Virus record (IMG/VR): IMGVR_UViG_3300046812_000237 | Span: 1 to 60,051 of that record | Strand: one strand, 5' to 3' | Origin: a virus | Length of the DNA stretch: 60,051 nucleotides | Shown here: positions 1 to 60,051 of the stretch, in pieces | Numbering within the stretch: position 1 is the first letter of the stretch | How the letters are laid out: every line of letters starts with the position of its first letter | The notes under the pieces: model-generated | Told to the model about the DNA's origin: nothing | What the model saw: the letters and a program-made list of their open reading frames with translations, nothing else | Database searches by the model: none | Made by a program: the position numbers and the translations under genes

Positions 1-127
1 GGGCCTCGCCGCAGCCCGTGGAGACTCCGCTGGCGCGCTCGCCTCGATCATGGCCGCAGAAACCGAGCGACGGGACCAGCTTGTCGAGTTTATGGGAGCG
101 CTCGAAGAACGCGCCGGCCGAATCCGC
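1..127. repeat. Direct terminal repeat, left copy (circular contig overlap)
   Basis: Identical to 59925-60051 base for base. A single exact 127-bp copy at both ends is what an assembler leaves when a circular or circularly permuted molecule is closed with a long k-mer, so this is probably an assembly overlap and not a biological terminal repeat. Joining the ends restores one open reading frame across the junction, which supports the circular reading. Confidence 0.93.
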
Positions 128-589
128 AAGACCGTCGCCAAGGCCGAGAAACTGGCGCGCCACTATGAATCCTTCTGCCGTGGCATCGAATCGTCGATGC
201 TTCTGTATATGACAGAGAGGGGCGTGGCCGAGGTCAACGGCAAGATGCACCGCTTCAAGGTCTACAAGAACCCCGACGCGCTGCAGATCGACGAAACGAA
301 GATCCCGATGGAGTACCGGAAGTTTCCGCTCGAACACCGCATGGCCGAGGTACTGCGCGCCGCTCGTGCCGCCATCCTGACGATGCTCAAGAGCACCGCC
401 AGCGAATTTCAGAACAGGCCCGAGGCTTATCCGCTCATTCCGCTGATCGACGGAATCCTCGCGCAGGTGCCGGCCGATGCCGCGCTTGGTAGCGTGGATA
501 AGGAGAAAGTAGAGACGGCCCTGAAAGCCAAAATCCAAGTTCCGGGTGCCACAATTCTGACCGATAGGCGCAGGCTGGACATCAAGTAA
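2..589 (+). CDS. Gp157-family protein (3' part; gene crosses the contig join)
   Basis: The frame is open from base 2, so the ATG at 50 is not the real start. Through the terminal repeat the gene begins at GTG 59794, behind AAGGAG, giving a 239-aa protein. The N-terminal half is charged and probably coiled coil. The C-terminal half has the Siphovirus Gp157 pattern: an IPMEYRKF-like segment after a short beta region, then a VPGA...RRRLDIK ending. Gp157 proteins are found beside phage recombination genes and one was linked to resistance against host nucleases. Here it lies just upstream of a probable DNA-annealing protein, which fits. The family call is by recognisable motifs; the function is inferred. 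Confidence 0.85.
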   Translation, partial: GLAAARGDSAGALASIMAAETERRDQLVEFMGALEERAGRIRKTVAKAEKLARHYESFCRGIESSMLLYMTERGVAEVNGKMHRFKVYKNPDALQIDETKIPMEYRKFPLEHRMAEVLRAARAAILTMLKSTASEFQNRPEAYPLIPLIDGILAQVPADAALGSVDKEKVETALKAKIQVPGATILTDRRRLDIK

Positions 590-780
590 TGGACTTCCCG
601 CTGTTCTTCCTCGAAGACGATGAGGTCGCGGGATTGCTTTTGAAGTTTGTCCCGACACTCGTATTCACGCCCGAGTGGGTGGAGAATTTCACTCAAGCGC
701 TCAACAACTGTGTCGCGGGCCAGCCGGAGAGGAACGGGAATGAGGGGCCGCAAATTCGCGCTCGGAATACGCATGGTTAG
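589..780 (+). CDS. Small hypothetical protein
   Basis: 63 aa. The start ATG shares one base with the upstream stop (TAATG), so it is translationally coupled to the Gp157 gene. It is acidic with a hydrophobic N-terminal third (DFPLFFLEDDEVAGLLLKF) and has no cysteine motif or clear membrane span. I do not recognise the family. Confidence 0.6.
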   Translation: MDFPLFFLEDDEVAGLLLKFVPTLVFTPEWVENFTQALNNCVAGQPERNGNEGPQIRARNTHG

Positions 781-961
781 CAAGTCAATGGAGCAAGCGC
801 AACACCGGGCCCTGTCCGAGATCAAACTGCCCCAACGCTGGCCGACACGCGAGGAAATACAAATGACCCTCGAATACGCCGCCAGAGTGCAAGCAAAGAT
901 GGATCGGATCCAGTACCAGGCCGAGCGCCACTTTATCGTAATGAACGCCGACGCCTTCTGA
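740..961 (+). CDS. Small hypothetical protein
   Basis: About 73 aa, overlapping the upstream gene by 41 bases in another frame. The ATG at 740 follows a good GGAGAGG. A second ATG at 773 would give a 62-aa product and nearly coincides with the upstream stop. The mostly helical C-terminal part (TREEIQMTLEYAARVQAKM) is likely a short coiled coil. Function unknown. Confidence 0.6.
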   Translation: MRGRKFALGIRMVSKSMEQAQHRALSEIKLPQRWPTREEIQMTLEYAARVQAKMDRIQYQAERHFIVMNADAF

Positions 962-971
962 GGAGAACACC

Positions 972-1205
972 ATGGACAAGCCGAAAAGGATTTACACCAT
1001 AGACGTAGCCTATACCTGCACCGTCGAAGCCACCGAGGAAGACGGGGCGATCCGGAGCGCGAGTTATTACATCCCGTCATCCGGCGACACAATCCGCGCT
1101 GTCTCGCACCTGGGGATGCGCGTAACGGGATGGCGTGACGCGCCCGTCGAAGTTCCGCCACCGAACGAAGCCGAAGTTCTGCCGCCACCGGAGCCGTTCC
1201 TGTGA
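972..1205 (+). CDS. Small hypothetical protein, Pro-rich tail
   Basis: 77 aa, start behind GAGGAGAAC. It has a predicted beta-rich body (YTIDVAYTCTVEATEEDG) and an acidic proline-rich tail ending PPPEPFL. Its last bases overlap the next GTG start (GTGA). A similar pattern, beta body with 'TVEATEE', recurs in the 1202-2581 product region TLEVRWPSDTSEVAF, hinting at a shared small domain; this is only a visual impression. Confidence 0.65.
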   Translation: MDKPKRIYTIDVAYTCTVEATEEDGAIRSASYYIPSSGDTIRAVSHLGMRVTGWRDAPVEVPPPNEAEVLPPPEPFL

Positions 1206-2581
1206 CCAAGAAGAAAGCAGACCAGCAAATCGTCGAAACCATTACCAAGGCCGAGACCGCCCCGAGCCTTCCCGCTGTCCCGCTCGAAGTCGCCGCAATT
1301 CAGAGCACCATTGAGAAACTCGAAACGGTCAAGCGTTTCATTCAGAAGAACCTCAACCCCGGACGCCGCCGCCTGCTCAAGAAAATCGGCAAGCGCCCGC
1401 CGACGCCGGCCGAGACCGCACAACTGCGGGAGCTCGAAATCGACTTCGGCACTGTCCCGGGCATCAACCGCAACTTTCTAAAACAGCCTGGCGCGGAGAA
1501 AATCGCTCAGTGGTTGCACGTGCGCCCGCGCTATGAATCCGAGACGACGCCTATCCCGGACCATCCCGGGCATATCGAGGTCGCTGGCCGTTGCAAGATC
1601 ATGGCGATTACCCCCGCCGGCGAGTTTGAACTGTTCTCCGGGCCTCTGGCGTCCTGCTCCACCATGGAATCGAACTACCGTTACCGTTGGGTGGACATGG
1701 ACCCGCAGCCGACGTTCGACTGGTCGATGAAGGAGGGCAAGACCGCCAAGGGCCTCGGCACACACCGCAGCTTCAAGGACAAGAAGACCGACAAATGGGT
1801 GTGGCAGACACGCCACGAAAATCCGAACATTTACGACGAGCGCAACAAGGTCCGGCAAATCGGCGAGAAGCGCATGCTCGTGAAAGCCATGCGGAACTGG
1901 GGCGCGCTGTCCGAGGTATTCACCGAAGACCCGAGCGAGTGGATTCTGGACGACGACTCGAACGTCACGCCGGAGGCACCGATCGAGCCCGGGAAGGTCA
2001 AGCGCGAGGAACCGACGCCGACATCAGATACCGCAGAGTCAGATACTCGGCAGGTATATACACTCGAGGTCCGCTGGCCGAGCGACACCTCCGAGGTCGC
2101 CTTTGTCCATATCCCGGAGTGTCCCGCCGGCATCGAAGTGGGCGTCAAGATTGCCGAGTTTGGGACCTTCCGCAAGGAGAGCGCCGACTGGCAGATTCCC
2201 GGCGGAGACGTCGCCACCATCACAGAGTTTGCGCTCAGTCTGGGCATGGAGGTCAACGAGGTCGAGATCGACAAGAAGCCCGCGCCGCCCGCAGCCAAGT
2301 CCGCCGGCAGCAACGTCGCGCCGCCGAGCAAGGGCAAGGTCACACAGGTATCCCGTCACCCGGGCCGGCAGAAGAACACGTTCTATTATCTGCTGGTGAT
2401 CGACGGGCGGAGCCTGTACTGCTATAAGACCGATTGGTTCGAGCACCTCGCCAAGGCCAAGGACCAGGTCTGCGAGTTCGAGTTGCAGGACGGCGCCTAT
2501 CCAAAAATAGTGGGCATCAAGCAAATCGGTGCCACGCACTTTGACGAAGGATTGCCGGTAATCCAGAACAAAGACCGATGA
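1202..2581 (+). CDS. Probable phage recombination / ssDNA-annealing type protein
   Basis: 459 aa from a GTG that overlaps the previous stop. The middle (residues about 100-250) holds a pattern seen in phage recombination-associated proteins: GAEKIAQWLHVRPRYE, CSTMESNYRYRW, then a helix ERNKVRQIGEKRMLVKAM followed by LSEVFTED. This resembles the KxAKKRAxVDAxL..FTQD helix of that group. A low-complexity Pro/Glu/Lys linker (about 255-275 and 355-380) separates a C-terminal beta-rich region. Neighbours fit: Gp157 upstream, HNH and replisome organiser downstream. The annealing function is inferred from family resemblance and context, not from catalytic residues. Confidence 0.6.
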   Translation: MTKKKADQQIVETITKAETAPSLPAVPLEVAAIQSTIEKLETVKRFIQKNLNPGRRRLLKKIGKRPPTPAETAQLRELEIDFGTVPGINRNFLKQPGAEKIAQWLHVRPRYESETTPIPDHPGHIEVAGRCKIMAITPAGEFELFSGPLASCSTMESNYRYRWVDMDPQPTFDWSMKEGKTAKGLGTHRSFKDKKTDKWVWQTRHENPNIYDERNKVRQIGEKRMLVKAMRNWGALSEVFTEDPSEWILDDDSNVTPEAPIEPGKVKREEPTPTSDTAESDTRQVYTLEVRWPSDTSEVAFVHIPECPAGIEVGVKIAEFGTFRKESADWQIPGGDVATITEFALSLGMEVNEVEIDKKPAPPAAKSAGSNVAPPSKGKVTQVSRHPGRQKNTFYYLLVIDGRSLYCYKTDWFEHLAKAKDQVCEFELQDGAYPKIVGIKQIGATHFDEGLPVIQNKDR

Positions 2582-2829
2582 AAAAGCCACCCGCGCCGCC
2601 GAGAAGGAGTGACATCAAGCCCGGCGGTCTCACCATGCCCGCCAAGGTACTCGACCTGATCCATGAGCGCGGTATCGTCGCCGTGTTTATCCCGGCGCCC
2701 GAGGGCATCCGTTTTTTCGTGGTGCAAAACCTGAGCGAGGACGAGGCCGAGGAGTTCGCCACCATCCTCGAGGACTGCGCCAAGACCGTCCGCGGCATGT
2801 ATCGACCGACACCCGGGAGAGTCCAATGA
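2578..2829 (+). CDS. Small hypothetical protein
   Basis: 83 aa, ATGA overlap with the upstream gene. It has a basic N-terminus followed by a mixed alpha/beta stretch (VLDLIHERGIVAVFIPAPEGIRF) and an acidic helix (LSEDEAEEFATILEDC). It looks like a compact alpha/beta adaptor, but I do not recognise a named family. Confidence 0.65.
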   Translation: MKKPPAPPRRSDIKPGGLTMPAKVLDLIHERGIVAVFIPAPEGIRFFVVQNLSEDEAEEFATILEDCAKTVRGMYRPTPGRVQ

Positions 2830-3104
2830 AGAAGCAGAAGAAGACACCATCGGATCGCACACTGCTCCGTCGCGCGGAAGCGTCACTTGAGCAAGCACTT
2901 GGGCGGATGGGCCTGCTGGACAAAGAACTCACCAAAATGAAGCTGGACCGCGACCATTGGAAGCGCATTGCGGAGATTCACTTGCAAGAACGCGCCCGCT
3001 TGGATGCCTTGCTGAACATCGTCAAGGCCATGGCTTCGGGGGATTGTTCGACTGCGATTCGCACCCTGTTAACGCCGGTGACTGGTGGAACGCACAATGC
3101 GTGA
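2826..3104 (+). CDS. Coiled-coil hypothetical protein
   Basis: 92 aa, ATGA-coupled. Lysine-rich start, then one long helix with heptad-like leucines (LLRRAEASLEQALGRMGLL, then WKRIAEIHLQERARLDALL). Probably an oligomeric helical protein. Function unknown. Confidence 0.65.
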   Translation: MKKQKKTPSDRTLLRRAEASLEQALGRMGLLDKELTKMKLDRDHWKRIAEIHLQERARLDALLNIVKAMASGDCSTAIRTLLTPVTGGTHNA

Positions 3105-3564
3105 GCCAGTCAACGACCTTGAAGACCTAGGGCAGACCATGAAACTGGAATGGAAGAAAGTCGTGACCACCGTAACGTCGCTCTGCTCCGAGAATATCGT
3201 GCCGGCCGCCATGTCCCTGTCGCATATCTCCGGCGTGGGGCGCGCCTCGATCGAGCGCAAGCTCCGCGCCGTGCAGTGGGCCATCGGCGAGGGCATGGCG
3301 CCGCCCGTGATTATGGAACTCGGCCAGGAGGCCATTGTCTCGGCCTACAACAAAGCGACCAAGCAGGAGCAGGCCGAGCAACAGGTGTGGGTCCGCTGGA
3401 AGGTCTCGGGCACCCTGCGCGACCAGGTCGAGACCGAACGCGAGCGGATTATGAAATTGCTCAAGTTCACCAACTCCGAGCAGTTTGTGTCGTGGTTGCA
3501 TGCCGTTCTGGTCAATGCCAGCGACGAGGAAGTCCTCCATTCCGCCGGCGAACAACCGCAATGA
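3097..3564 (+). CDS. Hypothetical helical protein
   Basis: 155 aa from the ATG at 3097, which overlaps the upstream stop by 8 bases and follows GGTGGAAC. Repeated polar helices, including a long acidic one around RDQVETERERIMKLLKF, and no zinc motif. It ends ATGA-coupled to the HNH gene. It may act in DNA metabolism by location only. Confidence 0.65.
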   Translation: MREPVNDLEDLGQTMKLEWKKVVTTVTSLCSENIVPAAMSLSHISGVGRASIERKLRAVQWAIGEGMAPPVIMELGQEAIVSAYNKATKQEQAEQQVWVRWKVSGTLRDQVETERERIMKLLKFTNSEQFVSWLHAVLVNASDEEVLHSAGEQPQ

Positions 3565-3809
3565 CAGACCTGATGTTCCCGAAGCACAAGCCGATCCGGC
3601 TCGACTCCCGCGGCATGGCCAAGCTACGCACTCAGGCAGTCATCCGCGACGGCGGGCGGTGCGTCCAGTGTGGCTCGCGCTACTGGCTCGAGCTGTCGCA
3701 CGACGTTCCCCGCGGCCGCGGAGGATCCGACACGATCGACAACGTGCACATGCGCTGTAAGAAGTGCCACATCAAGCGCGACCTGCACGGCCAGCCTGGC
3801 CACTTTTAG
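3561..3809 (+). CDS. HNH endonuclease, small
   Basis: 82 aa starting at the ATG that overlaps the upstream stop. It carries a complete minimal HNH site: CVQCG knuckle (about residues 34-38), LSHDVPRGRGGSD with the first His, N in DNVHM, and CKKCHIKRD. The family nicks or cuts DNA. In phages, small HNH proteins act in packaging with the terminase, in recombination, or as homing nucleases. Placement after the recombination genes and before the replisome organiser makes a replication/recombination role likelier than packaging. Confidence 0.85.
   Translation: MTDLMFPKHKPIRLDSRGMAKLRTQAVIRDGGRCVQCGSRYWLELSHDVPRGRGGSDTIDNVHMRCKKCHIKRDLHGQPGHF
3789..3808 (+). terminator. Weak intrinsic terminator overlapping the HNH stop
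   Basis: GGCCA GCC TGGCC forms a 5-bp GC stem with a 3-base loop at 3789-3801, followed by ACTTTT. It lies in the last codons of the HNH gene and just ahead of the promoter at 3850, so it could end the upstream transcription unit. The U-tract is short, so efficiency is doubtful. Confidence 0.4.
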
Positions 3810-3849
3810 GATTTTCCACCGCCTATAGGTTTTCCTCAGAGGTGCTTGC

Positions 3850-3886
3850 TTGACAGGTTACAACGCGAGGTGTAACTTCCCGCGCC
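3850..3886 (+). promoter_or_regulatory. Leaderless-type promoter with inverted-repeat operator
   Basis: TTGACA (3850-3855, perfect -35) and a weak TAACTT -10 at 3873-3878 lie so close to the ATG at 3887 that the transcript would start at or next to the start codon. No Shine-Dalgarno sits at a usable distance. Between the boxes is an inverted repeat, GTTACA (3858-3863) and TGTAAC (3871-3876), whose half-site matches the iterons inside the gene it controls. This suggests autoregulation by the initiator. Confidence 0.55.
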
Positions 3887-4651
3887 ATGAATCCACGCTT
3901 CGGGCGGCGCACATGGGTCAAACTTTGGGTCAATGAATGGCTCGAGGGGACGACGCGCTGCGAAATGAGCGACGCACAGCGCGCCTTTTTCATCGACCTG
4001 CTCGCCATGGCCGGAAGGTCGCGCTTCCCGGGAATAGTCTGCGCCGGACAGATCAATGGCAAGTTCGTCGGCTACCCGATTACCAAATTCCAATCTTTGA
4101 TGACGACTCCGATCAACGTGCAGGAAACATTAGAGTTATTCGAGAGGAATGAAAAGGTCAAACTCACCTACACCCAAACCGAACCCTTCGCTCTCGTTAT
4201 GGTCGAACTGCTGAAGTGGGAGCAATATCAGTCCGAGTACCAGCGCCAGAAACCGTATAGGTTACAAGCTAAGTTACAAGAAAGTGACAAGGTAAGTTAC
4301 GTCGAAGGTAACAAGACAGATACAGAGACAGATACAGATACAGAAGTAGAAAAACCCTCGCTCACTTCGTTCGCTGCGTTTTGGGAGTTGTATCCAGTAG
4401 CGCGCAATAAGAAAGCAGCCGAGCGCACCTGGAACCGAATGAGCGAAACGCAGAAAGAAAAAGCGCTCGAGGCCCTGCCGAAGTTCAAGGCCAGCCTGCA
4501 GTGGCGCAAAGAGCGCGGACGCTATGTGCCCTACGCGCAGAGGTTCCTCGGGCAGGAACTCTACCTCGAGGCCCCGGACGCCGGCCGCGCGGCATCCTCC
4601 GGAAGGAGTTTCGATGAGCGCTCCCGATCTGCTGAAGAAAAGACTCGCTGA
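3887..4651 (+). CDS. Replisome organiser / replication initiator-like protein
   Basis: 254 aa. The N-terminal 110 residues have the winged-helix style seen in phage replisome organisers (WVKLWVNEWLEGTTR, AFFIDLLAMAGRS, and an LELFERNEKVKL helix). A low-complexity linker, KTDTETDTDTE, is encoded by 12-bp DNA repeats. The C-terminal domain (FWELYPVARNKKAAERTW ... YAQRFLGQELYL) is the short helical module often found at the end of phage DnaD/O-like proteins. It probably binds the iterons at 4261-4343 and recruits host helicase. It is the first gene of its unit and has no SD. The domain assignment is by pattern; initiator activity is inferred. Confidence 0.72.
   Translation: MNPRFGRRTWVKLWVNEWLEGTTRCEMSDAQRAFFIDLLAMAGRSRFPGIVCAGQINGKFVGYPITKFQSLMTTPINVQETLELFERNEKVKLTYTQTEPFALVMVELLKWEQYQSEYQRQKPYRLQAKLQESDKVSYVEGNKTDTETDTDTEVEKPSLTSFAAFWELYPVARNKKAAERTWNRMSETQKEKALEALPKFKASLQWRKERGRYVPYAQRFLGQELYLEAPDAGRAASSGRSFDERSRSAEEKTR
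4261..4343 (+). repeat. Iteron array, probable replication origin
   Basis: Five copies of a GTTACAAG-like word start at 4261, 4273, 4284 (GTGACAAG), 4296 (GTTACGTC) and 4308 (GTAACAAG), spaced 12, 11, 12 and 12 bases. The 12-base period continues as ATACAGAGACAG (4320) and ATACAGATACAG (4332). An A-rich stretch follows at 4344-4354. The array sits inside the replisome-organiser gene, the same arrangement as lambda ori in gene O, and the words match the operator at 3858-3876. Confidence 0.65.
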
Positions 4652-5222
4652 ATGGGAAGTGACCTATGAGCACGAACTCGAAGACGCGGAACTGTCCGTC
4701 TGGTACGACACTTTCAGGGACCTGCGAATCTCGGACGTGCTGCTCGAGAACGCCCTCCGCATTGTGCAGAGCAAAGCCGTGAGAATGCCCAAACCCGGAC
4801 ACCTGACTATAGCGATCGAGGAGGCCCGGGCCGAGCGCGACAAGGGCTCGCGCAGTTCCGTGCTCGAAGACCTCGCAAACACTCCGCACGTAAGCGACCT
4901 GCCGGCGTCCGAGCGCGTCGAGATGAAGCAGATGTTCGACCGCGCCGTCGCCGAGATCATCCGCGACCAGATTCCCAAGTATCCGCACGCCCGGACCTGG
5001 AAAGACCAGAAGGCCGAGACCGCAAGGCAGAAACAGGCCCTCGCAGCCGTTTTAAGCGACGCAAATAGGGCCAAGGCCCCAGAAGACCCCGGGACGCCAC
5101 TGGATGCAGCAGCGCCAGAGGAAACGCCAGCGCCGCCACCTGTAGGGCCGGATGAGATTGCTCCGGAGGACCTAGCCGAAGAAGTGCCGTACAAACCGAC
5201 CGATGAGGACGTGCCATTGTGA
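4614..5222 (+). CDS. Replication-associated hypothetical protein
   Basis: 202 aa, start behind AAGGAG and overlapping the initiator gene by 38 bases. The helical N-terminal half (DLLKKRLAEWEVTYEHEL, a VWYDTFRDLR segment, MPKPGHLTIAIEEARAER) recalls small helicase-loader or replication P-like proteins. The C-terminus is a long Pro/Ala/Glu-rich disordered tail ending in DEDVPL. No Walker motif is present, so it is not a DnaC-type ATPase. Being directly after the initiator suggests a partner role. Confidence 0.55.
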   Translation: MSAPDLLKKRLAEWEVTYEHELEDAELSVWYDTFRDLRISDVLLENALRIVQSKAVRMPKPGHLTIAIEEARAERDKGSRSSVLEDLANTPHVSDLPASERVEMKQMFDRAVAEIIRDQIPKYPHARTWKDQKAETARQKQALAAVLSDANRAKAPEDPGTPLDAAAPEETPAPPPVGPDEIAPEDLAEEVPYKPTDEDVPL

Positions 5223-5524
5223 AGCACACTCAGGCAGACCTAGAGCGATGGCACGACAGGTGGGAGCAGTGGCACGAGGACAATAAGGCCTACGTCAGGG
5301 AACTTGAGGGACAAATCAGGAGGGCGGGCATGCACGCGGAATACAGTGTCAAGACGTTCAAAAGCGCCGATGAGTTTCAAGAGTATCTCAGCAGCCTTGC
5401 CGAGGGCTGGCAGTTACACAGCTTCGCCCCGGGCGTGGTGCAGTGGGCGGTGGCGGTGTTCGTGAAACATAATATTCCGAAGTTCGAGCACATCGACATG
5501 CTGCCTTACACGGGGAGGTCATGA
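5219..5524 (+). CDS. Hypothetical protein
   Basis: 101 aa from a GTG overlapping the previous stop (GTGA). A Trp/His/Glu-rich amphipathic helix opens it (ERWHDRWEQWHEDNKAYV). The second half resembles a small alpha/beta domain (FKSADEFQEYLSSLAEGWQ, then VVQWAVAVFVKH) of the sort annotated DUF4177-like in phages; I am not certain of that. Confidence 0.6.
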   Translation: MKHTQADLERWHDRWEQWHEDNKAYVRELEGQIRRAGMHAEYSVKTFKSADEFQEYLSSLAEGWQLHSFAPGVVQWAVAVFVKHNIPKFEHIDMLPYTGRS

Positions 5525-6318
5525 GCAACGAATCGGAGGAATTTTGGTCAGCCCATCCGTGCAACGCGCGCCGCGGGAGACTCGCCGCTGGCGATGAGGT
5601 CTATTTCGAACAGATTCGCCGGAACAAGGCCATCGCCGAGCCGCACCTGCTGCCGTTCATGGAAACGAGCCGATGGCGCGAGAAGGAGGTGCTCGACGTC
5701 GGCTGCGGTCTCGGGACGCAAGCGGTCTGGTTCGCCGAGAATGGCGCGTGGGTGACGGCCTGTGACTTCTCGCACGACTCACTCGCGCTGGCGGAGCGGC
5801 ACGCCGCGACGCAGTCGGACCTTGTCCGCGATCACATCCTGCTCAAGCCCCTCGACTTCGACCGCGGCATCTACCCGCGACACCATTACGACCTGATTTG
5901 GGCGTGGGGGACGTTGCACCATATGCTCACGCCGGCGCGCAACCTGCGGGCCCTGCGGGCTCACTGTGCCGGCCCGAACACGGTGCTGAAAGTCATGGTC
6001 TACCACCGAAAGTCTCTGAAGGTCTGGAGGCTTATGGCCAGACACGGCCGCGACTGGCGGAAGTGGACCGAGGCCAACGGGCCCGTGCCTATCTCGGATG
6101 CTTACACCGTCAAGGAAGCTCGCGCTGCGGTCGAACTGGCCGGTTGGCGCGTCGATAGCGTGCGAGTTACGCATATTTTCCCGTGGGCATTAAAGCCTTA
6201 CAAGCAGGGGCGGTACGAAAAGGCGTTTCCGTGGAACGTTATGCCTGAAAAGTGGAACAAATACCTGGAATCCCGGTACGGTTTTCACATTTTGATCGAA
6301 GCGAGGCCAGCCTTATGA
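5521..6318 (+). CDS. Class I SAM-dependent methyltransferase
   Basis: 265 aa. Motif I is VLDVGCGLGTQAVWFAE (about residues 60-75), the acidic strand end VTACDFSHDSL follows, and IWAWGTLHHM is the post-II/IV region typical of Methyltransf_11/25 small-molecule enzymes. It lacks an (N/D)PPY motif, so it is not a DNA adenine methyltransferase. It opens the sugar/glycan cluster (ATGA overlap with the 6-dehydrogenase), so a sugar, glycan or nucleotide-sugar substrate is inferred. Confidence 0.8.
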   Translation: MSNESEEFWSAHPCNARRGRLAAGDEVYFEQIRRNKAIAEPHLLPFMETSRWREKEVLDVGCGLGTQAVWFAENGAWVTACDFSHDSLALAERHAATQSDLVRDHILLKPLDFDRGIYPRHHYDLIWAWGTLHHMLTPARNLRALRAHCAGPNTVLKVMVYHRKSLKVWRLMARHGRDWRKWTEANGPVPISDAYTVKEARAAVELAGWRVDSVRVTHIFPWALKPYKQGRYEKAFPWNVMPEKWNKYLESRYGFHILIEARPAL

Positions 6319-7544
6319 AAATAGCGGTAATCGGGCTCGGGAAGTTGGGTCTCCCCATCGCCTGCGCCCTAGCAGAGAAGTGCGAGGTAATCGGCGTCGA
6401 CCGGGACCCGCGCGTGCTCGAGGCCGTTGACACAGGTGCCGCGAACGGCGAGCCCGGCGTGAACGTCGTCAGCGTGGACCGGATCAAGAAAGTCACCTCC
6501 GACGCCGCGGCTGCGGTTGCGGCCAGCGACTTTTCGCTCGTGATCGTGCCCACACCCTCCGACCGCAACGGACGGTTCAGCAACGAGTACGTGCTCGCCG
6601 CCTGCCGGGAGATTGGCAAGGGACTGGTAAGCAATCCGCACCACACCGTCGTGATCGTTTCGACGGTCATGCCAGGGTCTATAGACTCCGAGATTCTCCG
6701 CACTCTCGAGTATGCCTCTGGACTTCGCGCCGGCGAGGACTTTGGACTCGTCTACAGCCCGCAGTTCGTCGCGCTTGGCTCGGTGATTCACGACTTCACG
6801 CACCCGGACCTAATCCTGATCGGCAAGTATGGCCACACCAAGGCCGAGGGCGTCATCGCCATGTACGATCGCATCCTCCGCTCGCTCCCGCAGATTGCCG
6901 TCACGACTCCCATCAACGCGGAACTGGCCAAGCTATCGCTCAACTGCGCGGTGGCCTCGAAGATTCACTTCTCGAACCAACTGGCGCGCGTCGTCGAACT
7001 CATCCCAGGCGCCGACGTCGACGTGATTACCGACATCATCGGGACCGACCGCCGGATCGGCAAGGCCTACCTCCGCGCCGGCATCATGTACGGTGGTCCC
7101 TGCTTCCCCCGGGACGTGGAGGCGCTCGCCACATTGCCCGGCGCGACCTGGTTCTGCCGACTGGCCGAACACAACGACGATTCGCTCGCGGCGCTGTTCC
7201 GGACGGTCCGGGCAACGGTCGGAGTTATCGGCATCCTCGGCACTAGCTACAAGGTCGGAAGCAATGTGACCGAGCGCGCGGTTGGGACTATTCTCTGCGA
7301 TTACCTCCGCGACGCCTGCCAGCGCGAGGTGCACACAGACTACATGCAGACCGCCGAGGAGGTCATCGCCCTGTCGGACACCGTCATCGTCACTCTTGAC
7401 GACATGGACTACCGGAGGGTCCCGCGCGAAGTCTGGACGAGCAAGCCGCGGGTGGTCATCGACTGCTGGCGTTCGCTGCAGCACCTCGACCGCTGCCACG
7501 AGCACCTGACCTACATTCCGATAGGGATTGGACCGCGCCCATGA
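6315..7544 (+). CDS. UDP-glucose / GDP-mannose 6-dehydrogenase family
   Basis: 409 aa. An N-terminal Rossmann NAD site GLGKLGLP (residues 7-14), the VPTPS strand at about 79-82, the central dimerisation helices ([12 protein letters not shown]), and the catalytic cysteine in GGPCFPRD (Cys263) are all present. The C-terminal UDP-binding domain has [12 protein letters not shown]. The family oxidises the C6 alcohol of a nucleotide sugar to a uronic acid using two NAD+, in the cytoplasm. The start overlaps the upstream stop (ATGA). Phage copies of this enzyme are uncommon. Beside glycosyltransferases it probably supplies UDP-glucuronate or a related donor. The substrate cannot be told from sequence. 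Confidence 0.9.
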
Positions 7545-7981
7545 GCGGACGGCCTCAGACTCCAATCTTCTCGCGACTGTCCCTTGACGTTTCTACGGGC
7601 TGCTGGAACTGGACCGGAAGCAAGGATAGTTGCGGTTACGGCACGGTCTGGGACCCGTTCACCCGAAAGTGCTGGCGCGCGCATCGCCTCGTCGCGCGAC
7701 TATTCTTGGGGTTCGACGCAGCTACGGTTCTGAAGGTTCTTCATCACTGCGATAACCCTTCCTGCTGCAATCCAAAGCATCTATTCATGGGCACGCAGGC
7801 GGACAATGTTGCCGATGCCGCGCGGAAACACCGGATGCGTAATCACAATTCTGGAAAGCGCACTTGCAAGCACGGACACTGGCTGACTGGTGAGAATGTT
7901 TACCACTGGCGGGGTCAGAGATTTTGCCGCACGTGCCGAGCCAGCTACCTGAAAACCTATATCCGCTTGGAGGACAGATGA
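7541..7981 (+). CDS. HNH homing-type endonuclease
   Basis: 146 aa. [33 protein letters not shown] and [11 protein letters not shown] form the HNH_3 signature common to free-standing phage homing endonucleases. A second zinc-like set (C-x-H...CRTC) follows in the C-terminal third. It splits the nucleotide-sugar dehydrogenase from the glycosyltransferase, yet both junctions are clean 4-base ATGA overlaps, so it is well integrated in the operon and not an obvious recent insertion. Confidence 0.87.
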
Positions 7982-9159
7982 AAGTCCCTCTGTTGCTGTT
8001 GAGCGATTCGCCGGATTGTCCCTCCGGCCTGGCGCGCATCGGCCGCGACCTCGCGACGCGCCTGCACGAGGAACTGGGCGACCGCGTGGAGGTTGGTTAC
8101 CTCGGCCGCGGTGGCGTGGGCGGCAAGTTTCCCTTTCCCACATGGGTCGTACCTCACAATCTCTACGGGCTGAAGGACACCGCCGAGTGGGGCTCGACCA
8201 TCATTCACCAGGTCTGGCACGACTTCGCAGGCGAGCGGCAGGGCGTGGTGTTTTCCATTTGGGACCCGGGCCGGATGATATGGCTCTCGCGCCCGGAGTA
8301 CCTCAACGACTCCGCGGCCAAGGACTTTCTGCTAACTCCGCCGTTTGAGAAGTGGGGGTACTTCCCCATTGATGGCGAGACCGACTCCGGAGGCCTCGGG
8401 CTCATGGCGGCGCACGCCCTCAAGGGCTACGACCGCGTGCTGGCCTACACGCCCTATGGGTCGAAGGTCCTCTCGCACGTGCTCGAGCGCCAGGCCGGCG
8501 ACGAGGTCCCGTGGATCCCGCACATGCTCGAGGACGTCTGGTATCCGCGGCACCGCGACAAGGCCCGCGAGTATTTTTCCTACGCAAGGCACCACGTCGT
8601 CGTCGGCGTCGTCGCGACCAACCAGCGCCGGAAGGACTGGGGCCTGGCCGCACAGATCGGCAAGCAGCTCAAGGACGTCTACGGTGACCGCTTCCGCCAG
8701 TGGTGGCACATCGACCAGCCGGTCAAGGACTGGAACGTCATGGAGCTCTGCTCGGAGTACGGCCTCGAGGAGTGCACCATGGTGACCATGCCTCCGCAGT
8801 CCGACGACTGGCTGGCGACGGCCTATTCCTGCTGTGACGTCACGCTCGCGATCGGCTCGGAAGGTTTCGGGTATCCCATCGTCGAATCGCAGGCCTGCGG
8901 CGTGCCGGTGATTCACGGCAACTACGCCGGCGGAGCGGCGTTTGTCCCGACTGCCAATCTTATCGAACCGGTGGCCTACGTGATCGAGGGCCTGTCACCC
9001 ATCCGGCGCCCGGTGTTTGACGCCGACGCCTGGGTAGAGAAAATCCGCGGTCACGTCTACCCGGGCGGTCCGCAGCCCGGCAACATGACTCCGTTACATT
9101 GGCGCACGGTGTGGCCGAAGTGGCGTTCATGGTTCCTAGAAGGATTGGAGAGACTCTAA
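7978..9159 (+). CDS. Glycosyltransferase, GT4-like (GT-B fold)
   Basis: 393 aa, start ATG behind TTGGAGGAC. The N-terminal domain begins [18 protein letters not shown], a donor/acceptor loop typical of GT-B enzymes. The C-terminal domain has the E-x7-E type region [20 protein letters not shown]. This family transfers a sugar from a nucleotide donor to an acceptor in the cytoplasm. It lies in the cluster with a nucleotide-sugar dehydrogenase and two GT-A-like genes, so a uronate-containing glycan is plausible. The acceptor (host surface, virion or DNA) is unknown. Confidence 0.85.
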
Positions 9160-9160
9160 A

Positions 9161-9838
9161 ATGTTTTCTATCTGCATCAGTTACGTGGGAGGCCCGGACT
9201 ACCTCCGGCGCGCGGTCGATTCGCTCGGGGACTACAAGGACCGCGTCTGGGTCGCCGACTCGTCCGAGAGCAATCCTCCGTTGAACCCTCTGGACTTCGG
9301 CCTCGGCTTAGACCAGATCGTGCAACCGATCATTCCGCAGTCCCACACACAGAGCCATAACTGGTTTCGGGCCCGCGCGATCATGGCCGGCAAGCCTTTC
9401 TACATGGTCATGCACAATGACGCCGAGGCCAGCGAGGACATCATCGAGCAACTGACGGACATCGCCGCGGCAAAGGCCGGGGACAAGTGGGGGGTGCTGT
9501 TCACGAATTACGATTCACTGGCCGTATACAACACGCGCGCCGCGGCCGAGGTGGGCCCGTGGGACTGGAAGTTGTTTCCCTCTTACTACTCCGACAACGA
9601 CTACTATCGGCGATTGAAGCTGGCGGGCTGGAACCTGGTCGATACCTGCCTGCCGGTGAAGCACGAGGGCAGTCACGTCATCAACAAAATCGACAAGCAG
9701 GCCAAGTACCTGAACCACATGTTACTGTCGAACTTCGCGCGGGAGGCCTACATTCGCAAGTGGGGCGGACCGCCAGAGTCCGAGACGTACCTCAAGCCGT
9801 TCAACGGGGAATTGGAGAACCCCTACCCCGATGAGTGA
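9161..9838 (+). CDS. Glycosyltransferase, GT2-like (GT-A fold)
   Basis: 225 aa. It opens with FSICISYVGGPDYLRRAVDSL, a GT2-type first strand and helix. MVMHNDAEAS is the nucleotide-sugar/metal (DxD-like) position, and a C-terminal YYSDNDYYRRLKLAGW matches the acceptor-side ED/ND motif of GT2 enzymes. Short for the family, but the core is complete. It starts two bases after the GT4 stop. Confidence 0.8.
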   Translation: MFSICISYVGGPDYLRRAVDSLGDYKDRVWVADSSESNPPLNPLDFGLGLDQIVQPIIPQSHTQSHNWFRARAIMAGKPFYMVMHNDAEASEDIIEQLTDIAAAKAGDKWGVLFTNYDSLAVYNTRAAAEVGPWDWKLFPSYYSDNDYYRRLKLAGWNLVDTCLPVKHEGSHVINKIDKQAKYLNHMLLSNFAREAYIRKWGGPPESETYLKPFNGELENPYPDE

Positions 9839-10208
9839 TCCAGTGCGAGACCTCATTGTCTGCCGGGAACTAACCAGAGTCATATGGGATGCCGTAAGAA
9901 CCGACCTCGATGCTGAGTGGCAATATAGTCGCCTATCGGATTTCATTCGTGACACTCATGAGCACGTCGATCCAGAGACCGGCGAGGTTACGCCACCAAA
10001 CTTCAAATATTTCGCGGCGCTACTTGCTGTGCGAGCCGATGGCGTCCACTTCTATGTGACGGTAATCGTGCCCGAGGACTACGATGCCCTCGAAAGGGGA
10101 GCGCAGGCTTCGCTCATAAAATCAGTCGCGATGAACGCGGCCCTGACTTTCAACGAGTTCCGGCTCTGTTCCTGCCAGGTGGATGCCCCTTGCGAGAAAC
10201 ACAAATGA
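9831..10208 (+). CDS. Hypothetical protein
   Basis: 125 aa, overlapping the previous gene by 8 bases. It is mixed alpha/beta with a C-terminal cysteine cluster (LCSCQVDAPCEKH). No recognised domain. The 3' third lies opposite an antisense reading frame at 10079-10318. Confidence 0.65.
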   Translation: MSDPVRDLIVCRELTRVIWDAVRTDLDAEWQYSRLSDFIRDTHEHVDPETGEVTPPNFKYFAALLAVRADGVHFYVTVIVPEDYDALERGAQASLIKSVAMNAALTFNEFRLCSCQVDAPCEKHK

Positions 10209-10318
10209 GGTGTCTCGCAGCCGTAGGGTTGCGTACAGTGGCAATCAAGCATGGTGCAGCCGTCCTCGTCATGAAAACCGAGGACGTGCCGGCACCGCGG
10301 ATTGTTGCAGGCGTTCAT
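10079..10318 (-). CDS. Possible antisense zinc-binding mini-protein
   Basis: 79 aa on the minus strand within a plus-strand region. Its first 31 residues hold a dense Cys/His pattern, CNNPRCRHVLGFHDEDGC then DCHC, which looks like small zinc-binding phage proteins of the C-x4-C-x-H type. The rest is a run-on opposite the 3' end of the 9831-10208 gene. No convincing SD upstream. Kept at low-moderate confidence because the cysteine pattern is hard to get by chance. Confidence 0.35.
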   Translation of the reverse strand: MNACNNPRCRHVLGFHDEDGCTMLDCHCTQPYGCETPHLCFSQGASTWQEQSRNSLKVRAAFIATDFMSEACAPLSRAS

Positions 10319-10346
10319 ATTTGCAGTCTTGGTAACGATTCACTCC

Positions 10347-10362
10347 ATTACCATACGGTAAT
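10347..10362. promoter_or_regulatory. Inverted repeat in the 10209-10406 gap
   Basis: ATTACC and GGTAAT arms surround ATAC. Another GGTAAC lies at 10331, and TATCAT (close to a -10) is at 10368-10373. The 198-bp gap carries no convincing plus-strand gene. A promoter/operator for the downstream genes is possible, but I see no good -35. Confidence 0.35.
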
Positions 10363-10406
10363 TCCGGTATCATCCGCAAGATGGCACCAAGCCAAAGGGG
10401 GCTTAC

Positions 10407-10889
10407 ATGAGTGCATTTAGCAAGATCGAATCGTTTCTGACCAAGGCAGGGAAGGCTATTTCGGCAGGACTGTCGATCGCGGACTACTTCATTCCGGTCC
10501 TACGACCGTTCGTAGGCTCAGGCGCGCCGCAGACGGTCTTGAACGATGTCGCACAGGTCGCCGCGAGGGGGACCAACGACCTCACCGCCATTGGCTCGAC
10601 TGTCTTGCAGATTGAAGGCGCGTTGCAGGGAGTCCCGGGCCCGCAGAAATTGCAGGCGGTCGCTACACTCATCACGCCAATCATCGAGTCTGCGGAGTTC
10701 CTGCTCGGCACCGATCCGGGCGATGACGCCGAGTTCAATGCGGGCGTGAAGGACATGGCCAATGCAGTCGTCCGCATCTATAACTCGCGCAAGCCGAAGG
10801 TCAATCTCAAGAACACCGGCACGGTATCGGTCCTTTCGGCTCCGCTGGCCACACCGACACCGGTGGCACCGGATCCCGCCAAGCCATGA
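10407..10889 (+). CDS. Hypothetical protein, possibly surface/virion-associated
   Basis: 160 aa behind a strong AGGGGG. The N-terminus is a run of amphipathic helices rich in Ala/Gly/Val (FSKIESFLTKAGKAISAGLS), and the C-terminus is a Thr/Pro/Ala-rich tail. No signal peptide or clear transmembrane span. Similar short helical phage proteins are of unknown function. Confidence 0.6.
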   Translation: MSAFSKIESFLTKAGKAISAGLSIADYFIPVLRPFVGSGAPQTVLNDVAQVAARGTNDLTAIGSTVLQIEGALQGVPGPQKLQAVATLITPIIESAEFLLGTDPGDDAEFNAGVKDMANAVVRIYNSRKPKVNLKNTGTVSVLSAPLATPTPVAPDPAKP

Positions 10890-11146
10890 TTTTCTGGTAC
10901 TTAAAAATCGGATCTCGCTCTCTGGACCTGTCCGTCTGGGAGTGGGATCCGGTTTATTGTGCTCCCGCTTACACCATGTTTGGCCTGGTCGCGCGGCGCG
11001 GCGGAAGCGCCCGGTACGGCATCCAGTTCACTGGCCGCAAGACCTATGACACTGGGTGCGTTCGCGTGGGAATGGCGTGGTGGTGGAAAGGGCGCGGGCA
11101 CGAACTCTCGGTCACTGGCCCGCTAATCAGGGTGAACTTCACATGA
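10886..11146 (+). CDS. Hypothetical Trp/Tyr-rich protein
   Basis: 86 aa, ATGA-coupled to the previous gene and to the next. Beta-rich with many aromatic residues (FWYLKIG, SVWEWDPVYC, AWWWKGRGHEL), suggesting a compact beta domain. No known family recognised. Confidence 0.6.
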   Translation: MIFWYLKIGSRSLDLSVWEWDPVYCAPAYTMFGLVARRGGSARYGIQFTGRKTYDTGCVRVGMAWWWKGRGHELSVTGPLIRVNFT

Positions 11147-11850
11147 TCTCGGTACTCTGTCCATCGCGAGGCCGACCCGGCATCCTTGAGCGCATGGTGG
11201 TCTCCATCCACGAGACCGCCAAGGGCGACTGGGACGTTGTCGTGTACGCCGATGAAGACGACAAGCCCACAATCAAACTGTGCGAGGACCACGCCGACGC
11301 CATCAAGCTAGTCGTTGGTCCTCGCATCATCCTCACCGACTGCTGGAATAAGTGTCTGCCGAAAGCTGCCGGCGACATCCTGTGTCAGGGAAATGATGAC
11401 ATTGTCTTTCGCACGCCGGGGTGGGACCTGATGGTCGAGGGCGCGTTCGCGCAATCGTTCGACAAACTCCTGATGGTCTACGGCGATGACCAAGGGATGC
11501 ACCACGGCAAGTTCGGGCCACACCCGTTTGTCCATCGCCGCTGGCTGGACATCACTGGCGGGTGGTTCATTCCGCCATACTTCTGGTCAGAGTTCGGCGA
11601 CACCTGGGTGAACGAGGTCTATCGCGGCGTCGATCGCGCGAGGTTCCTGCCGTTCGTGGTCGAGCATATGCACTACGAGTTCAAGAAGGCGGAGTTCGAC
11701 CAGACCTACCGCGACCGCGTGGCGAATCATCAGCGCACGAATCCGGGCCATCACTACGAGTTCACCAAGCCAGAGCGCGAGCAACAAACCGAAAAGCTAC
11801 GCTCGCTTCTTGGCACGCCTTGGAGGCCGCGTGAATCATCCAGTCTTTGA
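11143..11850 (+). CDS. Glycosyltransferase-like protein (GT-A fold)
   Basis: 235 aa from the ATG that overlaps the upstream stop. It starts ISVLCPSRGRPGILERM, followed by VVVYADEDDKP and CQGNDDIVFRTPGWD, which are the nucleotide-sugar and metal-binding positions of GT-A enzymes. HMHYEFKKAEFDQTY is a likely acceptor-side His/acid region. This is the third transferase of the cluster. Confidence 0.72.
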   Translation: MISVLCPSRGRPGILERMVVSIHETAKGDWDVVVYADEDDKPTIKLCEDHADAIKLVVGPRIILTDCWNKCLPKAAGDILCQGNDDIVFRTPGWDLMVEGAFAQSFDKLLMVYGDDQGMHHGKFGPHPFVHRRWLDITGGWFIPPYFWSEFGDTWVNEVYRGVDRARFLPFVVEHMHYEFKKAEFDQTYRDRVANHQRTNPGHHYEFTKPEREQQTEKLRSLLGTPWRPRESSSL

Positions 11851-12643
11851 ACTGTTCAGGCCGTTCCTCGCGTCCTACTTCGAACAAGCCGTTCCGCCTG
11901 TCGACGAGGAATACTTCGAGTGGGTCGACCTGCTTCTCGCCGTCTGGGAGGCCAGCCAAAGAAACCCGGGCGGTCACTTTGTCATGGCCGAGGTCGGAGC
12001 GGGTCACGGCAGGTGGGGAATCCGCGGCGCGCAAGCTGCGTTCTTCGCCGGGCTCAATTCCCACGTAGTCTTTGTGGAAGCTGAACCGCAGCATTGCAAG
12101 TGGCTGTGCGCTGCCGTGGCCAAGGAGTTTGTCGGGCAGCATAAGGAAGCCGAGGTCCTCGAGCGCGTCATCGCCCATGATTCCAAGCAGGTGCCGTTCT
12201 ACATCCAGAGGGAAGGCAACGACGCCTCGAACTGGTTTGGCCAGTACCGGCTCGCCGATGCCTCCGGCGGTGTCCCTACGGACCGCATCTACCACGGGTT
12301 CGTGGTGTTCCGCCTAGGTGGTGACGAGTACATCGAGGTTCCAGCCATTAGCGTAGAGAAGGCACTCGAGCGCGTGCAGACCGTAGACCTGCTGGACATG
12401 GACCTGCAGGGTGCCGAGATGGATGTCGCCAGGATGGAGATGGAGTTGTTGACCGCCAAGGTGAGAAAGGTCCACATCGGCACACACTCACAAGAGATTG
12501 AGGAGTTTGTGCGGGCGCGCTTCACTGAGGCTGGCTGGCGTAACGTCTGGGATTTCGAGTGCGGCGGGACCCGCCAGACACCCTACGGTCGATCGTACTT
12601 TCAGGATGGCGTACAGACGTGGGTTAATCCGAAACCGCTTTAG
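11831..12643 (+). CDS. FkbM-family methyltransferase
   Basis: 270 aa from a GTG behind GGAGG, overlapping the previous gene by 20 bases. Motif I is MAEVGAGHGRWGIRGA (about residue 50), VVFVEAEPQHCKWL is the acidic strand, and VDLLDMDLQGAEMDV is the FkbM hallmark. These enzymes O-methylate sugars and glycans. As the last gene of the rightward arm it probably caps or decorates the glycan made by the cluster. Its 3' end overlaps the convergent gene at 12624 by 20 bp. Confidence 0.82.
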   Translation: MNHPVFELFRPFLASYFEQAVPPVDEEYFEWVDLLLAVWEASQRNPGGHFVMAEVGAGHGRWGIRGAQAAFFAGLNSHVVFVEAEPQHCKWLCAAVAKEFVGQHKEAEVLERVIAHDSKQVPFYIQREGNDASNWFGQYRLADASGGVPTDRIYHGFVVFRLGGDEYIEVPAISVEKALERVQTVDLLDMDLQGAEMDVARMEMELLTAKVRKVHIGTHSQEIEEFVRARFTEAGWRNVWDFECGGTRQTPYGRSYFQDGVQTWVNPKPL

Positions 12644-12863
12644 GCTTTTCCTCTTTCGTCGACGGTGGCGCGGCTCCGCCCATCGAGTAGACCAGAATCG
12701 CTAGCAGCATCTTGGATGTGTCGGACAGCAGAGTCAGGCCCTCCGGCGCGATCTGTATCCCGCGCATCCGGACAATGAACAGCATCAGCATCATGGTCAG
12801 CCACAGGAATGCAATCAGGAGTGTCTTGCCTCCCGGAGTTCCAAACGCTTCGAGGAATTTCAT
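12624..12863 (-). CDS. Small membrane protein, holin candidate
   Basis: 79 aa. A strong transmembrane helix at about residues 14-32 (TLLIAFLWLTMMLMLFIV), a second weaker one at 51-65, and a charged lysine/glutamate tail. Last gene of the leftward arm, next to the probable endolysin, so a holin role is a fair guess. There are two other membrane candidates in this cassette. Confidence 0.65.
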   Translation of the reverse strand: MKFLEAFGTPGGKTLLIAFLWLTMMLMLFIVRMRGIQIAPEGLTLLSDTSKMLLAILVYSMGGAAPPSTKEEKPKAVSD

Positions 12864-13267
12864 TCGGCCTCAATTCCCGGGTCAACTGCAACCGGCTGGA
12901 CTGGTTCGTGGGCAATCACTTCGAGCACTCTGTCTCCGGAGGCTCGTACTCGCTCGCGCACTGTTCGGGCTGTACAAATGCAACCTTCCGAAGCAGCGCC
13001 CGGGTGGTCGATGGAATCTCCGTGGATAAGGAAACTGTCGCGACCAAACATTTCATTCGAGGGATCTGGGGTCAAGGGAAGTACGAAGGGGCCATGATCG
13101 ACAGAATCGTGCGGGTCGCCGATGTGGTAGATGCCACAGGGAATCGGCCCGAGATTTTTTAGTGCCTGATCCTCGGGCCGATTCTTATGCTCGCCCTTGC
13201 CGGAGTAGGCCGGCGAGCGGGGTCCTTCCGGGTCGATGAGCAGACCCGTTTGAATGTAGGTCCACAC
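12860..13267 (-). CDS. Tlde1/DUF2778 L,D-transpeptidase-like enzyme, probable endolysin
   Basis: 135 aa. YSGKGEHKNRPE, LGPIPCGIYHIGDP, FVLPLTPDPSNEMFGR and SFLIHGDS...ASEGCI follow the DUF2778/Tlde1 pattern. His82 and Cys96 are the expected catalytic pair. Tlde1 proteins attack the peptide stems of Gram-negative peptidoglycan (L,D-carboxypeptidase and D-amino-acid exchange). No signal peptide, so it needs a holin to reach the wall. Overlaps the holin candidate by ATGA. Confidence 0.8.
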   Translation of the reverse strand: MWTYIQTGLLIDPEGPRSPAYSGKGEHKNRPEDQALKNLGPIPCGIYHIGDPHDSVDHGPFVLPLTPDPSNEMFGRDSFLIHGDSIDHPGAASEGCICTARTVRERVRASGDRVLEVIAHEPVQPVAVDPGIEAE

Positions 13268-13273
13268 GCGCGG

Positions 13274-13498
13274 TTAAGGTGCGGGTGTCGGAGGCGGTGG
13301 AGTCGTGTTTGCGCTCACCGCGTCAGCCACCTTCTGCGCTTCTGCATCCAGTGAGTCAGCCAGCGCGTTCAGCGCGGCTGGATTGTTGGCGTTGTCGCGA
13401 ATCTGCTGCGCCAGGCCATTGACCAAGGCGATGATGGAATCATCCTGGTCTTTGATCTTGGTTACTGAAGCTGTCAAGCGGTCCAGTTCTGCGCTCAT
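13274..13498 (-). CDS. Coiled-coil protein with possible membrane-anchored long form
   Basis: 74 aa from the ATG at 13498 with a strong GGGGAGACAC. Helical body (SAELDRLTASVTKIKD, then LVNGLAQQIRDNA) and a Pro-rich tail, a very common small phage protein of unknown role. The same frame is open upstream to an ATG at 13582, which lies two bases after the preceding stop. That adds a hydrophobic helix (IVIAFLIVILFQLLIL), giving a 102-aa anchored form. Two forms from one gene are possible. Confidence 0.7.
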   Translation of the reverse strand: MSAELDRLTASVTKIKDQDDSIIALVNGLAQQIRDNANNPAALNALADSLDAEAQKVADAVSANTTPPPPTPAP

Positions 13499-13584
13499 GT
13501 GTCTCCCCTGTTTGAGAATGAGTAACTGAAAGAGAATTACGATCAGAAAGGCGATGACAATTCCTGAAGGTGCTGGAGGCATGG

Positions 13585-13803
13585 CTATCGGCGGAAAGGC
13601 CAGATTGGGCCATTGCTGAGAGGTAAGGCCATCCCGCTCCATCCGAGAAACACGCCGAGCAGCCATAGCACTACGGCTACGATCACCACAGCGTTAATCA
13701 GTTTCAGAAATGGGGCCCAGATGTACGGAGCTGCATGCTGGTTTATAGCCCACATCAAGACCCCGATTACGACGAGGATCACGATGATCTGAATGACTGG
13801 CAT
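13585..13803 (-). CDS. Two-helix membrane protein (Thivi_2564-like), holin candidate
   Basis: 72 aa behind AGGAGA. Two transmembrane helices (VIQIIVILVVIGVLMWAI and LINAVVIVAVVLWLLGVFLG) with a short loop, matching the widespread Thivi_2564-type phage membrane protein. Likely part of the lysis cassette; holin activity is inferred. Confidence 0.75.
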   Translation of the reverse strand: MPVIQIIVILVVIGVLMWAINQHAAPYIWAPFLKLINAVVIVAVVLWLLGVFLGWSGMALPLSNGPIWPFRR

Positions 13804-13814
13804 TGGCTGGTCTC

Positions 13815-14474
13815 CTAAGCAGGCGGTTGACAGAACTGGCCGAATCCGTAGTTGCTGCCGCACATCGTACTCTTATCGGGCGCTAGTTGATAGCCTCCGT
13901 TGCCTTGCGAGTTGCCGTCCGCGTAGAACACGCCCCACGGCTCGGCCACCATCTCGGCGCCGACCGGCGCGCTGGTGGACTTGTACTTCACCCACACGCC
14001 GTTTTCGGCGTACTCGACAAACGAGTTGGGATCGGGATTCACACCAGCCTGCCCGGGCACCTTGGGCTTGGCCATCATGGCGTCGAACGAGGTCCAGTTC
14101 ACCGTCGGCTGCGCGTCCGTGTTGGTCATTACGAAGTGATACCACGTCCCCTTCTTCAGCACGGGGAAGGACGGAAAGCCAATCAGCGGGAAGCCGCCGT
14201 TATTCACCCACATGGGATACTCCGGGTCCTCGATGAGGTAGCCGGTGGCGATCGGCGCGTTCGGCTTGCCGTTCAGGTCCGACCATATCTCGTAGCGATT
14301 GCGGCCGTCGGTTCCAGCGGCATACCCTGCGCTCTGCGTCATCAGGTAGAAGCGAATCGCGGCCACGGGAGAGCTAAACAGTGCCTTGAATCCCACGCCC
14401 ACGCGAAGATTCGCGGGACCACCAATCGTGATGTTGTTCAATCCTTGCGCGGGATCGCCGGGATAGAGCGTCAC
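13815..14474 (-). CDS. Hypothetical beta-rich protein, possible virion/tail accessory
   Basis: 219 aa. Repeated aromatic beta strands (AAIRFYLMTQSAG, NRYEIWSDLNG, GTWYHFVMTNTDA) suggest a jelly-roll or lectin-like fold. Two C-terminal cysteines (MCGSNYGFGQFC) could pair. No signal peptide. Between tail-related and lysis genes, so a receptor- or glycan-binding role is possible but unproven. Confidence 0.6.
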   Translation of the reverse strand: MTLYPGDPAQGLNNITIGGPANLRVGVGFKALFSSPVAAIRFYLMTQSAGYAAGTDGRNRYEIWSDLNGKPNAPIATGYLIEDPEYPMWVNNGGFPLIGFPSFPVLKKGTWYHFVMTNTDAQPTVNWTSFDAMMAKPKVPGQAGVNPDPNSFVEYAENGVWVKYKSTSAPVGAEMVAEPWGVFYADGNSQGNGGYQLAPDKSTMCGSNYGFGQFCQPPA

Positions 14475-14665
14475 GAGTGCCCCCTGTCGCGAGAACGAGT
14501 CGGCAGGTCAAACAGTTTCAGATTGTGCGCCTTGCAGTACCAGCTCATCAGCGTCTCGTGCTCAATGTCGTAGCGCGCCAGACGCCGGTCCGTGCGAATT
14601 ATCGCCCATAGGAGCGTGCCGAGCGTGACGATATTTCCAAGACTGACGGTGAGGTCGAAGTGCAT
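14471..14665 (-). CDS. Small membrane protein
   Basis: 64 aa, ATGA-coupled to the next gene. One transmembrane helix (LGNIVTLGTLLWAIIRT) followed by a basic amphipathic tail. Similar phage membrane mini-proteins occur near lysis genes. Function unknown. Confidence 0.65.
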   Translation of the reverse strand: MHFDLTVSLGNIVTLGTLLWAIIRTDRRLARYDIEHETLMSWYCKAHNLKLFDLPTRSRDRGHS

Positions 14666-14763
14666 CGGTCAATCCTGCCTATGATACGCCGATGCTTCCA
14701 TCCCCGCCATGCCGCATACATGCCGATGGCCAGGTACAAGATTGTGTCGAGCCGAAGCGTCAT
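14599..14763 (-). CDS. Possible tiny membrane protein
   Basis: 54 aa from ATG 14763, overlapping the next gene in another frame. An N-terminal hydrophobic stretch (LDTILYLAIGMYAAW) followed by a basic patch looks like a real single-span protein. The SD is weak and the C-terminal half may be run-on. The remaining gap 14764-14850 shows nothing. Confidence 0.35.
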   Translation of the reverse strand: MTLRLDTILYLAIGMYAAWRGWKHRRIIGRIDRCTSTSPSVLEISSRSARSYGR

Positions 14764-14850
14764 ATGGTCTCATTTTCCAAGGTGTCCCCTAGCCTAAGCA
14801 ATCCAGAATTGTTCGTATGTACCAAAGTGCACGCCGGTACGTATCTCACG

Positions 14851-15156
14851 TCACGGTGCCTTCGGAATGTCGGCGACAGCATCCTTGGCCGCTTCGATAC
14901 CCTTCGAGAATCCCTGAGCTTCCTTCGGATCCGTGGGTGTCTCCCCGACTGCACTGTAAAGTTTGACGCTCACCTGCCGCAGGTTCAACGAACCGTAGTA
15001 AGCGATCAGCATGAGAAGGGTGTTATAGCGTCGCTTGGTCACTGCCGAGCAGTTCGCGAAGACCTCCCGCGGCGGCAGCGCGATGTTTACGACCGACCAG
15101 AACAGCACCCAGTAAGCGGCGTAGTCGGCGACACTGTGACCTGAGATGGATAGCAT
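14851..15156 (-). CDS. Membrane-associated hypothetical protein
   Basis: 101 aa, starting one base before the ejection-protein block ends. Two hydrophobic segments (DYAAYWVLFWSVVNIAL and YNTLLMLIAYYGSLNLR) and an acidic soluble tail. Common next to phage lysis genes. It could assist lysis or superinfection control; unknown. Confidence 0.65.
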   Translation of the reverse strand: MLSISGHSVADYAAYWVLFWSVVNIALPPREVFANCSAVTKRRYNTLLMLIAYYGSLNLRQVSVKLYSAVGETPTDPKEAQGFSKGIEAAKDAVADIPKAP

Positions 15157-17595
15157 TTACTCTCCTTTGAGCCCGAGCGCGGAGCGGATGCGGGCAAGCG
15201 CCTCATCGGCGGTGAAGGTTCCCTTGGCCAAGGAATTGAGAACGGTCTGCACCGAGTTCGTTTCCGCCCGGCTCAGGTTGCCCTTCTCCTTCCACACGGA
15301 GTCTAGTTCCCTGCTCATCCCCTCGCTCAGTGGTTGGCCTATCTTGATTCCGGGCGGCATGGTGGTCCGTGGCGCTGGCGCATTAAACGGCGTCGCGCTG
15401 CCGGGCTTGAGACCGGCGCCGGGCTCGCGCGAGACCCACTCCTGAAAGCCGGGATGCTCGAGCAGTCGACCGACTCCATAACGCAGTCCGGGTACGGCCA
15501 TGCCTCCGGCAAAGGAAGCCAACGCAGTGCCAGGCCTTCCCGAGGCTAACTCCTCGAGTGCGCCGATTGTTCCGAAAGCGGGCGCCCCTAACTCGAAAGC
15601 CGAGAGGTGCTGAAGCTGCCGAGCCTTATCGGTCATCTTGCCCTTGATGAACTCGTTCTTATTGAAAGGCTCTGGTGGCGCTGTGAGGTCAGCAACATGG
15701 GCCGGCACGGGCTGCTCGTGAACAGGCGGAGGTCCCACCTCTCCGGGCTGCGGTTCCGGCTTCGGAACGTAGTCCGGGATAACCCGCGCCTGCTTGGGCA
15801 GAGTCTTGGCCTGGTCGAGCGAGTGCTTCATGGCGTCCAGAGCCTCGACCGGCGAGCCCTCGAACTGCCCGAGCAGTTGCTTCGCGTACTGGAACGCCTT
15901 GGGCTCGGACAGTATTTGGCGGAGGAATGGCGCGGCAGTGGCGGCAGCGTTGGGATCGTCCTGCAGCGCGCCGATAACCTCCCGGTACTTGGCGATAGCC
16001 TTGGCGACGGGCGACGTCCGGTTGTAGAACGTGCGCGCCATCTGTTTGAAACGTCCCTGCGACTCGGCGAACTGTTTCGAGACTTCCGGGCCCTCGGCGT
16101 CAGAGAGTTCCTTCATCGCCTTGCGGAGCACGTCCTGCGCCCCGAGGTAGGCCGCGCGCTGATAACCGTCGGTGGCGCGCGTGGCCAGTTTGCCGAGCGC
16201 GGAATACTGGGAATGGAGATTCGCAAAGTTTGGCTTGGCTGCGCTCTCGCCCTCACCCTTGAGCGCCGCGGCCTCGTCCGGCAGAAAGATGCCCTGCTCC
16301 ATCATCTGATCGAGTGCCTCGGCGCTGAAGTCGCCGGGATGCAGGCCCGGGCCTTCCTCGAGACCGGTCTCCGATTCTGCTGGCGTGTAGCGGCTGATAA
16401 TTCTCTGGATTGGGCCAGGGACCGCGCCGTGCTCCTTCATGGCGCTCTCGGCTGCGGCCTTCATGCGGTCGGCGATGTCGGCGGCGTCGGCCTCTCCGCC
16501 CACCTCCGGATAGGATTCCTTGACCTGCTGTTCGATCTTCTGCTGGTGCTCATTAAGCTGGCGCCCGAGTTCGGTCGCGTGGGCATTGGCCTCGTCGAGT
16601 AACTGCTGCTTCTGCTTCTGCTTGGCTTCCTCGGCGGCGCGCTGCTCGGCCACCTTCTGCGGGCCCTCGGCGTTTTCCTGCTCCCACTGCGCCCGGGCCT
16701 TCTGGTATTCCTGCTGCGCCTCGCTGCCTTCGCCTTCGTGCTCGGCGAGCGCCTGGTTGTACTTGCCCTGCGCCTTGGAGATGTCGGTCTGGTTGGCGAG
16801 TTGGGCCTTCTCTGTGGCTGCCTTGTTCCTCTCCGCTATGTTTGCGGCTTCCTCTCCTGCTGCGCCGGTCGCCTCGGTAACCTCTCCGGGACTGGCACCG
16901 ACTAGGCGGCGGGTGGTGCCCCGAACGGTATTCGGTACGGCTTCGAGTTGTTTGCCTGCGCCGGGGATTTCTCCGGCAATCATCGGCAGGAGGGAGAGAG
17001 CCATCAGGTGACGCTGTACGACGTCGGCCTGCGTCTCGCCGGGCTGGCGCGGCGTGAGCAGGTCCTTGGCAGAGTAGTACAGCCCCATTGGGATTCTCAC
17101 GAGTGGACCGCCAGCATACGCAGCACCGGCGAGCGCACCGCTTCCCGCCGTGGTCCCGGAGGATGCTATGTTCGAGGCAAAAGCGCCGTTGTGTAGACCA
17201 TTGATGGCTTGTTGCTCGAGAAATGTTGCCGGTGGACCACCCTTGGCCACGCGCCCGAGGATTTCCTGCTCATGCTCCAGCGCGCGCTGCTTCATCTGTT
17301 GCGACATGCCACCGAGCAATTCGCTAGGAGTGCCATAGGCCCCGGGGGGTTCCTCCATGCCCCAGGAGTTAGCGGCTAGGCCGGTCTCTTGCCCGGGAAT
17401 CGGTGCCCCTGGCGACGGTCCTTGCGCGGTCTTGGTTGTTGGTGTCAGCCCCGGAATCTGCTCGGGACGGAGAGCGGGAGAAGGTGCGGCAGCCTTGCCC
17501 GGTGCGTTAGAGGAAAACCAGTCCTGTCCCGATGGTGTAGCGGATGCCTTCGGGGCGTTTGAGGTGAACCAGTCCTGTGCCGTTTGTGGCGCCAT
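15157..17595 (-). CDS. Large internal virion (ejection) protein
   Basis: 812 aa. It opens with a tandem peptide repeat, AQDWFTSNAPKA and GQDWFSSNAPGK. An Ala/Gly-rich hydrophobic segment lies at about 145-165. A long Gln/Glu/Ala/Lys coiled coil spans about 250-360, and a Pro-rich linker lies near 600-640. This size, composition and position (after the nozzle, before lysis) match podovirus ejection proteins, which leave the capsid with the DNA and form a conduit. Assigned by composition and context, not by motif. Confidence 0.65.
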   Translation of the reverse strand: MAPQTAQDWFTSNAPKASATPSGQDWFSSNAPGKAAAPSPALRPEQIPGLTPTTKTAQGPSPGAPIPGQETGLAANSWGMEEPPGAYGTPSELLGGMSQQMKQRALEHEQEILGRVAKGGPPATFLEQQAINGLHNGAFASNIASSGTTAGSGALAGAAYAGGPLVRIPMGLYYSAKDLLTPRQPGETQADVVQRHLMALSLLPMIAGEIPGAGKQLEAVPNTVRGTTRRLVGASPGEVTEATGAAGEEAANIAERNKAATEKAQLANQTDISKAQGKYNQALAEHEGEGSEAQQEYQKARAQWEQENAEGPQKVAEQRAAEEAKQKQKQQLLDEANAHATELGRQLNEHQQKIEQQVKESYPEVGGEADAADIADRMKAAAESAMKEHGAVPGPIQRIISRYTPAESETGLEEGPGLHPGDFSAEALDQMMEQGIFLPDEAAALKGEGESAAKPNFANLHSQYSALGKLATRATDGYQRAAYLGAQDVLRKAMKELSDAEGPEVSKQFAESQGRFKQMARTFYNRTSPVAKAIAKYREVIGALQDDPNAAATAAPFLRQILSEPKAFQYAKQLLGQFEGSPVEALDAMKHSLDQAKTLPKQARVIPDYVPKPEPQPGEVGPPPVHEQPVPAHVADLTAPPEPFNKNEFIKGKMTDKARQLQHLSAFELGAPAFGTIGALEELASGRPGTALASFAGGMAVPGLRYGVGRLLEHPGFQEWVSREPGAGLKPGSATPFNAPAPRTTMPPGIKIGQPLSEGMSRELDSVWKEKGNLSRAETNSVQTVLNSLAKGTFTADEALARIRSALGLKGE

Positions 17596-17598
17596 GTC

Positions 17599-19233
17599 TC
17601 ACTGCACGACCGTCGCACCAAGAGACTTGAAGTGCTCGACCTGGTCGGCTGGAACTGGCTTGATCGGTCCTGGCTTACCGTCCGGGCCAGCGGGCGCCTG
17701 CATCTTGACGGTCCCGCCGGGAGGTGGCGGCGTTTCTTTGTTCATCCCGTAGCCCTTACGGGTCTCCTCGCGCACGCGGTCGTAGGCCTTGTCGGCGGTG
17801 GCGACGCGCTGCTTGGCCAGTTCTAGCATCGACTTCATCTGTGGAGGAGTCAAGAAGACGCCCGCCTTCGGGTCGAGGGTGATGGTGACGTCGCCGGTGT
17901 CCGGGTCGATGTTCGTCCAGCGCGCGAGCGCCTTTTCGAGCCACGGCGTCGATCCGGCGGCCTCGTTCCAGACCGACTGCGTACCGCGGATGGAGTTGCC
18001 CTGTACGGTCATGCCGATATGCGCGCCGAGCAGGTTGACCATGGCCTGCTGGTCGCCGGCCAGTGCTCGAGGCAGCGACTCGGTCATCGTCTCGTAGCGC
18101 GACTCAGCATCGTTGACGACTCCGAAAGCCTTCTGGACAGGTTCCGGAACAGTGCGACCGACGGTTGTGCCCGCGCCGGTGATCTTCGAAACCGGTGGCT
18201 CCGGAGGTGCACCGCCTCCGCGCGTGGTCGTCGTCCCCGCCTCGAAAGGAATGGCCTGCACCGATCCGTCGGCCTGCTTCTGATACATATAGCCGGTGCG
18301 CTGCGACTGCGTGGTGTTGTAGTCCTTGAGCGCGGCCTCGATGTTTCCTTGGTGCGCCTGCAGCGTGGCCTTCCAGACCGTATCGGCCTCGTCGGCGGAC
18401 GTCCAGAGTTGCGGATTCTGGATGATGTTGCCGTCCTTGTCGTAGATGTTCGTGTCGTAACGGCCGCGGAAAGCCGGTATCTTTTCTCCCTTGGGACCCT
18501 TGAGCGCGATCGTGCCACCGAGGTACATCGACTCGGGTTTCTGCCCCATGGCCAGTTCGATCTGCTGGAAGTTCCAGTCGGGGTGTTCTTGGAGCAGTTT
18601 CTCGCGGGTCGCGATCTGCGCCTGTATGGTAGCCTGCGCCGTCGCGCCGGTGCGCTGCGCGGCCTGCTGTGTGAGTTCTTCGGGGCTGTAAATCGGCGAA
18701 TATGCTGGCGGTGCCGCGCCGGCCATCGGGCCAAAGCCGAGCGAATTTCCCGTATCCTGCGGATTCATACGGTACTGCGGAGGTGCAAGACCGGCGCCGG
18801 GCGTCGGCAGGGACATCCCATGCGGCGCTCCGGCAGCCATGGGTCCAACGCCAGCGGCGCCAGTGAGCGGTGTCGGTGCCCCCATCGGTGCAGGAGGACC
18901 CTGCGACATCAGTTCCGGAGAAAACTGGACGTCGGTCGGCCCGGGTGTTGGCTGCATTGCGTTCGCGCCAAAGCCCTGCGGCGGCTGGATGATGTTCGTA
19001 AAATCCGTCAGTTCCTTCGGGATCTTCTTGTGTATCGGCAGGGCAGCCAACGACCCCATGTTCTTGAGGATCTCGAGTTGCGCCTCTGGACGTGCGTTCT
19101 CTAGCAGTTTGGAATGGAGGTTCCAGAGGTTCGCCCTCTGCTGCATGTTGTTTTCGAGATTCTGCCGTTCCCTCTCGGCAAAAGCATTGCCGAGGCCCTG
19201 TAGCAGTCCGCCGCCGAAGCCGGGTGAACTCAC
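17599..19233 (-). CDS. Internal virion (ejection) protein
   Basis: 544 aa. A helical N-terminus (GLGNAFAERERQNLENNM) is followed by a Pro/Gly/Met-rich low-complexity region at about 85-190, then long alpha-rich segments. It lies between two other ejection candidates, three bases upstream of the 812-aa protein, so the three are probably made together. No enzyme motif seen. Confidence 0.62.
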   Translation of the reverse strand: MSSPGFGGGLLQGLGNAFAERERQNLENNMQQRANLWNLHSKLLENARPEAQLEILKNMGSLAALPIHKKIPKELTDFTNIIQPPQGFGANAMQPTPGPTDVQFSPELMSQGPPAPMGAPTPLTGAAGVGPMAAGAPHGMSLPTPGAGLAPPQYRMNPQDTGNSLGFGPMAGAAPPAYSPIYSPEELTQQAAQRTGATAQATIQAQIATREKLLQEHPDWNFQQIELAMGQKPESMYLGGTIALKGPKGEKIPAFRGRYDTNIYDKDGNIIQNPQLWTSADEADTVWKATLQAHQGNIEAALKDYNTTQSQRTGYMYQKQADGSVQAIPFEAGTTTTRGGGAPPEPPVSKITGAGTTVGRTVPEPVQKAFGVVNDAESRYETMTESLPRALAGDQQAMVNLLGAHIGMTVQGNSIRGTQSVWNEAAGSTPWLEKALARWTNIDPDTGDVTITLDPKAGVFLTPPQMKSMLELAKQRVATADKAYDRVREETRKGYGMNKETPPPPGGTVKMQAPAGPDGKPGPIKPVPADQVEHFKSLGATVVQ

Positions 19234-19234
19234 G

Positions 19235-19864
19235 TTACATCATCCCCGTTCCCGTAAATTGTTGCCGCATCGCTGCCCCTACCGCCTCATCGAACAGCGG
19301 GCGCACGAGGACCTGTAGCGCCGGGCGCGTTCGGAGGAAGTTTGCTGCCTTCTGGCCTATCTTGCCGTAAACGAACCGGAAGGCCTTCCAGTGCCACGGC
19401 AGCTTGCCGAGGCGCAGCCAGCTTCGTATCGCGAGAGTCCTGCGGTCCTTGGCGCCGTAGAGCACCTCTGCGATCCAACAGTGCATGATTCCCGCGCCAC
19501 CGAGTAACCCGAGGCCCTGCCCGATGCCGCCGAGCGCCGCGCCCTTGGCTGCGTTCTGACCGCTCTGATACTGCGTCAGGTCTCCGAAGCCGGTGGTTCC
19601 AACGCTGCCACCACCGAGACCGAGTTGTCCGCCGACCCCTGCCAGGCTAGCGAGTTGCTGCGCCGCATAGGGCTGGACGTTTTGATAGAGACCAGCGATC
19701 GAGGACGCCTTGTTGAGTTGGTTCTGCTGTAGCGCGAGGTTGCGCTCTCCGCCTGCCGGCATGAAATTCCGTAAGGTCTTGTCGCTGCCCTGATACACCT
19801 GGCCAATTTGCTGCGCCGATGGCGCGACAAGCTGCTGCCCGCCGGTGCCATTGCCAGAGAGCAC
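19235..19864 (-). CDS. Probable ejection protein, start uncertain
   Basis: 209 aa from a GTG at 19864 that has no SD. The frame stays open 46 codons further, with plausible protein sequence (TLNSLGNTAGNFSNTGG, then LFSGSAAPLRSATDF) back to an ATC at 20002 that sits 6 bases after GGGAG. No ATG, GTG or TTG lies in that stretch, so an ATC start is possible. Gly/Ala/Gln-rich, with a C-terminal basic helix region. Likely the small partner of the two larger ejection proteins. Confidence 0.55.
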   Translation of the reverse strand: MLSGNGTGGQQLVAPSAQQIGQVYQGSDKTLRNFMPAGGERNLALQQNQLNKASSIAGLYQNVQPYAAQQLASLAGVGGQLGLGGGSVGTTGFGDLTQYQSGQNAAKGAALGGIGQGLGLLGGAGIMHCWIAEVLYGAKDRRTLAIRSWLRLGKLPWHWKAFRFVYGKIGQKAANFLRTRPALQVLVRPLFDEAVGAAMRQQFTGTGMM

Positions 19865-20003
19865 GCCGGACCAGAAATCAGTCGCGGACCTGAGCGGGGC
19901 TGCGGAGCCGCTGAATAGCGCGCCACCGGTATTACTGAAATTGCCCGCAGTGTTGCCAAGCGAGTTCAGCGTATTGGCTGGTGCCTTGGGCCCTTTTCCG
20001 ATT

Positions 20004-20591
20004 TTAAGCTCCCGACCCGAACAGGTCTTCCCTGCGGTTCATCCAGTCGCGGCGCGTCAGATACGTTGCCACCGAGCCGCACGGCTTGCCGCGGTAGGCG
20101 GCGAAATTAGGAATGGTGCCCAGACGCACGAAACCCATGTGCTCGACAAAGCGGAGCGCGCGATCGTTCAGTTCCGGCGTCACGCCGGCGACCACGTCAA
20201 GGTGCTGAAACCAGGCGTCCAGAATCACGGCACCGACGCGCGCGGAATCGTCACCTCCCCAGTAAGCCTTGAACAGGAGGAAATTGCCGAGCGCGCGCTT
20301 GACCGTGTCGGTCACGCGAATGTCGGTCAGCATAGCGAGAGCGGCGATGTCTTTGATCTGTTCGCCGTCCATCAGGCACACGGCATGTACCTGCTCGGTG
20401 GCCTCGGAGAGCACACGCACGAATTGCCCGAAGGTAAGCTCCGGGAAGTCGTGGAAGAACATCTCAAACGTGCCCTCGTCCTTCATCTGCCGGTAGAGCA
20501 ACGGGAGGATGACCTCGCCGTTGTCGATGAGGTCGGCGCGCGCCGGCATCAACTTGAAAATCTTGGTGGGAGCTTCAGACGCTAGTGGCAC
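20004..20591 (-). CDS. GNAT/DUF2824-like protein
   Basis: 195 aa from a GTG behind AGAGGG, overlapping the upstream gene by 17 bases; a later ATG at 20549 has no SD. A GNAT-like alpha/beta layout: IDNGEVILPLLYRQMKDE, HAVCLMDGEQIKDIAAL, DDSARVGAVILDAWF, and a terminal RALRFVEHMGFVRLGTIPN. P22-type phages keep such DUF2824 proteins in the virion-injection region, which fits this position. An acetyltransferase reaction is not assured. Confidence 0.65.
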   Translation of the reverse strand: MPLASEAPTKIFKLMPARADLIDNGEVILPLLYRQMKDEGTFEMFFHDFPELTFGQFVRVLSEATEQVHAVCLMDGEQIKDIAALAMLTDIRVTDTVKRALGNFLLFKAYWGGDDSARVGAVILDAWFQHLDVVAGVTPELNDRALRFVEHMGFVRLGTIPNFAAYRGKPCGSVATYLTRRDWMNRREDLFGSGA

Positions 20592-20988
20592 TGGATGCCC
20601 TCTTTCCTGTCGCGAACCATCGAATCGTCCGTTCGGTCGGTGACGGCGTAACTCCATCGCTCTGCCAGACGAAAATGTCGATTCTTCCAACCTGCACGGG
20701 ATTCGGTCGCGCGCTCACGATGTCGGTCGACCCTCCGGCATCACCGCTGTCTATCGCCGGAATTACATTAGTCACACTCGCAAGCCCGGTTGCAATTCCA
20801 TTCGTTGAGCCGGTGACCTTGGTAACTCCCGATGCGAGCGCCGGTTGATCGGAAATTCCTGTTCCGACCACCGCTTGATCGTTCAACGTGTAGACCTGGT
20901 CGTAAATAGTCTTCATGTCGAGCGCGAGTTGCGAGTTGCCGGGATAGCTTCCGGGACGATAGCGTTGGGTGTCGTTGGCGGCGCTCAT
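20575..20988 (-). CDS. Hypothetical virion-region protein
   Basis: 137 aa from the ATG behind GGAGACTCC, overlapping the nozzle stop by ATGA. N-terminal polar helix (LALDMKTIYDQVYTLNDQ), then a beta-rich Ser/Thr/Gly stretch and a RIDIFVWQSDG strand. Could be a tail accessory protein; no family recognised. Confidence 0.6.
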   Translation of the reverse strand: MSAANDTQRYRPGSYPGNSQLALDMKTIYDQVYTLNDQAVVGTGISDQPALASGVTKVTGSTNGIATGLASVTNVIPAIDSGDAGGSTDIVSARPNPVQVGRIDIFVWQSDGVTPSPTERTIRWFATGKRASSATSV

Positions 20989-23744
20989 GGAGTCTCCGCC
21001 CCAAATAAGGGACTCACGGCATAGCCTAGGTCCGTCACCCACTGTTTCGCGCGCAATTCGGACTCCGGCTGATAAATCCGGAAGTTCTGCGCGCTATCGA
21101 AGGTGAATCCGGCGAGCTTCTGCTTGTTGGCCAGAAACGAGAAATACAACTTTTTCTTCGCGCCGCTAGTGCTCGGCAGCGTGAAGGTCTGGACCGCTCC
21201 GACGTCTGGCGTGAACGTCAGCGTGACGTCGGCGTTCGAGCGCAGCGTGACGTAACCGTCGCGCACATGGAAAAAGCCTTCGAGGCTGAGAGAGTTGGGC
21301 GGTACTTCCCAGTGCTTCATCTCGGCAGGCTCGACGCGGTACAGGATGTCCATTTGATACAGCGTCGGCGCGATCGTGCCGCCGTCGGTCGACCACTGCA
21401 CGTCGAATGAAATATTGAGACCGTACAGTTCGAGGCCGGCCTGCGTGAGTCCGAGCGCGACCCGCTGCCGACCGTTGCCGGTCACGTGAATCGCCGCTTG
21501 CGATTGCGCGTCCGCGTTGATGTAGGGCGTGATGGTGACGGGATTGGCGACGGTCGCCGCGCCAGGGTCAATGTCGAAGATCACGTCGCCGTATTCCTTC
21601 AGGTTGAGTGGAGCGCCCTGGTCGCGCGCGCCGGTGCGGATGTGCACGGGGATGCTTGCGCCGTTGTCGTCAGTGGCGAGTTTGCCCTCGAAGACCGAGT
21701 TCTCGATGCCTCCGGTGAGTAGCCGCGAAACCGTGCCCTGCTCGGAGTAGTGCATTTGCGCTCTAGAGGTCGCGGCCTCGCCGCGGTAGTAGGCGCGGAA
21801 GCGATTCTTGCGCTCGTCGTAGATGATGGTCTGCCGAGTGCCGGAAGTCTTTCCGGTGTAGTCGAACCAAATTTCCGAGTTGTGACGCTCGAGGCGGAGA
21901 CCGTCCTCATCGTCCATGTTAATGGCTTCGTAACCGTTGGCATCCTTGCCAGGCGCGTCGTAGGTTGGAAACAGCGGACGAATGAAGTCGTCGGCGATCG
22001 ACTGCTCCGCTCCGCCAGCCGTGAGATACCAACCGTCTTTGGCGATGAAGTGGATACCCTTCTCGCCGACGCAGAAGCCCCACCGCCCTTTGAGGCCGCG
22101 CCGGCACTCGGTCTCCTGTGGGGTGAAGGTCTCGCCCTGAATGACGTTGAGCACGAGGGTATAGAGCCGCTCGCGCGAAAAGCAAAATGCTCTCAGATTC
22201 CATGAGAATACGGCCATAGCCTCGGTGCCAGGTTCCGCGACGATGACCCAATTCTGCGGCGGCCAGGCGTCGCCGAGGCCACGCTTGCTGAAGTAAACCG
22301 ACTCGGGCCGGCCTGGATCTCCCACGCCTAGGACGCGCTCATCGAATCCGCAAATCTGCTTGAGCGGTACATTCGTTGCCTGTACCGAACTGACGGGCAT
22401 GTCGTTGTCGAGGTCGAGGATCGGATTGGCTTCGATGCCGGCGTCGGGCGTGTCGTCGTTGAGTTCGAGGTATCCCGCGCCGCAGCCACCCTGTACAAGG
22501 TCGGCGACATTGAACTGTGCCACAAACCGATAGTTGTCAAAGAGCGTGCCGCCGAGGCGGTAGAGGCGAATGACTGTTTCCTGCGGGTCGACGGGAGGAG
22601 CAACGCAAATATTCGCGTCCTGATTTGTCAGGTTGAGACCGGACCCACCGCCCCCCGAGGGCTCTCCTAGTGTCGAGATTTCATAGATCCGCATGTTGTT
22701 GTTAACGCCGCCGGAGGACTCGCCGCATACACCGCGAACCTGTAACTGCGTGAGGTCGGTTCCCGGGGGAAGCGAGACGATGACATGCTGTAGTCCGGCG
22801 GGGGACAGTGTGAGAAAAGCCATGTTCCACGTAACGCCACCGTCGGTGCTGTAATCGACCTCCGTGCCCACGCCGATGACTGCACTGGGAACGTCAAGAA
22901 GCACATGCAGTTCGAGCGAGGTATAGGCGAAACTCGGAGCCGGCCATCCGTACCACGAGCAGCAAGGAACATTGTTTGGAGCCGAGAGACCTTCGGCGTA
23001 TGTCGCCGGGTTGTTATCAAAGGCGTTTGCTGGATTCGCCCACGGGCCATTCGGGCCGACCGTAAACGGTGCCGGATTGACGAAAGTAGAAGGTTGCAGC
23101 GTCTCAGCGGATGGTCCGGCGTCCGTGGAAGCAATCGACGGATTCGATTCGCTCAGGGTGACGGAGTTTACGTAGGTGTACTTCCAGAAGTAGCCCGTCC
23201 CAGTGATCCCGGCGCCTGTACCCACCGATGCGATCGGCTGGACCGTGGGAGCGGGAAGACCGAGTTGTTCATAATAGTTGGCCTTGAACTTCATCATCTT
23301 GTTTCCGTTGGCGATGATTACCCATGCTTGTGGGTCGGCATCGAAGCGAAAGGTAATCATCGACAGCGGCGTGCCGTCGAAGCCTACCGGGAAGGCGGGA
23401 AACGGCACACCGCCGACGGTGTAGTACAACAGTTGCACCGGCACATTGCCGGCAGGCAGAGGCGCCGTCCAGAGTTGCGAGAGGATCCCGAACATGCGCG
23501 CGCCGTTGATCCCCGGCACAATCTCGTTCAGGCGGAACAGGCTGTGCACCGGTGATGAGGTCACGCCGACGTCGCACACTTTGCTGAGACCGTCGCGCGT
23601 GTTGACCTCGCCCTCGATGCGCGACAGGGCGTTCGTGAAATAGCTGTACTGCCCCATCGGAATGAGGTCCGGTGGAAGGTTCAGTTGCAGGCCGGAGTCC
23701 GGGAACTTCGCGACGTCATGGGCATACGGGATTTGGTCAGGCAT
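20985..23744 (-). CDS. Tail nozzle / stabilisation protein (P22 gp10-like)
   Basis: 919 aa. Mostly beta, with propeller-like segments such as VYFSKRGLGDAWPPQNW, YTLVLNVIQGETFTPQET, GIHFIAKDGWYLTAGGAE and EIWFDYTGKTSGTRQTII. These resemble the nozzle protein at the tip of P22- and T7-like tails (tubular protein B). An internal 250-residue insertion near 190-400 looks like carbohydrate-binding beta sandwich. It follows the two adaptor candidates, as expected for a short-tailed phage. Confidence 0.72.
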   Translation of the reverse strand: MPDQIPYAHDVAKFPDSGLQLNLPPDLIPMGQYSYFTNALSRIEGEVNTRDGLSKVCDVGVTSSPVHSLFRLNEIVPGINGARMFGILSQLWTAPLPAGNVPVQLLYYTVGGVPFPAFPVGFDGTPLSMITFRFDADPQAWVIIANGNKMMKFKANYYEQLGLPAPTVQPIASVGTGAGITGTGYFWKYTYVNSVTLSESNPSIASTDAGPSAETLQPSTFVNPAPFTVGPNGPWANPANAFDNNPATYAEGLSAPNNVPCCSWYGWPAPSFAYTSLELHVLLDVPSAVIGVGTEVDYSTDGGVTWNMAFLTLSPAGLQHVIVSLPPGTDLTQLQVRGVCGESSGGVNNNMRIYEISTLGEPSGGGGSGLNLTNQDANICVAPPVDPQETVIRLYRLGGTLFDNYRFVAQFNVADLVQGGCGAGYLELNDDTPDAGIEANPILDLDNDMPVSSVQATNVPLKQICGFDERVLGVGDPGRPESVYFSKRGLGDAWPPQNWVIVAEPGTEAMAVFSWNLRAFCFSRERLYTLVLNVIQGETFTPQETECRRGLKGRWGFCVGEKGIHFIAKDGWYLTAGGAEQSIADDFIRPLFPTYDAPGKDANGYEAINMDDEDGLRLERHNSEIWFDYTGKTSGTRQTIIYDERKNRFRAYYRGEAATSRAQMHYSEQGTVSRLLTGGIENSVFEGKLATDDNGASIPVHIRTGARDQGAPLNLKEYGDVIFDIDPGAATVANPVTITPYINADAQSQAAIHVTGNGRQRVALGLTQAGLELYGLNISFDVQWSTDGGTIAPTLYQMDILYRVEPAEMKHWEVPPNSLSLEGFFHVRDGYVTLRSNADVTLTFTPDVGAVQTFTLPSTSGAKKKLYFSFLANKQKLAGFTFDSAQNFRIYQPESELRAKQWVTDLGYAVSPLFGAETP

Positions 23745-24417
23745 AGGCCACCCCGCTGGTCATAAACCGCGCCAATTCGACGCCTTCTTCATATCTTTCG
23801 CGACAGTATTGCGCGCGCTCGGGATCCGAGGCCTCGCCCTCTTTAGAAAACATCTCGCCAAGCACACCCCAGACGATATACGGAGTAAAGTCATCCGGGA
23901 TGGACAAGGCCACGCCCGAACCGTCAGCAGTAGCACCGAGCGGCGTGGTGGTGATCTCGGCCTCCCCGATGTCGTTGGGAATCGGTGTAACCCGAACCGT
24001 GAGCGAGGCTAGCAGGTTCAGGAGGTAGGCCGTCGGCACTTGCTGCGAGTCCGCCGACCAGGTTTCGTCGCTCTGATCCTCCTCGAAGGTGTCGGTGGCG
24101 TAGAGTTCGACGTAACCGGTGCCGGAGGGTCCGAAGCGCCAGGCGATGCGCCGCAGGTCGATCATGTCCTGTGGAAGGTCGTACTCTCCTTGTGTCGGAA
24201 CAGACGTGATGAACGAAATCGCCGACACGATGCCGGTGCGGTGCAGGAAGTCCCGCAGGATGTCATTGAGATATTGAAGCACTTGCGCCTGTGACCACAT
24301 CGAGGACCAGGTAACGCCAGCGTCGTCCGGTTCGAGTGTCGCCAGTTGCAGAAGCGATAGCACCTGTTGATCGGTGACCGACCAGGTCTGCGCGGGAATT
24401 GGCGGGTAATCGCTCAC
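23737..24417 (-). CDS. Head-to-tail adaptor candidate 2
   Basis: 226 aa, ATGA-coupled to the upstream adaptor. Helix-rich: MWSQAQVLQYLNDILRDFL, YDLPQDMIDLRRIAWRF, EGEASDPERAQYCRERYEEG. Layout and position between adaptor 1 and the nozzle recall P22 gp4 / SU10-type adaptors. Assigned from context and helical pattern. Confidence 0.6.
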   Translation of the reverse strand: MSDYPPIPAQTWSVTDQQVLSLLQLATLEPDDAGVTWSSMWSQAQVLQYLNDILRDFLHRTGIVSAISFITSVPTQGEYDLPQDMIDLRRIAWRFGPSGTGYVELYATDTFEEDQSDETWSADSQQVPTAYLLNLLASLTVRVTPIPNDIGEAEITTTPLGATADGSGVALSIPDDFTPYIVWGVLGEMFSKEGEASDPERAQYCRERYEEGVELARFMTSGVAYA

Positions 24418-25118
24418 CGTGGGCCTACCGGACTACCCTGCTCTGGCGTTATCGCATTTAACATCCAGCGGATGCGCTTCAGTTGCTTGTCCTGCTCAAG
24501 GCCGATGATCCTCCGGTAAATGGCGGTACTTCGCAGCTTCTCGTTCCGCACCACGGCCGCTTTCATAAAGGCCTGCATCGCCGCTTTCGAGGCCCGGAAC
24601 TCCGCTCCGCCTACCTTCACCTGTAGCGTATGGGTGATGTAGTCAGCCAGGGCATTGAAGTCCTCGCGGCCTATGTTGATCTTGTCGCCACCAGCACTCA
24701 CGATCGGCGTGACCGAAACGCCCTTCACCACGAGCACGTCACCGCCGGCTGGCGGTATCGGATTGAGCGCGATGATGCCAAGTCCGACGGGCGCCCACAT
24801 GACCGGCGCCCCCCGGCTACTCATCCAATTCGGGTCTTGCTGGTCCCATTCGAAGACGCTGCCGGGATCGAGGATGATGCCGTTCAGTTCAATGCGCGCG
24901 CCGAACAGGAGATTCGAGCCGAGCGGGTAGTAGGGATGGTTCGCGACGGTCGAGAGCGTCTTGCTTCCGGACCAGAAGCCCGTCAGGCAGTTCCACGTCC
25001 GCAGCGCCGCGTTGGTGTACTGGGTAATCTCGTTGTCCGTCCAGAAGTTCGACGGGCCAAGATTGCCGCGTACAACCGCGATGAACTGCGAAAGCGAGAC
25101 TGAGTTGTACGCCGCCAT
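24414..25118 (-). CDS. Head-to-tail adaptor candidate 1
   Basis: 234 aa. Begins SVSLSQFIAVVRGNLG, followed by DNEITQYTNAALRTWN, the two-helix start seen in podovirus adaptor proteins. A beta insertion (ARIELNGIILDPGSVFEW) and a long C-terminal helical segment follow. The start ATG directly follows the tail-fibre stop. Probably forms part of the ring joining the portal to the nozzle. Confidence 0.6.
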   Translation of the reverse strand: MAAYNSVSLSQFIAVVRGNLGPSNFWTDNEITQYTNAALRTWNCLTGFWSGSKTLSTVANHPYYPLGSNLLFGARIELNGIILDPGSVFEWDQQDPNWMSSRGAPVMWAPVGLGIIALNPIPPAGGDVLVVKGVSVTPIVSAGGDKINIGREDFNALADYITHTLQVKVGGAEFRASKAAMQAFMKAAVVRNEKLRSTAIYRRIIGLEQDKQLKRIRWMLNAITPEQGSPVGPR

Positions 25119-27692
25119 TTAGTTCCCGACGCACTGGTAGCGGATGCTGTCGGTTCCCGTCCCGGTAATTGTGAAAGCGCTCCCCGACGACTGCACAATC
25201 TGCGTCGCCTGTGTAGCTGTCAGGTCCGCCGCCGTGCACGTGTAACTGGTATTCGAAGTGAACACCGCCGCCCCGGTCAGCGTCACGGCGCAGCTTGTGC
25301 CCAGTACGCAGCTATCGACTATCGCATGCGCGTTGGTGGCCTGGGTGCCGGAATGATTGTAAAGAATGGGACCGGCCGCGAGATTCGGGACTGGCGTGGT
25401 CGAGGTGATGTCGAGCGGCACCGTGCCCGTGGCGATCGTTATTTTTAACGGGATGGCGGTCTCCCATTGGTTGCTGGCGTTTTCCTTGAGGCATCCATCG
25501 GTGCCGGTGGGATTGGCCTCTGAGCAGATGATGTTTTCGCTGTTGCCGGCCCGGAGCAAGCCGTCGTCGGCCACGTCGGCCACCTGCGGGATAATCATGC
25601 GACTCTGCCCGTTGGTCTGGTCGGTGAGCACCCACTGCTGTGCGGCCGTCTTCCGCATCCGCCACTTGGTCGTGCCGCGGTCGCGCAAGGAGATGCCGAG
25701 GTCCTGCGATACGGTCAGGCCATCGTCGAGGGTAAACTCAAGGGTCGCGTCGAGGAAGTTGCGCGCGGTCGCGTTGCCGGTCTGCGAGACATCGAACACG
25801 TTATTGGTGCCCGTGGTGTCCCGCTGGTGGAATCCCGCGGAGTCGGCGTACCACCAGAGTACGGGCGAGGCGCTGCCAGAGTAGACCCGAAAGCCACCGG
25901 TGCCGCCGTTGGCGACGTTGTTGATCGCAAAGATACCCGTCCCGCGCGTGTAGACGTCCGTGCCGGCGCCCGTGGTAAGAACTTCCCGGGAGTCTCCGGT
26001 GTTCGAGTCGCGCAGCACGAAAGTGTTTGCGGCTGACTTTTCCCAGGCCCACTTGGCTGTGCCCTGGTCGAGCCAGCGGACCGAGCCAATCTGCGAGATC
26101 GACGTGCCGGTATCGCTGATGTCCACGTTCATGGTGGCGTTGGCGTAGTTCTTGATGAGGAACGGCTTGCGCCCGGTGTTGGGCGTGATGACCAGTTCGG
26201 TCGAGCGGTTACCCAAAGCGCCGCGCGCCCCGACCACGAGACCGTCATTCACGACCGCCGTGCCGCCGGTAGTGATGTAGGCGGGCAGCGCATCCTGAAA
26301 GCCGCCGTCTCCGGCCCAGGACCAGTCCGAAAGGTAAGTGCTCGAAGTCGCATAGGACTCGCTCGTGACTGTGTTCGAGACCGCCACGACGGTAGCGCCA
26401 GTCGTGCGGAGGCCCTTGATCTGCACGTTCTTGGTGAGTTGGACGCCGGTTTCGTCAATCTCGACCGCGGTTTCGCTCGCCCCGTTCATCTGAATCTCGC
26501 TGCCATGCAGGAGCACGTTGCCCCAGTTATTGATCTTGAGGCCGATGGCGCTGTCGACGCTCGCCTCCATGTAGGTCGAGATGTCGGTATCGCGGCAGCG
26601 CTGCGCCCCGCCAGAGTCTCCGGCAAGTTCGATGCTCGGCTGACCCGTTCCCGGGAAGTTGTAGACTCCGCCAAGGATCTGCCCGCCGAGCAGGGTGTGA
26701 CCGTCACAAGCGAAAACGAGCGGTCGTGCGCCGACCTGCGATCCCTCTACCCACACGTTGTCGAGCAGGAAGGGCCCGGAGATGCCGCTCGTCGACCCGA
26801 TGCGGACTCCGATCGTGTTCTTGAATTGCATGACCTTTACGTCCCGGAAAAGCGGCTGGTTCAGGACGCCGTCAATGTTAATCATGGCCGTGTGCACAGC
26901 GCCGAACAGGACTCCGTCGGCACCGTAGACGAGGAAATTGTCGAGCGCGAAATAGTCCTGTCCGGTCTCGCCGTTGCTGATGACCGAATCGACATCTGCC
27001 GTCGAGGAGACGATGATCGTGGCACCCCCGGTCGACCCGTTGGCCGACGTCGAGTTGCCCACGTTGAACCCGACAATGCCCCCGCCGTTATGGACCACGA
27101 TGCACGAGCCGGTGGGACTGTTCACGTTGCAGGTCAGAATCGTGTCCGGGTACATCTGCAGCGTCACGGGCTTGGTCGCGCTGCCAAGGTCGATCTGCGA
27201 GGTGAAGGTCTCGCGGTAGTGCTGCGGCGTGCAGACGATGCCCCCGGTACTCGGCAGCGCCGCCACCGCGGCCGCAATGTTCATGTAGGTCGAACCGTCG
27301 ACACAGAGGATGCCCGTGGAAGGTGGGACCGTCAGGAGGTCGATGTTGTTGACCGTGTACGGCGTCAGCGCGGGCGTGCCGCCGGACAGGCGCACGTCAT
27401 AGGAGTTGCCGGCCACACCGTAGAAGCGCCAGGTGCCGTTGGTCGCCGCGGCGAAAGGGTTAGCCTTTGCGCCACCGACGTTGTTCGTGTAGATGGTCGC
27501 GATGTTGGTCGTGCCAGCGTCGTACACCGTGACCGTGCAGCTCGCCGAAATAGCCTGATCCCCGGGCGCGCCAAGCTGGAAGCAAAAGCCGTAGTTGTCC
27601 CCGGGTATCGGGATATAGGTCTGCGCCCGCGCCGCACTGGCACCGAACGTCAGTGCCAGCACAGCGAGGACGCTAAAGAACAAGCGTCGCAT
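25119..27692 (-). CDS. Tail fibre/spike-like beta-helix protein with signal peptide
   Basis: 857 aa from the ATG at 27692, chosen because GGAGGAG lies just upstream and because it begins with a clean Sec signal peptide (RRLFFSVLAVLALTFG then ARA-Q, cleavage near residue 24). Then a beta-rich fibre N-domain, a probable right-handed beta helix (about 150-420, e.g. GVRIGSTSGISGPFLLDNV), a repeat-rich stalk with RWLDQGTAKW and SLRDRGTTKWRM-like repeats, and a Cys-containing C-terminus. Such stalk repeats are typical of phage fibres. A signal peptide on a tail protein is unusual and suggests export to the periplasm. Confidence 0.75.
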   Translation of the reverse strand: MRRLFFSVLAVLALTFGASAARAQTYIPIPGDNYGFCFQLGAPGDQAISASCTVTVYDAGTTNIATIYTNNVGGAKANPFAAATNGTWRFYGVAGNSYDVRLSGGTPALTPYTVNNIDLLTVPPSTGILCVDGSTYMNIAAAVAALPSTGGIVCTPQHYRETFTSQIDLGSATKPVTLQMYPDTILTCNVNSPTGSCIVVHNGGGIVGFNVGNSTSANGSTGGATIIVSSTADVDSVISNGETGQDYFALDNFLVYGADGVLFGAVHTAMINIDGVLNQPLFRDVKVMQFKNTIGVRIGSTSGISGPFLLDNVWVEGSQVGARPLVFACDGHTLLGGQILGGVYNFPGTGQPSIELAGDSGGAQRCRDTDISTYMEASVDSAIGLKINNWGNVLLHGSEIQMNGASETAVEIDETGVQLTKNVQIKGLRTTGATVVAVSNTVTSESYATSSTYLSDWSWAGDGGFQDALPAYITTGGTAVVNDGLVVGARGALGNRSTELVITPNTGRKPFLIKNYANATMNVDISDTGTSISQIGSVRWLDQGTAKWAWEKSAANTFVLRDSNTGDSREVLTTGAGTDVYTRGTGIFAINNVANGGTGGFRVYSGSASPVLWWYADSAGFHQRDTTGTNNVFDVSQTGNATARNFLDATLEFTLDDGLTVSQDLGISLRDRGTTKWRMRKTAAQQWVLTDQTNGQSRMIIPQVADVADDGLLRAGNSENIICSEANPTGTDGCLKENASNQWETAIPLKITIATGTVPLDITSTTPVPNLAAGPILYNHSGTQATNAHAIVDSCVLGTSCAVTLTGAAVFTSNTSYTCTAADLTATQATQIVQSSGSAFTITGTGTDSIRYQCVGN

Positions 27693-27706
27693 GGGACTCC
27701 TCCGTC

Positions 27707-27901
27707 TTAGGCGCGCTTTGCGCCGCCGAGGTCGTCGTAGAAAGTGACCGTTTCGGTCTCGCCCGATTCCTTGTGCTCGGATCCAGGAATCTCGACCCCT
27801 CCGTGTACGACGCCAGCGCCGCCGCTGCGGTCGCCGGGATTGCCGCACAACTCATCGACCGGTCCCTCATAGAGCTTCTTGTCAGGCTTGTCGTATGCCA
27901 T
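27707..27901 (-). CDS. Small hypothetical protein
   Basis: 64 aa behind a GAGG element. Polar, Gly/Asp/Glu-rich (GNPGDRSGGAGVVHGG) with no hydrophobic core, so probably extended or disordered. Lies between the adaptor-like 408-aa protein and the tail fibre. Function unknown. Confidence 0.6.
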   Translation of the reverse strand: MAYDKPDKKLYEGPVDELCGNPGDRSGGAGVVHGGVEIPGSEHKESGETETVTFYDDLGGAKRA

Positions 27902-27910
27902 TTTGCCCTC

Positions 27911-29137
27911 CTAGGCTAAGAAATCATGGTCCTGCTGAAAATCGGCGCCCGGCCATAGCGCGTTGGCGTAGGGCAGGCCGAGTTCGTACTCCACCAGCGT
28001 CGAGTACACTTCCTCGTCCTCGCGCATCATCTGCTGGATCTTGCCTTCGAACTTGGCTTCCCACTGCTTTGAGGCGTCCAGCGAATACATGGGGTTCTTC
28101 TGGTCCGGCAAGCCTTGCCAGCGGGCAATGTCCGCCAGACCTCCCCAGATCATCGTGTCGCCGTCGATGTACCGCGGCAGCGCCCAGTTGGGATCGTCGG
28201 TGTCCGGGAAGCGCTTGTCGTACAGGTACGGATAAACGCGCGCGCTCAGTTGATACGGCCAGAGTTCGAACATCGGCATCGCCGTCTTGTACCCGGGCGT
28301 CACCTGAATAACGAAGACGTCGTTGAGCACGTAAGTCCCCGCCGGGAACTGGATGTTCACGCCCTGGTCGAAGGGAATCGGCTGCGTGGACGTCGGAAAG
28401 TCGGTCGAGAATGAGCCGTTGTCTTTCTTCCACGCGAACGTCGAAGTGCCCACTACGCCCCCGGTGGTGATCTTGATGACGTAGGTGGACAGCGAATAGC
28501 CGGTGTAGAGACCCGAGGCGAACGGGCTCGGGCCTGCTCCAACGACCTGTACGCACGGCCCGACCGACCCGATGGGATTGGTGGTCGGATTGTAGGCGAG
28601 GTCAGCTAGGCAGTACGGCGTCCCGGAGTTGGCGCGCTGCGCGTCGATTGAGTCGATGTACTTCTGCGGCACGTGGGTCCGCAGCCGCCAGTTCATCGCC
28701 GTGTCCTTCACCGAGAGAAAGTCCTGAAAGTCGTTCGGGTTGGGCGTGATGTAGGCGGTGAGAATCTGATAGCCGACAGCGGCAGCGGATAGTCCGCCGT
28801 AGACCTCGTTGATCTCGAGTTGCGTCGCGCTGTTCACTGCGGCCACCGTGTAGATGGGTGCCACGGTGCCCACGCGGAACTGCCGACCGATGAGGTTCGC
28901 GTTCCACGCGGTCGCAGTGCCGTTGACGATATTCGACCCGCGCACGACGGTGATGGTTCCGGTCTTATAGACGTCTTCGGTGAGGAACTGCGACTGGCCA
29001 ATGCGCCACGACCAGAGCTTCCGGTAACGGATGTCCCGGAAGCGGTACTTCACGAAATTCTGAGCGAGGGCGATCGGGAGTACGGGGCAGTATAGTCTTA
29101 GCGAACGCCAAAGCTGCTGACTAGTTTCCTGCGCCAT
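27911..29137 (-). CDS. Structural protein with Ig-like beta domain, possible adaptor/head completion
   Basis: 408 aa. A helical start (QLWRSLRLYCPVLPIALAQ, then FRDIRYRKLWSWRIG) leads into a beta sandwich, GTITVVRGSNIVNGTATAW, LIGRQFRVGTVAPIYTVAAV. That is the 'TGTVTV..G' insert often seen in head-tail connectors. The C-terminus is helical. Located between decoration-like proteins and the tail fibre. Structural role is likely; the exact one is not certain. Confidence 0.6.
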   Translation of the reverse strand: MAQETSQQLWRSLRLYCPVLPIALAQNFVKYRFRDIRYRKLWSWRIGQSQFLTEDVYKTGTITVVRGSNIVNGTATAWNANLIGRQFRVGTVAPIYTVAAVNSATQLEINEVYGGLSAAAVGYQILTAYITPNPNDFQDFLSVKDTAMNWRLRTHVPQKYIDSIDAQRANSGTPYCLADLAYNPTTNPIGSVGPCVQVVGAGPSPFASGLYTGYSLSTYVIKITTGGVVGTSTFAWKKDNGSFSTDFPTSTQPIPFDQGVNIQFPAGTYVLNDVFVIQVTPGYKTAMPMFELWPYQLSARVYPYLYDKRFPDTDDPNWALPRYIDGDTMIWGGLADIARWQGLPDQKNPMYSLDASKQWEAKFEGKIQQMMREDEEVYSTLVEYELGLPYANALWPGADFQQDHDFLA

Positions 29138-29161
29138 AACACTCGATCACCCTCGCTCGTC

Positions 29162-29416
29162 TTAGAGGAAATCTACTTCCACGTCCACCGCGGCCATCGC
29201 ACCGCCACCGGCGTATGTGAAAGTCGCGACGTTGGTGCTGATACTCGCGAACACGTTTGTCGTGCTCGGCGGGTTGCAGGTCACCCCGAATATTTTCGAG
29301 GCGCCCGGAATCGTAAAGGTGTCACCCGTGGCCGCAAGCGAGATGTTCGCCTTGCGACGGCGGATGTCACCGATGACGCTATCAGCGTAAAGCGTGTTGA
29401 CTGTAGCTTCGGCCAA
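29162..29416 (-). CDS. Small beta-rich virion protein
   Basis: 84 aa. Basic N-terminus (DIRRRKANISL) followed by short beta strands (DTFTIPGASKIFGVTC, NVATFTYAGGG). Size, fold and place next to the 171-aa decoration-like protein suggest a minor head or cement protein. Function inferred from context. Confidence 0.6.
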   Translation of the reverse strand: MAEATVNTLYADSVIGDIRRRKANISLAATGDTFTIPGASKIFGVTCNPPSTTNVFASISTNVATFTYAGGGAMAAVDVEVDFL

Positions 29417-29429
29417 TGTGCACCCCCCC

Positions 29430-29945
29430 TTATGGGTTCTGCGCCATCGAACCTACGGACAGTTCGATCGCGGTAAATCCGGTAGAGGGTTCACCAGTGA
29501 ACACTCCGAGCACAACGTAGGTCGGCGCGGTCCCTGCCGGGATACCGATAACGTCGGAACTCGTGCCGGAGTTGGCGACAACGATCATGCCCTGGTTGGG
29601 CGCGCCCGCTGTCTTGATGGTGTTGTATCCGCGTCCGCCAATTTGCACGGCGCAGAAGTTGCCCGGGGTGACCGCAGCCGTGAACATTCCGCACGCGCCG
29701 TTGCGTCCCTGCGGAGCATCAGCGAGCTTGTTGGTCACGATGTAGTTCGAGCGGTCCTTCCAGAAAGCGACATCGCCTGCCGCCACGGAAGCCGGTCCGG
29801 AGTCGCACTTCACGACTTGCCAGACCTGTGCACCGAGAGTGCATCGCATACCAAGCTGGCCAGCCTGGTAGAGCGATGACACGTTCATCGCCGGGAGCTT
29901 TTGCGCCCCGACGTAGAGGGTATCCATGAATACGGAGTTAGGCAT
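29430..29945 (-). CDS. Capsid decoration-like protein
   Basis: 171 aa immediately downstream of the major capsid gene. Beta-rich, small-residue-rich strands: LGMRCTLGAQVWQVVKCD, PGNFCAVQIGGRGYN, GMIVVANSGTSSDVIG. This resembles capsid cement and decoration proteins encoded next to the capsid gene. Assigned by position and composition. Confidence 0.65.
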   Translation of the reverse strand: MPNSVFMDTLYVGAQKLPAMNVSSLYQAGQLGMRCTLGAQVWQVVKCDSGPASVAAGDVAFWKDRSNYIVTNKLADAPQGRNGACGMFTAAVTPGNFCAVQIGGRGYNTIKTAGAPNQGMIVVANSGTSSDVIGIPAGTAPTYVVLGVFTGEPSTGFTAIELSVGSMAQNP

Positions 29946-29984
29946 TGTTTTTGTCCGCCGCGCGACTTCCGCAGCGATTCCCCC

Positions 29985-31055
29985 TTATCCAGTGATCCCG
30001 TAGAGTTGGGCGTGGTAGCGTGGGTTCAGGGTGATGGCCGCAGCCGCGAGAACCTGCCCCGCGACCTTGGTGTTGCCCTGAGCCGGCTTCCAGCCGGTAA
30101 AGCCAAACGAGAACTTCGGCGACTTCGAGACGTAGAAGTTGAAGAACGGCTTGCGCGCGTTCATCCACCAGAGAGTTTCGGAGGTCACCGTCGGGTAAAC
30201 GACGACTGCTCCGTTGCTCATCTGCGTCAGGTAGGTCACCGCGTTGGGGTCACCGGTGCCCGAGATGTACGTCCCGGGCGCGTAGCGGGTGGCAATGAGC
30301 GTCGCAGAATTGAACTTCAGACCGTTGAAGCCGATCTTCGGATCCTGCGTGTCATTGAACCGCTGCTGCGTCTGGAACTTTTCCTTGATGTAGGCCAGGC
30401 CCTTGCGGGTGGTCACACCGAGGTTGGGCTCGATGTTGCCGAACGAGGCGTTGCCGTAGGTGTTTTCCAGAGTCGAGTACTGGATGGCACCGTTGACGTT
30501 TGTGGGGACGCTGTTCAGCGCCGAGCCTACCTGCCCACCGCGGGTGATTCCGCCGTAGGTCGCGTAGGTAGCGCCATCCCAGGAAGCCGTCGAATTGTCA
30601 TTCAAGGCCTCGGCGAGACCGTTGAAGTTGGGGGTGTAGCCTGCGGCCTGCCCGTTCAGGTAGATCGAGATGCCCATGAACGCGCCCATCGTCAGATAGG
30701 CGTTGGTCATGCGCGAATCCACCAGGCGGAAAGCCGCGAGCGGGCCGGTGTTCAACACTTCCATGTCTTCGAGGGAGAGCGTGACGTTCACCTCGTAGAA
30801 CTTCATGTTGAACTGGCAGCCCTGTTCGACCTGTTTTTCCGTGATGTCGAACTGCTTGCCCTTCAGATACGAACCGCCGACCATGCCGTCGTAGTAGAAG
30901 TTCTCTTGGATGAGAGAGCCTCCACCAAAGTCCTCGCGGGTGTTGACCTTGAAATAGGCCAGCGCCGGGTCGGCTTGGAAGATCGAGTCGACCAGTTGAG
31001 GACTCTCGCGGATGTAGCGGCGAGTAGATACGTTCAGTTGATCCAGTTCAGCCAC
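29985..31055 (-). CDS. Major capsid protein, HK97-fold candidate
   Basis: 356 aa. It starts LNVSTRRYIRESPQLVDSIF, a pattern I associate with podovirus capsid proteins. It continues with GGGSLIQENFYYDGM and the mixed alpha/beta organisation of a P-domain and A-domain (ITLNPRYHAQLYGITG at the end). It follows a scaffold-like gene and precedes a decoration-like gene, the canonical order. Confidence 0.78.
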   Translation of the reverse strand: MAELDQLNVSTRRYIRESPQLVDSIFQADPALAYFKVNTREDFGGGSLIQENFYYDGMVGGSYLKGKQFDITEKQVEQGCQFNMKFYEVNVTLSLEDMEVLNTGPLAAFRLVDSRMTNAYLTMGAFMGISIYLNGQAAGYTPNFNGLAEALNDNSTASWDGATYATYGGITRGGQVGSALNSVPTNVNGAIQYSTLENTYGNASFGNIEPNLGVTTRKGLAYIKEKFQTQQRFNDTQDPKIGFNGLKFNSATLIATRYAPGTYISGTGDPNAVTYLTQMSNGAVVVYPTVTSETLWWMNARKPFFNFYVSKSPKFSFGFTGWKPAQGNTKVAGQVLAAAAITLNPRYHAQLYGITG

Positions 31056-31089
31056 TTCGAAACCTCAAATTTGAGTTCGTGAGCGTTTC

Positions 31090-31845
31090 CTAGACGCCCG
31101 CGTTGGTGTTCCACGTATCCGCAAAGTTGCGCGCTCGTTGCCCCTCGGATAATGCAGCCGCTTGATCGCCCGCCGGCTTCTGCCAGAATGGAGAGGGTTC
31201 CGCCGCATCGGCCGGAGCCGAGTCGATCGGAAGGTTGCGCTTGGAGAGTTCCGCCGAGACGCCGGCTTTGATGCCGTCCTCGATGGATTTCTTCTGCGCT
31301 ATCTCCTGCTGTGCAGTCACCTTGGGTGCGATGACTTCCTTGTAGGCCGCGTCGATTGACAGGTTCTTTTCGAGGGCAAGTTTCTCAAGTGCATCGAGGT
31401 CCAGCGCCTCGCCGAAGCGAGAGCGATAGTCGTCCATAACGCGGACTGCGGCCTTGGTGATGTTCACACCAATCGCCGTGACCTTGTTACGTTCTGCCTC
31501 AAGTGCCTTGTCGAGTTGCGCCTGGGTCAAAGTAACCGTGCCATCGTTAGTCGGGGTTGCCCTTCGCGACGGATCGACGCCAGTCTTCGTCTCGAGTTCC
31601 TTGACGTAGGTGACGTTCGCGTCGTGCCACTTCTGCCACTTGTCGCGATTCTCTGCGAGAGCGGCAGCCTGGTTGCGGAGGTCGTCCATTGAGCGCGAGA
31701 ACTCAGACTGGCGGGTCACGCCGTCCTGAATCCCCTTTGCAAAATTCGGGTTGTCCAGAGCCTTCAACATCGTGTCTCGAACGCTTGCGTCGAGACCGGC
31801 CTGTTGAGCCAGCTCCGTTAAGTACGCTTTCGGGTCTACGGGCAT
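31090..31845 (-). CDS. Scaffolding protein
   Basis: 251 aa; the ATG at 31845 is preferred over 31860 because GGAGG is well spaced from it. Almost entirely helical and charged: a coiled coil in ELAQQAGLDASVRDTMLKAL and DDLRNQAAALAENRDKWQKW, an ELETK region, and a basic/acidic C-terminus. It lies directly upstream of the capsid gene. Scaffolds direct procapsid assembly and exit or are cleaved; no protease gene is evident here. Confidence 0.75.
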   Translation of the reverse strand: MPVDPKAYLTELAQQAGLDASVRDTMLKALDNPNFAKGIQDGVTRQSEFSRSMDDLRNQAAALAENRDKWQKWHDANVTYVKELETKTGVDPSRRATPTNDGTVTLTQAQLDKALEAERNKVTAIGVNITKAAVRVMDDYRSRFGEALDLDALEKLALEKNLSIDAAYKEVIAPKVTAQQEIAQKKSIEDGIKAGVSAELSKRNLPIDSAPADAAEPSPFWQKPAGDQAAALSEGQRARNFADTWNTNAGV

Positions 31846-31908
31846 TGCTATTTCCTCCATCGGTGCCAGCCACCTACGCGCGAGCGTGCCAGTGACCTAC
31901 CGATTATT

Positions 31909-32307
31909 TTACTGCGGTGGTGCGCCCGGGGGTCCCGGAGGCGGTGCTGCGCCTGCAGGTGGTGCGCCTGCCGGTGCTCCTCCGCCGGTCATCCCCGAGT
32001 TCTGCTGCGACTGCCTCATCGCCTGAATCACGGCCTGCCGAATCATCGAAGAAATCTGCGCCGCGATCGGAACGAAGGTCGGTAACATCTGCGCCAGTTG
32101 CGCCGCGCCCGATTCAACTAACTGGGCCTGCTGCGCGACCAGCGTTAAAAACTGAGCGCCTGGCGGCACTCCCTGCGGAGTGCTCTGCGGATTGTCCGCG
32201 AGCCCGGTATAGTCCGGAGTCTTCATTCCCGGCGGAGGCGGAGGCGGAGCATCTAGCCCCGGATTCGTTCCTTCGGACGGACTTGCCGGACCCATGCTTA
32301 TCGCCAT
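31909..32307 (-). CDS. Pro/Gly-rich hypothetical protein
   Basis: 132 aa with a PPPPPPG segment near the start and a GAPAGAPPAGAAPPPG tail around a helical middle (LTLVAQQAQLVESGAAQLAQ, PIAAQISSMIRQAVIQAM). Found in many phages before the scaffold gene; role unknown. Confidence 0.6.
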   Translation of the reverse strand: MAISMGPASPSEGTNPGLDAPPPPPPGMKTPDYTGLADNPQSTPQGVPPGAQFLTLVAQQAQLVESGAAQLAQMLPTFVPIAAQISSMIRQAVIQAMRQSQQNSGMTGGGAPAGAPPAGAAPPPGPPGAPPQ

Positions 32308-32313
32308 CTGCCG

Positions 32314-32418
32314 TTAGCCCTTCTTGGTGGCGCCGGCCTTGCCCATCGGCGCGGTCGCGGGGGTCTTCACCATCCCCATCTTTCCGCCGCCCTTGGTCAT
32401 TCCGCCTTTTTTCTTCAT
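32314..32418 (-). CDS. Tiny basic Gly/Lys-rich protein
   Basis: 34 aa from ATG 32418 with a clear GGAGG. KKKGGMTKGGGKMGMVKT, then a Lys-rich end. Probably disordered and nucleic-acid binding by charge. It is in the cluster of small basic head-region genes. Confidence 0.55.
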   Translation of the reverse strand: MKKKGGMTKGGGKMGMVKTPATAPMGKAGATKKG

Positions 32419-32435
32419 TACGTCCTCCGTGTGGT

Positions 32436-32618
32436 TTATGAAGACTTCGCGGGCGAAACAGACGCCCCGAGCTTCCGAGCCTTCGAAAGTAAAATAGCCC
32501 GCTTCTGTTTCAGCGCGCGCGCCGGGCCGAACTTCCTCCGGGTGCTCGCCAGAATCGAGGGCGGATTATCCTTCAACTCTTTTCCCACGCCTTCGAGGAT
32601 CGACTTGCTATCAGCCAC
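32436..32618 (-). CDS. Small basic head-region protein
   Basis: 60 aa, helical and basic (SILASTRRKFGPARALKQKR, then ILLSKARKLG). Matches a small family common in phage head modules. Overlaps the next gene by 8 bases. DNA binding is a guess from charge. Confidence 0.65.
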   Translation of the reverse strand: MADSKSILEGVGKELKDNPPSILASTRRKFGPARALKQKRAILLSKARKLGASVSPAKSS

Positions 32619-32808
32619 GTTTGGCGACCTTTTCCGCTGCCAGCGCGAACCGTGCCTTCTTGCCGATCTTCCCGGATTTACCGGCGTCCTTGTGGGCCAG
32701 AGCTGAGACAGACATGCCGCGCTTTTTAGCCATGCGGGTGAATGAGCCTTTGGTGCCCTTCTTTTCCATCCGCTCGCTGGCTTCCTGCATCCACTTTTCT
32801 GCAGCCAT
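32611..32808 (-). CDS. Small basic head-region protein
   Basis: 65 aa behind GGAAGGTGA. SFTRMAKKRGMSVSALA and GKSGKIGKKARFALAAEK match a small basic phage protein often encoded beside the previous family. Highly basic; could associate with packaged DNA or the portal. Unproven. Confidence 0.65.
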   Translation of the reverse strand: MAAEKWMQEASERMEKKGTKGSFTRMAKKRGMSVSALAHKDAGKSGKIGKKARFALAAEKVAKRG

Positions 32809-32877
32809 GAATCACCTTCCGCAGTGAGTGAACCACAAATGGCAGTGGCACATGCAACTCCATTCGTTCAATGGTTC

Positions 32878-34104
32878 TCACGGAACTACGGCAGTCGCGT
32901 TCGCGGTTTGTCCGTTTGGTCCCGTCGCGCTTACCGGGAAGCGTGTTCCCGTGGGATTGTTGGTCTGCGTGATCGTGCAAACGAGGTTGCTGCAGGTCAT
33001 CGACATCGTAGCCAGGGGCGCGGTGATCGTGACGACGGCGCTCCCGGACTTGGTTGGGTCTGCGACGCTGGTAGCCTTGGCAGAGAAGGCTGTCCCTGGT
33101 GTCGTGCCTGCCTTGTAGAGGCCCGTAGTGTCGATCGTTCCGCCGGTTGCCGTCCACGTCACGGCCGTATTCATCGTTCCACCTACTGTAGCGGTGAATT
33201 GCTGAATCGCGTTTTCGGCCAGCGTCGTCGTCGCAGGAGAAACTGTGACGGTGACGGGCTGCGTGCCGGTCGGCAGGAAATTCACGTCTACCCAGTAATT
33301 CGCGGTGGGCGAGGAAAGTTTGGTCGGATACGCGGAGGTCGAGCCATAGGCATACACGCCCGCGCTTACAGGTGCGCTGAGAGGCCCCACCACAAGTGGC
33401 GTCGTGAACGCTGGCTCGTTCCAGGCATACTGCGCCGTGTGGATGCTGGCGGTGTAGACCATGCCCGGCGTGATGATGATGGGCGAGGGGAAGGTGAACG
33501 TCTGCCAGCCAGATACCGTCTCGTTCGTGAACGTGCCGTTGCCAAGGCTATTTCCATTCGGGTTCCAGAGATGCGCGGTGTGCGGGCCGGTGGCGTTGGT
33601 CGCCTTGAAGAACTTGATGCCGACGATCTCACCAGGCACCGAGGTGGAGAACTTGATCCCGAGTTCGACCGAGTTGCCATCGTTGCCGGTCACATTCGCC
33701 GGTAGCTGCGTGTTGGGCCAGAAACTAAGCGTGCTGCCGCCGCCGCCCGTGCTGCCTCCGGGAATCGTCGCAGACACTTCCACCGAATTAGCCGACTCAT
33801 TCCCGAGCGAATCTATCGCCGTGATGACGTAGTAATAGACCTGCCCCGCCGCGATCGAAGTGTCGAGATAGGACAGCGTCGTGATGACCGACGTGTTGAG
33901 CGTAACGTAGGGTCCGCCGCTGGTATTGCTGCGCTTGGCGTTATAGCTGACGACGTTCGGCGTGACCGAAGCAAGCCAGGTCAGCGAGACTGAGTGCGTG
34001 GTGACTTGTGCTGCCGGTGCGCCGGGCGGGGTCGTGGCCGCAGCACGCGCAGCGAATGGAACAAGAAGCAGTGTCAGGAGCGCCAGTTTTAGAGTGTGCG
34101 ACAT
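32878..34104 (-). CDS. Exported multidomain protein: signal peptide, FN3, DUF4082, Ig-like
   Basis: 408 aa. A Sec signal peptide (TLKLALLTLLLVPFAARA, cleavage near residue 21). A fibronectin-III-like domain at about 25-115 (SVSLTWLASVTPNVVSYNAK, then YYYVITAIDSLGNES). A DUF4082-type domain at about 125-270 (VELGIKFSTSVPGEIVGIKF, HLWNPNGNSLGNGTFTNETV, YAYGSTSAYPT, YWVDVNF). A Big_2 Ig-like domain near 275-360, then a short Cys-containing beta segment. All are extracellular adhesion or carbohydrate-type modules. It overlaps the LuxR-like gene by 16 bases. Confidence 0.75.
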   Translation of the reverse strand: MSHTLKLALLTLLLVPFAARAAATTPPGAPAAQVTTHSVSLTWLASVTPNVVSYNAKRSNTSGGPYVTLNTSVITTLSYLDTSIAAGQVYYYVITAIDSLGNESANSVEVSATIPGGSTGGGGSTLSFWPNTQLPANVTGNDGNSVELGIKFSTSVPGEIVGIKFFKATNATGPHTAHLWNPNGNSLGNGTFTNETVSGWQTFTFPSPIIITPGMVYTASIHTAQYAWNEPAFTTPLVVGPLSAPVSAGVYAYGSTSAYPTKLSSPTANYWVDVNFLPTGTQPVTVTVSPATTTLAENAIQQFTATVGGTMNTAVTWTATGGTIDTTGLYKAGTTPGTAFSAKATSVADPTKSGSAVVTITAPLATMSMTCSNLVCTITQTNNPTGTRFPVSATGPNGQTANATAVVP

Positions 34105-34430
34105 ATTCTTATGAGGTCCTTCCTCGTGCCGCCTGCGATTCCGAGCCGTCTGAGCAATTCTCCGACGTGAAACTTGGCCGTGCGCTCGGTGATGTTCAGA
34201 GCCGTGCCAATCTCTTTATTCGACATCTCTTGCAGTATCAGATTCAGCACTTCCCGCTCACGTACTGTAAGGTACACGTCTATGGGAGACGCGGTGCGCT
34301 CATCAATCTCGCGCTGAATTGCCATGATCTGCGCAGGCAGCTCCACCAGTTGCCTGTGACGCAGCGCATCCCGCTGGACAATAAGGTCGTCCAGGCTGCG
34401 GCGTGCCGGATTTAAGATCGTAACGCTCAT
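34089..34430 (-). CDS. LuxR/GerE-type DNA-binding protein
   Basis: 113 aa. Residues about 52-105 are a full GerE helix-turn-helix: LTVREREVLNLILQEMSNKE, IGTALNITERTAKFHV, LLRRLGI. No receiver or autoinducer domain; instead a short helical N-terminus. It sits between two exported-protein genes with 4- and 16-base overlaps, so it is co-transcribed with them. It could regulate the late genes or host genes, or sense the state of that module. Function inferred. Confidence 0.85.
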   Translation of the reverse strand: MSVTILNPARRSLDDLIVQRDALRHRQLVELPAQIMAIQREIDERTASPIDVYLTVREREVLNLILQEMSNKEIGTALNITERTAKFHVGELLRRLGIAGGTRKDLIRICRTL

Positions 34431-35740
34431 GGCCCGGTGATGAAGTTCCCTAGCTGCCCGCCTGCCGTGGTGATGCCCTTGAACGAGGCGACGCTGATTC
34501 CCCAGTTGACTGTGCCGCCCGTTGAAGCCGAAACAGTTTGTGCTCCAGACGGTGCGTTCGCGCGAAACTCCTGCATCGGATTGCCTGATGCGTAACTCGG
34601 CGTGGCGACGTAGTTGGTGCCGACGGTGAGTAGCGGGCCGGTGTTGGTGATAGCGATGGCGGCGTTAAAGTTTCCAGCCAGTGCTGGCGAGAACGATGCA
34701 CTCGTGACGCTGGTAGCGCCGGTGGCCGTGCCGATTTTGCCCGTCTCACAGGCTCCTAATTGCACGCCAGAGACCTCCAGCACAACGACACGGTTGAAGC
34801 TGCCGCCGGAACCAAACGTGACCGTAGTGACATCAGTAGCGTTCGTGTTCGTGTTGCCAGTTGTCTCCCATATTTCTGTTGCAAACTGTGTGTTCTGCCG
34901 TGAGCCGGAGCACTGCGCCCAGGTGTCGCCAGCGGTGTTGGCGATGCCCGTGACAGAGATACCTGTGCCACTAATGTCAGTCATGGCCACAAGTTTGTGT
35001 CCGGCAGCGTGAGAAGCCGCAGCGGAGGCTACAGTGGTTGCGGTCGTGCCCGAGCCAGTGACTTCATCTATCAGGCATGCCCCAGTCTGGCAAGTGCGAA
35101 TCTCTAGAACCGCCGTGTTCCACGGGGCACTGGCGTTGACGCCCACGGTTTGCGTGGTGAATGCGCTCACAGGGGCATTGGTGTCGGCGCAGGAAACACT
35201 GTTTCCGGTGACACTCGTAACCGTGGTCATCCCGGTCGGTGCTTGATTCACGTTCGTCGCGGTGTTGCTGCCGCCGCAGCCGATGACCCAGGAGGTAGCG
35301 TTTGTGTTCGTGAGCGTGATGCCTGCGTAGGAAAGCGTCGCGTTGTTCACGTTGTCGGTGACGGTCGCGCCACCCACGCTGACCGATTGGCAGGTGAGTC
35401 CTTGGTTCACGCCGCGATAGACAAGAATGATCGTCCCGCTGGCGTTGGTAAATCCGGTGCCCGTCTCGGAGGATGTCTGTGCGATCTTGCACGCCACACG
35501 GGCAGACTCACTGGAACCCGTCGCGCCGGAAATACTTACCCATCCCGCTGGAAGGTTAGGCGCGGTAGAGTTGCCACTGCGGTAGGCGTAGGCAACAAAC
35601 AGATCCCCGGCGACGTGAGCTGGTGGCGTGCATCCGGTGCTGGCCGCCTGGCATGAACCCACGCGCGTAATTGCCGTGATGGCCTGTGCCGGACGAGCCA
35701 GCAACAGAAGTGGCAGAAGTAGGAGTAGCAACTTTCGCAC
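34427..35740 (-). CDS. Exported beta-rich Cys-containing protein
   Basis: 437 aa. A leucine-rich Sec signal peptide (RKLLLLLLPLLLLARPAQA, cleavage near 20). The mature part is Ser/Thr/Gly/Asn-rich beta with about ten cysteines, suited to a periplasmic or extracellular location. Two halves look alike, with ATSVTSASF and ATDVTTVTF type strands following 'VTGIANTAGDTW' and 'SGVQLGACETG', suggesting tandem domains. No enzyme motif seen. Confidence 0.7.
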   Translation of the reverse strand: MRKLLLLLLPLLLLARPAQAITAITRVGSCQAASTGCTPPAHVAGDLFVAYAYRSGNSTAPNLPAGWVSISGATGSSESARVACKIAQTSSETGTGFTNASGTIILVYRGVNQGLTCQSVSVGGATVTDNVNNATLSYAGITLTNTNATSWVIGCGGSNTATNVNQAPTGMTTVTSVTGNSVSCADTNAPVSAFTTQTVGVNASAPWNTAVLEIRTCQTGACLIDEVTGSGTTATTVASAAASHAAGHKLVAMTDISGTGISVTGIANTAGDTWAQCSGSRQNTQFATEIWETTGNTNTNATDVTTVTFGSGGSFNRVVVLEVSGVQLGACETGKIGTATGATSVTSASFSPALAGNFNAAIAITNTGPLLTVGTNYVATPSYASGNPMQEFRANAPSGAQTVSASTGGTVNWGISVASFKGITTAGGQLGNFITGP

Positions 35741-36168
35741 TAGCGTGTCACCCGGAAATTCAGTGTGACCGTACCTCCAGGAGTGATGTCAGCCCCGGTG
35801 CGGTTGCAAACTTTCACGTTTACCGTGTCAGCGGTCGGATAGGGAACCAGAAGAAGTCCTCCCGTGGTGGCTCCGGTATAGCCGGTCACGCCTGTCGGGT
35901 CTGCGTTGATAGTTAACTGAATCGTGTCCGTGGTGAGCAGGCCGGTTGCCGCTGCGGTTTGAGCCGTGCCACAGGTGCCGGAGGTCACGGCGGTCGTGTT
36001 GAGCGCGAGCGTGCCGCTGGCCACCGTCTTGGTCGCAGTGTAGTAGACCCGGCCCACGGTGGTGTCTTGGACCTGCGCATGCTGGACGGCAAGGTACGGT
36101 CCAGTTAGCAGCAAAGCAGCGACCGAAATGTAGAAGACAACTTTGGCAATTCTATCGAGTCTTCGCAT
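35740..36168 (-). CDS. Membrane-anchored or exported beta-rich protein
   Basis: 142 aa behind GGAGC. An N-terminal hydrophobic anchor with a basic lead (RRLDRIAKVVFYISVAALLL) and no clear cleavage site, then a Thr/Gly-rich beta domain ending GGTVTLNFRVTR. Same island as the other exported proteins. Probably displayed on the periplasmic side. Confidence 0.65.
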   Translation of the reverse strand: MRRLDRIAKVVFYISVAALLLTGPYLAVQHAQVQDTTVGRVYYTATKTVASGTLALNTTAVTSGTCGTAQTAAATGLLTTDTIQLTINADPTGVTGYTGATTGGLLLVPYPTADTVNVKVCNRTGADITPGGTVTLNFRVTR

Positions 36169-36170
36169 GG

Positions 36171-37115
36171 TCAGCTCCTCTGGAAGCCGATGCAGGAAAA
36201 TGTGTACGTCTTGCCCGTAGTCGGTGTCCCGTGCCAGGTCATCGCGAGCGTGGTCTGCGCGGGAGTGTTGTCTATATCCGATCTGATGTCGTTCCCGCCG
36301 GTCTGCGAGCAGACGTAAATCGGAGTCGATGCTCCTCCGGTGTCAAAGTCACCGTCCGCGTAGGTGTAGGTGATCGTCGGGTTAGCCGCGATACCCGTGC
36401 CGCCGGTTGTGATCGTGAAGATGAAAGCGTTGTCGCTGCCGCCGATCGTGCCTGCCGCCGCTGTGCTGCCCCATCCCGCGCCGAGGGCAAACGACATGGA
36501 AGTCGGCGACGTAGTGTAGTCTGCGCTGAAGTTCAACCGGCCGAGTTCCATGGCCCGGCTTCCGGAGTTGATGTTGAACCCGGTCTGTTTGGCGCTGTGC
36601 GTCGTTATCATCCCGCTGTTGCCGCTGCCCGGCGCAAAGGCAAACGTCGTTGTATCGGTGGTGTCCGTCGCATTGCAGTACACGCCACCGTCGTTCTCGT
36701 TCGCGCAGTTCCAGTTATTACCCATGGGTGCGGCGGTATTTGTTCCACCCATGAAACCAGTGAACGTATTGGTCTGGGTAAAGTAAATATCGCAAGGGTC
36801 TCCGCTGCCGTCGCAGTTCGCGATGTTGGACGAGGTCTGATTCACACCGCCGAAGCTGCCGGTGTTGTTGAACTGAAGTTGGGTGGGAGACCCTCCCGGT
36901 AGCGCACCGCCGCCGGCGCTGCCCACCTTCACCCAGACGCCAGCCACGCAGTCGTACAGGTCGCCAGTAGCGGAGTTGATGCCAAAGGAAAATGGAGCAC
37001 AGGCGCCGGTAGGCGCACCTGTGAAGCGAATCGTCGTGGTGTTGCCGTTCTGCGCGCTGGCCGTGACGGCGCCGAAACTCAACAGGAGCAGAAGCGCTAA
37101 CAGTGCTTTTTTCAT
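36171..37115 (-). CDS. Exported beta-rich protein with eight cysteines
   Basis: 314 aa from the ATG at 37115 behind GAGGTAGCC. An upstream frame extension exists but lacks the signal peptide logic. Sec signal peptide KKALLALLLLLSFGAVTASA, cleavage before QNGN. The mature part has fibre-like strands (LPGGSPTQLQFNNTGSFGG is a stalk repeat seen in phage fibres) and eight Cys residues. Could be a fibre or an exported coat. Late-operon position beside the portal. Confidence 0.72.
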   Translation of the reverse strand: MKKALLALLLLLSFGAVTASAQNGNTTTIRFTGAPTGACAPFSFGINSATGDLYDCVAGVWVKVGSAGGGALPGGSPTQLQFNNTGSFGGVNQTSSNIANCDGSGDPCDIYFTQTNTFTGFMGGTNTAAPMGNNWNCANENDGGVYCNATDTTDTTTFAFAPGSGNSGMITTHSAKQTGFNINSGSRAMELGRLNFSADYTTSPTSMSFALGAGWGSTAAAGTIGGSDNAFIFTITTGGTGIAANPTITYTYADGDFDTGGASTPIYVCSQTGGNDIRSDIDNTPAQTTLAMTWHGTPTTGKTYTFSCIGFQRS

Positions 37116-37117
37116 GG

Positions 37118-37438
37118 CTACCTCGTGGTGATCGTTGCGCCGACCAGCGTTGGTCCTGCAGCGCTGGCCACCAGATAGATTTGCCTGAGCAGGAGCAGGT
37201 TTCCGGTTACTGGCGGAATCGTGACAAACTGCGCGGCTTGTAGCTTTATGCCCCAATGCGACGAGTCGACGTCGCTGTTCCCAATGTAGACGACGACAGC
37301 CATGCCGTCCGGATCCTCCTGTAACTCGACCGACTCGGCATGGTCCTCGATGTCCGTGTCGATCGCGTGCAGGAGGGAGTACAAAGACTGCGCGACGTTG
37401 GTAACGCTTACCGCCAGCATGCGTGGCGTGGCTCTCAT
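37118..37438 (-). CDS. Hypothetical protein
   Basis: 106 aa, ATGA-coupled to the upstream gene. Alpha/beta: VTNVAQSLYSLLHAIDTDI, then VELQEDPDGMAVVVYIGNSD. No signal peptide, unlike the next genes. Possibly a small virion protein. Confidence 0.6.
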   Translation of the reverse strand: MRATPRMLAVSVTNVAQSLYSLLHAIDTDIEDHAESVELQEDPDGMAVVVYIGNSDVDSSHWGIKLQAAQFVTIPPVTGNLLLLRQIYLVASAAGPTLVGATITTR

Positions 37439-37731
37439 TGTGGTGTTCTCCCCTCGTCCGCCAGGGCTCCCGGCGGTATGGCAATTCGTGACTGCTGCTC
37501 CGCGCGCGCTTGCTGCTGCTGCGCGTTGAACGTATCCCGCGCCATCTCGAGAATCCCGTAAAACAGCATGGGATCCCGCGGCCCGGCCATCTGCAATTCC
37601 CCGCTGGCCACGTTGTAGACGATGTGCAGCTCGACCGAGGCCTGCTTTTGGTCGACAGTGCCCTTGGCCCGCGCGAGGATGCTCTGCAAGTCGGCGGGCA
37701 GTCCCCCGTTTACTTTTGTGGGATCGACCAT
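37435..37731 (-). CDS. Small hypothetical protein next to portal
   Basis: 98 aa starting one base after the portal stop. Polar alpha/beta with Gln-rich C-terminal helix (RDTFNAQQQQARAEQQSR). This type of protein is often found after phage portals; function unknown. Confidence 0.62.
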   Translation of the reverse strand: MVDPTKVNGGLPADLQSILARAKGTVDQKQASVELHIVYNVASGELQMAGPRDPMLFYGILEMARDTFNAQQQQARAEQQSRIAIPPGALADEGRTPQ

Positions 37732-39603
37732 TTAAGACTCCTGTATTCCGCCGGCCGAGGTCATCGAGGGCATCTCCTGCCCGGAGGCCTTGCGGCCCGC
37801 TGGCGATACGGCCATGCCGAGGCCCATGCTCTGCTGCGCCTTGAGCCGGTCAGTGATGGTCTTGGCTTCTGACGGAGGATTGCCGACGTTGGGCACGCCG
37901 AGTTTGTCGAGCAGCGTCCAGATGTCCAGCCAGCCGGCGCGCGCCAGTTGCACATAGAGTAACTTGGTCGTTATTTCCGAGGCCGCAAGGAGGGAGCCCG
38001 GAGCCACGTGGTAGGTGAACTGCCGCAGAAACTCACGCGCGCGTTCATACCGCGGGCGTATAAAGCCCCGGGCCTCATCGTCGGCAGTTACAAAGTCGGG
38101 GATCATGGTGCCGGGGTCGTAGTCGAAGTCCTCGAAGGTCATTCCGTCGGGACCGAGGGCGGCGACGCGCTTGCCCGTGTCGTAGAACTGGAAGAAGTTC
38201 GAAAGCAGCATGGTGGCGAACTCGCGGATAAAGGCCTCGAGCACGCGCGAGCGCAGCCGGATCGACGGGCTCATCGACTCGACAATCTTCTCGACCGTCT
38301 CCGAGGTCGGTATCTGCCCGAGCTTCATCATCTGCGTCAGGTCGCGGGTGCCGGCGAGGATGTCCATTTCGTCGCGCAGGTCCTTGATCGACTCGACCAC
38401 CGAGACGTCCATTGTCTGCGTCTGGCCGACCGTCGCCTGCCGCCCGGGCAGTGTCCGCAGCTTCAGGCCGGCGCGCCGGGTGTCGATCGTATCCATCGCC
38501 GACCGCGGCATGGAATTGTTCTCGGCGATGAGGTCAGGGCGGAAAACCTTCTGGTTGTGGTCAGCCACGCCGCGCACGAGCCGATTGAGTTCCTTCTGCA
38601 GCGGCAGGGCGTCGAGCAGGAGCGGCTTGCCGAGGTAGGACCATGGCCACGGGTCCAGCGTCAGTTTCGACATCGGGAACATGCCGTGCCAGTAGATATT
38701 CGGGCCGTCACGCAGAACGGCGGTGCGCGTGAACACGATAGCCCGTCCACGCGGGTAGAGGGCTTCCCCGGGCTTCACCCAGTACGACCAGTTGGGATGG
38801 GCGTCCGGCGTGCCCTCTCCGACCCACACCGCGCGGCTCGATTTGTTGATGCTCTTGTCCTTCACGTAAATCTGAAACAGGTCCGCAGCGGGCACGTTGA
38901 TCGACTCCGCCGGTTTCGAGCCAATCGAGTCCCAGAACGGGCTCGAGGACATATTCAGCTTGGCCATGACCGTCTGGATCTTGTTGCGGGCCTTGGCCAC
39001 AAAGGAAGCGTCCCGGTCGGCCTTGATCCGGTCGGCCGCTTTCGGGTACTTCGCTTTCAGGTAGTTCACCGTGCGCTCGCGCCGGACCATCATGCCGAAA
39101 GCGTCCTGGCAGGAGATGTAGCTCGAGGGCCGGATGGGGAAACAGTCCTGCGGATTCTCAGCGATGAGGTCGATGTCCTCGATCTCCTCGTTCCACACCT
39201 GGTGCGCGTAGCCCGTGCCTCCGGGGACGTTCCAGCGGATGACGTCGGCAAACTTGAGGTCGATGTTGTTCTTCATGTACCAGCCGCTCGACAGTTTGCC
39301 GGCCATGTCCGCCTGCTGGTCAAAGCGCTTGTTGAAGGTGCGGTAGTCCCAGAACGGCTTGATGTCGGTGAGCGCGGCGACTAGGTCCGAGGCGATCTTG
39401 CCGAGGCGGTTGTCGACGAGGTCTGACAGGGCGGTCTGAGCGACGTCGGAACTGTAGTCGCCCATGATATTCGAGATAGTCTCCTGGATGCGGCTAAAGC
39501 CCTGCTGCGAGCGAAGGAAGTTCTCGCCCTCCTGCAGTGCTTCGGTCGCCCATCCAAGAACTGCGCTCAGATGTTGCTCGTCCGGGGGTGTCGGTTCAGC
39601 CAT
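37732..39603 (-). CDS. Portal protein (podovirus type)
   Basis: 623 aa. Long helical portal with clip/stem features: DLVDNRLGKIASDLVAALTD and IRWNVPGGTGYAHQVW. The wing region is DLIAENPQDCFPIRPSSY. It also has a SLGKPLLLDALPLQKELN-like segment and a long C-terminal helix pair. It lies between the terminase genes and the head module, as a portal should. Size matches P22-like podoviruses. Assigned from layout plus these regions. Confidence 0.8.
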   Translation of the reverse strand: MAEPTPPDEQHLSAVLGWATEALQEGENFLRSQQGFSRIQETISNIMGDYSSDVAQTALSDLVDNRLGKIASDLVAALTDIKPFWDYRTFNKRFDQQADMAGKLSSGWYMKNNIDLKFADVIRWNVPGGTGYAHQVWNEEIEDIDLIAENPQDCFPIRPSSYISCQDAFGMMVRRERTVNYLKAKYPKAADRIKADRDASFVAKARNKIQTVMAKLNMSSSPFWDSIGSKPAESINVPAADLFQIYVKDKSINKSSRAVWVGEGTPDAHPNWSYWVKPGEALYPRGRAIVFTRTAVLRDGPNIYWHGMFPMSKLTLDPWPWSYLGKPLLLDALPLQKELNRLVRGVADHNQKVFRPDLIAENNSMPRSAMDTIDTRRAGLKLRTLPGRQATVGQTQTMDVSVVESIKDLRDEMDILAGTRDLTQMMKLGQIPTSETVEKIVESMSPSIRLRSRVLEAFIREFATMLLSNFFQFYDTGKRVAALGPDGMTFEDFDYDPGTMIPDFVTADDEARGFIRPRYERAREFLRQFTYHVAPGSLLAASEITTKLLYVQLARAGWLDIWTLLDKLGVPNVGNPPSEAKTITDRLKAQQSMGLGMAVSPAGRKASGQEMPSMTSAGGIQES

Positions 39604-40015
39604 TCCAGCCTTTCATAAAGCGGGCAAAGCGCTCGGCTTCTGGCTCGCGCCGGTCGAGGTGGTCGATCACGGGAGCGCCGTTTCCGTTATTGAAGTGCAT
39701 GGCTTCGCAGCGCACCCCGTTGTCCTTCTCGAACCGTTCCACTTCGCGCAGGCTCCGCATGGTGACGCGCTCGCAGCCCTTCGGCGTCGGCGCATCGTTG
39801 CGGCCCGGGTATGAGATCGAACCGTCCGGCTTGCGGAACACCACGACGGCGTCCCGGTCGCTCCATCCGGCGTTGCGCGGCTTCGGGAGGATGACCTCGA
39901 CCATCTCGCCCATGCACTCGCCGAGGTCCCCGAAATGGACGACGCGGTCGGGGCGGCGCATGACGAACAGGTCACGCACCACGCTGCCGCACTTTTCACA
40001 TTCGAGGTCGAGCAT
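39596..40015 (-). CDS. Hypothetical protein with CxxC zinc knuckle
   Basis: 139 aa from ATG 40015. LECEKCGSVVRDLFVMRRPD at the N-terminus is an FmdB-like knuckle; then PKGCERVTMRSLREVERFEK. Overlaps the portal start by 8 bases. Common phage protein near terminase/portal, role unknown. Confidence 0.65.
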   Translation of the reverse strand: MLDLECEKCGSVVRDLFVMRRPDRVVHFGDLGECMGEMVEVILPKPRNAGWSDRDAVVVFRKPDGSISYPGRNDAPTPKGCERVTMRSLREVERFEKDNGVRCEAMHFNNGNGAPVIDHLDRREPEAERFARFMKGWNG

Positions 40016-40016
40016 C

Positions 40017-40187
40017 CTAGGAGGCAAAGATAGTCTCCACTCGATACCCTGCACCTGGAGGTTTGGCGTGCACGGCGCACATGGGAATCCATTTCCCATG
40101 AAGGTCATCTGGGTATATGCGGACCGTAGCTGGTTTCCCACACGCCGTCTCAGCGTGTCCCTCGAACACTCGGCACTTTTCTTCCAT
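40017..40187 (-). CDS. Tiny Cys/His protein
   Basis: 56 aa, a hitherto easy-to-miss gene with the start at 40187 and a TAG one base before the next ATG. Cys residues at 5, 16 and 37, plus HAK, form a likely metal site (KCRVFEG, TACGKPATV, MCAVHAK). Function unknown. Confidence 0.6.
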   Translation of the reverse strand: MEEKCRVFEGHAETACGKPATVRIYPDDLHGKWIPMCAVHAKPPGAGYRVETIFAS

Positions 40188-40191
40188 TCGG

Positions 40192-40464
40192 CTACCCTTG
40201 GCCCTTGAGGTTGTTGGTCGGACCGATGGCGCTTTCGCCAGGCGACTTGTAAATACGGTTCTTGGGCGGTCCGGAAGTGTCGACTTCAGATTCCACGATC
40301 GTTGCCGGGCCGCCCTCGCCGATGATCTTCTGGTAGGGCAGGCCAGTCATGTTCGCGTAGTCGATGTCGCGCCCCTGCCGGTCCATCATCTCGTCGCGGC
40401 TTTCCGGCCGTTCTGTCTGCTCCGGAAACGGTGCTGACGGTCCCGCTATCGTGATTTTTGCCAT
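40192..40464 (-). CDS. Small hydrophilic hypothetical protein
   Basis: 90 aa. Polar and Pro/Gly-rich (MDRQGRDIDYANMTGLPYQK, then GGPATIVESEVD). Likely flexible. Located in the terminase-portal interval. Confidence 0.6.
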   Translation of the reverse strand: MAKITIAGPSAPFPEQTERPESRDEMMDRQGRDIDYANMTGLPYQKIIGEGGPATIVESEVDTSGPPKNRIYKSPGESAIGPTNNLKGQG

Positions 40465-40476
40465 TAGAGCCTCCTG

Positions 40477-40740
40477 TTACTTGTGCGCGCCGCGCGATTT
40501 GCTCTGCTGCTTGTGCGTCAGAACCTTTTCGCCTTGGTGGACCTTGGCGAGGCCGGTCTTGCGAACTTTTCCCCCGCGCTTGTAGGAGGATGGACTCGCC
40601 ATCTTGTCGGCGCGGGAATTTAGCTTATTGAGTGCGTTTTTCATGTACTCCGGGTCTTTGTTTCCTACCCGTGTGCCCGCAACCGCATCTACGGCGCGCT
40701 TGAGCGTCTTAGAACCTACCAGCGTATCGTTGTCTGCCAT
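40477..40740 (-). CDS. Small basic hypothetical protein
   Basis: 87 aa. Basic, with KRGGKVRKTGLAKVHQGEKV, a motif repeatedly seen in small phage head or packaging-region proteins. Possible role in packaging, inferred from location only. Confidence 0.65.
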   Translation of the reverse strand: MADNDTLVGSKTLKRAVDAVAGTRVGNKDPEYMKNALNKLNSRADKMASPSSYKRGGKVRKTGLAKVHQGEKVLTHKQQSKSRGAHK

Positions 40741-40752
40741 GTTCCCCCCCCC

Positions 40753-41154
40753 CTATCGAAGTCCGCACGTGCGCTCTAACCCAATGATGGCCTCGCGTGC
40801 CAGCCAGGTCGCAGTGTCGACGCGTTCCGCCGTCGCCCGAGCCGCGCAGCGTTTGAGCAAGGTCTGCTCGATCGGCACGGGAGTCTCGGCGAGTTTCAGC
40901 GTGACCGCCTGGCGGAATATCTCGAGCAGTTCCTTCGGCGTGTTGAAGTTGCGGCCGAGGAGTTGCATCAGTTCGTGCCGGTGCTCGTCCTTCAGGTAGA
41001 CGCCGTGGGTCGCGTCGAAGTCGATCGTTTCAGACAAGCGCCGGGTCAGGTATTCTCCGAGGTCCGCCCCGTGCGCCTGAATCTCGTAGCGTTGCGCGAG
41101 TTCCTCCGGCAGGTTGATCCGGACCACCACTTCCCGTGTTGTAGTCGCCCCCAT
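40753..41154 (-). CDS. Hypothetical protein, possible RHH-like N-terminus
   Basis: 133 aa; the ATG at 41154 is behind GCGAGG. REVVVRINLPEELAQRYE is a strand-helix start like ribbon-helix-helix folds; the rest is helical. Overlaps the upstream gene by 125 bases in a different frame, which is long for this genome. Confidence 0.6.
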   Translation of the reverse strand: MGATTTREVVVRINLPEELAQRYEIQAHGADLGEYLTRRLSETIDFDATHGVYLKDEHRHELMQLLGRNFNTPKELLEIFRQAVTLKLAETPVPIEQTLLKRCAARATAERVDTATWLAREAIIGLERTCGLR

Positions 41155-41578
41155 AACCTCGCCTTTCCGTTTGGACAGTAGCATGAGTGTTGAGCAAAAA
41201 GTCTATTCCATTCGCTATCGGTCCGTCGGGACCGAACAGGAAAATCCGCGTTTGAGGGAAGTTGCGAACAGCGAAGCCAGCAATATCTCCAAGCGGTGTC
41301 CGGTTACCCCCGTCGTAGAGCAGCACCAGGTGCGGACAGAACGGAATAATTCGCCAGGGTCGGCCCTGCCACTTCGCCCACTTGGTCCTGATGCCGATTC
41401 CCAACGCCTCGCGCTCGGCCACGTTGCAGGCAATCACGTCGGCGGTGAGCACCAGCGAGAAGCGCATCTTGTCAATCGCGCGGACAAAGCGGCGGACAAA
41501 TTCGAGGTTGGCGTACTCGAGCCCGGAAACGAGCCCGATGTTCACCAGCCCTGTAGCTGTGACATTCGTTCGTTCCAT
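41030..41578 (-). CDS. Rossmann-like hypothetical protein, run-on C-terminus
   Basis: 182 aa. NIGLVSGLEYANLEFVRRFV, then LVLTADVIACNVAEREAL and LVLLYDGGNRTPLGDIAGF suggest a SLOG-like nucleotide-binding alpha/beta fold. The final 40 residues overlap the next gene out of frame and look like run-on, so the real domain probably ends near residue 140. Located after the split terminase. Confidence 0.55.
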   Translation of the reverse strand: MERTNVTATGLVNIGLVSGLEYANLEFVRRFVRAIDKMRFSLVLTADVIACNVAEREALGIGIRTKWAKWQGRPWRIIPFCPHLVLLYDGGNRTPLGDIAGFAVRNFPQTRIFLFGPDGPIANGIDFLLNTHATVQTERRGYGGDYNTGSGGPDQPAGGTRATLRDSGARGGPRRIPDPALV

Positions 41579-42384
41579 GAGCTTGTCATCTCCTCGACGT
41601 CCATGTCGCACTCCTGCCCCTCGATCACTTCTGCCGGCTGTACGACACGCGACTCGTTATCCATCTCGGTCACACCGGTTGACCATCCGTGCGCCAGCCA
41701 CATGCACAGAAGCATAGAAAACACACGGTCGTCGTGCCGTCCGTGCCGGGCCTCACCGATCGCTGTGAAGGCGTCGGCCATGCAATCGGCCATCTCCTCG
41801 ATGAGGTGCTTCGAGTGGATGCGAACCCGCTGGTTATGAATGTGGTGCGCGCCGCGCATCCACAGGTCTTTATTGGCCGAGCGCGAGGAGTACCAGCCAA
41901 TCTTGTTGCCGCGGCCGGCCGCGCGCGGGCTCATCTCGCCGCCGTAGTAGTGCCAGAGGAACTGGTTGGTGTAACCGTAACGGTCAATCAGTTCGCGAAT
42001 GGTGACTGCGCCGGGCCCGGTAGCCTCGACAATCATCTCGGCCATGCCGTCGTCGGAGTTGCCTTTGTAGAGCCGGCCGATGGCGTTGAGGATGGGAGCA
42101 AACTCGACGGCGTCCACCGGCGCCGCAAACTCGGCGACCTGCACGTCCTGCAGCTTGCCCTTGCGGAGCACCTGGCAAGCGGCATTGTCAATTTCGAGGT
42201 CGTCGTCGGTGCGGTTCCACCGCGACCAGCCAGTCTTGCCCACGGTCGGGTCGCCAGAGATGAAGTACTGCGCGTTGGGCTTGGGCTCCTCGAACATGAA
42301 CAAAATCCCGCGTGGATCCATGTCCACTTCGTTCGTGGGAAGCGGCTGGATCTGATTGCGTCCGATGACCCAGGACTGGCTCAT
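41542..42384 (-). CDS. Terminase large subunit, nuclease half
   Basis: 280 aa. RNase-H-like packaging nuclease with three acidic sites: Asp45 (FISGDPTVGKTGWSR), Glu120 (IVEATGPGAVTIRE) and Asp218/219 (RHDDRVFSMLLCMW), the motifs that coordinate metal to cut concatemers. No ATPase motif. Its start overlaps the stop of the ATPase gene by ATGA, so the two halves are made in coupled fashion. In most phages these are one polypeptide. Confidence 0.82.
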   Translation of the reverse strand: MSQSWVIGRNQIQPLPTNEVDMDPRGILFMFEEPKPNAQYFISGDPTVGKTGWSRWNRTDDDLEIDNAACQVLRKGKLQDVQVAEFAAPVDAVEFAPILNAIGRLYKGNSDDGMAEMIVEATGPGAVTIRELIDRYGYTNQFLWHYYGGEMSPRAAGRGNKIGWYSSRSANKDLWMRGAHHIHNQRVRIHSKHLIEEMADCMADAFTAIGEARHGRHDDRVFSMLLCMWLAHGWSTGVTEMDNESRVVQPAEVIEGQECDMDVEEMTSSWNERMSQLQGW

Positions 42385-43592
42385 GCCGCGGTTTCCGTTT
42401 CCGCGATCTGATAGGCCTCGCCGTCCCGGGCTCCGAGGCGCAGGTGCTCTAGGGTTTCGTAACTGAAGGCGCTGCGCGTCGTATGCTGGAAACTTTCATC
42501 CGGCGTCGCGGCGTAGTTCGAGAAGAAGATATTCAGCGAGTTGGACTCCTGGTACTCACGGCGCGTGGTCTCCCACCAGTGCAGTTTCGAGCGCGAGAGC
42601 ATGATCTGCTTGCCGTTGCAGAACTCCGGCGAGGTTTCGAACACGTGCTGCGCGTACTTCATGGAGAGTTCGGCCGGCACCCATCCTTCCGGAGGCGTGC
42701 GGTTGTATTTCTCCCGCTCGACGTACCACGGAATGAACAGGAACTTCCAGCGACCGAGGCCCTTGCGGGTGCGGCTGACGAACTTGTTCCACCAGTCGCC
42801 GCGGCCCTGTGCCGTCGTTTCGAGAACGTGCAGCGCGAGCGAACTCTGCGGAATCGTGGGGAAGTAGTTGTGCTCGATCTCGAGCGGATGCGGCCAGGAG
42901 GCGACCTCGGTGATGTGGCCGATGTCCATGGTGCGGCCCTGCGCGACGCCGAATTTCTGGTTGCCGGTCTGGTAGATGATCCGGGAGCCGAGGCCCTTGA
43001 AGAATAGGTGAGCGGCCTTTTCGTCGAAGCCGATTTCCGGCTGCATCCACCACGGCAGGTTGTCGTAGATGGTCTTGTCGCGGTCATACATCTCGAGAAT
43101 CTTGTCATCGTCCAGCGATGCGGCCACGCCGCGCAGATGCTCGGTGGTAATCATCCGGTGCATGTCGAGAGCACGGACCACCATCGTCGCGCCCATCTGC
43201 CGGTCCTTGTGGAGGGCAATCAGGATGCCGTCGACCGGCTCATTGCGATCGAGGCGCTCGAGCATGTCTTCCTCGAGCTCGGCAATCTTGCGAAGGAGAA
43301 TCAACTGTGATTCCCACGGGGTGACCTTGCCGAGACCGCCCTTGTCGTGGATGCAGTAGCAGTAGTTGCGGAACCAGTGGTGGAAGTCGACTTTGATGAG
43401 CCGGCGTTCGTTGGTCACGAAGCGCTGTTCTTCCGGCGTGAGCGGGCGCGTGGGATTGCCCTTGGGGTCGAGGATGTCCTGCAAGGTCTGGCACATCTCC
43501 TCGATGTACTTCCCGTCGTAGCGCTCGATCTTGCAGTTGAACGCTGCCTCGAGTTGCCCCTGCCGGCGATCAATGCCTATGTCGCTATACAT
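42381..43592 (-). CDS. Terminase large subunit, ATPase half
   Basis: 403 aa from ATG 43592, which follows GCGAGGGCG and overlaps the previous gene by 8 bases; an upstream ATG at 43640 would add 16 residues. The Walker A-like ALHKDRQMGATMV (Lys at about 129) matches the terminase K-x-R-Q-x-G-x-[ST] form. TMDIGHITEVASW gives the Walker B acid (Glu about 229), and LHVLETTAQGRGDWW is the coupling region. No nuclease domain; the next gene supplies it. Powers DNA translocation through the portal. Confidence 0.83.
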   Translation of the reverse strand: MYSDIGIDRRQGQLEAAFNCKIERYDGKYIEEMCQTLQDILDPKGNPTRPLTPEEQRFVTNERRLIKVDFHHWFRNYCYCIHDKGGLGKVTPWESQLILLRKIAELEEDMLERLDRNEPVDGILIALHKDRQMGATMVVRALDMHRMITTEHLRGVAASLDDDKILEMYDRDKTIYDNLPWWMQPEIGFDEKAAHLFFKGLGSRIIYQTGNQKFGVAQGRTMDIGHITEVASWPHPLEIEHNYFPTIPQSSLALHVLETTAQGRGDWWNKFVSRTRKGLGRWKFLFIPWYVEREKYNRTPPEGWVPAELSMKYAQHVFETSPEFCNGKQIMLSRSKLHWWETTRREYQESNSLNIFFSNYAATPDESFQHTTRSAFSYETLEHLRLGARDGEAYQIAETETAA

Positions 43593-43845
43593 CCGGGACC
43601 GCGCCCTCGCCGGGATGGACAGGCGCTTCCTCCTGGCCAAGCAGAATCTCGAGTTCTTTGCGGACCTCGGCGTTGTCGTCGGTGTAACTCACGAAGGTCT
43701 TGTCGCGTTCATCCGGCGCGGCAGGCTCTTTCAGAGTGAGGCCGTAGCGCTCTTTGGCGATCGTTTCCAAGACATGCGCGATCCGGGCGAGCAGTCGGTT
43801 TGTTTGCTTCATCTCCGGACTGACGTTGAAGGTGAGGAATCCCAT
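43585..43845 (-). CDS. Small hypothetical protein in packaging region
   Basis: 86 aa; ATG at 43845 shares one base with the stop of the small terminase candidate (TAATG). Helical N-terminal part (MKQTNRLLARIAHVLETIAK) and an acidic tail. May pair with the terminase. Confidence 0.6.
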   Translation of the reverse strand: MGFLTFNVSPEMKQTNRLLARIAHVLETIAKERYGLTLKEPAAPDERDKTFVSYTDDNAEVRKELEILLGQEEAPVHPGEGAVPDV

Positions 43846-44483
43846 TAGACGTTCTTCACGGGGCGGACGTCGAGGATCTTGCCCATGCCGCCCATTTCCA
43901 TTTCTACCGATGGCAGTTCGCCTGGCACCTGGCCGACGTTCACATTGAACAAGGGACTCTTGCGGTTTGTCAGGCCAACAGTTTCGAACACGATCTTCTG
44001 CGCGCTGATGTCGCCTTGCTGAAGAATCTTTCCGGTGCCGCTGCACTCGTGGCAACTGCGGTACACGGTTGGCTGGCCTCGTTTGGTGTTGCGTCGGTCT
44101 ATCACCTCGCCAGTGCCCTTGCAGTTCTGGCAGGCCGCTTCCCGGTTACAGGCGTTGGTGGCGACCGAGGCCATGGCGTCGGGGACCTTCTCGCTCATCC
44201 GCAGGATACCGAGCGAGACACGCGCCTGCGAGACGGCCCGGAGCAGTTCCGCGAAGGACAGGTCGCACATCTGCGCCAGTTTGGCGAGCGATCGACGCTG
44301 GATTGCCTTGTCCGGACTCAGCAACAGTCCTACAAACCGGATCACGCGCTCATCGTCAGACACTCCGAGAACCTCGCCGAGGTTTTCCCTGGTGGCGTGA
44401 TCTTCGAGGGCCTTGAATGATTTATCGTGACGAGGTTGGGACTGCCGGGCTAACTGCCCGCTGCCGGTGTTCTGATTCGGCAT
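43845..44483 (-). CDS. Small terminase candidate with DnaJ-type zinc motifs
   Basis: 212 aa. A helical N-terminal region with HTH-like spacing (SLAKLAQMCDLSFAELLRAV) followed by two C-x2-C-x-G-x-G motifs, CQNCKGTG (118-125) and CHECSGTG (144-151), the DnaJ zinc-centre pattern. It is directly upstream of the large terminase genes, the usual place for the small subunit. The subunit role is inferred from position; the zinc motifs are clear. Confidence 0.65.
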   Translation of the reverse strand: MPNQNTGSGQLARQSQPRHDKSFKALEDHATRENLGEVLGVSDDERVIRFVGLLLSPDKAIQRRSLAKLAQMCDLSFAELLRAVSQARVSLGILRMSEKVPDAMASVATNACNREAACQNCKGTGEVIDRRNTKRGQPTVYRSCHECSGTGKILQQGDISAQKIVFETVGLTNRKSPLFNVNVGQVPGELPSVEMEMGGMGKILDVRPVKNV

Positions 44484-44520
44484 CGCTCGCAGTGTGGGGC
44501 CAAGTACTAGTACCCGTCAA
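44484..44520 (-). promoter_or_regulatory. Late-unit promoter candidate with GTACTAGTAC operator
   Basis: Reading the minus strand, TTGACG (44520-44515) is followed by the palindrome GTACTAGTAC (44513-44504) and, 18 bases from the -35, by CACACT (44496-44491), a weak -10. The start codon at 44483 lies 31 bases after the -35 and has no SD, so the message may be leaderless. The palindrome between the boxes suggests an operator. Confidence 0.5.
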
Positions 44521-44524
44521 TGGT

Positions 44525-44929
44525 TTACTTGCCTGCGGGCGTGGGCGGTGGGTTCCACGACATGCTATGAGTGATCTTCGCGAGAGAAACATGGACTTCG
44601 ATGACGTCGTTTGGGTTGGGCGCGCCCATGGCTCCGACGGGGACGTCCTTCACTGCGCCGATGACATCGGTAACGGACAGCACGACTGCCTCGGATAGGC
44701 CTTTTATTTTCTGCCTGTAGAATGTGGTGATGATGGCCTGATCGGCGCCGTTGGTGTCGCGCAGCACCACGATGGTCTTGCCTGGTTGCGGGACGATCTC
44801 GGCCCACGGCTTCTCGAGCGCGTTTGGTGGAGGAGCAGAGCCTTGTGCAAACAGGTGGTTGATGTCCTGCATAGCACTTGCGCTTATAAGCAACGCTCCG
44901 CACAGCACTAGCCACATTGGTATCTTCAT
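44525..44929 (-). CDS. Exported small protein
   Basis: 134 aa from ATG 44929, which overlaps the stop of the XRE gene (ATGA). N-terminal signal-type segment (KIPMWLVLCGALLISASA); the mature part is hydrophilic alpha/beta (KTIVVLRDTNGADQAIITTF, AVVLSVTDVIGAVKDV). It is the last gene before the late promoter. Function unknown. Confidence 0.65.
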   Translation of the reverse strand: MKIPMWLVLCGALLISASAMQDINHLFAQGSAPPPNALEKPWAEIVPQPGKTIVVLRDTNGADQAIITTFYRQKIKGLSEAVVLSVTDVIGAVKDVPVGAMGAPNPNDVIEVHVSLAKITHSMSWNPPPTPAGK

Positions 44930-45219
44930 CGGAGCACCTTTATTTTCTTCATGGTTGCAGGGCGCGGCAGGTAGCCGGACTGCTTTTCCCATCTTACGAT
45001 GGTGCGATGATTCACGCCGAGCAGGTCTGCGAGTTTCCGCTGTGACAGGCCGCGCTTTTTGCGGAGAGCGACCAGCATCTCGGACAGGCGCCGGTAGTCG
45101 TGCGGATGATCGAAACGCCGCTGGTGGGCGTTCTTGTCCCGCTCGAGGTTTTGTTGCCGGAGGGACAGAAACTTCCAACGCTTCTGTCCCTTCGGCCGCA
45201 CTGTGCTTTTCCGTTTCAC
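44926..45219 (-). CDS. XRE-type HTH regulator
   Basis: 97 aa from a GTG directly after the previous stop. A basic N-terminal arm, then a HTH_3 at about 45-85: LVALRKKRGLSQRKLADLLG, VNHRTIVRWEKQSGYLPR. A likely DNA-binding regulator of early/late switching; it sits just upstream of the late promoter. Confidence 0.82.
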   Translation of the reverse strand: MKRKSTVRPKGQKRWKFLSLRQQNLERDKNAHQRRFDHPHDYRRLSEMLVALRKKRGLSQRKLADLLGVNHRTIVRWEKQSGYLPRPATMKKIKVLR

Positions 45220-45555
45220 TTAGGCCGAGGCCGCTTGGGCGTTTTCTTGCGGGGCGGCTTCACTTTTGGTTTCCGGCTGGTCAGCCTGAACCTCCACGGC
45301 ATCGCCGAGTTGTATTTCCTGCCCTGGCGCCAGTGTTTGAGCCGGTACGTGAAACGCGACCGTTTGTGGGGCGGGTGCCTTCGTGTCTTCCACCTGTGTC
45401 CTATAATTATCCCTGATGCTTTGTGCGATGGCCCGGAAGCCGTAGGCGGTAGCGTTCTTGATCTGCTCGAGATTGCTCTCGGTCGCCGCTGTCTTGTCTA
45501 AGCCGTCAGCCGTTTCTTCCAGAGTCCTGCAAAGTTCCAACGGATCGCTGTTCAT
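45220..45555 (-). CDS. Hypothetical protein with disordered tail
   Basis: 111 aa behind GGGG. A helical N-terminal half (LCRTLEETADGLDKTAAT, YGFRAIAQSIRDNYR) and an Ala/Pro/Gln/Glu-rich C-terminal tail. No family recognised. Confidence 0.6.
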   Translation of the reverse strand: MNSDPLELCRTLEETADGLDKTAATESNLEQIKNATAYGFRAIAQSIRDNYRTQVEDTKAPAPQTVAFHVPAQTLAPGQEIQLGDAVEVQADQPETKSEAAPQENAQAASA

Positions 45556-45557
45556 GC

Positions 45558-45941
45558 TTACCCCTTTCGGATGGAAAATAGTTTATCGAACACTGTCACG
45601 ATTTTGTCGATGGCGATGGTGTTGCTCCGGCCCGAGTTGTCCACGATGTCTTCGGGGATGAAGTGTAGCACCCGCCAACCGTACTCGATCGCGTCGTTGC
45701 CTTTCCTGATGTCCCGGATGTGGCCTGTGCCGGTGTGAGCGCCACCTTCGGGTCGCCAGATTCCTCCGTCGACTTCGATGCCGAGTTTGGACTCGGGCCA
45801 GGCGAAGTCTAGCGCCCATTTCCGTTTATCGTGGAAGTGGTGCTCCGGCATGGGTTCCGGGATCCACGGCGCCAAGTGTTTCAGTTGCCACGCGAGGGCG
45901 TCGACCGCGCTGGCCTTGTCGGGTTTGCTTTGTCGGGTCAC
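45558..45941 (-). CDS. Vsr/DUF559-like endonuclease
   Basis: 127 aa. A PD-(D/E)xK core: RKWALDFAWPESKLGIEVDG (catalytic Asp, then Glu and ExD), GGIW, then HIRDIRKGNDAIEYGWRVLHF. This DUF559/Vsr fold cuts or nicks DNA. It lies three small genes from a C5-cytosine methyltransferase, recalling Dcm-Vsr pairs, though a Vsr repair role is not assured. Confidence 0.8.
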   Translation of the reverse strand: MTRQSKPDKASAVDALAWQLKHLAPWIPEPMPEHHFHDKRKWALDFAWPESKLGIEVDGGIWRPEGGAHTGTGHIRDIRKGNDAIEYGWRVLHFIPEDIVDNSGRSNTIAIDKIVTVFDKLFSIRKG

Positions 45942-46141
45942 GACTTCCGGAACTTGTCCGCATCAGGGCAAGTCGACCAGTGCGGCTGCATCGTGCCAGC
46001 GTCGAGCGGCATGTGCTTCTGCTTGGGAGTGAGCCAGAACTCTATCTCCGCCTGGCAGCTACGGCAGCGCGCCTTGTTCTCGAAAGTGTAGCCGGCGGCT
46101 TTCAGATCGGTGTCGGTGTGGTAAGGCCAGCTTTCGGTCAC
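45938..46141 (-). CDS. Small zinc-ribbon-like protein
   Basis: 67 aa from a GTG behind GGAGG. FENKARCRSCQAEIEFWLTP, then MPLDAGTMQPHWSTCP, a C-x2-C...H...C metal pattern common in small phage proteins. ATGA overlap with the nuclease gene. Upstream frame (to 46276) is unlikely coding. Confidence 0.65.
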   Translation of the reverse strand: MTESWPYHTDTDLKAAGYTFENKARCRSCQAEIEFWLTPKQKHMPLDAGTMQPHWSTCPDADKFRKS

Positions 46142-46158
46142 GATGCCCTCCGCGGTAG

Positions 46159-46239
46159 GCGGGAGACGTGCCGCACCGGCCCAAACCCAAATCGTCAAGG
46201 GTAGCGGACCCTTGCGATTATCGGCACGTCGTCTCCCGC
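46159..46239 (-). ncRNA. Structured RNA element between two small genes
   Basis: Arms GCGGGAGAC (46159-46167) and GTCTCCCGC (46231-46239), plus GTGCCG (46168-46173) and CGGCAC (46222-46227) separated by a 3-base bulge, give a 15-bp composite stem. Inside is a second hairpin: ATCG/CAAGGG (46191-46201) with CCCTTG/CGAT (46209-46218). In minus-strand reading it comes just before the GGAGG and GTG of the next gene, so it may control translation, attenuate transcription or be a separate RNA. No U-tract follows. Confidence 0.6.
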
Positions 46240-46276
46240 GAGGCAGGACTCTACGCTGGCGACATCGCAAAGTCAA

Positions 46277-46432
46277 TCATTGTATCGGATCGTGAATGAA
46301 CAGAAGCGGCTGGAAGTCATCGCGCCATGGGTGACAGGGGCAGTCGGCGCTTGGCCGGTGCGGGAAGTAGGGCTTGCCGTCAGCGTCAACGGGCATGACG
46401 TGCACCTCGGAGGTGGTCTCGGAGGTTAGCAT
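46277..46432 (-). CDS. Small hypothetical protein
   Basis: 51 aa from ATG 46432, overlapping the methyltransferase end. TSEVHVMPVDADGKPYFPHR, then ADCPCHPWRDD, a conserved small phage protein type with a CPCH motif. A longer frame exists upstream but the motif begins here. Unknown role. Confidence 0.65.
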   Translation of the reverse strand: MLTSETTSEVHVMPVDADGKPYFPHRPSADCPCHPWRDDFQPLLFIHDPIQ

Positions 46433-47168
46433 CCCGTACTTCTGACTGGCGCGTTGGTCGGTCTCGGCTCGCACGTGCCGAGGTTATAGTCCTCGACTAT
46501 CCGGTGTCCAAGCCATTCGGTAATTTGCGGGACGGCCGCGTTTGCCAATGCTGCGACTTCGATATTCCCTCCACCATCGCCCACTGTGCCGGAAACCCCA
46601 TCAACCACTCGACAAACGCCGGGTTCGGATAGCCAATGAGTTCCCGGGACAGGCTTCGTCCGTAAGACGAACCGCCCTTTGTCTTGGCATCCCGAACGGT
46701 CGGGGTAGCAAACGATGAAGACCCTGTCCCTCTCGTGAGGGGCACCAAAGGCGCACGCCGGTAGGCAATCCCATTCCGCGTCATACCCGCTCTCGGCCAG
46801 GTCTCCAAGTACCGTCCCCATCCCTCGACCAAGCAACGCTGCCACGTTCTCCACGACGACGTAGAGCGGTCGTACCAAGCGAACGGCACGCACCATTGAC
46901 CGCCACAGTCCGGAACGGGCTCCGGCAAGACCGGCGCGCTGGCCTGCGTTACTGACGTCCTGGCAGGGGAATCCACCGCTGATAACTCCGACTCGGGGAA
47001 GCATAGGTCGATGTCTCCATGAATTTCGGTGTGCGGGAAGTGCCGGGCGAGCACGCGCTTGCAGAACTCCTCGATCTCGACGGCCCATTTCGTAACGATG
47101 CCGGCGCGCTCGAACCCTAAATCAAAGCCACCCAAACCGGCAAAAAGCGATCCGTGCGTGAGACTCAC
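46426..47168 (-). CDS. C5-cytosine DNA methyltransferase, broken by a -1 frameshift
   Basis: The N-terminus is read from a GTG at 47168: GSLFAGLGGFDLGFERAG (SAM motif I), EIEEFCKRVLARHFP, ending near 47005. The rest continues in the -1 frame from about 47004: GGFPCQDVSNAG (motif IV, catalytic Cys in PCQ), VVVENVAALLGRG (motif VI ENV), GAPHERDRVF (VIII) and ALANAAVPQITEW (motif X), ending at 46426. A one-base loss, sequence error or programmed slip could explain it. Both frames stay open over several hundred bases. Target site unknown. Confidence 0.8.
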
Positions 47169-47476
47169 AGTCCGCGCAGTTTCTTGAGGGCGGCTTCGGC
47201 CTCGGAACTTTTCGCCCAGGCTTCGGCTTCATCGGCCGTGTCGTCCCACTCGCCGCGCATGACCGCCTGCGCGATGGCGTGAGCTCTCTGGCAGACGCCG
47301 GCGGAGATGTTGCCGTTCTTGTAAATCTTGGAGAGTGCGCCGATAAGTTCGAGTTTCGGTAACTCGTGCTCGCTCTCGAAGTCGGAGAACTCGCCAGTCG
47401 CGGCGCGATCGGCAAGCGAGCCAAGGCCGGCGGCGCGCAGGGCGTTTGCCAGAAGTGCTTTCGTCGGTTCGCTCAT
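47165..47476 (-). CDS. Hypothetical helical protein
   Basis: 103 aa from ATG 47476 (ATGA with the upstream gene). KALLANALRAAGLGSLADRA, then AAQ-like helices and an acidic EAEAWAKSSEAEAALKKL end. Small early gene, unknown function. Overlaps the methyltransferase start by GTGA. Confidence 0.62.
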   Translation of the reverse strand: MSEPTKALLANALRAAGLGSLADRAATGEFSDFESEHELPKLELIGALSKIYKNGNISAGVCQRAHAIAQAVMRGEWDDTADEAEAWAKSSEAEAALKKLRGL

Positions 47477-47694
47477 GCCGCAGTTCCTCCCAGTATCACG
47501 GGCTTGCGATCGGTGCCGGCGGTGAACTGGTTGCCGCAGCGCCGGCAGGAGACGGTGCAACCGAGCCACGCAGTCGGCACTTCACCCGTCGCTCCGCAGC
47601 TCCAACACTTCACCGGCAGGCGCAGGTAGCAGGGGTGTGCCGTCATCTCACTCACGTTCACCTCCCGCGCACGCGGTTCAGTCTGGGTAGTCAT
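47473..47694 (-). CDS. Small zinc-ribbon protein
   Basis: 73 aa from ATG 47694. A clear CWSCGATGEVP and CRRCGNQF pair. Zinc ribbons like this are common in phage early genes and may bind DNA or a host protein. Coupled by ATGA on both sides. Confidence 0.7.
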   Translation of the reverse strand: MTTQTEPRAREVNVSEMTAHPCYLRLPVKCWSCGATGEVPTAWLGCTVSCRRCGNQFTAGTDRKPVILGGTAA

Positions 47695-47795
47695 AGCCGA
47701 TACTGCCTCCCCTCTTGAATCAAATCTCCAATTACGCAGAATGCCGTACCGATCAGAAGAAATGGAACGCCCAGCCACCAGCGTAGGGCGCTCAT
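47691..47795 (-). CDS. Tiny single-span membrane protein
   Basis: 34 aa, starting at 47795 where the upstream stop and this ATG overlap, and ending on the next ATG. One hydrophobic helix (LGVPFLLIGTAFCVIGDLI) between short basic ends. The ATGA junctions on both sides make it a real gene in the chain. Confidence 0.62.
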   Translation of the reverse strand: MSALRWWLGVPFLLIGTAFCVIGDLIQEGRQYRL

Positions 47796-48007
47796 GGCTT
47801 CCACTCCACCAGGGGCATCCAGTGAATGGCTTCACTGATCGTATAATCTAGATTTCTAGCTATGCGCTCGTCCGCCTCCCGTTGCTGCCTCGCCCCCTCC
47901 GTGAAGACGGCTTGCAGATCAGCCTTAGCTTCAATCTCACATTCATGGCAAGGACGCTCTGCATATTCACCATGGGGACAACGTTTGTATGTGATTGGCT
48001 CACTCAC
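47792..48007 (-). CDS. Small Cys/His-containing protein
   Basis: 71 aa. KRCPHGEYAERPCHECEIEA is a C-P-H...C-H-E-C pattern at the N-terminus; the rest is an acidic helix. Part of the ATGA-coupled early chain. Unknown role. Confidence 0.65.
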   Translation of the reverse strand: MSEPITYKRCPHGEYAERPCHECEIEAKADLQAVFTEGARQQREADERIARNLDYTISEAIHWMPLVEWKP

Positions 48008-48186
48008 TTTTGGCTCCTGGCTGCGATTGCGGCATCTGCTTCCGCGTCCTTGTTTCGAGTCTTGGCTACGACGGCATCCTCAACTAGAAACATTTCGTTG
48101 TAGCGGTCACAGTGAGGGCAGTCGAAGTACACAATTGCTTCTGGATTCATCGCACGCAGGACTTCAATGGCTTCACGAACTTTCAC
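48004..48186 (-). CDS. Small hypothetical protein
   Basis: 60 aa. KVREAIEVLRAMNPEAIVYF is the start pattern of many 'xVxELIxxL' small phage proteins; then DCPHCDRYN. Possible zinc site. ATGA-coupled. Confidence 0.65.
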   Translation of the reverse strand: MKVREAIEVLRAMNPEAIVYFDCPHCDRYNEMFLVEDAVVAKTRNKDAEADAAIAARSQK

Positions 48187-48395
48187 CCCCTGCCTCCCTT
48201 CGCGGATTCAACAACATGCCTGCTACCTATATGGCTCTCCCCTAGCAGGCGTCGGGGAGCCTCATTATTCTGAGGTGGAATTGACTGCATTTCGCGGCTC
48301 TGCTGTTGTGGCGCATCCCATGTAAGTAAACCCACTAACAGCAGCAAGATACTTGCGGCGTAAACAGTCATCCAACTCAGACGTTTTGTTATCAA
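48183..48395 (-). CDS. Small membrane protein
   Basis: 70 aa. One transmembrane helix (MTVYAASILLLLVGLLTW) with a long polar tail. In the early chain, so perhaps superinfection or host-envelope related; not determinable. Confidence 0.65.
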   Translation of the reverse strand: MITKRLSWMTVYAASILLLLVGLLTWDAPQQQSREMQSIPPQNNEAPRRLLGESHIGSRHVVESAKGGRG

Positions 48396-48589
48396 GTGAC
48401 ACCTCCTCCCTTCGCGGATTCGATGCCCTCGGCTATCAATGCTCTTTGGGCTTCATTATATGGGCAACTTTGGCGGTGATCGTCATCCGCATGGTTGTGG
48501 CAAAATATGCAATATCCTGAGCCATTTCGCACTTTTGGAATGATACTAAGCGCCCATTCAAGATGTTTCGCCAGAGGATTGCGGATCAT
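48392..48589 (-). CDS. Small zinc-binding-like protein
   Basis: 65 aa. YCIFCHNHADDDHRQSCPYN gives C-x2-C-x-H...H...C. Its C-terminal 'IESAKGG' also ends the 48183-48395 product (VESAKGGRG), suggesting these neighbours share a copied tail. Confidence 0.65.
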   Translation of the reverse strand: MIRNPLAKHLEWALSIIPKVRNGSGYCIFCHNHADDDHRQSCPYNEAQRALIAEGIESAKGGGVT

Positions 48590-49194
48590 GCGTCACCCTT
48601 TCCATCGGCAATAGCGGCTTGCTCGGCCTCTTTTATGAGAGCGCGAATTGTATTCGGTATGCAGAGGTTTCCATTTGAATGAACTGCCGCAAGTCCAACA
48701 ATGCCGCTGCGTGGTGGAATCACGACGCCTAATCCTTTCACGCAGGCTAGGCAAAAGATTTCAGCCTCCTTGATTGCGGCTTCAACTTGCGCCCGCTCGG
48801 CTCGCTTGATGCGCTCCAGCACGCCTGCGGAGTCGGGGGTGAGGGGCAGATTCGCCAGTTCATCCATGAGAATGAGCACGTGCGATTCCGCTTCCCGCAA
48901 ACGCATCGTGGCCTCACATTCCTGTGAGTATTCGTGACGCCTAGCGGCAATCTTCTTGGCGGTTTCATTGCAATAGGCGACCGCAGCCTCCCGCCCCGCC
49001 AGTTCCCCGGCGAGCTTGGCTTCGGCTGTAGCGTCGGCGAGCGTGGCTAGCTCGGCGCGGGAATTGATGCAGTAATAATTCCTACAAGTTTCAAGGGTGT
49101 CCACGCAGCATAAAGTTGCGTGTTGATGCCGCACCGCCCGCTCTAGAAACTTCGTCCCGCTCTCCTGCTCCCCCGCGCTGTGTTTGTCGGTCAT
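48586..49194 (-). CDS. Hypothetical coiled-coil protein with Cys pairs
   Basis: 202 aa from ATG 49194; the longer frame upstream is not supported. Charged helices (LADATAEAKLAGELAGREAA, RHEYSQECEATMRLREAE) form a probable coiled coil. Then AEIFCLACVKGLGVVIPPR with C-x2-C. Largest member of this stretch; function unknown. Confidence 0.6.
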   Translation of the reverse strand: MTDKHSAGEQESGTKFLERAVRHQHATLCCVDTLETCRNYYCINSRAELATLADATAEAKLAGELAGREAAVAYCNETAKKIAARRHEYSQECEATMRLREAESHVLILMDELANLPLTPDSAGVLERIKRAERAQVEAAIKEAEIFCLACVKGLGVVIPPRSGIVGLAAVHSNGNLCIPNTIRALIKEAEQAAIADGKGDA

Positions 49195-49310
49195 GGCTTC
49201 CTCGCTTTCCATAGAATCACGGCAAACATTATGGCGTAGCAGCCCAACACGAAAAATATTGACCATCTGTGATCTGCCCAACTTCCCTGCAAATCGGATG
49301 GGTTGGTCAT
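49191..49310 (-). CDS. Tiny membrane protein
   Basis: 39 aa with overlaps at both ends (ATGA). A single span (WSIFFVLGCYAIMFAVILW) and a KARKP end. Short but with clear coupling, so probably real. Confidence 0.6.
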   Translation of the reverse strand: MTNPSDLQGSWADHRWSIFFVLGCYAIMFAVILWKARKP

Positions 49311-49492
49311 CGGAAGAAGTCCAGCAACTTGTCGGCCCACGAGCGATAGGGCTGCATCTCCGGCGCTGGCTTGAACCGTTCGCCGCGGCGCTCGGCGCGA
49401 ATCCGGTCGAGGCGTTCGCGGGCGATGTCGTCGGCTTCATCCCGCGGGTCGGAGTACAGGTTTCCCTTTCCGCCATAAAATGCTTGTCCCAT
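49307..49492 (-). CDS. Small hypothetical protein
   Basis: 61 aa. MGQAFYGGKGNLYSDPRDEA, then ERRGERFKP, a polar early phage protein seen elsewhere at similar places. Unknown role. Confidence 0.62.
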   Translation of the reverse strand: MGQAFYGGKGNLYSDPRDEADDIARERLDRIRAERRGERFKPAPEMQPYRSWADKLLDFFR

Positions 49493-49496
49493 GAGT

Positions 49497-49772
49497 TCAC
49501 CCCTTCCTGAGAGATACCGACTGGCACTGCCAGCAAGCGGCGCCGAGCGGCCGGTTGTGCGGGCACATCGTTGGAGGGCGGTCTGGCGCGACAGGCTCGA
49601 GCGCGAGCGTGGGTTGCTCGGGCGGCTTGTTGCGCGGCCTGCCGGCCTTGCGCCGGGCGCGGTCCCACGCCGTCGTAAAGCACATGGGGCAACGGGACGG
49701 GCGCTTGTTGGAGTTATCGAAGCTGCCGCGGGCCCACCAGTGGTGTCCGCACTGCTCACAGATGCAATTCAT
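49497..49772 (-). CDS. Small protein with two zinc knuckles
   Basis: 91 aa. CICEQCGHHW, CPMCFTTAWDRARRKAGRPR, then CPHN and CWQC. The first half is clearly related to the 53708-53917 product (CGHVWTAR, CAKCDTSAWRRDRRKPGPRP), so the two are paralogues. May bind nucleic acid. Confidence 0.7.
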   Translation of the reverse strand: MNCICEQCGHHWWARGSFDNSNKRPSRCPMCFTTAWDRARRKAGRPRNKPPEQPTLALEPVAPDRPPTMCPHNRPLGAACWQCQSVSLRKG

Positions 49773-49939
49773 CTGTACCTCCCGTAGTTGTCATCGGCCG
49801 CGTCTTCGCGGGCTTCGTCTTCCATCTGCCGGTACATGGCGCGGACCTCGCGGTCGCACTCAGGCTCGCCGCAGGACTCCGGTTCGCGGGGATTGTTCTT
49901 GCCGGGACCGATCTCATCGCCGCACCACGCGCAGTTCAT
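49769..49939 (-). CDS. Tiny Cys-rich protein
   Basis: 56 aa from ATG 49939, ending on the next ATG. NCAWCGDEI and ESCGEPECD form a zinc-ribbon pattern; an acidic helical end follows. A small phage gene type not easily missed by context alone. Confidence 0.62.
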   Translation of the reverse strand: MNCAWCGDEIGPGKNNPREPESCGEPECDREVRAMYRQMEDEAREDAADDNYGRYR

Positions 49940-49942
49940 CGG

Positions 49943-50629
49943 TCACTCCTTTGGCAGGAACGGTGCGAAGACCGCGACTGCCTTCTCGAGCGCCGCGAGA
50001 GCGCCCTGCTCGGTGCGCGCGACGCTGGTGAGATGCGGCAGGCCGGAGTCGATCGAGGCCATGACTTCGGCTCTGGTCGCCGGCTTGCCGCAACGGAAGA
50101 ACTCGACCTGCGAGGGCTCGCCCATCGTAATCAACACCTGATTTGGCTGCGGGCGCCACACCGAGTAATCGCGGCAGGTCCACAGCATTGCGATGCCGGG
50201 GTTGCGCTGGATGGCGCCGACCCGGCGATCGTCGTGGTATCCGATGGTCTCATCGACCCTGCGCTCGGCCTCGGGGTTATTCATCCACGGGCAGTTCGAG
50301 ACCGACCACAGGGCGCACTCGCGGTGACAGGGAGGTTCTCCCGAGGTCCGGTTGACGCCGCACATGGGCCCGGCGACGAAGACCATCCAGCGGCCGAGCT
50401 GCTCGCCGCAGACCCAACAACGCTTCTCGCGAACCGCGCGCACCAGCTTGCGGATGTCCATGGCGCGGAACTCCCACAGGCCGGTCTTGTCGTCCTTGTC
50501 GACAAACCACGGCACGACGAAGCCGCGATGGTCGACGGGCAGACTTTTCATGCGTGCCGGCAGGGACGCGAGATTCTGCTTACTGGGATCGAGCCCGTGC
50601 TGCACGGGGCACTTCAGTTCTTCGGTCAT
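49943..50629 (-). CDS. Hypothetical protein with CWVCG/AGPMC motifs
   Basis: 228 aa from ATG 50629 (ATGA with the upstream gene). CWVCGEQLGRWMVFVAGPMC, then EPPCHRECALWSVSNCPW is a recurrent phage protein pattern with three Cys/His pairs, likely zinc-binding. The C-terminal part is alpha/beta. Function unknown. The largest of the conserved early proteins here. Confidence 0.7.
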   Translation of the reverse strand: MTEELKCPVQHGLDPSKQNLASLPARMKSLPVDHRGFVVPWFVDKDDKTGLWEFRAMDIRKLVRAVREKRCWVCGEQLGRWMVFVAGPMCGVNRTSGEPPCHRECALWSVSNCPWMNNPEAERRVDETIGYHDDRRVGAIQRNPGIAMLWTCRDYSVWRPQPNQVLITMGEPSQVEFFRCGKPATRAEVMASIDSGLPHLTSVARTEQGALAALEKAVAVFAPFLPKE

Positions 50630-50838
50630 CGGGTGAACCCCCAACGTGTGATTTTCTCGGTGGCCTGGCCGAGGGAATTGATGGCGATGGCGAAGTCGCG
50701 CACGACGTCGACGACGACCTTGTTGCGCTGGTCCGGATCGAGAGTCGGGAGTTCCAGTCTGCGCAGGGCGCGATCGAGCTGCGAGATGGCGAAACGGATT
50801 CTGCGATCGACGGCTTGCTCGGTTCTGGTGTAGGCCAT
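50626..50838 (-). CDS. Small helical protein
   Basis: 70 aa. Helical and charged (AVDRRIRFAISQLDRALRR, VVVDVVRDFAIAINSLG). No cysteines. Coupled at both ends (ATGA and one-base overlap). Unknown. Confidence 0.62.
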   Translation of the reverse strand: MAYTRTEQAVDRRIRFAISQLDRALRRLELPTLDPDQRNKVVVDVVRDFAIAINSLGQATEKITRWGFTR

Positions 50839-51095
50839 TATTTCTTCCACTCGCGCAGTTTCTTTCCGGGATGCTGGCGCATCAGTTCCGCAGTGCCGCG
50901 AATCGCAGCTTCGGTCGCCAGCCTCATGTAGCCAGCGACGGCGGATAGTTCCGAGTTGAGCGTGCCCCATCGCTTTGGCTGCATGTATACCCGGCACATG
51001 GTGTCGGCCATGGTGGCGGCAAGGGCGGCGCCGTGCAACCAGGCGGCGATGCTGCGCGCCTCGCGCAGTGTGGTCGGACGCTCCTTGCGCCTCAC
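50838..51095 (-). CDS. Small helical protein
   Basis: 85 aa. Ala/Met-rich helices (SIAAWLHGAALAATMADTM, MRLATEAAIRGTAELMRQ). Starts on the shared A of TAATG. Unknown role. Confidence 0.62.
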   Translation of the reverse strand: MRRKERPTTLREARSIAAWLHGAALAATMADTMCRVYMQPKRWGTLNSELSAVAGYMRLATEAAIRGTAELMRQHPGKKLREWKK

Positions 51096-51310
51096 TGGAC
51101 CGACTCATCCGGATCAGTCGAGGCCCACACGGCCGCGCAGGACGCGCACATGGGCTTGACCTTGACGCTCTCGTAGTCCTTCTGGAAGCGCGCGCTGTAG
51201 ACCAGTTCCTTGTCGCACCCGCTGCATTTGGCAAAAGCAACGGGCACCGGCGGATCCGGCGGAAGCGTTCCCTTGTCGGCCATCAGCACAACCCGGTCAC
51301 CTGGTTTCAT
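51092..51310 (-). CDS. Small zinc-ribbon protein
   Basis: 72 aa from ATG 51310. KCSGCDKELVYSARFQ and MCASCAAVW give C-x2-C...C-x2-C. An N-terminal KPGDRVVLMADKG beta hairpin precedes. Another member of the early ribbon set. Confidence 0.68.
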   Translation of the reverse strand: MKPGDRVVLMADKGTLPPDPPVPVAFAKCSGCDKELVYSARFQKDYESVKVKPMCASCAAVWASTDPDESVQ

Positions 51311-51479
51311 TGTTTTTCCCCTGGCACTTCTCACAGCCTTCAAAACATTCCGAGCAGTGCGCCGGCTGGTCGAACTCCTCACGGTGCCGCTCGAGGAAGA
51401 TGCGCCGCGCGATCATCGCGATGCCGGGATCGTGGCCGAGCATGGCGTCGATCAGCTGGTCGTCGGTTGGTTCCTTCAT
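51297..51479 (-). CDS. Small protein with Cys cluster
   Basis: 60 aa. An acidic helical start and CSECFEGCEKCQG, a possible metal site. Overlaps both neighbours. Unknown role. Confidence 0.62.
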   Translation of the reverse strand: MKEPTDDQLIDAMLGHDPGIAMIARRIFLERHREEFDQPAHCSECFEGCEKCQGKNNETR

Positions 51480-51673
51480 AAGTCCTCCTCGATGACCTTG
51501 CCGACCACCGGCCAGTACGGGCGCTGTTCCTCAAGGATGATGCCGCGCACCGGGCAGTCCCGGGTAGAAGTGCAGGCCCAGTGGAATTTTTCGACCTGCA
51601 GGAGCATGGCACCACACTCGGCGCAGAGCGGCGCGACATTCAGGCGCACCTGTAGTTTGAGTTGCTCGCTCAT
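51476..51673 (-). CDS. Small zinc-binding-like protein
   Basis: 65 aa from ATG 51673. LCAECGAMLLQVEKFHWAC, then RDCP: C-x2-C...C...C. Beta-rich. Coupled by ATGA. Unknown. Confidence 0.65.
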   Translation of the reverse strand: MSEQLKLQVRLNVAPLCAECGAMLLQVEKFHWACTSTRDCPVRGIILEEQRPYWPVVGKVIEEDL

Positions 51674-51852
51674 GGCATTGTCGAGGACGGCGCGACGTTC
51701 AAATCGTCGCCTGTCTCGGCCTCCATCACCAGAGGCTTCCACTTTCTTCCCACGAAATCGAACTGGTACACGAATCCGTTCTGGGTCAGGCCGTACAAAC
51801 AGCGATAGTCCTCCGACTCGGTCGCGGCGATCTGCTTGAACAGGACTCTCAT
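51670..51852 (-). CDS. Small hypothetical protein
   Basis: 60 aa, no Cys pair. LFKQIAATESEDYRCLYGL, then VGRKWKPLVME suggests a small beta domain. Unknown. Confidence 0.6.
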   Translation of the reverse strand: MRVLFKQIAATESEDYRCLYGLTQNGFVYQFDFVGRKWKPLVMEAETGDDLNVAPSSTMP

Positions 51853-52232
51853 CAGTTGCCTCCGGCGCTCGTGGCCCTCGGCCAGGTATATTGCGGAACA
51901 ACCTGCGGCTTCACCGTCCGCAGGTACTCGATGTTGTAGGTCGTGCAGGAAACGATGGCTGTGGCGATGATGAGCGCCGCAGCAAAGACCAGTCTCCCGT
52001 AGAAGCGCCATTCCGCCGTGTGCCTGGAGACCTGGGCATCCAGTTCCAGTTCACGACGTTCGGTCTCGCACTCTGCTTCGCGTTTCATCTTCTCGATACG
52101 AAAGACTCGCTCATCGGCGCGGTTGGCCTCCTCGATTAGGCGCTCCCGTTCTTTGGTTTCCTTCTCGAGCGCGAGATCAACCTCAAAGGCGCGCTTCAGC
52201 CGTGCCTGCTTCTGTTCCACTGTTTCGCTCAT
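51852..52232 (-). CDS. Coiled-coil membrane protein
   Basis: 126 aa. A long charged coiled coil (KQARLKRAFEVDLALEKE, RVFRIEKMKREAECETER) then one transmembrane helix (LVFAAALIIATAIVSCTTY). The coil faces the cytoplasm. Could tether an early factor to the membrane; unknown. Confidence 0.65.
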   Translation of the reverse strand: MSETVEQKQARLKRAFEVDLALEKETKERERLIEEANRADERVFRIEKMKREAECETERRELELDAQVSRHTAEWRFYGRLVFAAALIIATAIVSCTTYNIEYLRTVKPQVVPQYTWPRATSAGGN

Positions 52233-52384
52233 CGCTGCCACCTTTTGCAGGGGTGATGCTTCCGTGCTTCCCGGCAGGCATCGCAGAGTCCGCAAGGCCT
52301 GGTCCCGGTTTCCGACCACGCCATGATCGTCAGCATGGTGAACATCCCGAGCAGGAACGAACAGCCCACGACCCAACCGATCAT
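52229..52384 (-). CDS. Small membrane protein with Cys motif
   Basis: 51 aa. A transmembrane helix (IGWVVGCSFLLGMFTMLTIM), then CGLCDACREARKHHPC. Its last residues KRWQR also end the RHH protein upstream, a small shared tail. Confidence 0.62.
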   Translation of the reverse strand: MIGWVVGCSFLLGMFTMLTIMAWSETGTRPCGLCDACREARKHHPCKRWQR

Positions 52385-52665
52385 CGCTGCCACCTTTTCC
52401 GCTTCTCGGCGCACTTCACGCACGGGCACCGCGGATGATGCTCGACGATCGGCCCGGGCGGCGGATTCAGCATCCCTGCCCCCAGGCTCGCCGGATCATC
52501 CACCCGACCGTTTCCACTTGAAGCGCCACCTTCCTTGATCCAAGCCCGCACCAGCCCCGCAATCGTCATCCCGCGCAATTTCGCGATTTCGTCCAGCTCT
52601 TTCTTCTCCTGCGCCGACATTCGAATATTCACCACCGACTGCCTCGCACTCCGTAAATCTGCCAT
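52381..52665 (-). CDS. RHH (Arc/CopG-type) transcriptional repressor
   Basis: 94 aa. Residues 1-47 are a ribbon-helix-helix: SVVNIRMSAQEKKELDEIAK, RGMTIAGLVRAWIKEG. A linker and a CPCVKC C-terminal knuckle follow. First gene of the leftward arm; its promoter carries two palindromes that are good operator candidates. The message appears leaderless: no SD, and the ATG is 8 bases from the -10. Probably autoregulatory. Confidence 0.82.
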   Translation of the reverse strand: MADLRSARQSVVNIRMSAQEKKELDEIAKLRGMTIAGLVRAWIKEGGASSGNGRVDDPASLGAGMLNPPPGPIVEHHPRCPCVKCAEKRKRWQR

Positions 52666-52713
52666 GGCTGAGTTGTATACACGAACGTGAATACAAGAGT
52701 CAAGTGTATACAC
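52666..52713 (-). promoter_or_regulatory. Leftward early promoter with two GTGTATACAC operators
   Basis: Minus strand: TTGACT (52703-52698), 18-base spacer, TATACA (52679-52674), then 8 bases to the ATG. Palindromes TTGTATACAC (52673-52682, covering the -10) and GTGTATACAC (52704-52713, just upstream of the -35) lie 31 bp apart, three helical turns, on one DNA face. This fits dimer-of-dimer binding by an RHH repressor. Confidence 0.65.
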
Positions 52714-53353
52714 ACTCGCCCACACACTTTCCTCCGCGCCCCTTGCGGAGAATATTCGAAACGATTTTCCTCCGCACCCGCGCCTTCCCCGCCCCTTGCT
52801 CAATTCCGGGCTCCTGCCCTAATTGTCGGCACGCCGACATTCCACCCTCAACTGCATGAAAACGCTGTTTTTATTTATTTTTATTGAGTGGATGGAACCG
52901 AGTGACCGCTAGGGGTGGAGGGGGGGGGTGACCCCCTCGAAAATGCGGCGAGTACTAGAACTACTAGCACCAGGTCTGACACTGCTGAAAGCACAGGACT
53001 TAGCCTGGCTCGTACTAGTACGGCCGGCGCGCCGCAGGAGGGTCGAGCGCGCAAGAGTAATGCAATCAACAAAGTAACATAATGTTGATTAGCAATGGTT
53101 CTAAGGCCTATCGTGCTGATAACGCGCCAGTTAGGCAAATGCGCGACCAATCGCCTGCCAGTGCTGCGCCGATCATGCGCCAATTTGAATGACTCGCGCC
53201 GGTTTGTGGTGCTTGATTAGTGCTTAGGGTAGCAGGGCAGAGAGCAGGAGCAAGGCACCCTGCGGGGCGTAGGGAACAGAGAGCATAGGCTCTAGGACCG
53301 TGGGACCGTCGCGCGGGCGTTTGGCAGTGGAATAGCGTGCGAATGGCGAGTGA
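52714..53353. other. Control region without a supported gene
   Basis: No convincing gene in about 640 bp. It holds a T-rich stretch (52868-52885), a run of nine G (52920-52928), repeated CTAG/GTAC words including GTACTAGTAC at 53012-53021, and an inverted repeat AATCAACA (53064-53071) / TGTTGATT (53083-53090) with an 11-base spacer. Its function may be a second origin, promoter or regulatory site. Confidence 0.55.
53012..53021. repeat. GTACTAGTAC palindrome (copy in control region)
   Basis: A perfect 10-bp palindrome. With flanks AGCCTGG before and GGCCGG after, it resembles the copy at 53757. A third perfect copy is at 44504-44513 and a one-mismatch copy (GTACCAGTAC) at 53966-53975. Confidence 0.7.
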
Positions 53354-53704
53354 CTAGTCGTCTGAGGCGTGGAGCGGGTCGTTAGGCTTGCGGTCTGGCG
53401 CATGCGTTGCGAGCGGGAGCGGGTCAATGTCCGTTAGCGTCGCGACTGCGAGCGGAATGTCTGAGGGGTTCACCTCGGGCACTAAGCCATCCGGCGCGCT
53501 ATCGGTGCGCGAGCTGGAGCCCGGCGCAGCGCTGGCGTAGCGTAGGCCAAACACCACGACACGCCTACAGTCTCGGCAGGTAGCGCGCCAGTGTCCGGGG
53601 GCCAGTCTAGTGCGCGATGGATAGCCGCAAGCCGGACACGTCCAGACTAGCGTGCCTATGAATTGCGCGCGCACAGGGAAACGGTCTTCTTGTCTCTGCG
53701 CCAT
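53354..53704 (-). CDS. Zinc-ribbon protein with Pro-rich tail
   Basis: 116 aa. WTCPACGYPSRTRLAPGHWR, then CRDCRRVVVFG form a four-Cys ribbon; the tail is Pro/Asp-rich. Second gene of the short leftward unit 53917-53354. No SD; the start lies three bases after the previous stop, so coupled reinitiation is likely. Confidence 0.68.
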   Translation of the reverse strand: MAQRQEDRFPVRAQFIGTLVWTCPACGYPSRTRLAPGHWRATCRDCRRVVVFGLRYASAAPGSSSRTDSAPDGLVPEVNPSDIPLAVATLTDIDPLPLATHAPDRKPNDPLHASDD

Positions 53705-53707
53705 GCG

Positions 53708-53917
53708 TTAGACCGTGGGCGCGTTAGCTGTGACTAGCGCGTCGCGTTTGAGCCTGGTACTAGTACTCGGCCGGGGGCCCGGCTTGCGTCGGTCTCTGCG
53801 CCAAGCCGAGGTGTCGCACTTCGCGCAGCGCTTGGGCACGTGGCGAGCTGTCCAGACGTGGCCGCAGTTCCGGCAGGTGCACTGCCATACGCTTAGGCGT
53901 TTAAGGTTCGCCGTCAT
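53708..53917 (-). CDS. Zinc-ribbon protein, paralogue of 49497 gene
   Basis: 69 aa. CTCRNCGHVWTARHVPKRCA, CDTSAWRRDRRKPGPRP; same design as the 49497-49772 product. First gene of its unit and apparently leaderless (no SD, -35 30 bases upstream). Confidence 0.7.
   Translation of the reverse strand: MTANLKRLSVWQCTCRNCGHVWTARHVPKRCAKCDTSAWRRDRRKPGPRPSTSTRLKRDALVTANAPTV
53757..53766. repeat. GTACTAGTAC palindrome (within 53708 gene)
   Basis: Perfect copy of the 10-bp palindrome, inside the C-terminal codons of the zinc-ribbon gene. Flanks GAGCCTG and TCGGCCGG resemble those of the copy at 53012. Confidence 0.7.
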
Positions 53918-53975
53918 GGCGCGAGTGTTTTCCGCCTACCGCGCCACTGTCAACACGCCGGCCGAGTACCAGTAC
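53918..53975 (-). promoter_or_regulatory. Leaderless-type promoter with GTACCAGTAC upstream
   Basis: Perfect TTGACA (53953-53948) on the minus strand, 18-base spacer, AACACT (53929-53924), then 6 bases to the ATG at 53917. No SD. A GTACTGGTAC palindrome variant (53966-53975) lies upstream of the -35. Confidence 0.5.
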
Positions 53976-54005
53976 TCTCGGGCCTTTCGTCTCATGCGAG
54001 TACTG

Positions 54006-54035
54006 TTGACTAATTCATGCGACTAGCCGCACTAT
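54006..54035 (+). promoter_or_regulatory. Rightward early promoter candidate
   Basis: TTGACT (54006-54011), 18-base spacer, CACTAT (54030-54035), then a GGAGG (54042-54046) before the ATG at 54056. Divergent from the promoter at 53953. A half-site GAGTACTG overlaps its upstream edge. Confidence 0.5.
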
Positions 54036-54055
54036 CTAGGCGGAGGTATCACACT

Positions 54056-54268
54056 ATGTATGATGACAGCGAATACTTCGAGCGCGCGCAGTTTGCGGAC
54101 CCGGGCGGGCGTTCTGCTCTACGTGCTTCGAGCAAGCGCAACCCGCGCAACCTGCCGTGTCCTAACTGCGGCGCAAAAAACAAACTAACTCCGGCGGACC
54201 GTGCGCGCGGTTATCAGTGTGACTCATGCGCGGACCGTGCCGAGGGTCGCATGGGGGGCGAGTACTAA
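54056..54268 (+). CDS. Small zinc-ribbon protein
   Basis: 70 aa from ATG 54056 with GGAGG. LPCPNCGAKNKLTPADRARG, YQCDSCADRAEG is a clear four-Cys ribbon. First rightward gene; possible transcription or host-takeover factor. Confidence 0.75.
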   Translation: MYDDSEYFERAQFADPGGRSALRASSKRNPRNLPCPNCGAKNKLTPADRARGYQCDSCADRAEGRMGGEY

Positions 54269-54447
54269 TGTTTATACCATTCTGGATTCTCGTGCTTCTG
54301 GTGGTCGTGCTCTTAGCAGGTCCTAGAGAGTGCGAGTGCGAGCAAGTGAAACCCGAGGCTCCTAGGGCGCGCGAGCGCGCGTTTGTGGGCCCGTGTACGG
54401 CGGATGACGTTGACCGAATCTTGCGACGAGGTAACTACCATGTTTGA
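54268..54447 (+). CDS. Small membrane protein
   Basis: 59 aa, TAATG overlap. One N-terminal span (FIPFWILVLLVVVLLAGP), then a charged tail. Overlaps the AAA+ gene by 8 bases. Confidence 0.65.
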   Translation: MFIPFWILVLLVVVLLAGPRECECEQVKPEAPRARERAFVGPCTADDVDRILRRGNYHV

Positions 54448-55108
54448 TGATTACACGCCACAAGGCGGATTGCAGTTCCCTACGAGTGTTCCGCTGGCCG
54501 AAAAGTATAGGCCGCGAACCATTGGCGAGTTTATCGGCCTAGAGAAACCGCGCAAGGTCATAGGCGGATTTGCCAAACGTCCAACGTCGTGCGCGTGGGT
54601 GTTTGTGGGCCCGTCCGGCGTTGGCAAGTCTACGTTAGCGCTAGCGCTTGCGACCGAATTGCGCGCAGATTTTCACCACATTCCGTCGCAGCGCTGCAAT
54701 GTCGAAACCATTAACGATACGGTGCGGATGTGCTGGTACGTGCCTAAGTTTGGGACGTTTCACCTCGTGCTAGTTGATGAGGCCGATAAGATGTCTCCCG
54801 CAGCGCAGCTAGCGCTTCTGTCTAAGCTGGATTCAACGGACCCGCCTCCTAACACTATCTTTGTCTTCACCTGTAACACCACGGAACTCCTAGAGCAGAG
54901 GTTTCTGTCCCGTACGCGCGTGCTTGAGTTTTCATCCTATGGCATGCGCGACGCGCTAGCGCAGTTTCTTGCAAAAGTGTGGTCCGCTGAGACCGCAAAC
55001 GCTCCTGGGCCTGACTTTCCGCGCATTGCAAAAGATAGCTGTAATAACGTGCGCGACGCATTGAACACGTTAGAAGTGGAACTCTTATCTAGGGACGGTG
55101 CCGAATGA
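54440..55108 (+). CDS. AAA+ ATPase, clamp-loader (RFC/DnaX)-like
   Basis: 222 aa. The N-terminal LAEKYRPRTIGEFIGLEK box is typical of RFC/DnaX proteins. Walker A GPSGVGKST (about 56-64), Walker B VLVDEADKM (about 110-118), sensor 1 FTCNTTELL, SRT arginine-finger region (EQRFLSRTRVLEF), and a short lid. Loads a sliding clamp or acts as a replication/recombination ATPase. No phage polymerase or clamp gene was seen, so it may act on the host clamp. Confidence 0.8.
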   Translation: MFDDYTPQGGLQFPTSVPLAEKYRPRTIGEFIGLEKPRKVIGGFAKRPTSCAWVFVGPSGVGKSTLALALATELRADFHHIPSQRCNVETINDTVRMCWYVPKFGTFHLVLVDEADKMSPAAQLALLSKLDSTDPPPNTIFVFTCNTTELLEQRFLSRTRVLEFSSYGMRDALAQFLAKVWSAETANAPGPDFPRIAKDSCNNVRDALNTLEVELLSRDGAE

Positions 55109-55290
55109 AACCAACATATAGGCCTGTACGTGTTTGCATTCACTGCGGTGCGCGCTTTGTCACTCGCGCGCGGGAGACCTCGCCTGTCCCTTTCAGTCGC
55201 TTCTACTGTGTCCCGTGCTTGCGTGAGTCGCGCGCGAGATACAAGCGCGAGGGTATTAGCCTTAAACCCATTGTCGAGGTGCGACCGTGA
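55105..55290 (+). CDS. Small zinc-ribbon protein
   Basis: 61 aa, ATGA-coupled. VCIHCGARFVTRARETS, then YCVPCLRES: four-Cys ribbon, basic. Likely nucleic-acid binding. Confidence 0.7.
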   Translation: MKPTYRPVRVCIHCGARFVTRARETSPVPFSRFYCVPCLRESRARYKREGISLKPIVEVRP

Positions 55291-55502
55291 CGCGCGAATG
55301 GATTGACCTCACGCCGGAGCAGTACGCGCGCGCTGTCCGCACATCTTATTCCGGCGGTTCCTCGTGGTATTACACGCCTGACTATCCGCTCCGCTGCCTA
55401 GTCGCGCACGGTCAAAGTCCTATGGACGTTTACAGGGCTTTTGAGTCCGGCGCGCCTACTGTCCGAATGGAACTGTTTCGCGAATGGAGGGCCCCAAGAT
55501 GA
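55287..55502 (+). CDS. Small hypothetical protein
   Basis: 71 aa from a GTG overlapping the previous stop. Tyr/Trp-rich (SYSGGSSWYYTPDYPL). Acidic helical end. Unknown role. Confidence 0.62.
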   Translation: MTREWIDLTPEQYARAVRTSYSGGSSWYYTPDYPLRCLVAHGQSPMDVYRAFESGAPTVRMELFREWRAPR

Positions 55503-55699
55503 GAACCGAGGCCGAAGCAATCAAGATCGCGCGCAAGCGCGCCCACTTTACGCACGAGGTGCGCTTTGTAGTGTTTGACCGCTCTGCCGATAACGGCGAG
55601 GGCCCGTACCACGTCGCAACCGAGGAAGACCTAGACACATTTTTCGATGGAATCCCGGAAAGGGACATTCTGTTCTGTACTGATGAGGTGACACCGTGA
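55499..55699 (+). CDS. Small hypothetical protein
   Basis: 66 aa, ATG behind GGAGGG. An alpha/beta, acidic domain (AEAIKIARKRAHFTHEVRF, FVVFDRSADNGEGPYHV). Unknown family. Confidence 0.62.
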   Translation: MRTEAEAIKIARKRAHFTHEVRFVVFDRSADNGEGPYHVATEEDLDTFFDGIPERDILFCTDEVTP

Positions 55700-56346
55700 A
55701 AAGCAAAGCACTACGCAAGCGCGAGCGCGAGTCTAATACCGTGCTCAAGGTTCCAAACACGCCGGAGGGCCAGCAATTCCTAGCGGACTTTCGGAAGTAT
55801 AGGGTGTCCGGCGTGCGGGTGTGGGCCCGGGCCCGAGGTCCGCGCGCAGTTCACGCACGCGCAGCATTTGCCGACAAAGTCACGCCCGAGCGCTTGCGCT
55901 TTGCCGCGCGATGGTATGACCAAGACTTGCCGCGCGAACACGCGACCTATTGGGGCGTGTACGTTTGGAAGCCCACCGAGCGCTCGCGCCAAGCCGAGGA
56001 GTACCGCAACGTCCGCGCGCGCGCGTGGGAACTCGAAAAGCGTGTTAAGGCTCTCGAATCGGTCGCAATCGCGCCGGAAGAACTGCGCGCGGAAGTGGCG
56101 AGCCTCCGGCGTGACAAGGCCATTCTCACTCAGCAGCGCGACCAAGCGCTCGCCGAGGCCCGAGACCAGCAACCCGCGAACGATAACCGCGAAGTAAAGC
56201 GTTTGAACGCCGACCGCGCCGAACTCATGCGCCAGCGGGACCTAACCCAGAAGACCAACGACCGACTGCGCGAGCACGTGCGCGAACTGAAAGCCGAGGT
56301 GCTAGCGCTCCGCGCCGTGCGCCGACCCGGAGGGATACTAAATTGA
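55696..56346 (+). CDS. Basic coiled-coil protein
   Basis: 216 aa from GTG. A basic N-terminal domain, then a long coiled coil from about residue 100 to the end (RARAWELEKRVKALESVAI, QRDQALAEARDQQ). Could be a DNA-bridging or scaffold-like early protein. Unknown. Confidence 0.62.
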   Translation: MKSKALRKRERESNTVLKVPNTPEGQQFLADFRKYRVSGVRVWARARGPRAVHARAAFADKVTPERLRFAARWYDQDLPREHATYWGVYVWKPTERSRQAEEYRNVRARAWELEKRVKALESVAIAPEELRAEVASLRRDKAILTQQRDQALAEARDQQPANDNREVKRLNADRAELMRQRDLTQKTNDRLREHVRELKAEVLALRAVRRPGGILN

Positions 56347-56714
56347 AATACGCACCGCAGGACGCACGCGAACTACTGCACGCCGCTTGCAACGCCGTGG
56401 AGCTACTCGGGGAGGTCGAGCGGCAGACGGGCGCAATCTACCCCGAGCGCACCGCCCTTGCCATCGCTGCCGAGCGCGCCGAGCCCGTCCATGACGGCAA
56501 GCGCGCAAAGGGCAGCGCTTTCCTTTTCGCACCGCCGAGGCCCGAGGCCGTAGCCGGTCTAGTCGAGGCCGCGCGCTCCGCGCTTGCACTGTGCCAACGC
56601 ATACAGGCGGAAGACATCGCGCAGGCCGCAGAGTGGGACCAACTGCCCTACCCCGAGGCCGATCGTTTGGAACTTGCCCTAATCCCATTCCCGGAGGAAA
56701 ACCATGCAATTTGA
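56343..56714 (+). CDS. Hypothetical Ala-rich protein
   Basis: 123 aa from a TTG overlapping the previous stop. Mostly helical (ARELLHAACNAVELLGEVER, VAGLVEAARSALALCQRI). No known domain. Confidence 0.6.
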   Translation: MKYAPQDARELLHAACNAVELLGEVERQTGAIYPERTALAIAAERAEPVHDGKRAKGSAFLFAPPRPEAVAGLVEAARSALALCQRIQAEDIAQAAEWDQLPYPEADRLELALIPFPEENHAI

Positions 56715-56913
56715 ACTAAGCGACTCAGAACGTTACCTGCTCCTATCCCTGCTAGAACGCGCCGCCGAGGACATCGCCGAGTATTACGGCGGGCCCTTCG
56801 CGGAGGTCGATTTTGGCGCCGAGTATCCCGAGGCCAAGGCGCGCGCCGATGCCGAGGCCGACTTTGCCGGAGTGCTGATTCATCGCCTGTTCCCGCCGGA
56901 GGTGCAATCTTGA
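56704..56913 (+). CDS. Small acidic helical protein
   Basis: 69 aa behind GGAGG. LSDSERYLLLSLLERAAEDI, then EAKARADAEADFAGVLIHR. Acidic, helical, unknown. Confidence 0.62.
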   Translation: MQFELSDSERYLLLSLLERAAEDIAEYYGGPFAEVDFGAEYPEAKARADAEADFAGVLIHRLFPPEVQS

Positions 56914-58643
56914 TCAGCGCCACATATTCACCCGAAGACGACAAACTCCGAATATATCCCGTAACACGACTCGGCCAGCAAACATACGAGCGCGTGCGCG
57001 CCAAGGGTTTTAGGTGGGCGCCGCATCAAGAGTTATTCTTTACCGTCTGGACGCCCGAGGCCGAAGACATCGCGCTCGAACTGGCCGAGGCCATCGACGA
57101 CGACGACAAAAGCCTCCGCGAGCGCGCCGAAGAACGCTCCGAACGCTTCGAAGACTATAGCGAGAACCGCGCGGAGGACGCCGAGGCCGCGCGCAAGGCT
57201 GTGCACGCCATCGCCGACTTTATCCCGATGGGACAACCGATCCTAGTAGGCCATCACTCCGAGAAACGCGCCCGCCGTGACGCGGAGAAGATCGAAAACG
57301 GGATGCGGAAAGCCGTTCGCATGTGGGAGACCTCCGAGTATTGGAAGCAGCGCGCCGCTTCCGCCATCCGCCACGCCAAGTATAAAGAACTCCCCGCCGT
57401 CCGGGCCCGACGCATCAAGGGCCTCGAAAAAGATGAGCGCAAATTCTCGAAAGAGATCGAGGACACCACGCGACAGCGCGCCGCATGGGAGAAACTCGGA
57501 GACGATCCCAAGCGCGAGACCGCCCTGGCGCTCGCGAATATCTGCGGGAGTTATAACGCCTGGTCGGACCTAGAAGCCAACCGCAAGACGCCGGCCGAGG
57601 TGCGCGCCGCCGTGCTTGCCAATTCCGCGCATTACCTAGAGCGCTCGGGCCGATGGCTCGCGCACACTCTCAACCGTCTGGAATATGAGCGCGCCATGCT
57701 CGCCGAGTCTGGAGGCATCGAGACCGACAAAATCAAGCCGGAGGTAGGCGGGGGCGTCAAATGTTGGGCCACGCATCGCGGGCGAGAGACCTACTCGTGG
57801 GTAAAGAAAGTAAACAAGGTCAGCGTCACGGTCGAGGACAACTGGCACAACGGCAATTCCCAGAACTTCACGCGGACCATTCCCTTTGATAAGTGCTCGA
57901 AGGTCATTAGCCGCGCCGAGGTCGAGCGGGCCCGGGCCGAGGGCCGACTGTGCGAGACTCCCGACCGCACGGGGTTCTATATCGTCAGCGACAATCCGCC
58001 CGAGACGCCGCCAAAAGATAAACCGGAAAATGGCGGTGCCGACCCCTTGACGGAAACGCCGGACGGTGCAGCGCCGTTTGATGCCATGCGTGACACGCTC
58101 CGCGCGGGCGTGAAGGCCGTCAGCGCGCCGCAGCTATTCCCGACACCGCCAGACCTCGCCGCCCGCATGGTTGAGCTTGCCGACATCGAACCCGGGCAGC
58201 GCGTGCTCGAACCGAGCGCCGGGACCGGAGCAATCCTCCGCGAGCTGGACGCCTTCGGCGATAGCTGTGAAGTCACCGCCGTCGAAATATCCCACACCCT
58301 AGCCGACGCCTTGCGCGCGCGGTCGCACACTAAAACCAAGGTGCTCGCCGAAGACTTCCTCGAATGTAACGGCAATCTCGGCCAGTTCGACCGCATTGTT
58401 ATGAATCCGCCATTCGCAGACGGTGCCGACATCAAACACATTCGCCACGCCATGACGCTCATCAAGCCCGGAGGCCGCATCGTCGCGATCTGCGCCAACG
58501 GGCCACGACAACAGGCCGCGCTTAAGCCGCTGGCCGAGGGTAGTAAGGGACTATGGGAAGAACTCCCGGAGGGCACATTCGCCGGGACCGGAGTGCGCGC
58601 AGTGCTTGCAGTGTTCAACGAAGGACCGGAGGCCAGCCGATGA
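56910..58643 (+). CDS. DUF3560 / N6-adenine DNA methyltransferase fusion
   Basis: 577 aa. The N-terminal part is the DUF3560 region (HHSEKRARRDAEKIENGM, KAVRMWETSEYWKQRAA, then the ICGSYNAWSDLE area). The C-terminal part is a class I methyltransferase: LEPSAGTGAILREL (about 432-445, motif I) and IVMNPPFADG (about 498-507, the NPPF catalytic motif of N6-adenine methyltransferases). Likely methylates phage or host DNA adenines. The fusion is known in phages but the function of DUF3560 is not. Confidence 0.85.
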   Translation: MISATYSPEDDKLRIYPVTRLGQQTYERVRAKGFRWAPHQELFFTVWTPEAEDIALELAEAIDDDDKSLRERAEERSERFEDYSENRAEDAEAARKAVHAIADFIPMGQPILVGHHSEKRARRDAEKIENGMRKAVRMWETSEYWKQRAASAIRHAKYKELPAVRARRIKGLEKDERKFSKEIEDTTRQRAAWEKLGDDPKRETALALANICGSYNAWSDLEANRKTPAEVRAAVLANSAHYLERSGRWLAHTLNRLEYERAMLAESGGIETDKIKPEVGGGVKCWATHRGRETYSWVKKVNKVSVTVEDNWHNGNSQNFTRTIPFDKCSKVISRAEVERARAEGRLCETPDRTGFYIVSDNPPETPPKDKPENGGADPLTETPDGAAPFDAMRDTLRAGVKAVSAPQLFPTPPDLAARMVELADIEPGQRVLEPSAGTGAILRELDAFGDSCEVTAVEISHTLADALRARSHTKTKVLAEDFLECNGNLGQFDRIVMNPPFADGADIKHIRHAMTLIKPGGRIVAICANGPRQQAALKPLAEGSKGLWEELPEGTFAGTGVRAVLAVFNEGPEASR

Positions 58644-58885
58644 TGCGCTTTCTTGTAATCAGTTACGACGACGATCAGCAGGTATGGCATTACGACGTGA
58701 CAGAAGACGCAACCGAGGAAGACGCCGAGGCGCGCATCTGCCGTATCCGGCCGTATGTCATTGCGGCCGAGGCGCTGACCGCTGACCAGCTTCGCGTCGC
58801 TGCCCGCTTGGTTGGAGAAGGCACTTCCGAAACTATCCGCGAGGAATTAGCGCGCATCGAGGTCGAATCCAATGCTCGCGCCTAG
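58640..58885 (+). CDS. Small hypothetical protein
   Basis: 81 aa, ATGATG start overlapping the previous stop. Acidic alpha/beta (RFLVISYDDDQQVWHYD, EEDAEARICRI). Unknown role. Confidence 0.62.
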   Translation: MMRFLVISYDDDQQVWHYDVTEDATEEDAEARICRIRPYVIAAEALTADQLRVAARLVGEGTSETIREELARIEVESNARA

Positions 58886-59147
58886 CTGTGAAGTTCACAA
58901 GGGCGCCCGGATGAAACTGGTCCCGCAGCCGGTGCCGCGGATACGCCTCGACACCTTCGAGAAGCAAGAAGCGCTCCGCCGCCGCATGTGGGTGTGCCTG
59001 GTGCCGGACTGTCACCGCGTACAGGTCGCACCGGCATTGCCTCGCGCCGCGCGCCTGTGCAGCGAGTGCGGGAAGCAACTGCCTAACGGCAATCTTACCG
59101 AGCAGGCCCGCTGCCGGCCGTGCCGGAGACTGAAGGAAAACCGATGA
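58872..59147 (+). CDS. Small zinc-binding-like protein
   Basis: 91 aa from ATG 58872 (GAGG upstream). CLVPDCHRV, CSECGKQL, CRPCRRLK: three Cys pairs. A shorter start at 58911 is possible. Confidence 0.65.
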   Translation: MLAPSCEVHKGARMKLVPQPVPRIRLDTFEKQEALRRRMWVCLVPDCHRVQVAPALPRAARLCSECGKQLPNGNLTEQARCRPCRRLKENR

Positions 59148-59308
59148 GCACCATTGAATATGTCAGCCCCAAGCCGATCAGTTTCAATCCGAAGACGTGC
59201 TTGCTGTGCACACAACTGGCCGAGCCTCGCCGGCGATTCTGCCGGAGGCACTGTGACTCACTCACGCTCAAGGAAAAACTAGACGCCATTCGGAGGGCCA
59301 AGCCATGA
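59144..59308 (+). CDS. Tiny Cys-rich protein
   Basis: 54 aa. KTCLLCTQLAEPRRRFCRRHC: a C-x2-C...C-x3-C zinc pattern, basic. ATGA-coupled. Confidence 0.65.
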   Translation: MSTIEYVSPKPISFNPKTCLLCTQLAEPRRRFCRRHCDSLTLKEKLDAIRRAKP

Positions 59309-59481
59309 AGGAAAGCCGGAAAGAACGCCTTCTGCAGATTCGCCGGCGTCACGCACTGCGCCATGTTGGCTGCAAAATCTGTAAGAAGACGCCGTGTTGC
59401 TGTGATCCGAGCACATTGCGTAAGCACCGAATACCAGAAATCGACCCGTACCTAGAGCTACCAAGGAGACTACGAAAATGA
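59305..59481 (+). CDS. Tiny basic Cys-rich protein
   Basis: 58 aa from ATG 59305. VGCKICKKTPCCCDP in a strongly basic chain. ATGA-coupled on both sides. Likely nucleic-acid binding. Confidence 0.62.
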   Translation: MKESRKERLLQIRRRHALRHVGCKICKKTPCCCDPSTLRKHRIPEIDPYLELPRRLRK

Positions 59482-59732
59482 CGACGCGAGTAAACCGAGA
59501 CGAAGACCCGATGGGTGTAGCGCGCGCGATTGGATTGCCAGTCGAGCCCGAGACCATACGGGGAACATTTGCCAATGAAAACGACGATTGCATCTGCCAG
59601 AACTGCGAACAGACGTGGGAACTCTCCGAACTCAACCAGATTAAAGACATATTTCAGCGCGTCGCCCCGGGCGAACCGATGCCAGCGGGAGAATGTCCGG
59701 ATTGCGGCTGTCTCTGCCAGCTTCGCGCTTGA
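59478..59732 (+). CDS. Small zinc-binding protein
   Basis: 84 aa. DCICQNCEQTWELSELNQI, then ECPDCGCLCQ: a widely distributed phage zinc-binding protein type. Last gene before the Gp157 gene; 59733-59793 carries only its SD. Confidence 0.7.
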   Translation: MTTRVNRDEDPMGVARAIGLPVEPETIRGTFANENDDCICQNCEQTWELSELNQIKDIFQRVAPGEPMPAGECPDCGCLCQLRA

Positions 59733-59793
59733 CTTCGCGAAGCAGCGGGAGCACACTGCCTGCTCCGCGATGTCACCAAACAAGGAGCCCGAC

Positions 59794-60051
59794 GTGGCCA
59801 AAGCAAAACCAGATTCTCTAGACGTGCGGGAGGTCGGTCTAGACCTCTCGCTAGAAGTTTTAATGGAAACATTCAAGGGCCTCGCGGAAGGAGTCGAGCG
59901 CCAGCTCGCCGCCGAGGACGATGAGGGCCTCGCCGCAGCCCGTGGAGACTCCGCTGGCGCGCTCGCCTCGATCATGGCCGCAGAAACCGAGCGACGGGAC
60001 CAGCTTGTCGAGTTTATGGGAGCGCTCGAAGAACGCGCCGGCCGAATCCGC
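59794..60051 (+). CDS. Gp157-family protein (5' part; gene crosses the contig join)
   Basis: GTG start behind AAGGAG; 86 codons here, then continues at the window start. Acidic start (LDVREVGLDLSLEVLMETF). Frame and sequence match the gene segment at 2-589 exactly over the 127-bp overlap. Confidence 0.85.
   Translation, partial: MAKAKPDSLDVREVGLDLSLEVLMETFKGLAEGVERQLAAEDDEGLAAARGDSAGALASIMAAETERRDQLVEFMGALEERAGRIR
59925..60051. repeat. Direct terminal repeat, right copy
   Basis: Same 127 bases as 1-127. See the left copy. Confidence 0.93.

Follow-up and report, generated by a model that had tools for sequence, protein, structure and literature searches.

The window analysed here is the whole of a virus record of 60,051 nucleotides (IMG/VR IMGVR_UViG_3300046812_000237) from a soil phage whose host is probably a member of the Acidobacteriota. 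Between the portal gene and the gene for a scaffold-like protein lies an island of five coupled genes, spanning positions 32,878 to 37,115 as the initial annotation had placed it, which encode three Sec signal-peptide proteins, a membrane-anchored protein and a helix-turn-helix (HTH) protein (Table 1); the HTH gene had been passed over when the other four were recognised. The genes are tightly spaced, with gaps of 2 and 2 nt and overlaps of 1, 4 and 16 nt, and relatives of the small protein encoded directly upstream precede 314-type genes in three other loci (L006, L056 and L071). The portal protein matches the annotated portal of phages Tunturi_1/2 at 23%. Across relatives the portal-scaffold gap ranges from 0.6 to 8 kb, and it is a variable fibre and cargo locus. 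Searches of PHROGs and NCBIfam with the island proteins returned almost nothing beyond generic HTH matches. Host contamination was ruled out, the window being a virus record with a terminal repeat of 127 bases.

Table 1. Coordinates of the island genes and of the structural genes discussed in the text.
Feature	Position	Strand	Basis
Portal protein, left border of gap	37732..39603	-	57-59% homologues in IMG/VR
106-aa small protein	37118..37438	-	Directly upstream of 314-aa gene
314-aa Sec-signal fibre protein	36171..37115	-	Signal peptide, two-Cys N-module, fibre-like linker, orphan C-terminal part
142-aa membrane-anchored protein	35740..36168	-	N-terminal hydrophobic helix and fibre tip domain (44-142)
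437-aa Sec-signal protein, GTG start	34427..35740	-	First half with phage homologues
113-aa LuxR/NarL-type (GerE) HTH protein	34089..34430	-	Pfam GerE, E=7e-14
408-aa Sec-signal protein, FN3-DUF4082-Ig-like	32878..34104	-	Domain matches, homologue in L080
Scaffold-like protein, right border of gap	31090..31845	-	Position before major capsid gene; homologues in relatives
Major capsid protein	29985..31055	-	phrog_9953 major head protein, E=6e-16
857-aa signal-bearing tail-spike-like protein	25119..27692	-	Signal, anchor (50-120), middle, tip (752-857)

Export signals and cysteine parity

The predicted signal peptides are MKKALLALLLLLSFGAVTASA in the 314-aa protein (cut before QNGN), MRKLLLLLLPLLLLARPAQA in the 437-aa protein (cut before ITAI) and MSHTLKLALLTLLLVPFAARA in the 408-aa protein (cut before AATT). 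These three, and the 857-aa spike, each have a positive n-region, a hydrophobic core and an AxA-type site; the 142-aa protein begins with a single hydrophobic helix and lacks a good cleavage site. The spike, a fourth signal-peptide protein of this phage, had escaped the initial annotation.

Signals were called with a home-made caller, which, when calibrated against a limited number of E. coli proteins, marked 0/19 cytosolic and 7/13 exported ones, a sensitivity of 54%. Among dereplicated relatives it called signals in none of 157 core virion proteins, 26 of 63 gap proteins, 11 of 63 proteins at the tail slot and 5 of 112 others, so that the three signal-peptide proteins and one anchored protein originally proposed exceed chance expectation. 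Artefacts of gene calling were ruled out as their source, since core genes handled alike gave 0/157 and cysteine parity is independent of calling. Membership of the capsid assembly, whose parts are cytoplasmic and have no export signal, does not fit the island proteins, which carry signals. Exported proteins had seemed out of place in a head module, and for the signal-free core this holds; that such proteins have no place in the biology of the virion is nevertheless unsupported, two of the four being fibre or spike modules.

The even cysteine sets noted previously are borne out, with 8, 10 and 2 mature cysteines in the 314-, 437- and 408-aa proteins, and 14 in the 857-aa spike. Conserved cysteine pairs are present at residues 39 and 56 of the 314-aa protein and in the fibre/spike tip. 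Even mature counts occur in 57 of 66 signal-bearing proteins of two sets combined (p=6e-10), as against 195/406 controls; the first set gave 30/35 and an independent set replicated the pattern (27/31, compared with 60/125 non-signal proteins). Counting the cysteines of the signal itself lowers even parity to 43/66. Since parity, an indirect sign of pairing, is even after the predicted cut and weaker when the signal is counted, both signal cleavage and disulfides are, on sequence grounds, likely to be real.

Fibre and spike modules in the island

The two-Cys N-module of the 314-aa protein (residues 25-69) recurs in seven further proteins, each of which begins with a signal sequence. The tip domain of the 142-aa protein coincides exactly with the C-terminal end of two signal-bearing fibres, one of 831 aa in L088 and one of 305 aa in L091, at about 46% identity. 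In the L091 fibre a signal is followed by the 314-type N-module and then by the 142-type tip, while a 757-aa protein of L086 joins signal and 314-type N-module to the tip of the 857-aa spike. Both modules are found in signal-bearing fibres at the tail slots of other phages, a property that the 437- and 408-aa proteins do not share. Because they are fused to each other in one phage and to the spike tip in another, the 314- and 142-aa proteins are assigned, by their sequences, to the tail-fibre/spike modules. A search of 297 genomes from the phylum to which the Acidobacteriota bin belongs, run without a positive control, yielded no 314-type N-module.

The spike tip was found in 40 IMG/VR loci, with a signal called in 30, and in L134 it sits at a P2-like tail-fibre position. 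Proteins with the spike anchor occupy the portal-scaffold gap itself in L073, L075 and L078, and in L029 a signal occurs together with a C-terminal Peptidase_S74 chaperone. In L004, L009 and L014 the same slot holds homologous spikes that have no signal at all; export is therefore not obligatory for the family. The spike anchor had no match in a phage collection at 1e-3, and its aligned sequences varied too much to serve as a query. AlphaFold models of the spike (nine sequences, pLDDT 43) and of the 437-aa protein alone (pLDDT 30) were too poor for a reading of the fold.

Homologues of the first half of the 437-aa protein occur among Rhizobium and Mycobacterium phage proteins, and a scan of viral contigs for close relatives returned nothing. 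From its sequence it may be a third exported adhesin-like protein, with the confidence given below to the preferred reading as a whole.

A mobile cassette of a regulator and a probable surface-type protein

The FN3, DUF4082 and Ig-like domains previously attributed to the island are present, but in the 408-aa protein only: DUF4082 (E=1.8e-40) and FN3 (PDB 3mpc, E=1e-12) are clear, and the Ig-like part has a weak PDB match (E=0.03) and shares 59-61% identity with stretches of Acidobacteriota proteins. The protein is probably a secreted surface-type protein of Acidobacteriota origin. In L080 an HTH copy, 85% identical, adjoins a 408-aa homologue with 94% identity, a dN/dS of 0.075 and the signal kept; there the pair lies beside a homologue of window positions 13.8-15.1 kb, and here it lies in the portal-scaffold gap. 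By sequence comparison the pair is a separate mobile cassette under purifying selection. It resembles a moron in that the same genes occur at different positions in different phages, but a promoter and terminator of its own were not seen: a scan of positions 32,300-37,800, which covered sigma-70-like promoters only, found no such site and no excess of terminators. A defence function is unsupported, PADLOC matching only the HTH protein, and weakly.

Functional interpretation

We consider, with a probability of about 0.6, that this part of the late operon is a variable locus for fibre and adhesin cargo, supplying accessory receptor-binding-type proteins that are Sec-exported and oxidised; the earlier proposal of exported, adhesin-like proteins agrees with how their sequences appear. 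Translation from the head-gene operon would take place late in infection, and the proteins would then leave through the Sec system of the host and be cut by signal peptidase I; disulfides would form during folding in the periplasm, with the proteins retained in or on the envelope, and lysis would release the fibre-type proteins, which could attach to finished virions or bind to glycans. Export itself, oxidation and docking are steps that we infer, and docking of exported fibres on virions at lysis is plausible. The 314-aa and 142-aa proteins would come from a modular signal-bearing fibre/spike family that also supplies the phage's own tail spike, and in the HTH and 408-aa pair a regulator would travel with a secreted surface-type protein. 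Against this reading, the 142-aa protein (a probable membrane anchor) and a lipobox-bearing protein of L011 look envelope-like and not virion-like, the 437- and 408-aa proteins have neither spike anchor nor tip module, and in Tunturi_1/2 other, unassigned structural proteins are candidate receptor-binding proteins.

More tentatively, and at somewhat below even odds, some tailed phages could make receptor-binding fibres and spikes via Sec, fold them with disulfides in the periplasm and join them to virions at lysis, when cytoplasm and periplasm mix, so that final assembly would take place outside the cytoplasm; this is proposed because export signals and tail-fibre parts recur together in many unrelated phages.

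The best-surviving alternative, which we regard as unlikely and to which the earlier ideas of cell coating and altered receptor access belong, is that these are exported envelope proteins acting on the infected cell and not on virions. Their fibre tips and adhesin domains, displayed or released, would occupy receptors or glycans and so prevent both superinfection and renewed adsorption to debris, an effect that T5 Llp, Cor and SieA achieve in other ways. Signals and even cysteines suit such a role, as do the membrane anchor, the lipobox, the occurrence of the HTH and 408-aa cassette at another site in L080 and the nucleotide-sugar dehydrogenase and glycosyltransferase that the phage also encodes; yet tail-slot spikes and fibres are built from the same modules, the spike anchor and the S74 chaperone among them, and in L134 and Bcep1 these modules stand at canonical tail-fibre positions. 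It is improbable that the proteins are secreted as public goods which act on glycans or bind them and which, set free at lysis or earlier, would open the exopolysaccharide around soil microcolonies. By eye, an 899-aa gap protein of L003 looks like a pectin-lyase spike, a rhamnogalacturonase/pectate-lyase domain of Pfam is present in one member of the set, and the FN3 region of the 408-aa protein has a match to a multimodular protein that binds carbohydrate (PDB 5g56), but no catalytic domain was detected in the window's island proteins. Least probable of all is that the N-termini are hydrophobic virion-assembly segments or captured remnants unused for export, which would accord with spike homologues both with and without the segment, but not with the signal peptidase I-type sites that follow the segments (often AxA cut before Q), with parity that emerges once the predicted signal is removed, or with the signal kept in the 408-aa protein at so low a dN/dS.

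Comparison with known systems

The usual view is that tailed phages assemble their fibres in the cytoplasm. The recurrence of Sec-signal fibres and spikes with even cysteines, in several layouts of the tail module and in phages of two or more host groups, suggests that virion assembly has an extracytoplasmic step or that fibres have a dual use as exported surface proteins; either, if true, would change the annotation of soil-phage host-range proteins, because many of these resemble host secreted proteins. PblA and PblB of Streptococcus mitis phage SM1 are tail-type proteins that end on the bacterial surface as adhesins, but they are not known to have a Sec signal peptide, reach the surface via lysis functions and belong to another host with other sequences. 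Lom, Cor, Llp and SieA are exported or membrane phage proteins of superinfection or surface conversion, but these are small barrels, lipoproteins or membrane proteins in which no fibre modules are known; lom was the sole signal-bearing protein by our caller in the lambda late region. In Rhizobium phage RHph_Y5A a protein with the 437-type domain and a pectin-lyase protein are encoded after head morphogenesis genes on one side and protease/capsid genes on the other, although there they are without signal peptides.

The literature searched contained no account of tail fibres that are exported. The view that no known phage system does this is nonetheless unsupported, for RefSeq notes gp51 of Burkholderia phage Bcep1 as a 'possible tail fiber; possible signal peptide domain'. 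This protein, present also in BcepNY3, has an N-terminal signal, a fibre body, a tip homologous to that of the 857-aa spike and four cysteines after the predicted cut; unlike the proteins described here it stands alone as a fibre within the tail module of a myophage, without a portal-scaffold cluster, and no test of its export was found in the literature. The isolated podophages Tunturi_1/2 of the Acidobacteriota host Tunturiibacter have consecutive large spikes (gp12-gp17), among which gp12, gp14, gp16 and gp17 carry signals and gp13 scores lower. Their cluster, unlike ours, comes after a tail protein, and their portal-scaffold gap is 0.8 kb and without signal proteins; gp12, however, shares the spike anchor, and gp14 is annotated as a tail spike in Tunturi_1.

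Organisation of the late genes

On sequence grounds, we classify the exported proteins encoded between portal and scaffold as putative tail fibre or spike-type proteins routed through Sec, together with a mobile secreted-protein cassette. The record is a linear virus of 60,051 bases and, because a 127-base direct repeat occupies both termini (1-127 and 59925-60051), it is probably a complete genome. Its late genes run along the minus strand in the order two-part terminase, portal, two small genes, island, small basic genes, scaffold, major capsid and tail genes. The island consists of five tightly coupled genes, and no promoter-like sites were found in this region. The three signal-peptide proteins and single membrane-anchored protein of the initial annotation are all present, but that account had overlooked both a regulator-like gene within the island and a fourth signal-bearing protein, the spike, among the tail genes.

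Late genes of the window, with cysteines counted in the mature chain
Feature	Position	Strand	Mature Cys	Remarks
Portal	37732-39603	-		
314-aa protein	36171-37115	-	8	Clear Sec signal peptide at N-terminus
142-aa protein	35740-36168	-		N-terminal hydrophobic anchor
437-aa protein	34427-35740	-	10	GTG start; clear Sec signal peptide
113-aa protein	34089-34430	-		LuxR/NarL-type helix-turn-helix (HTH), Pfam GerE
408-aa protein	32878-34104	-	2	Clear Sec signal peptide
Scaffold	31090-31845	-		
Major capsid	29985-31055	-		
857-aa spike-like protein	25119-27692	-	14	Signal-bearing

Distribution of export signals

Signals were called with a home-made scorer of n-region charge, hydrophobic core and AxA-type cleavage site, which marked 7/13 exported, 1/6 inner-membrane and 0/19 cytosolic proteins in a 50-kb region of E. 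coli. Lom was the sole protein marked among the lambda late genes, the Rz spanin was the only call in P22, and no large late protein was marked in T7, P22 or the examined part of N4. Relatives were gathered through their portal and capsid proteins and dereplicated at 60% identity. Signals were found in none of their 157 core virion and packaging proteins, in 26 of the 63 portal-scaffold gap proteins with 150 aa or more, in 11/63 tail-slot proteins and in 5/112 others. An export signal is not obligatory, since the spikes of three related loci (L004, L009 and L014) have the same anchor, or anchor and tip, yet no signal, and no upstream start could supply one.

Among related loci, signal-bearing lookalikes of trypsin-like proteases with an ASHC motif lie next to the terminase genes (L003:3089-4030 and L028:4685-5428), and similar genes occur in L020, L029 and L035.

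Cysteine parity

In an exported, oxidised protein, the cysteines of the mature chain are expected to be paired. The even cysteine sets described initially are borne out by the three signal-peptide proteins of the island, and evenness extends to the spike and to the relatives, where 30/35 signal-bearing gap and tail proteins of a first set had even mature counts (controls in three classes, 27/65, 61/121 and 47/95). A second set, dereplicated against the first, gave 27/31 versus 60/125. Pooled, the two sets give 57/66 even counts (p about 6e-10), falling to 43/66 if signal cysteines are included; that parity emerges on removal of the predicted signal fits real cleavage.

Shared fibre and spike modules

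Across relatives, the portal-scaffold gap varies from about 0.6 to 8 kb; it is mostly small in distant phages, and in closer ones it frequently houses large proteins. After its signal, the 314-aa protein has a conserved 45-residue two-Cys module (GNTxTLxFxGxPxGxCxxxMxxINxxxGxxYxCxxGxW), found in seven other proteins with varied C-terminal parts, every one with an N-terminal signal sequence (judged by eye for the 792-aa protein of L088). In L088 and L091, the folded part of the 142-aa protein forms exactly the C-terminal end of fibres that bear signals; the L091 protein, of 305 aa, joins signal, 314-type module and 142-type tip, while a 757-aa protein of L086 joins signal, 314-type module and the window's spike tip (67% identity). 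In L073, L075 and L078 a signal-bearing gap protein has the spike anchor itself. This sharing indicates a common stock of modules behind the island and spike proteins. The spike tip, with an invariant Cys pair, occurs in 40 IMG/VR loci, 30 with a called signal; two more tip loci (L105 and L106) have signal-looking N-termini with a longer n-region.

A 1219-aa member from L029 ends in Peptidase_S74, a chaperone of phage tail spikes, and other members match PHROGs tail-fibre or tail families. In L134, read by eye, a signal-bearing fibre follows baseplate J- and I-looking genes, a P2-like fibre position. By predicted domains, the signal-bearing set is fibre-like.

The HTH and 408-aa gene pair

The 408-aa protein shares none of the spike modules; the domains reported initially hold for this protein, as FN3-DUF4082-Ig-like. 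Together with the HTH gene it recurs in L080, a phage that is otherwise different, with protein identities of 94% (408-aa) and 85% (HTH), adjoining a homologue of the window's 13.8-15.1 kb region and not in the portal-scaffold gap. Values of dN/dS (0.075 and 0.118, respectively) indicate purifying selection on both genes. In a sample of 297 genomes from an Acidobacteriota bin's phylum, 37 encode proteins that match parts of the 408-aa protein. We read the pair as a putative mobile regulator-plus-secreted-protein cassette of bacterial origin. The same L080 contig also encodes, on the minus strand at 1873-3477, a 534-aa protein whose N-terminus looks by eye like that of a GroEL-type chaperonin.

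Possible function and precedent

Since their genes are co-directional and coupled with the head genes, the island proteins would probably be made late. Both the sequences and the cysteine parity support predicted export by Sec with cleavage by SPase I; disulfides would then form in the periplasm, and fibre-type proteins could dock on finished virions once lysis mixes the compartments. Such docking is favoured by the fibre modules, the canonical fibre positions and the gene content of Tunturi_1/2, podophages isolated on an Acidobacteriota host, in which gp12, gp14 (annotated tail spike in Tunturi_1), gp16 and gp17 have signals and gp13 scores lower. Action on the infected cell, for instance by occupying receptors, is favoured by the 142-aa protein's membrane anchor, by the separateness of the HTH and 408-aa cassette, and by a gap protein of L011 (6344-7270) whose signal contains a lipobox-like LTGC and which may be a phage lipoprotein at the same locus. 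Docking on virions and a role on the infected cell may each hold for different members.

The initial view that no phage system of this kind could be named needs amendment, because the spike-tip fibre of the cultured Burkholderia myophage Bcep1, gp51, is annotated 'possible tail fiber; possible signal peptide domain', so a tail fibre with a signal had already attracted attention; further possible-tail-fibre genes there lack the signal-peptide note. No papers on exported tail fibres were found in the literature searched, in which few subscription journals are covered and the Bcep1 genome paper is absent. As far as checked, there appears to be no precedent for the clade-wide pattern, the sharing of modules between gap and tail slot, or the cysteine parity. 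Between its head morphogenesis genes and its protease/capsid genes, the unrelated Rhizobium siphophage RHph_Y5A (L047:12911-17895) encodes a pectin-lyase protein and one with a 437-type domain; the genomic slot is that of the window, but these proteins lack signals and are differently routed. In RHph_TM16 (L046:14998-19983), a 1661-aa protein annotated as DUF4082-containing opens with the 437-type domain, a fusion of domains that neighbour each other in the window.

Host

An assembly titled Acidobacteria contains relatives of the capsid protein, as does a further genome from the Acidobacteriota bin's phylum sample, and the nearest annotated phages infect Tunturiibacter; the host is likely to belong to the Acidobacteriota. 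At 6315-9838 on the plus strand, the phage carries a UDP-glucose/GDP-mannose dehydrogenase and a glycosyltransferase (Pfam), then a gene resembling another glycosyltransferase by eye, with which it may also modify surface glycan.
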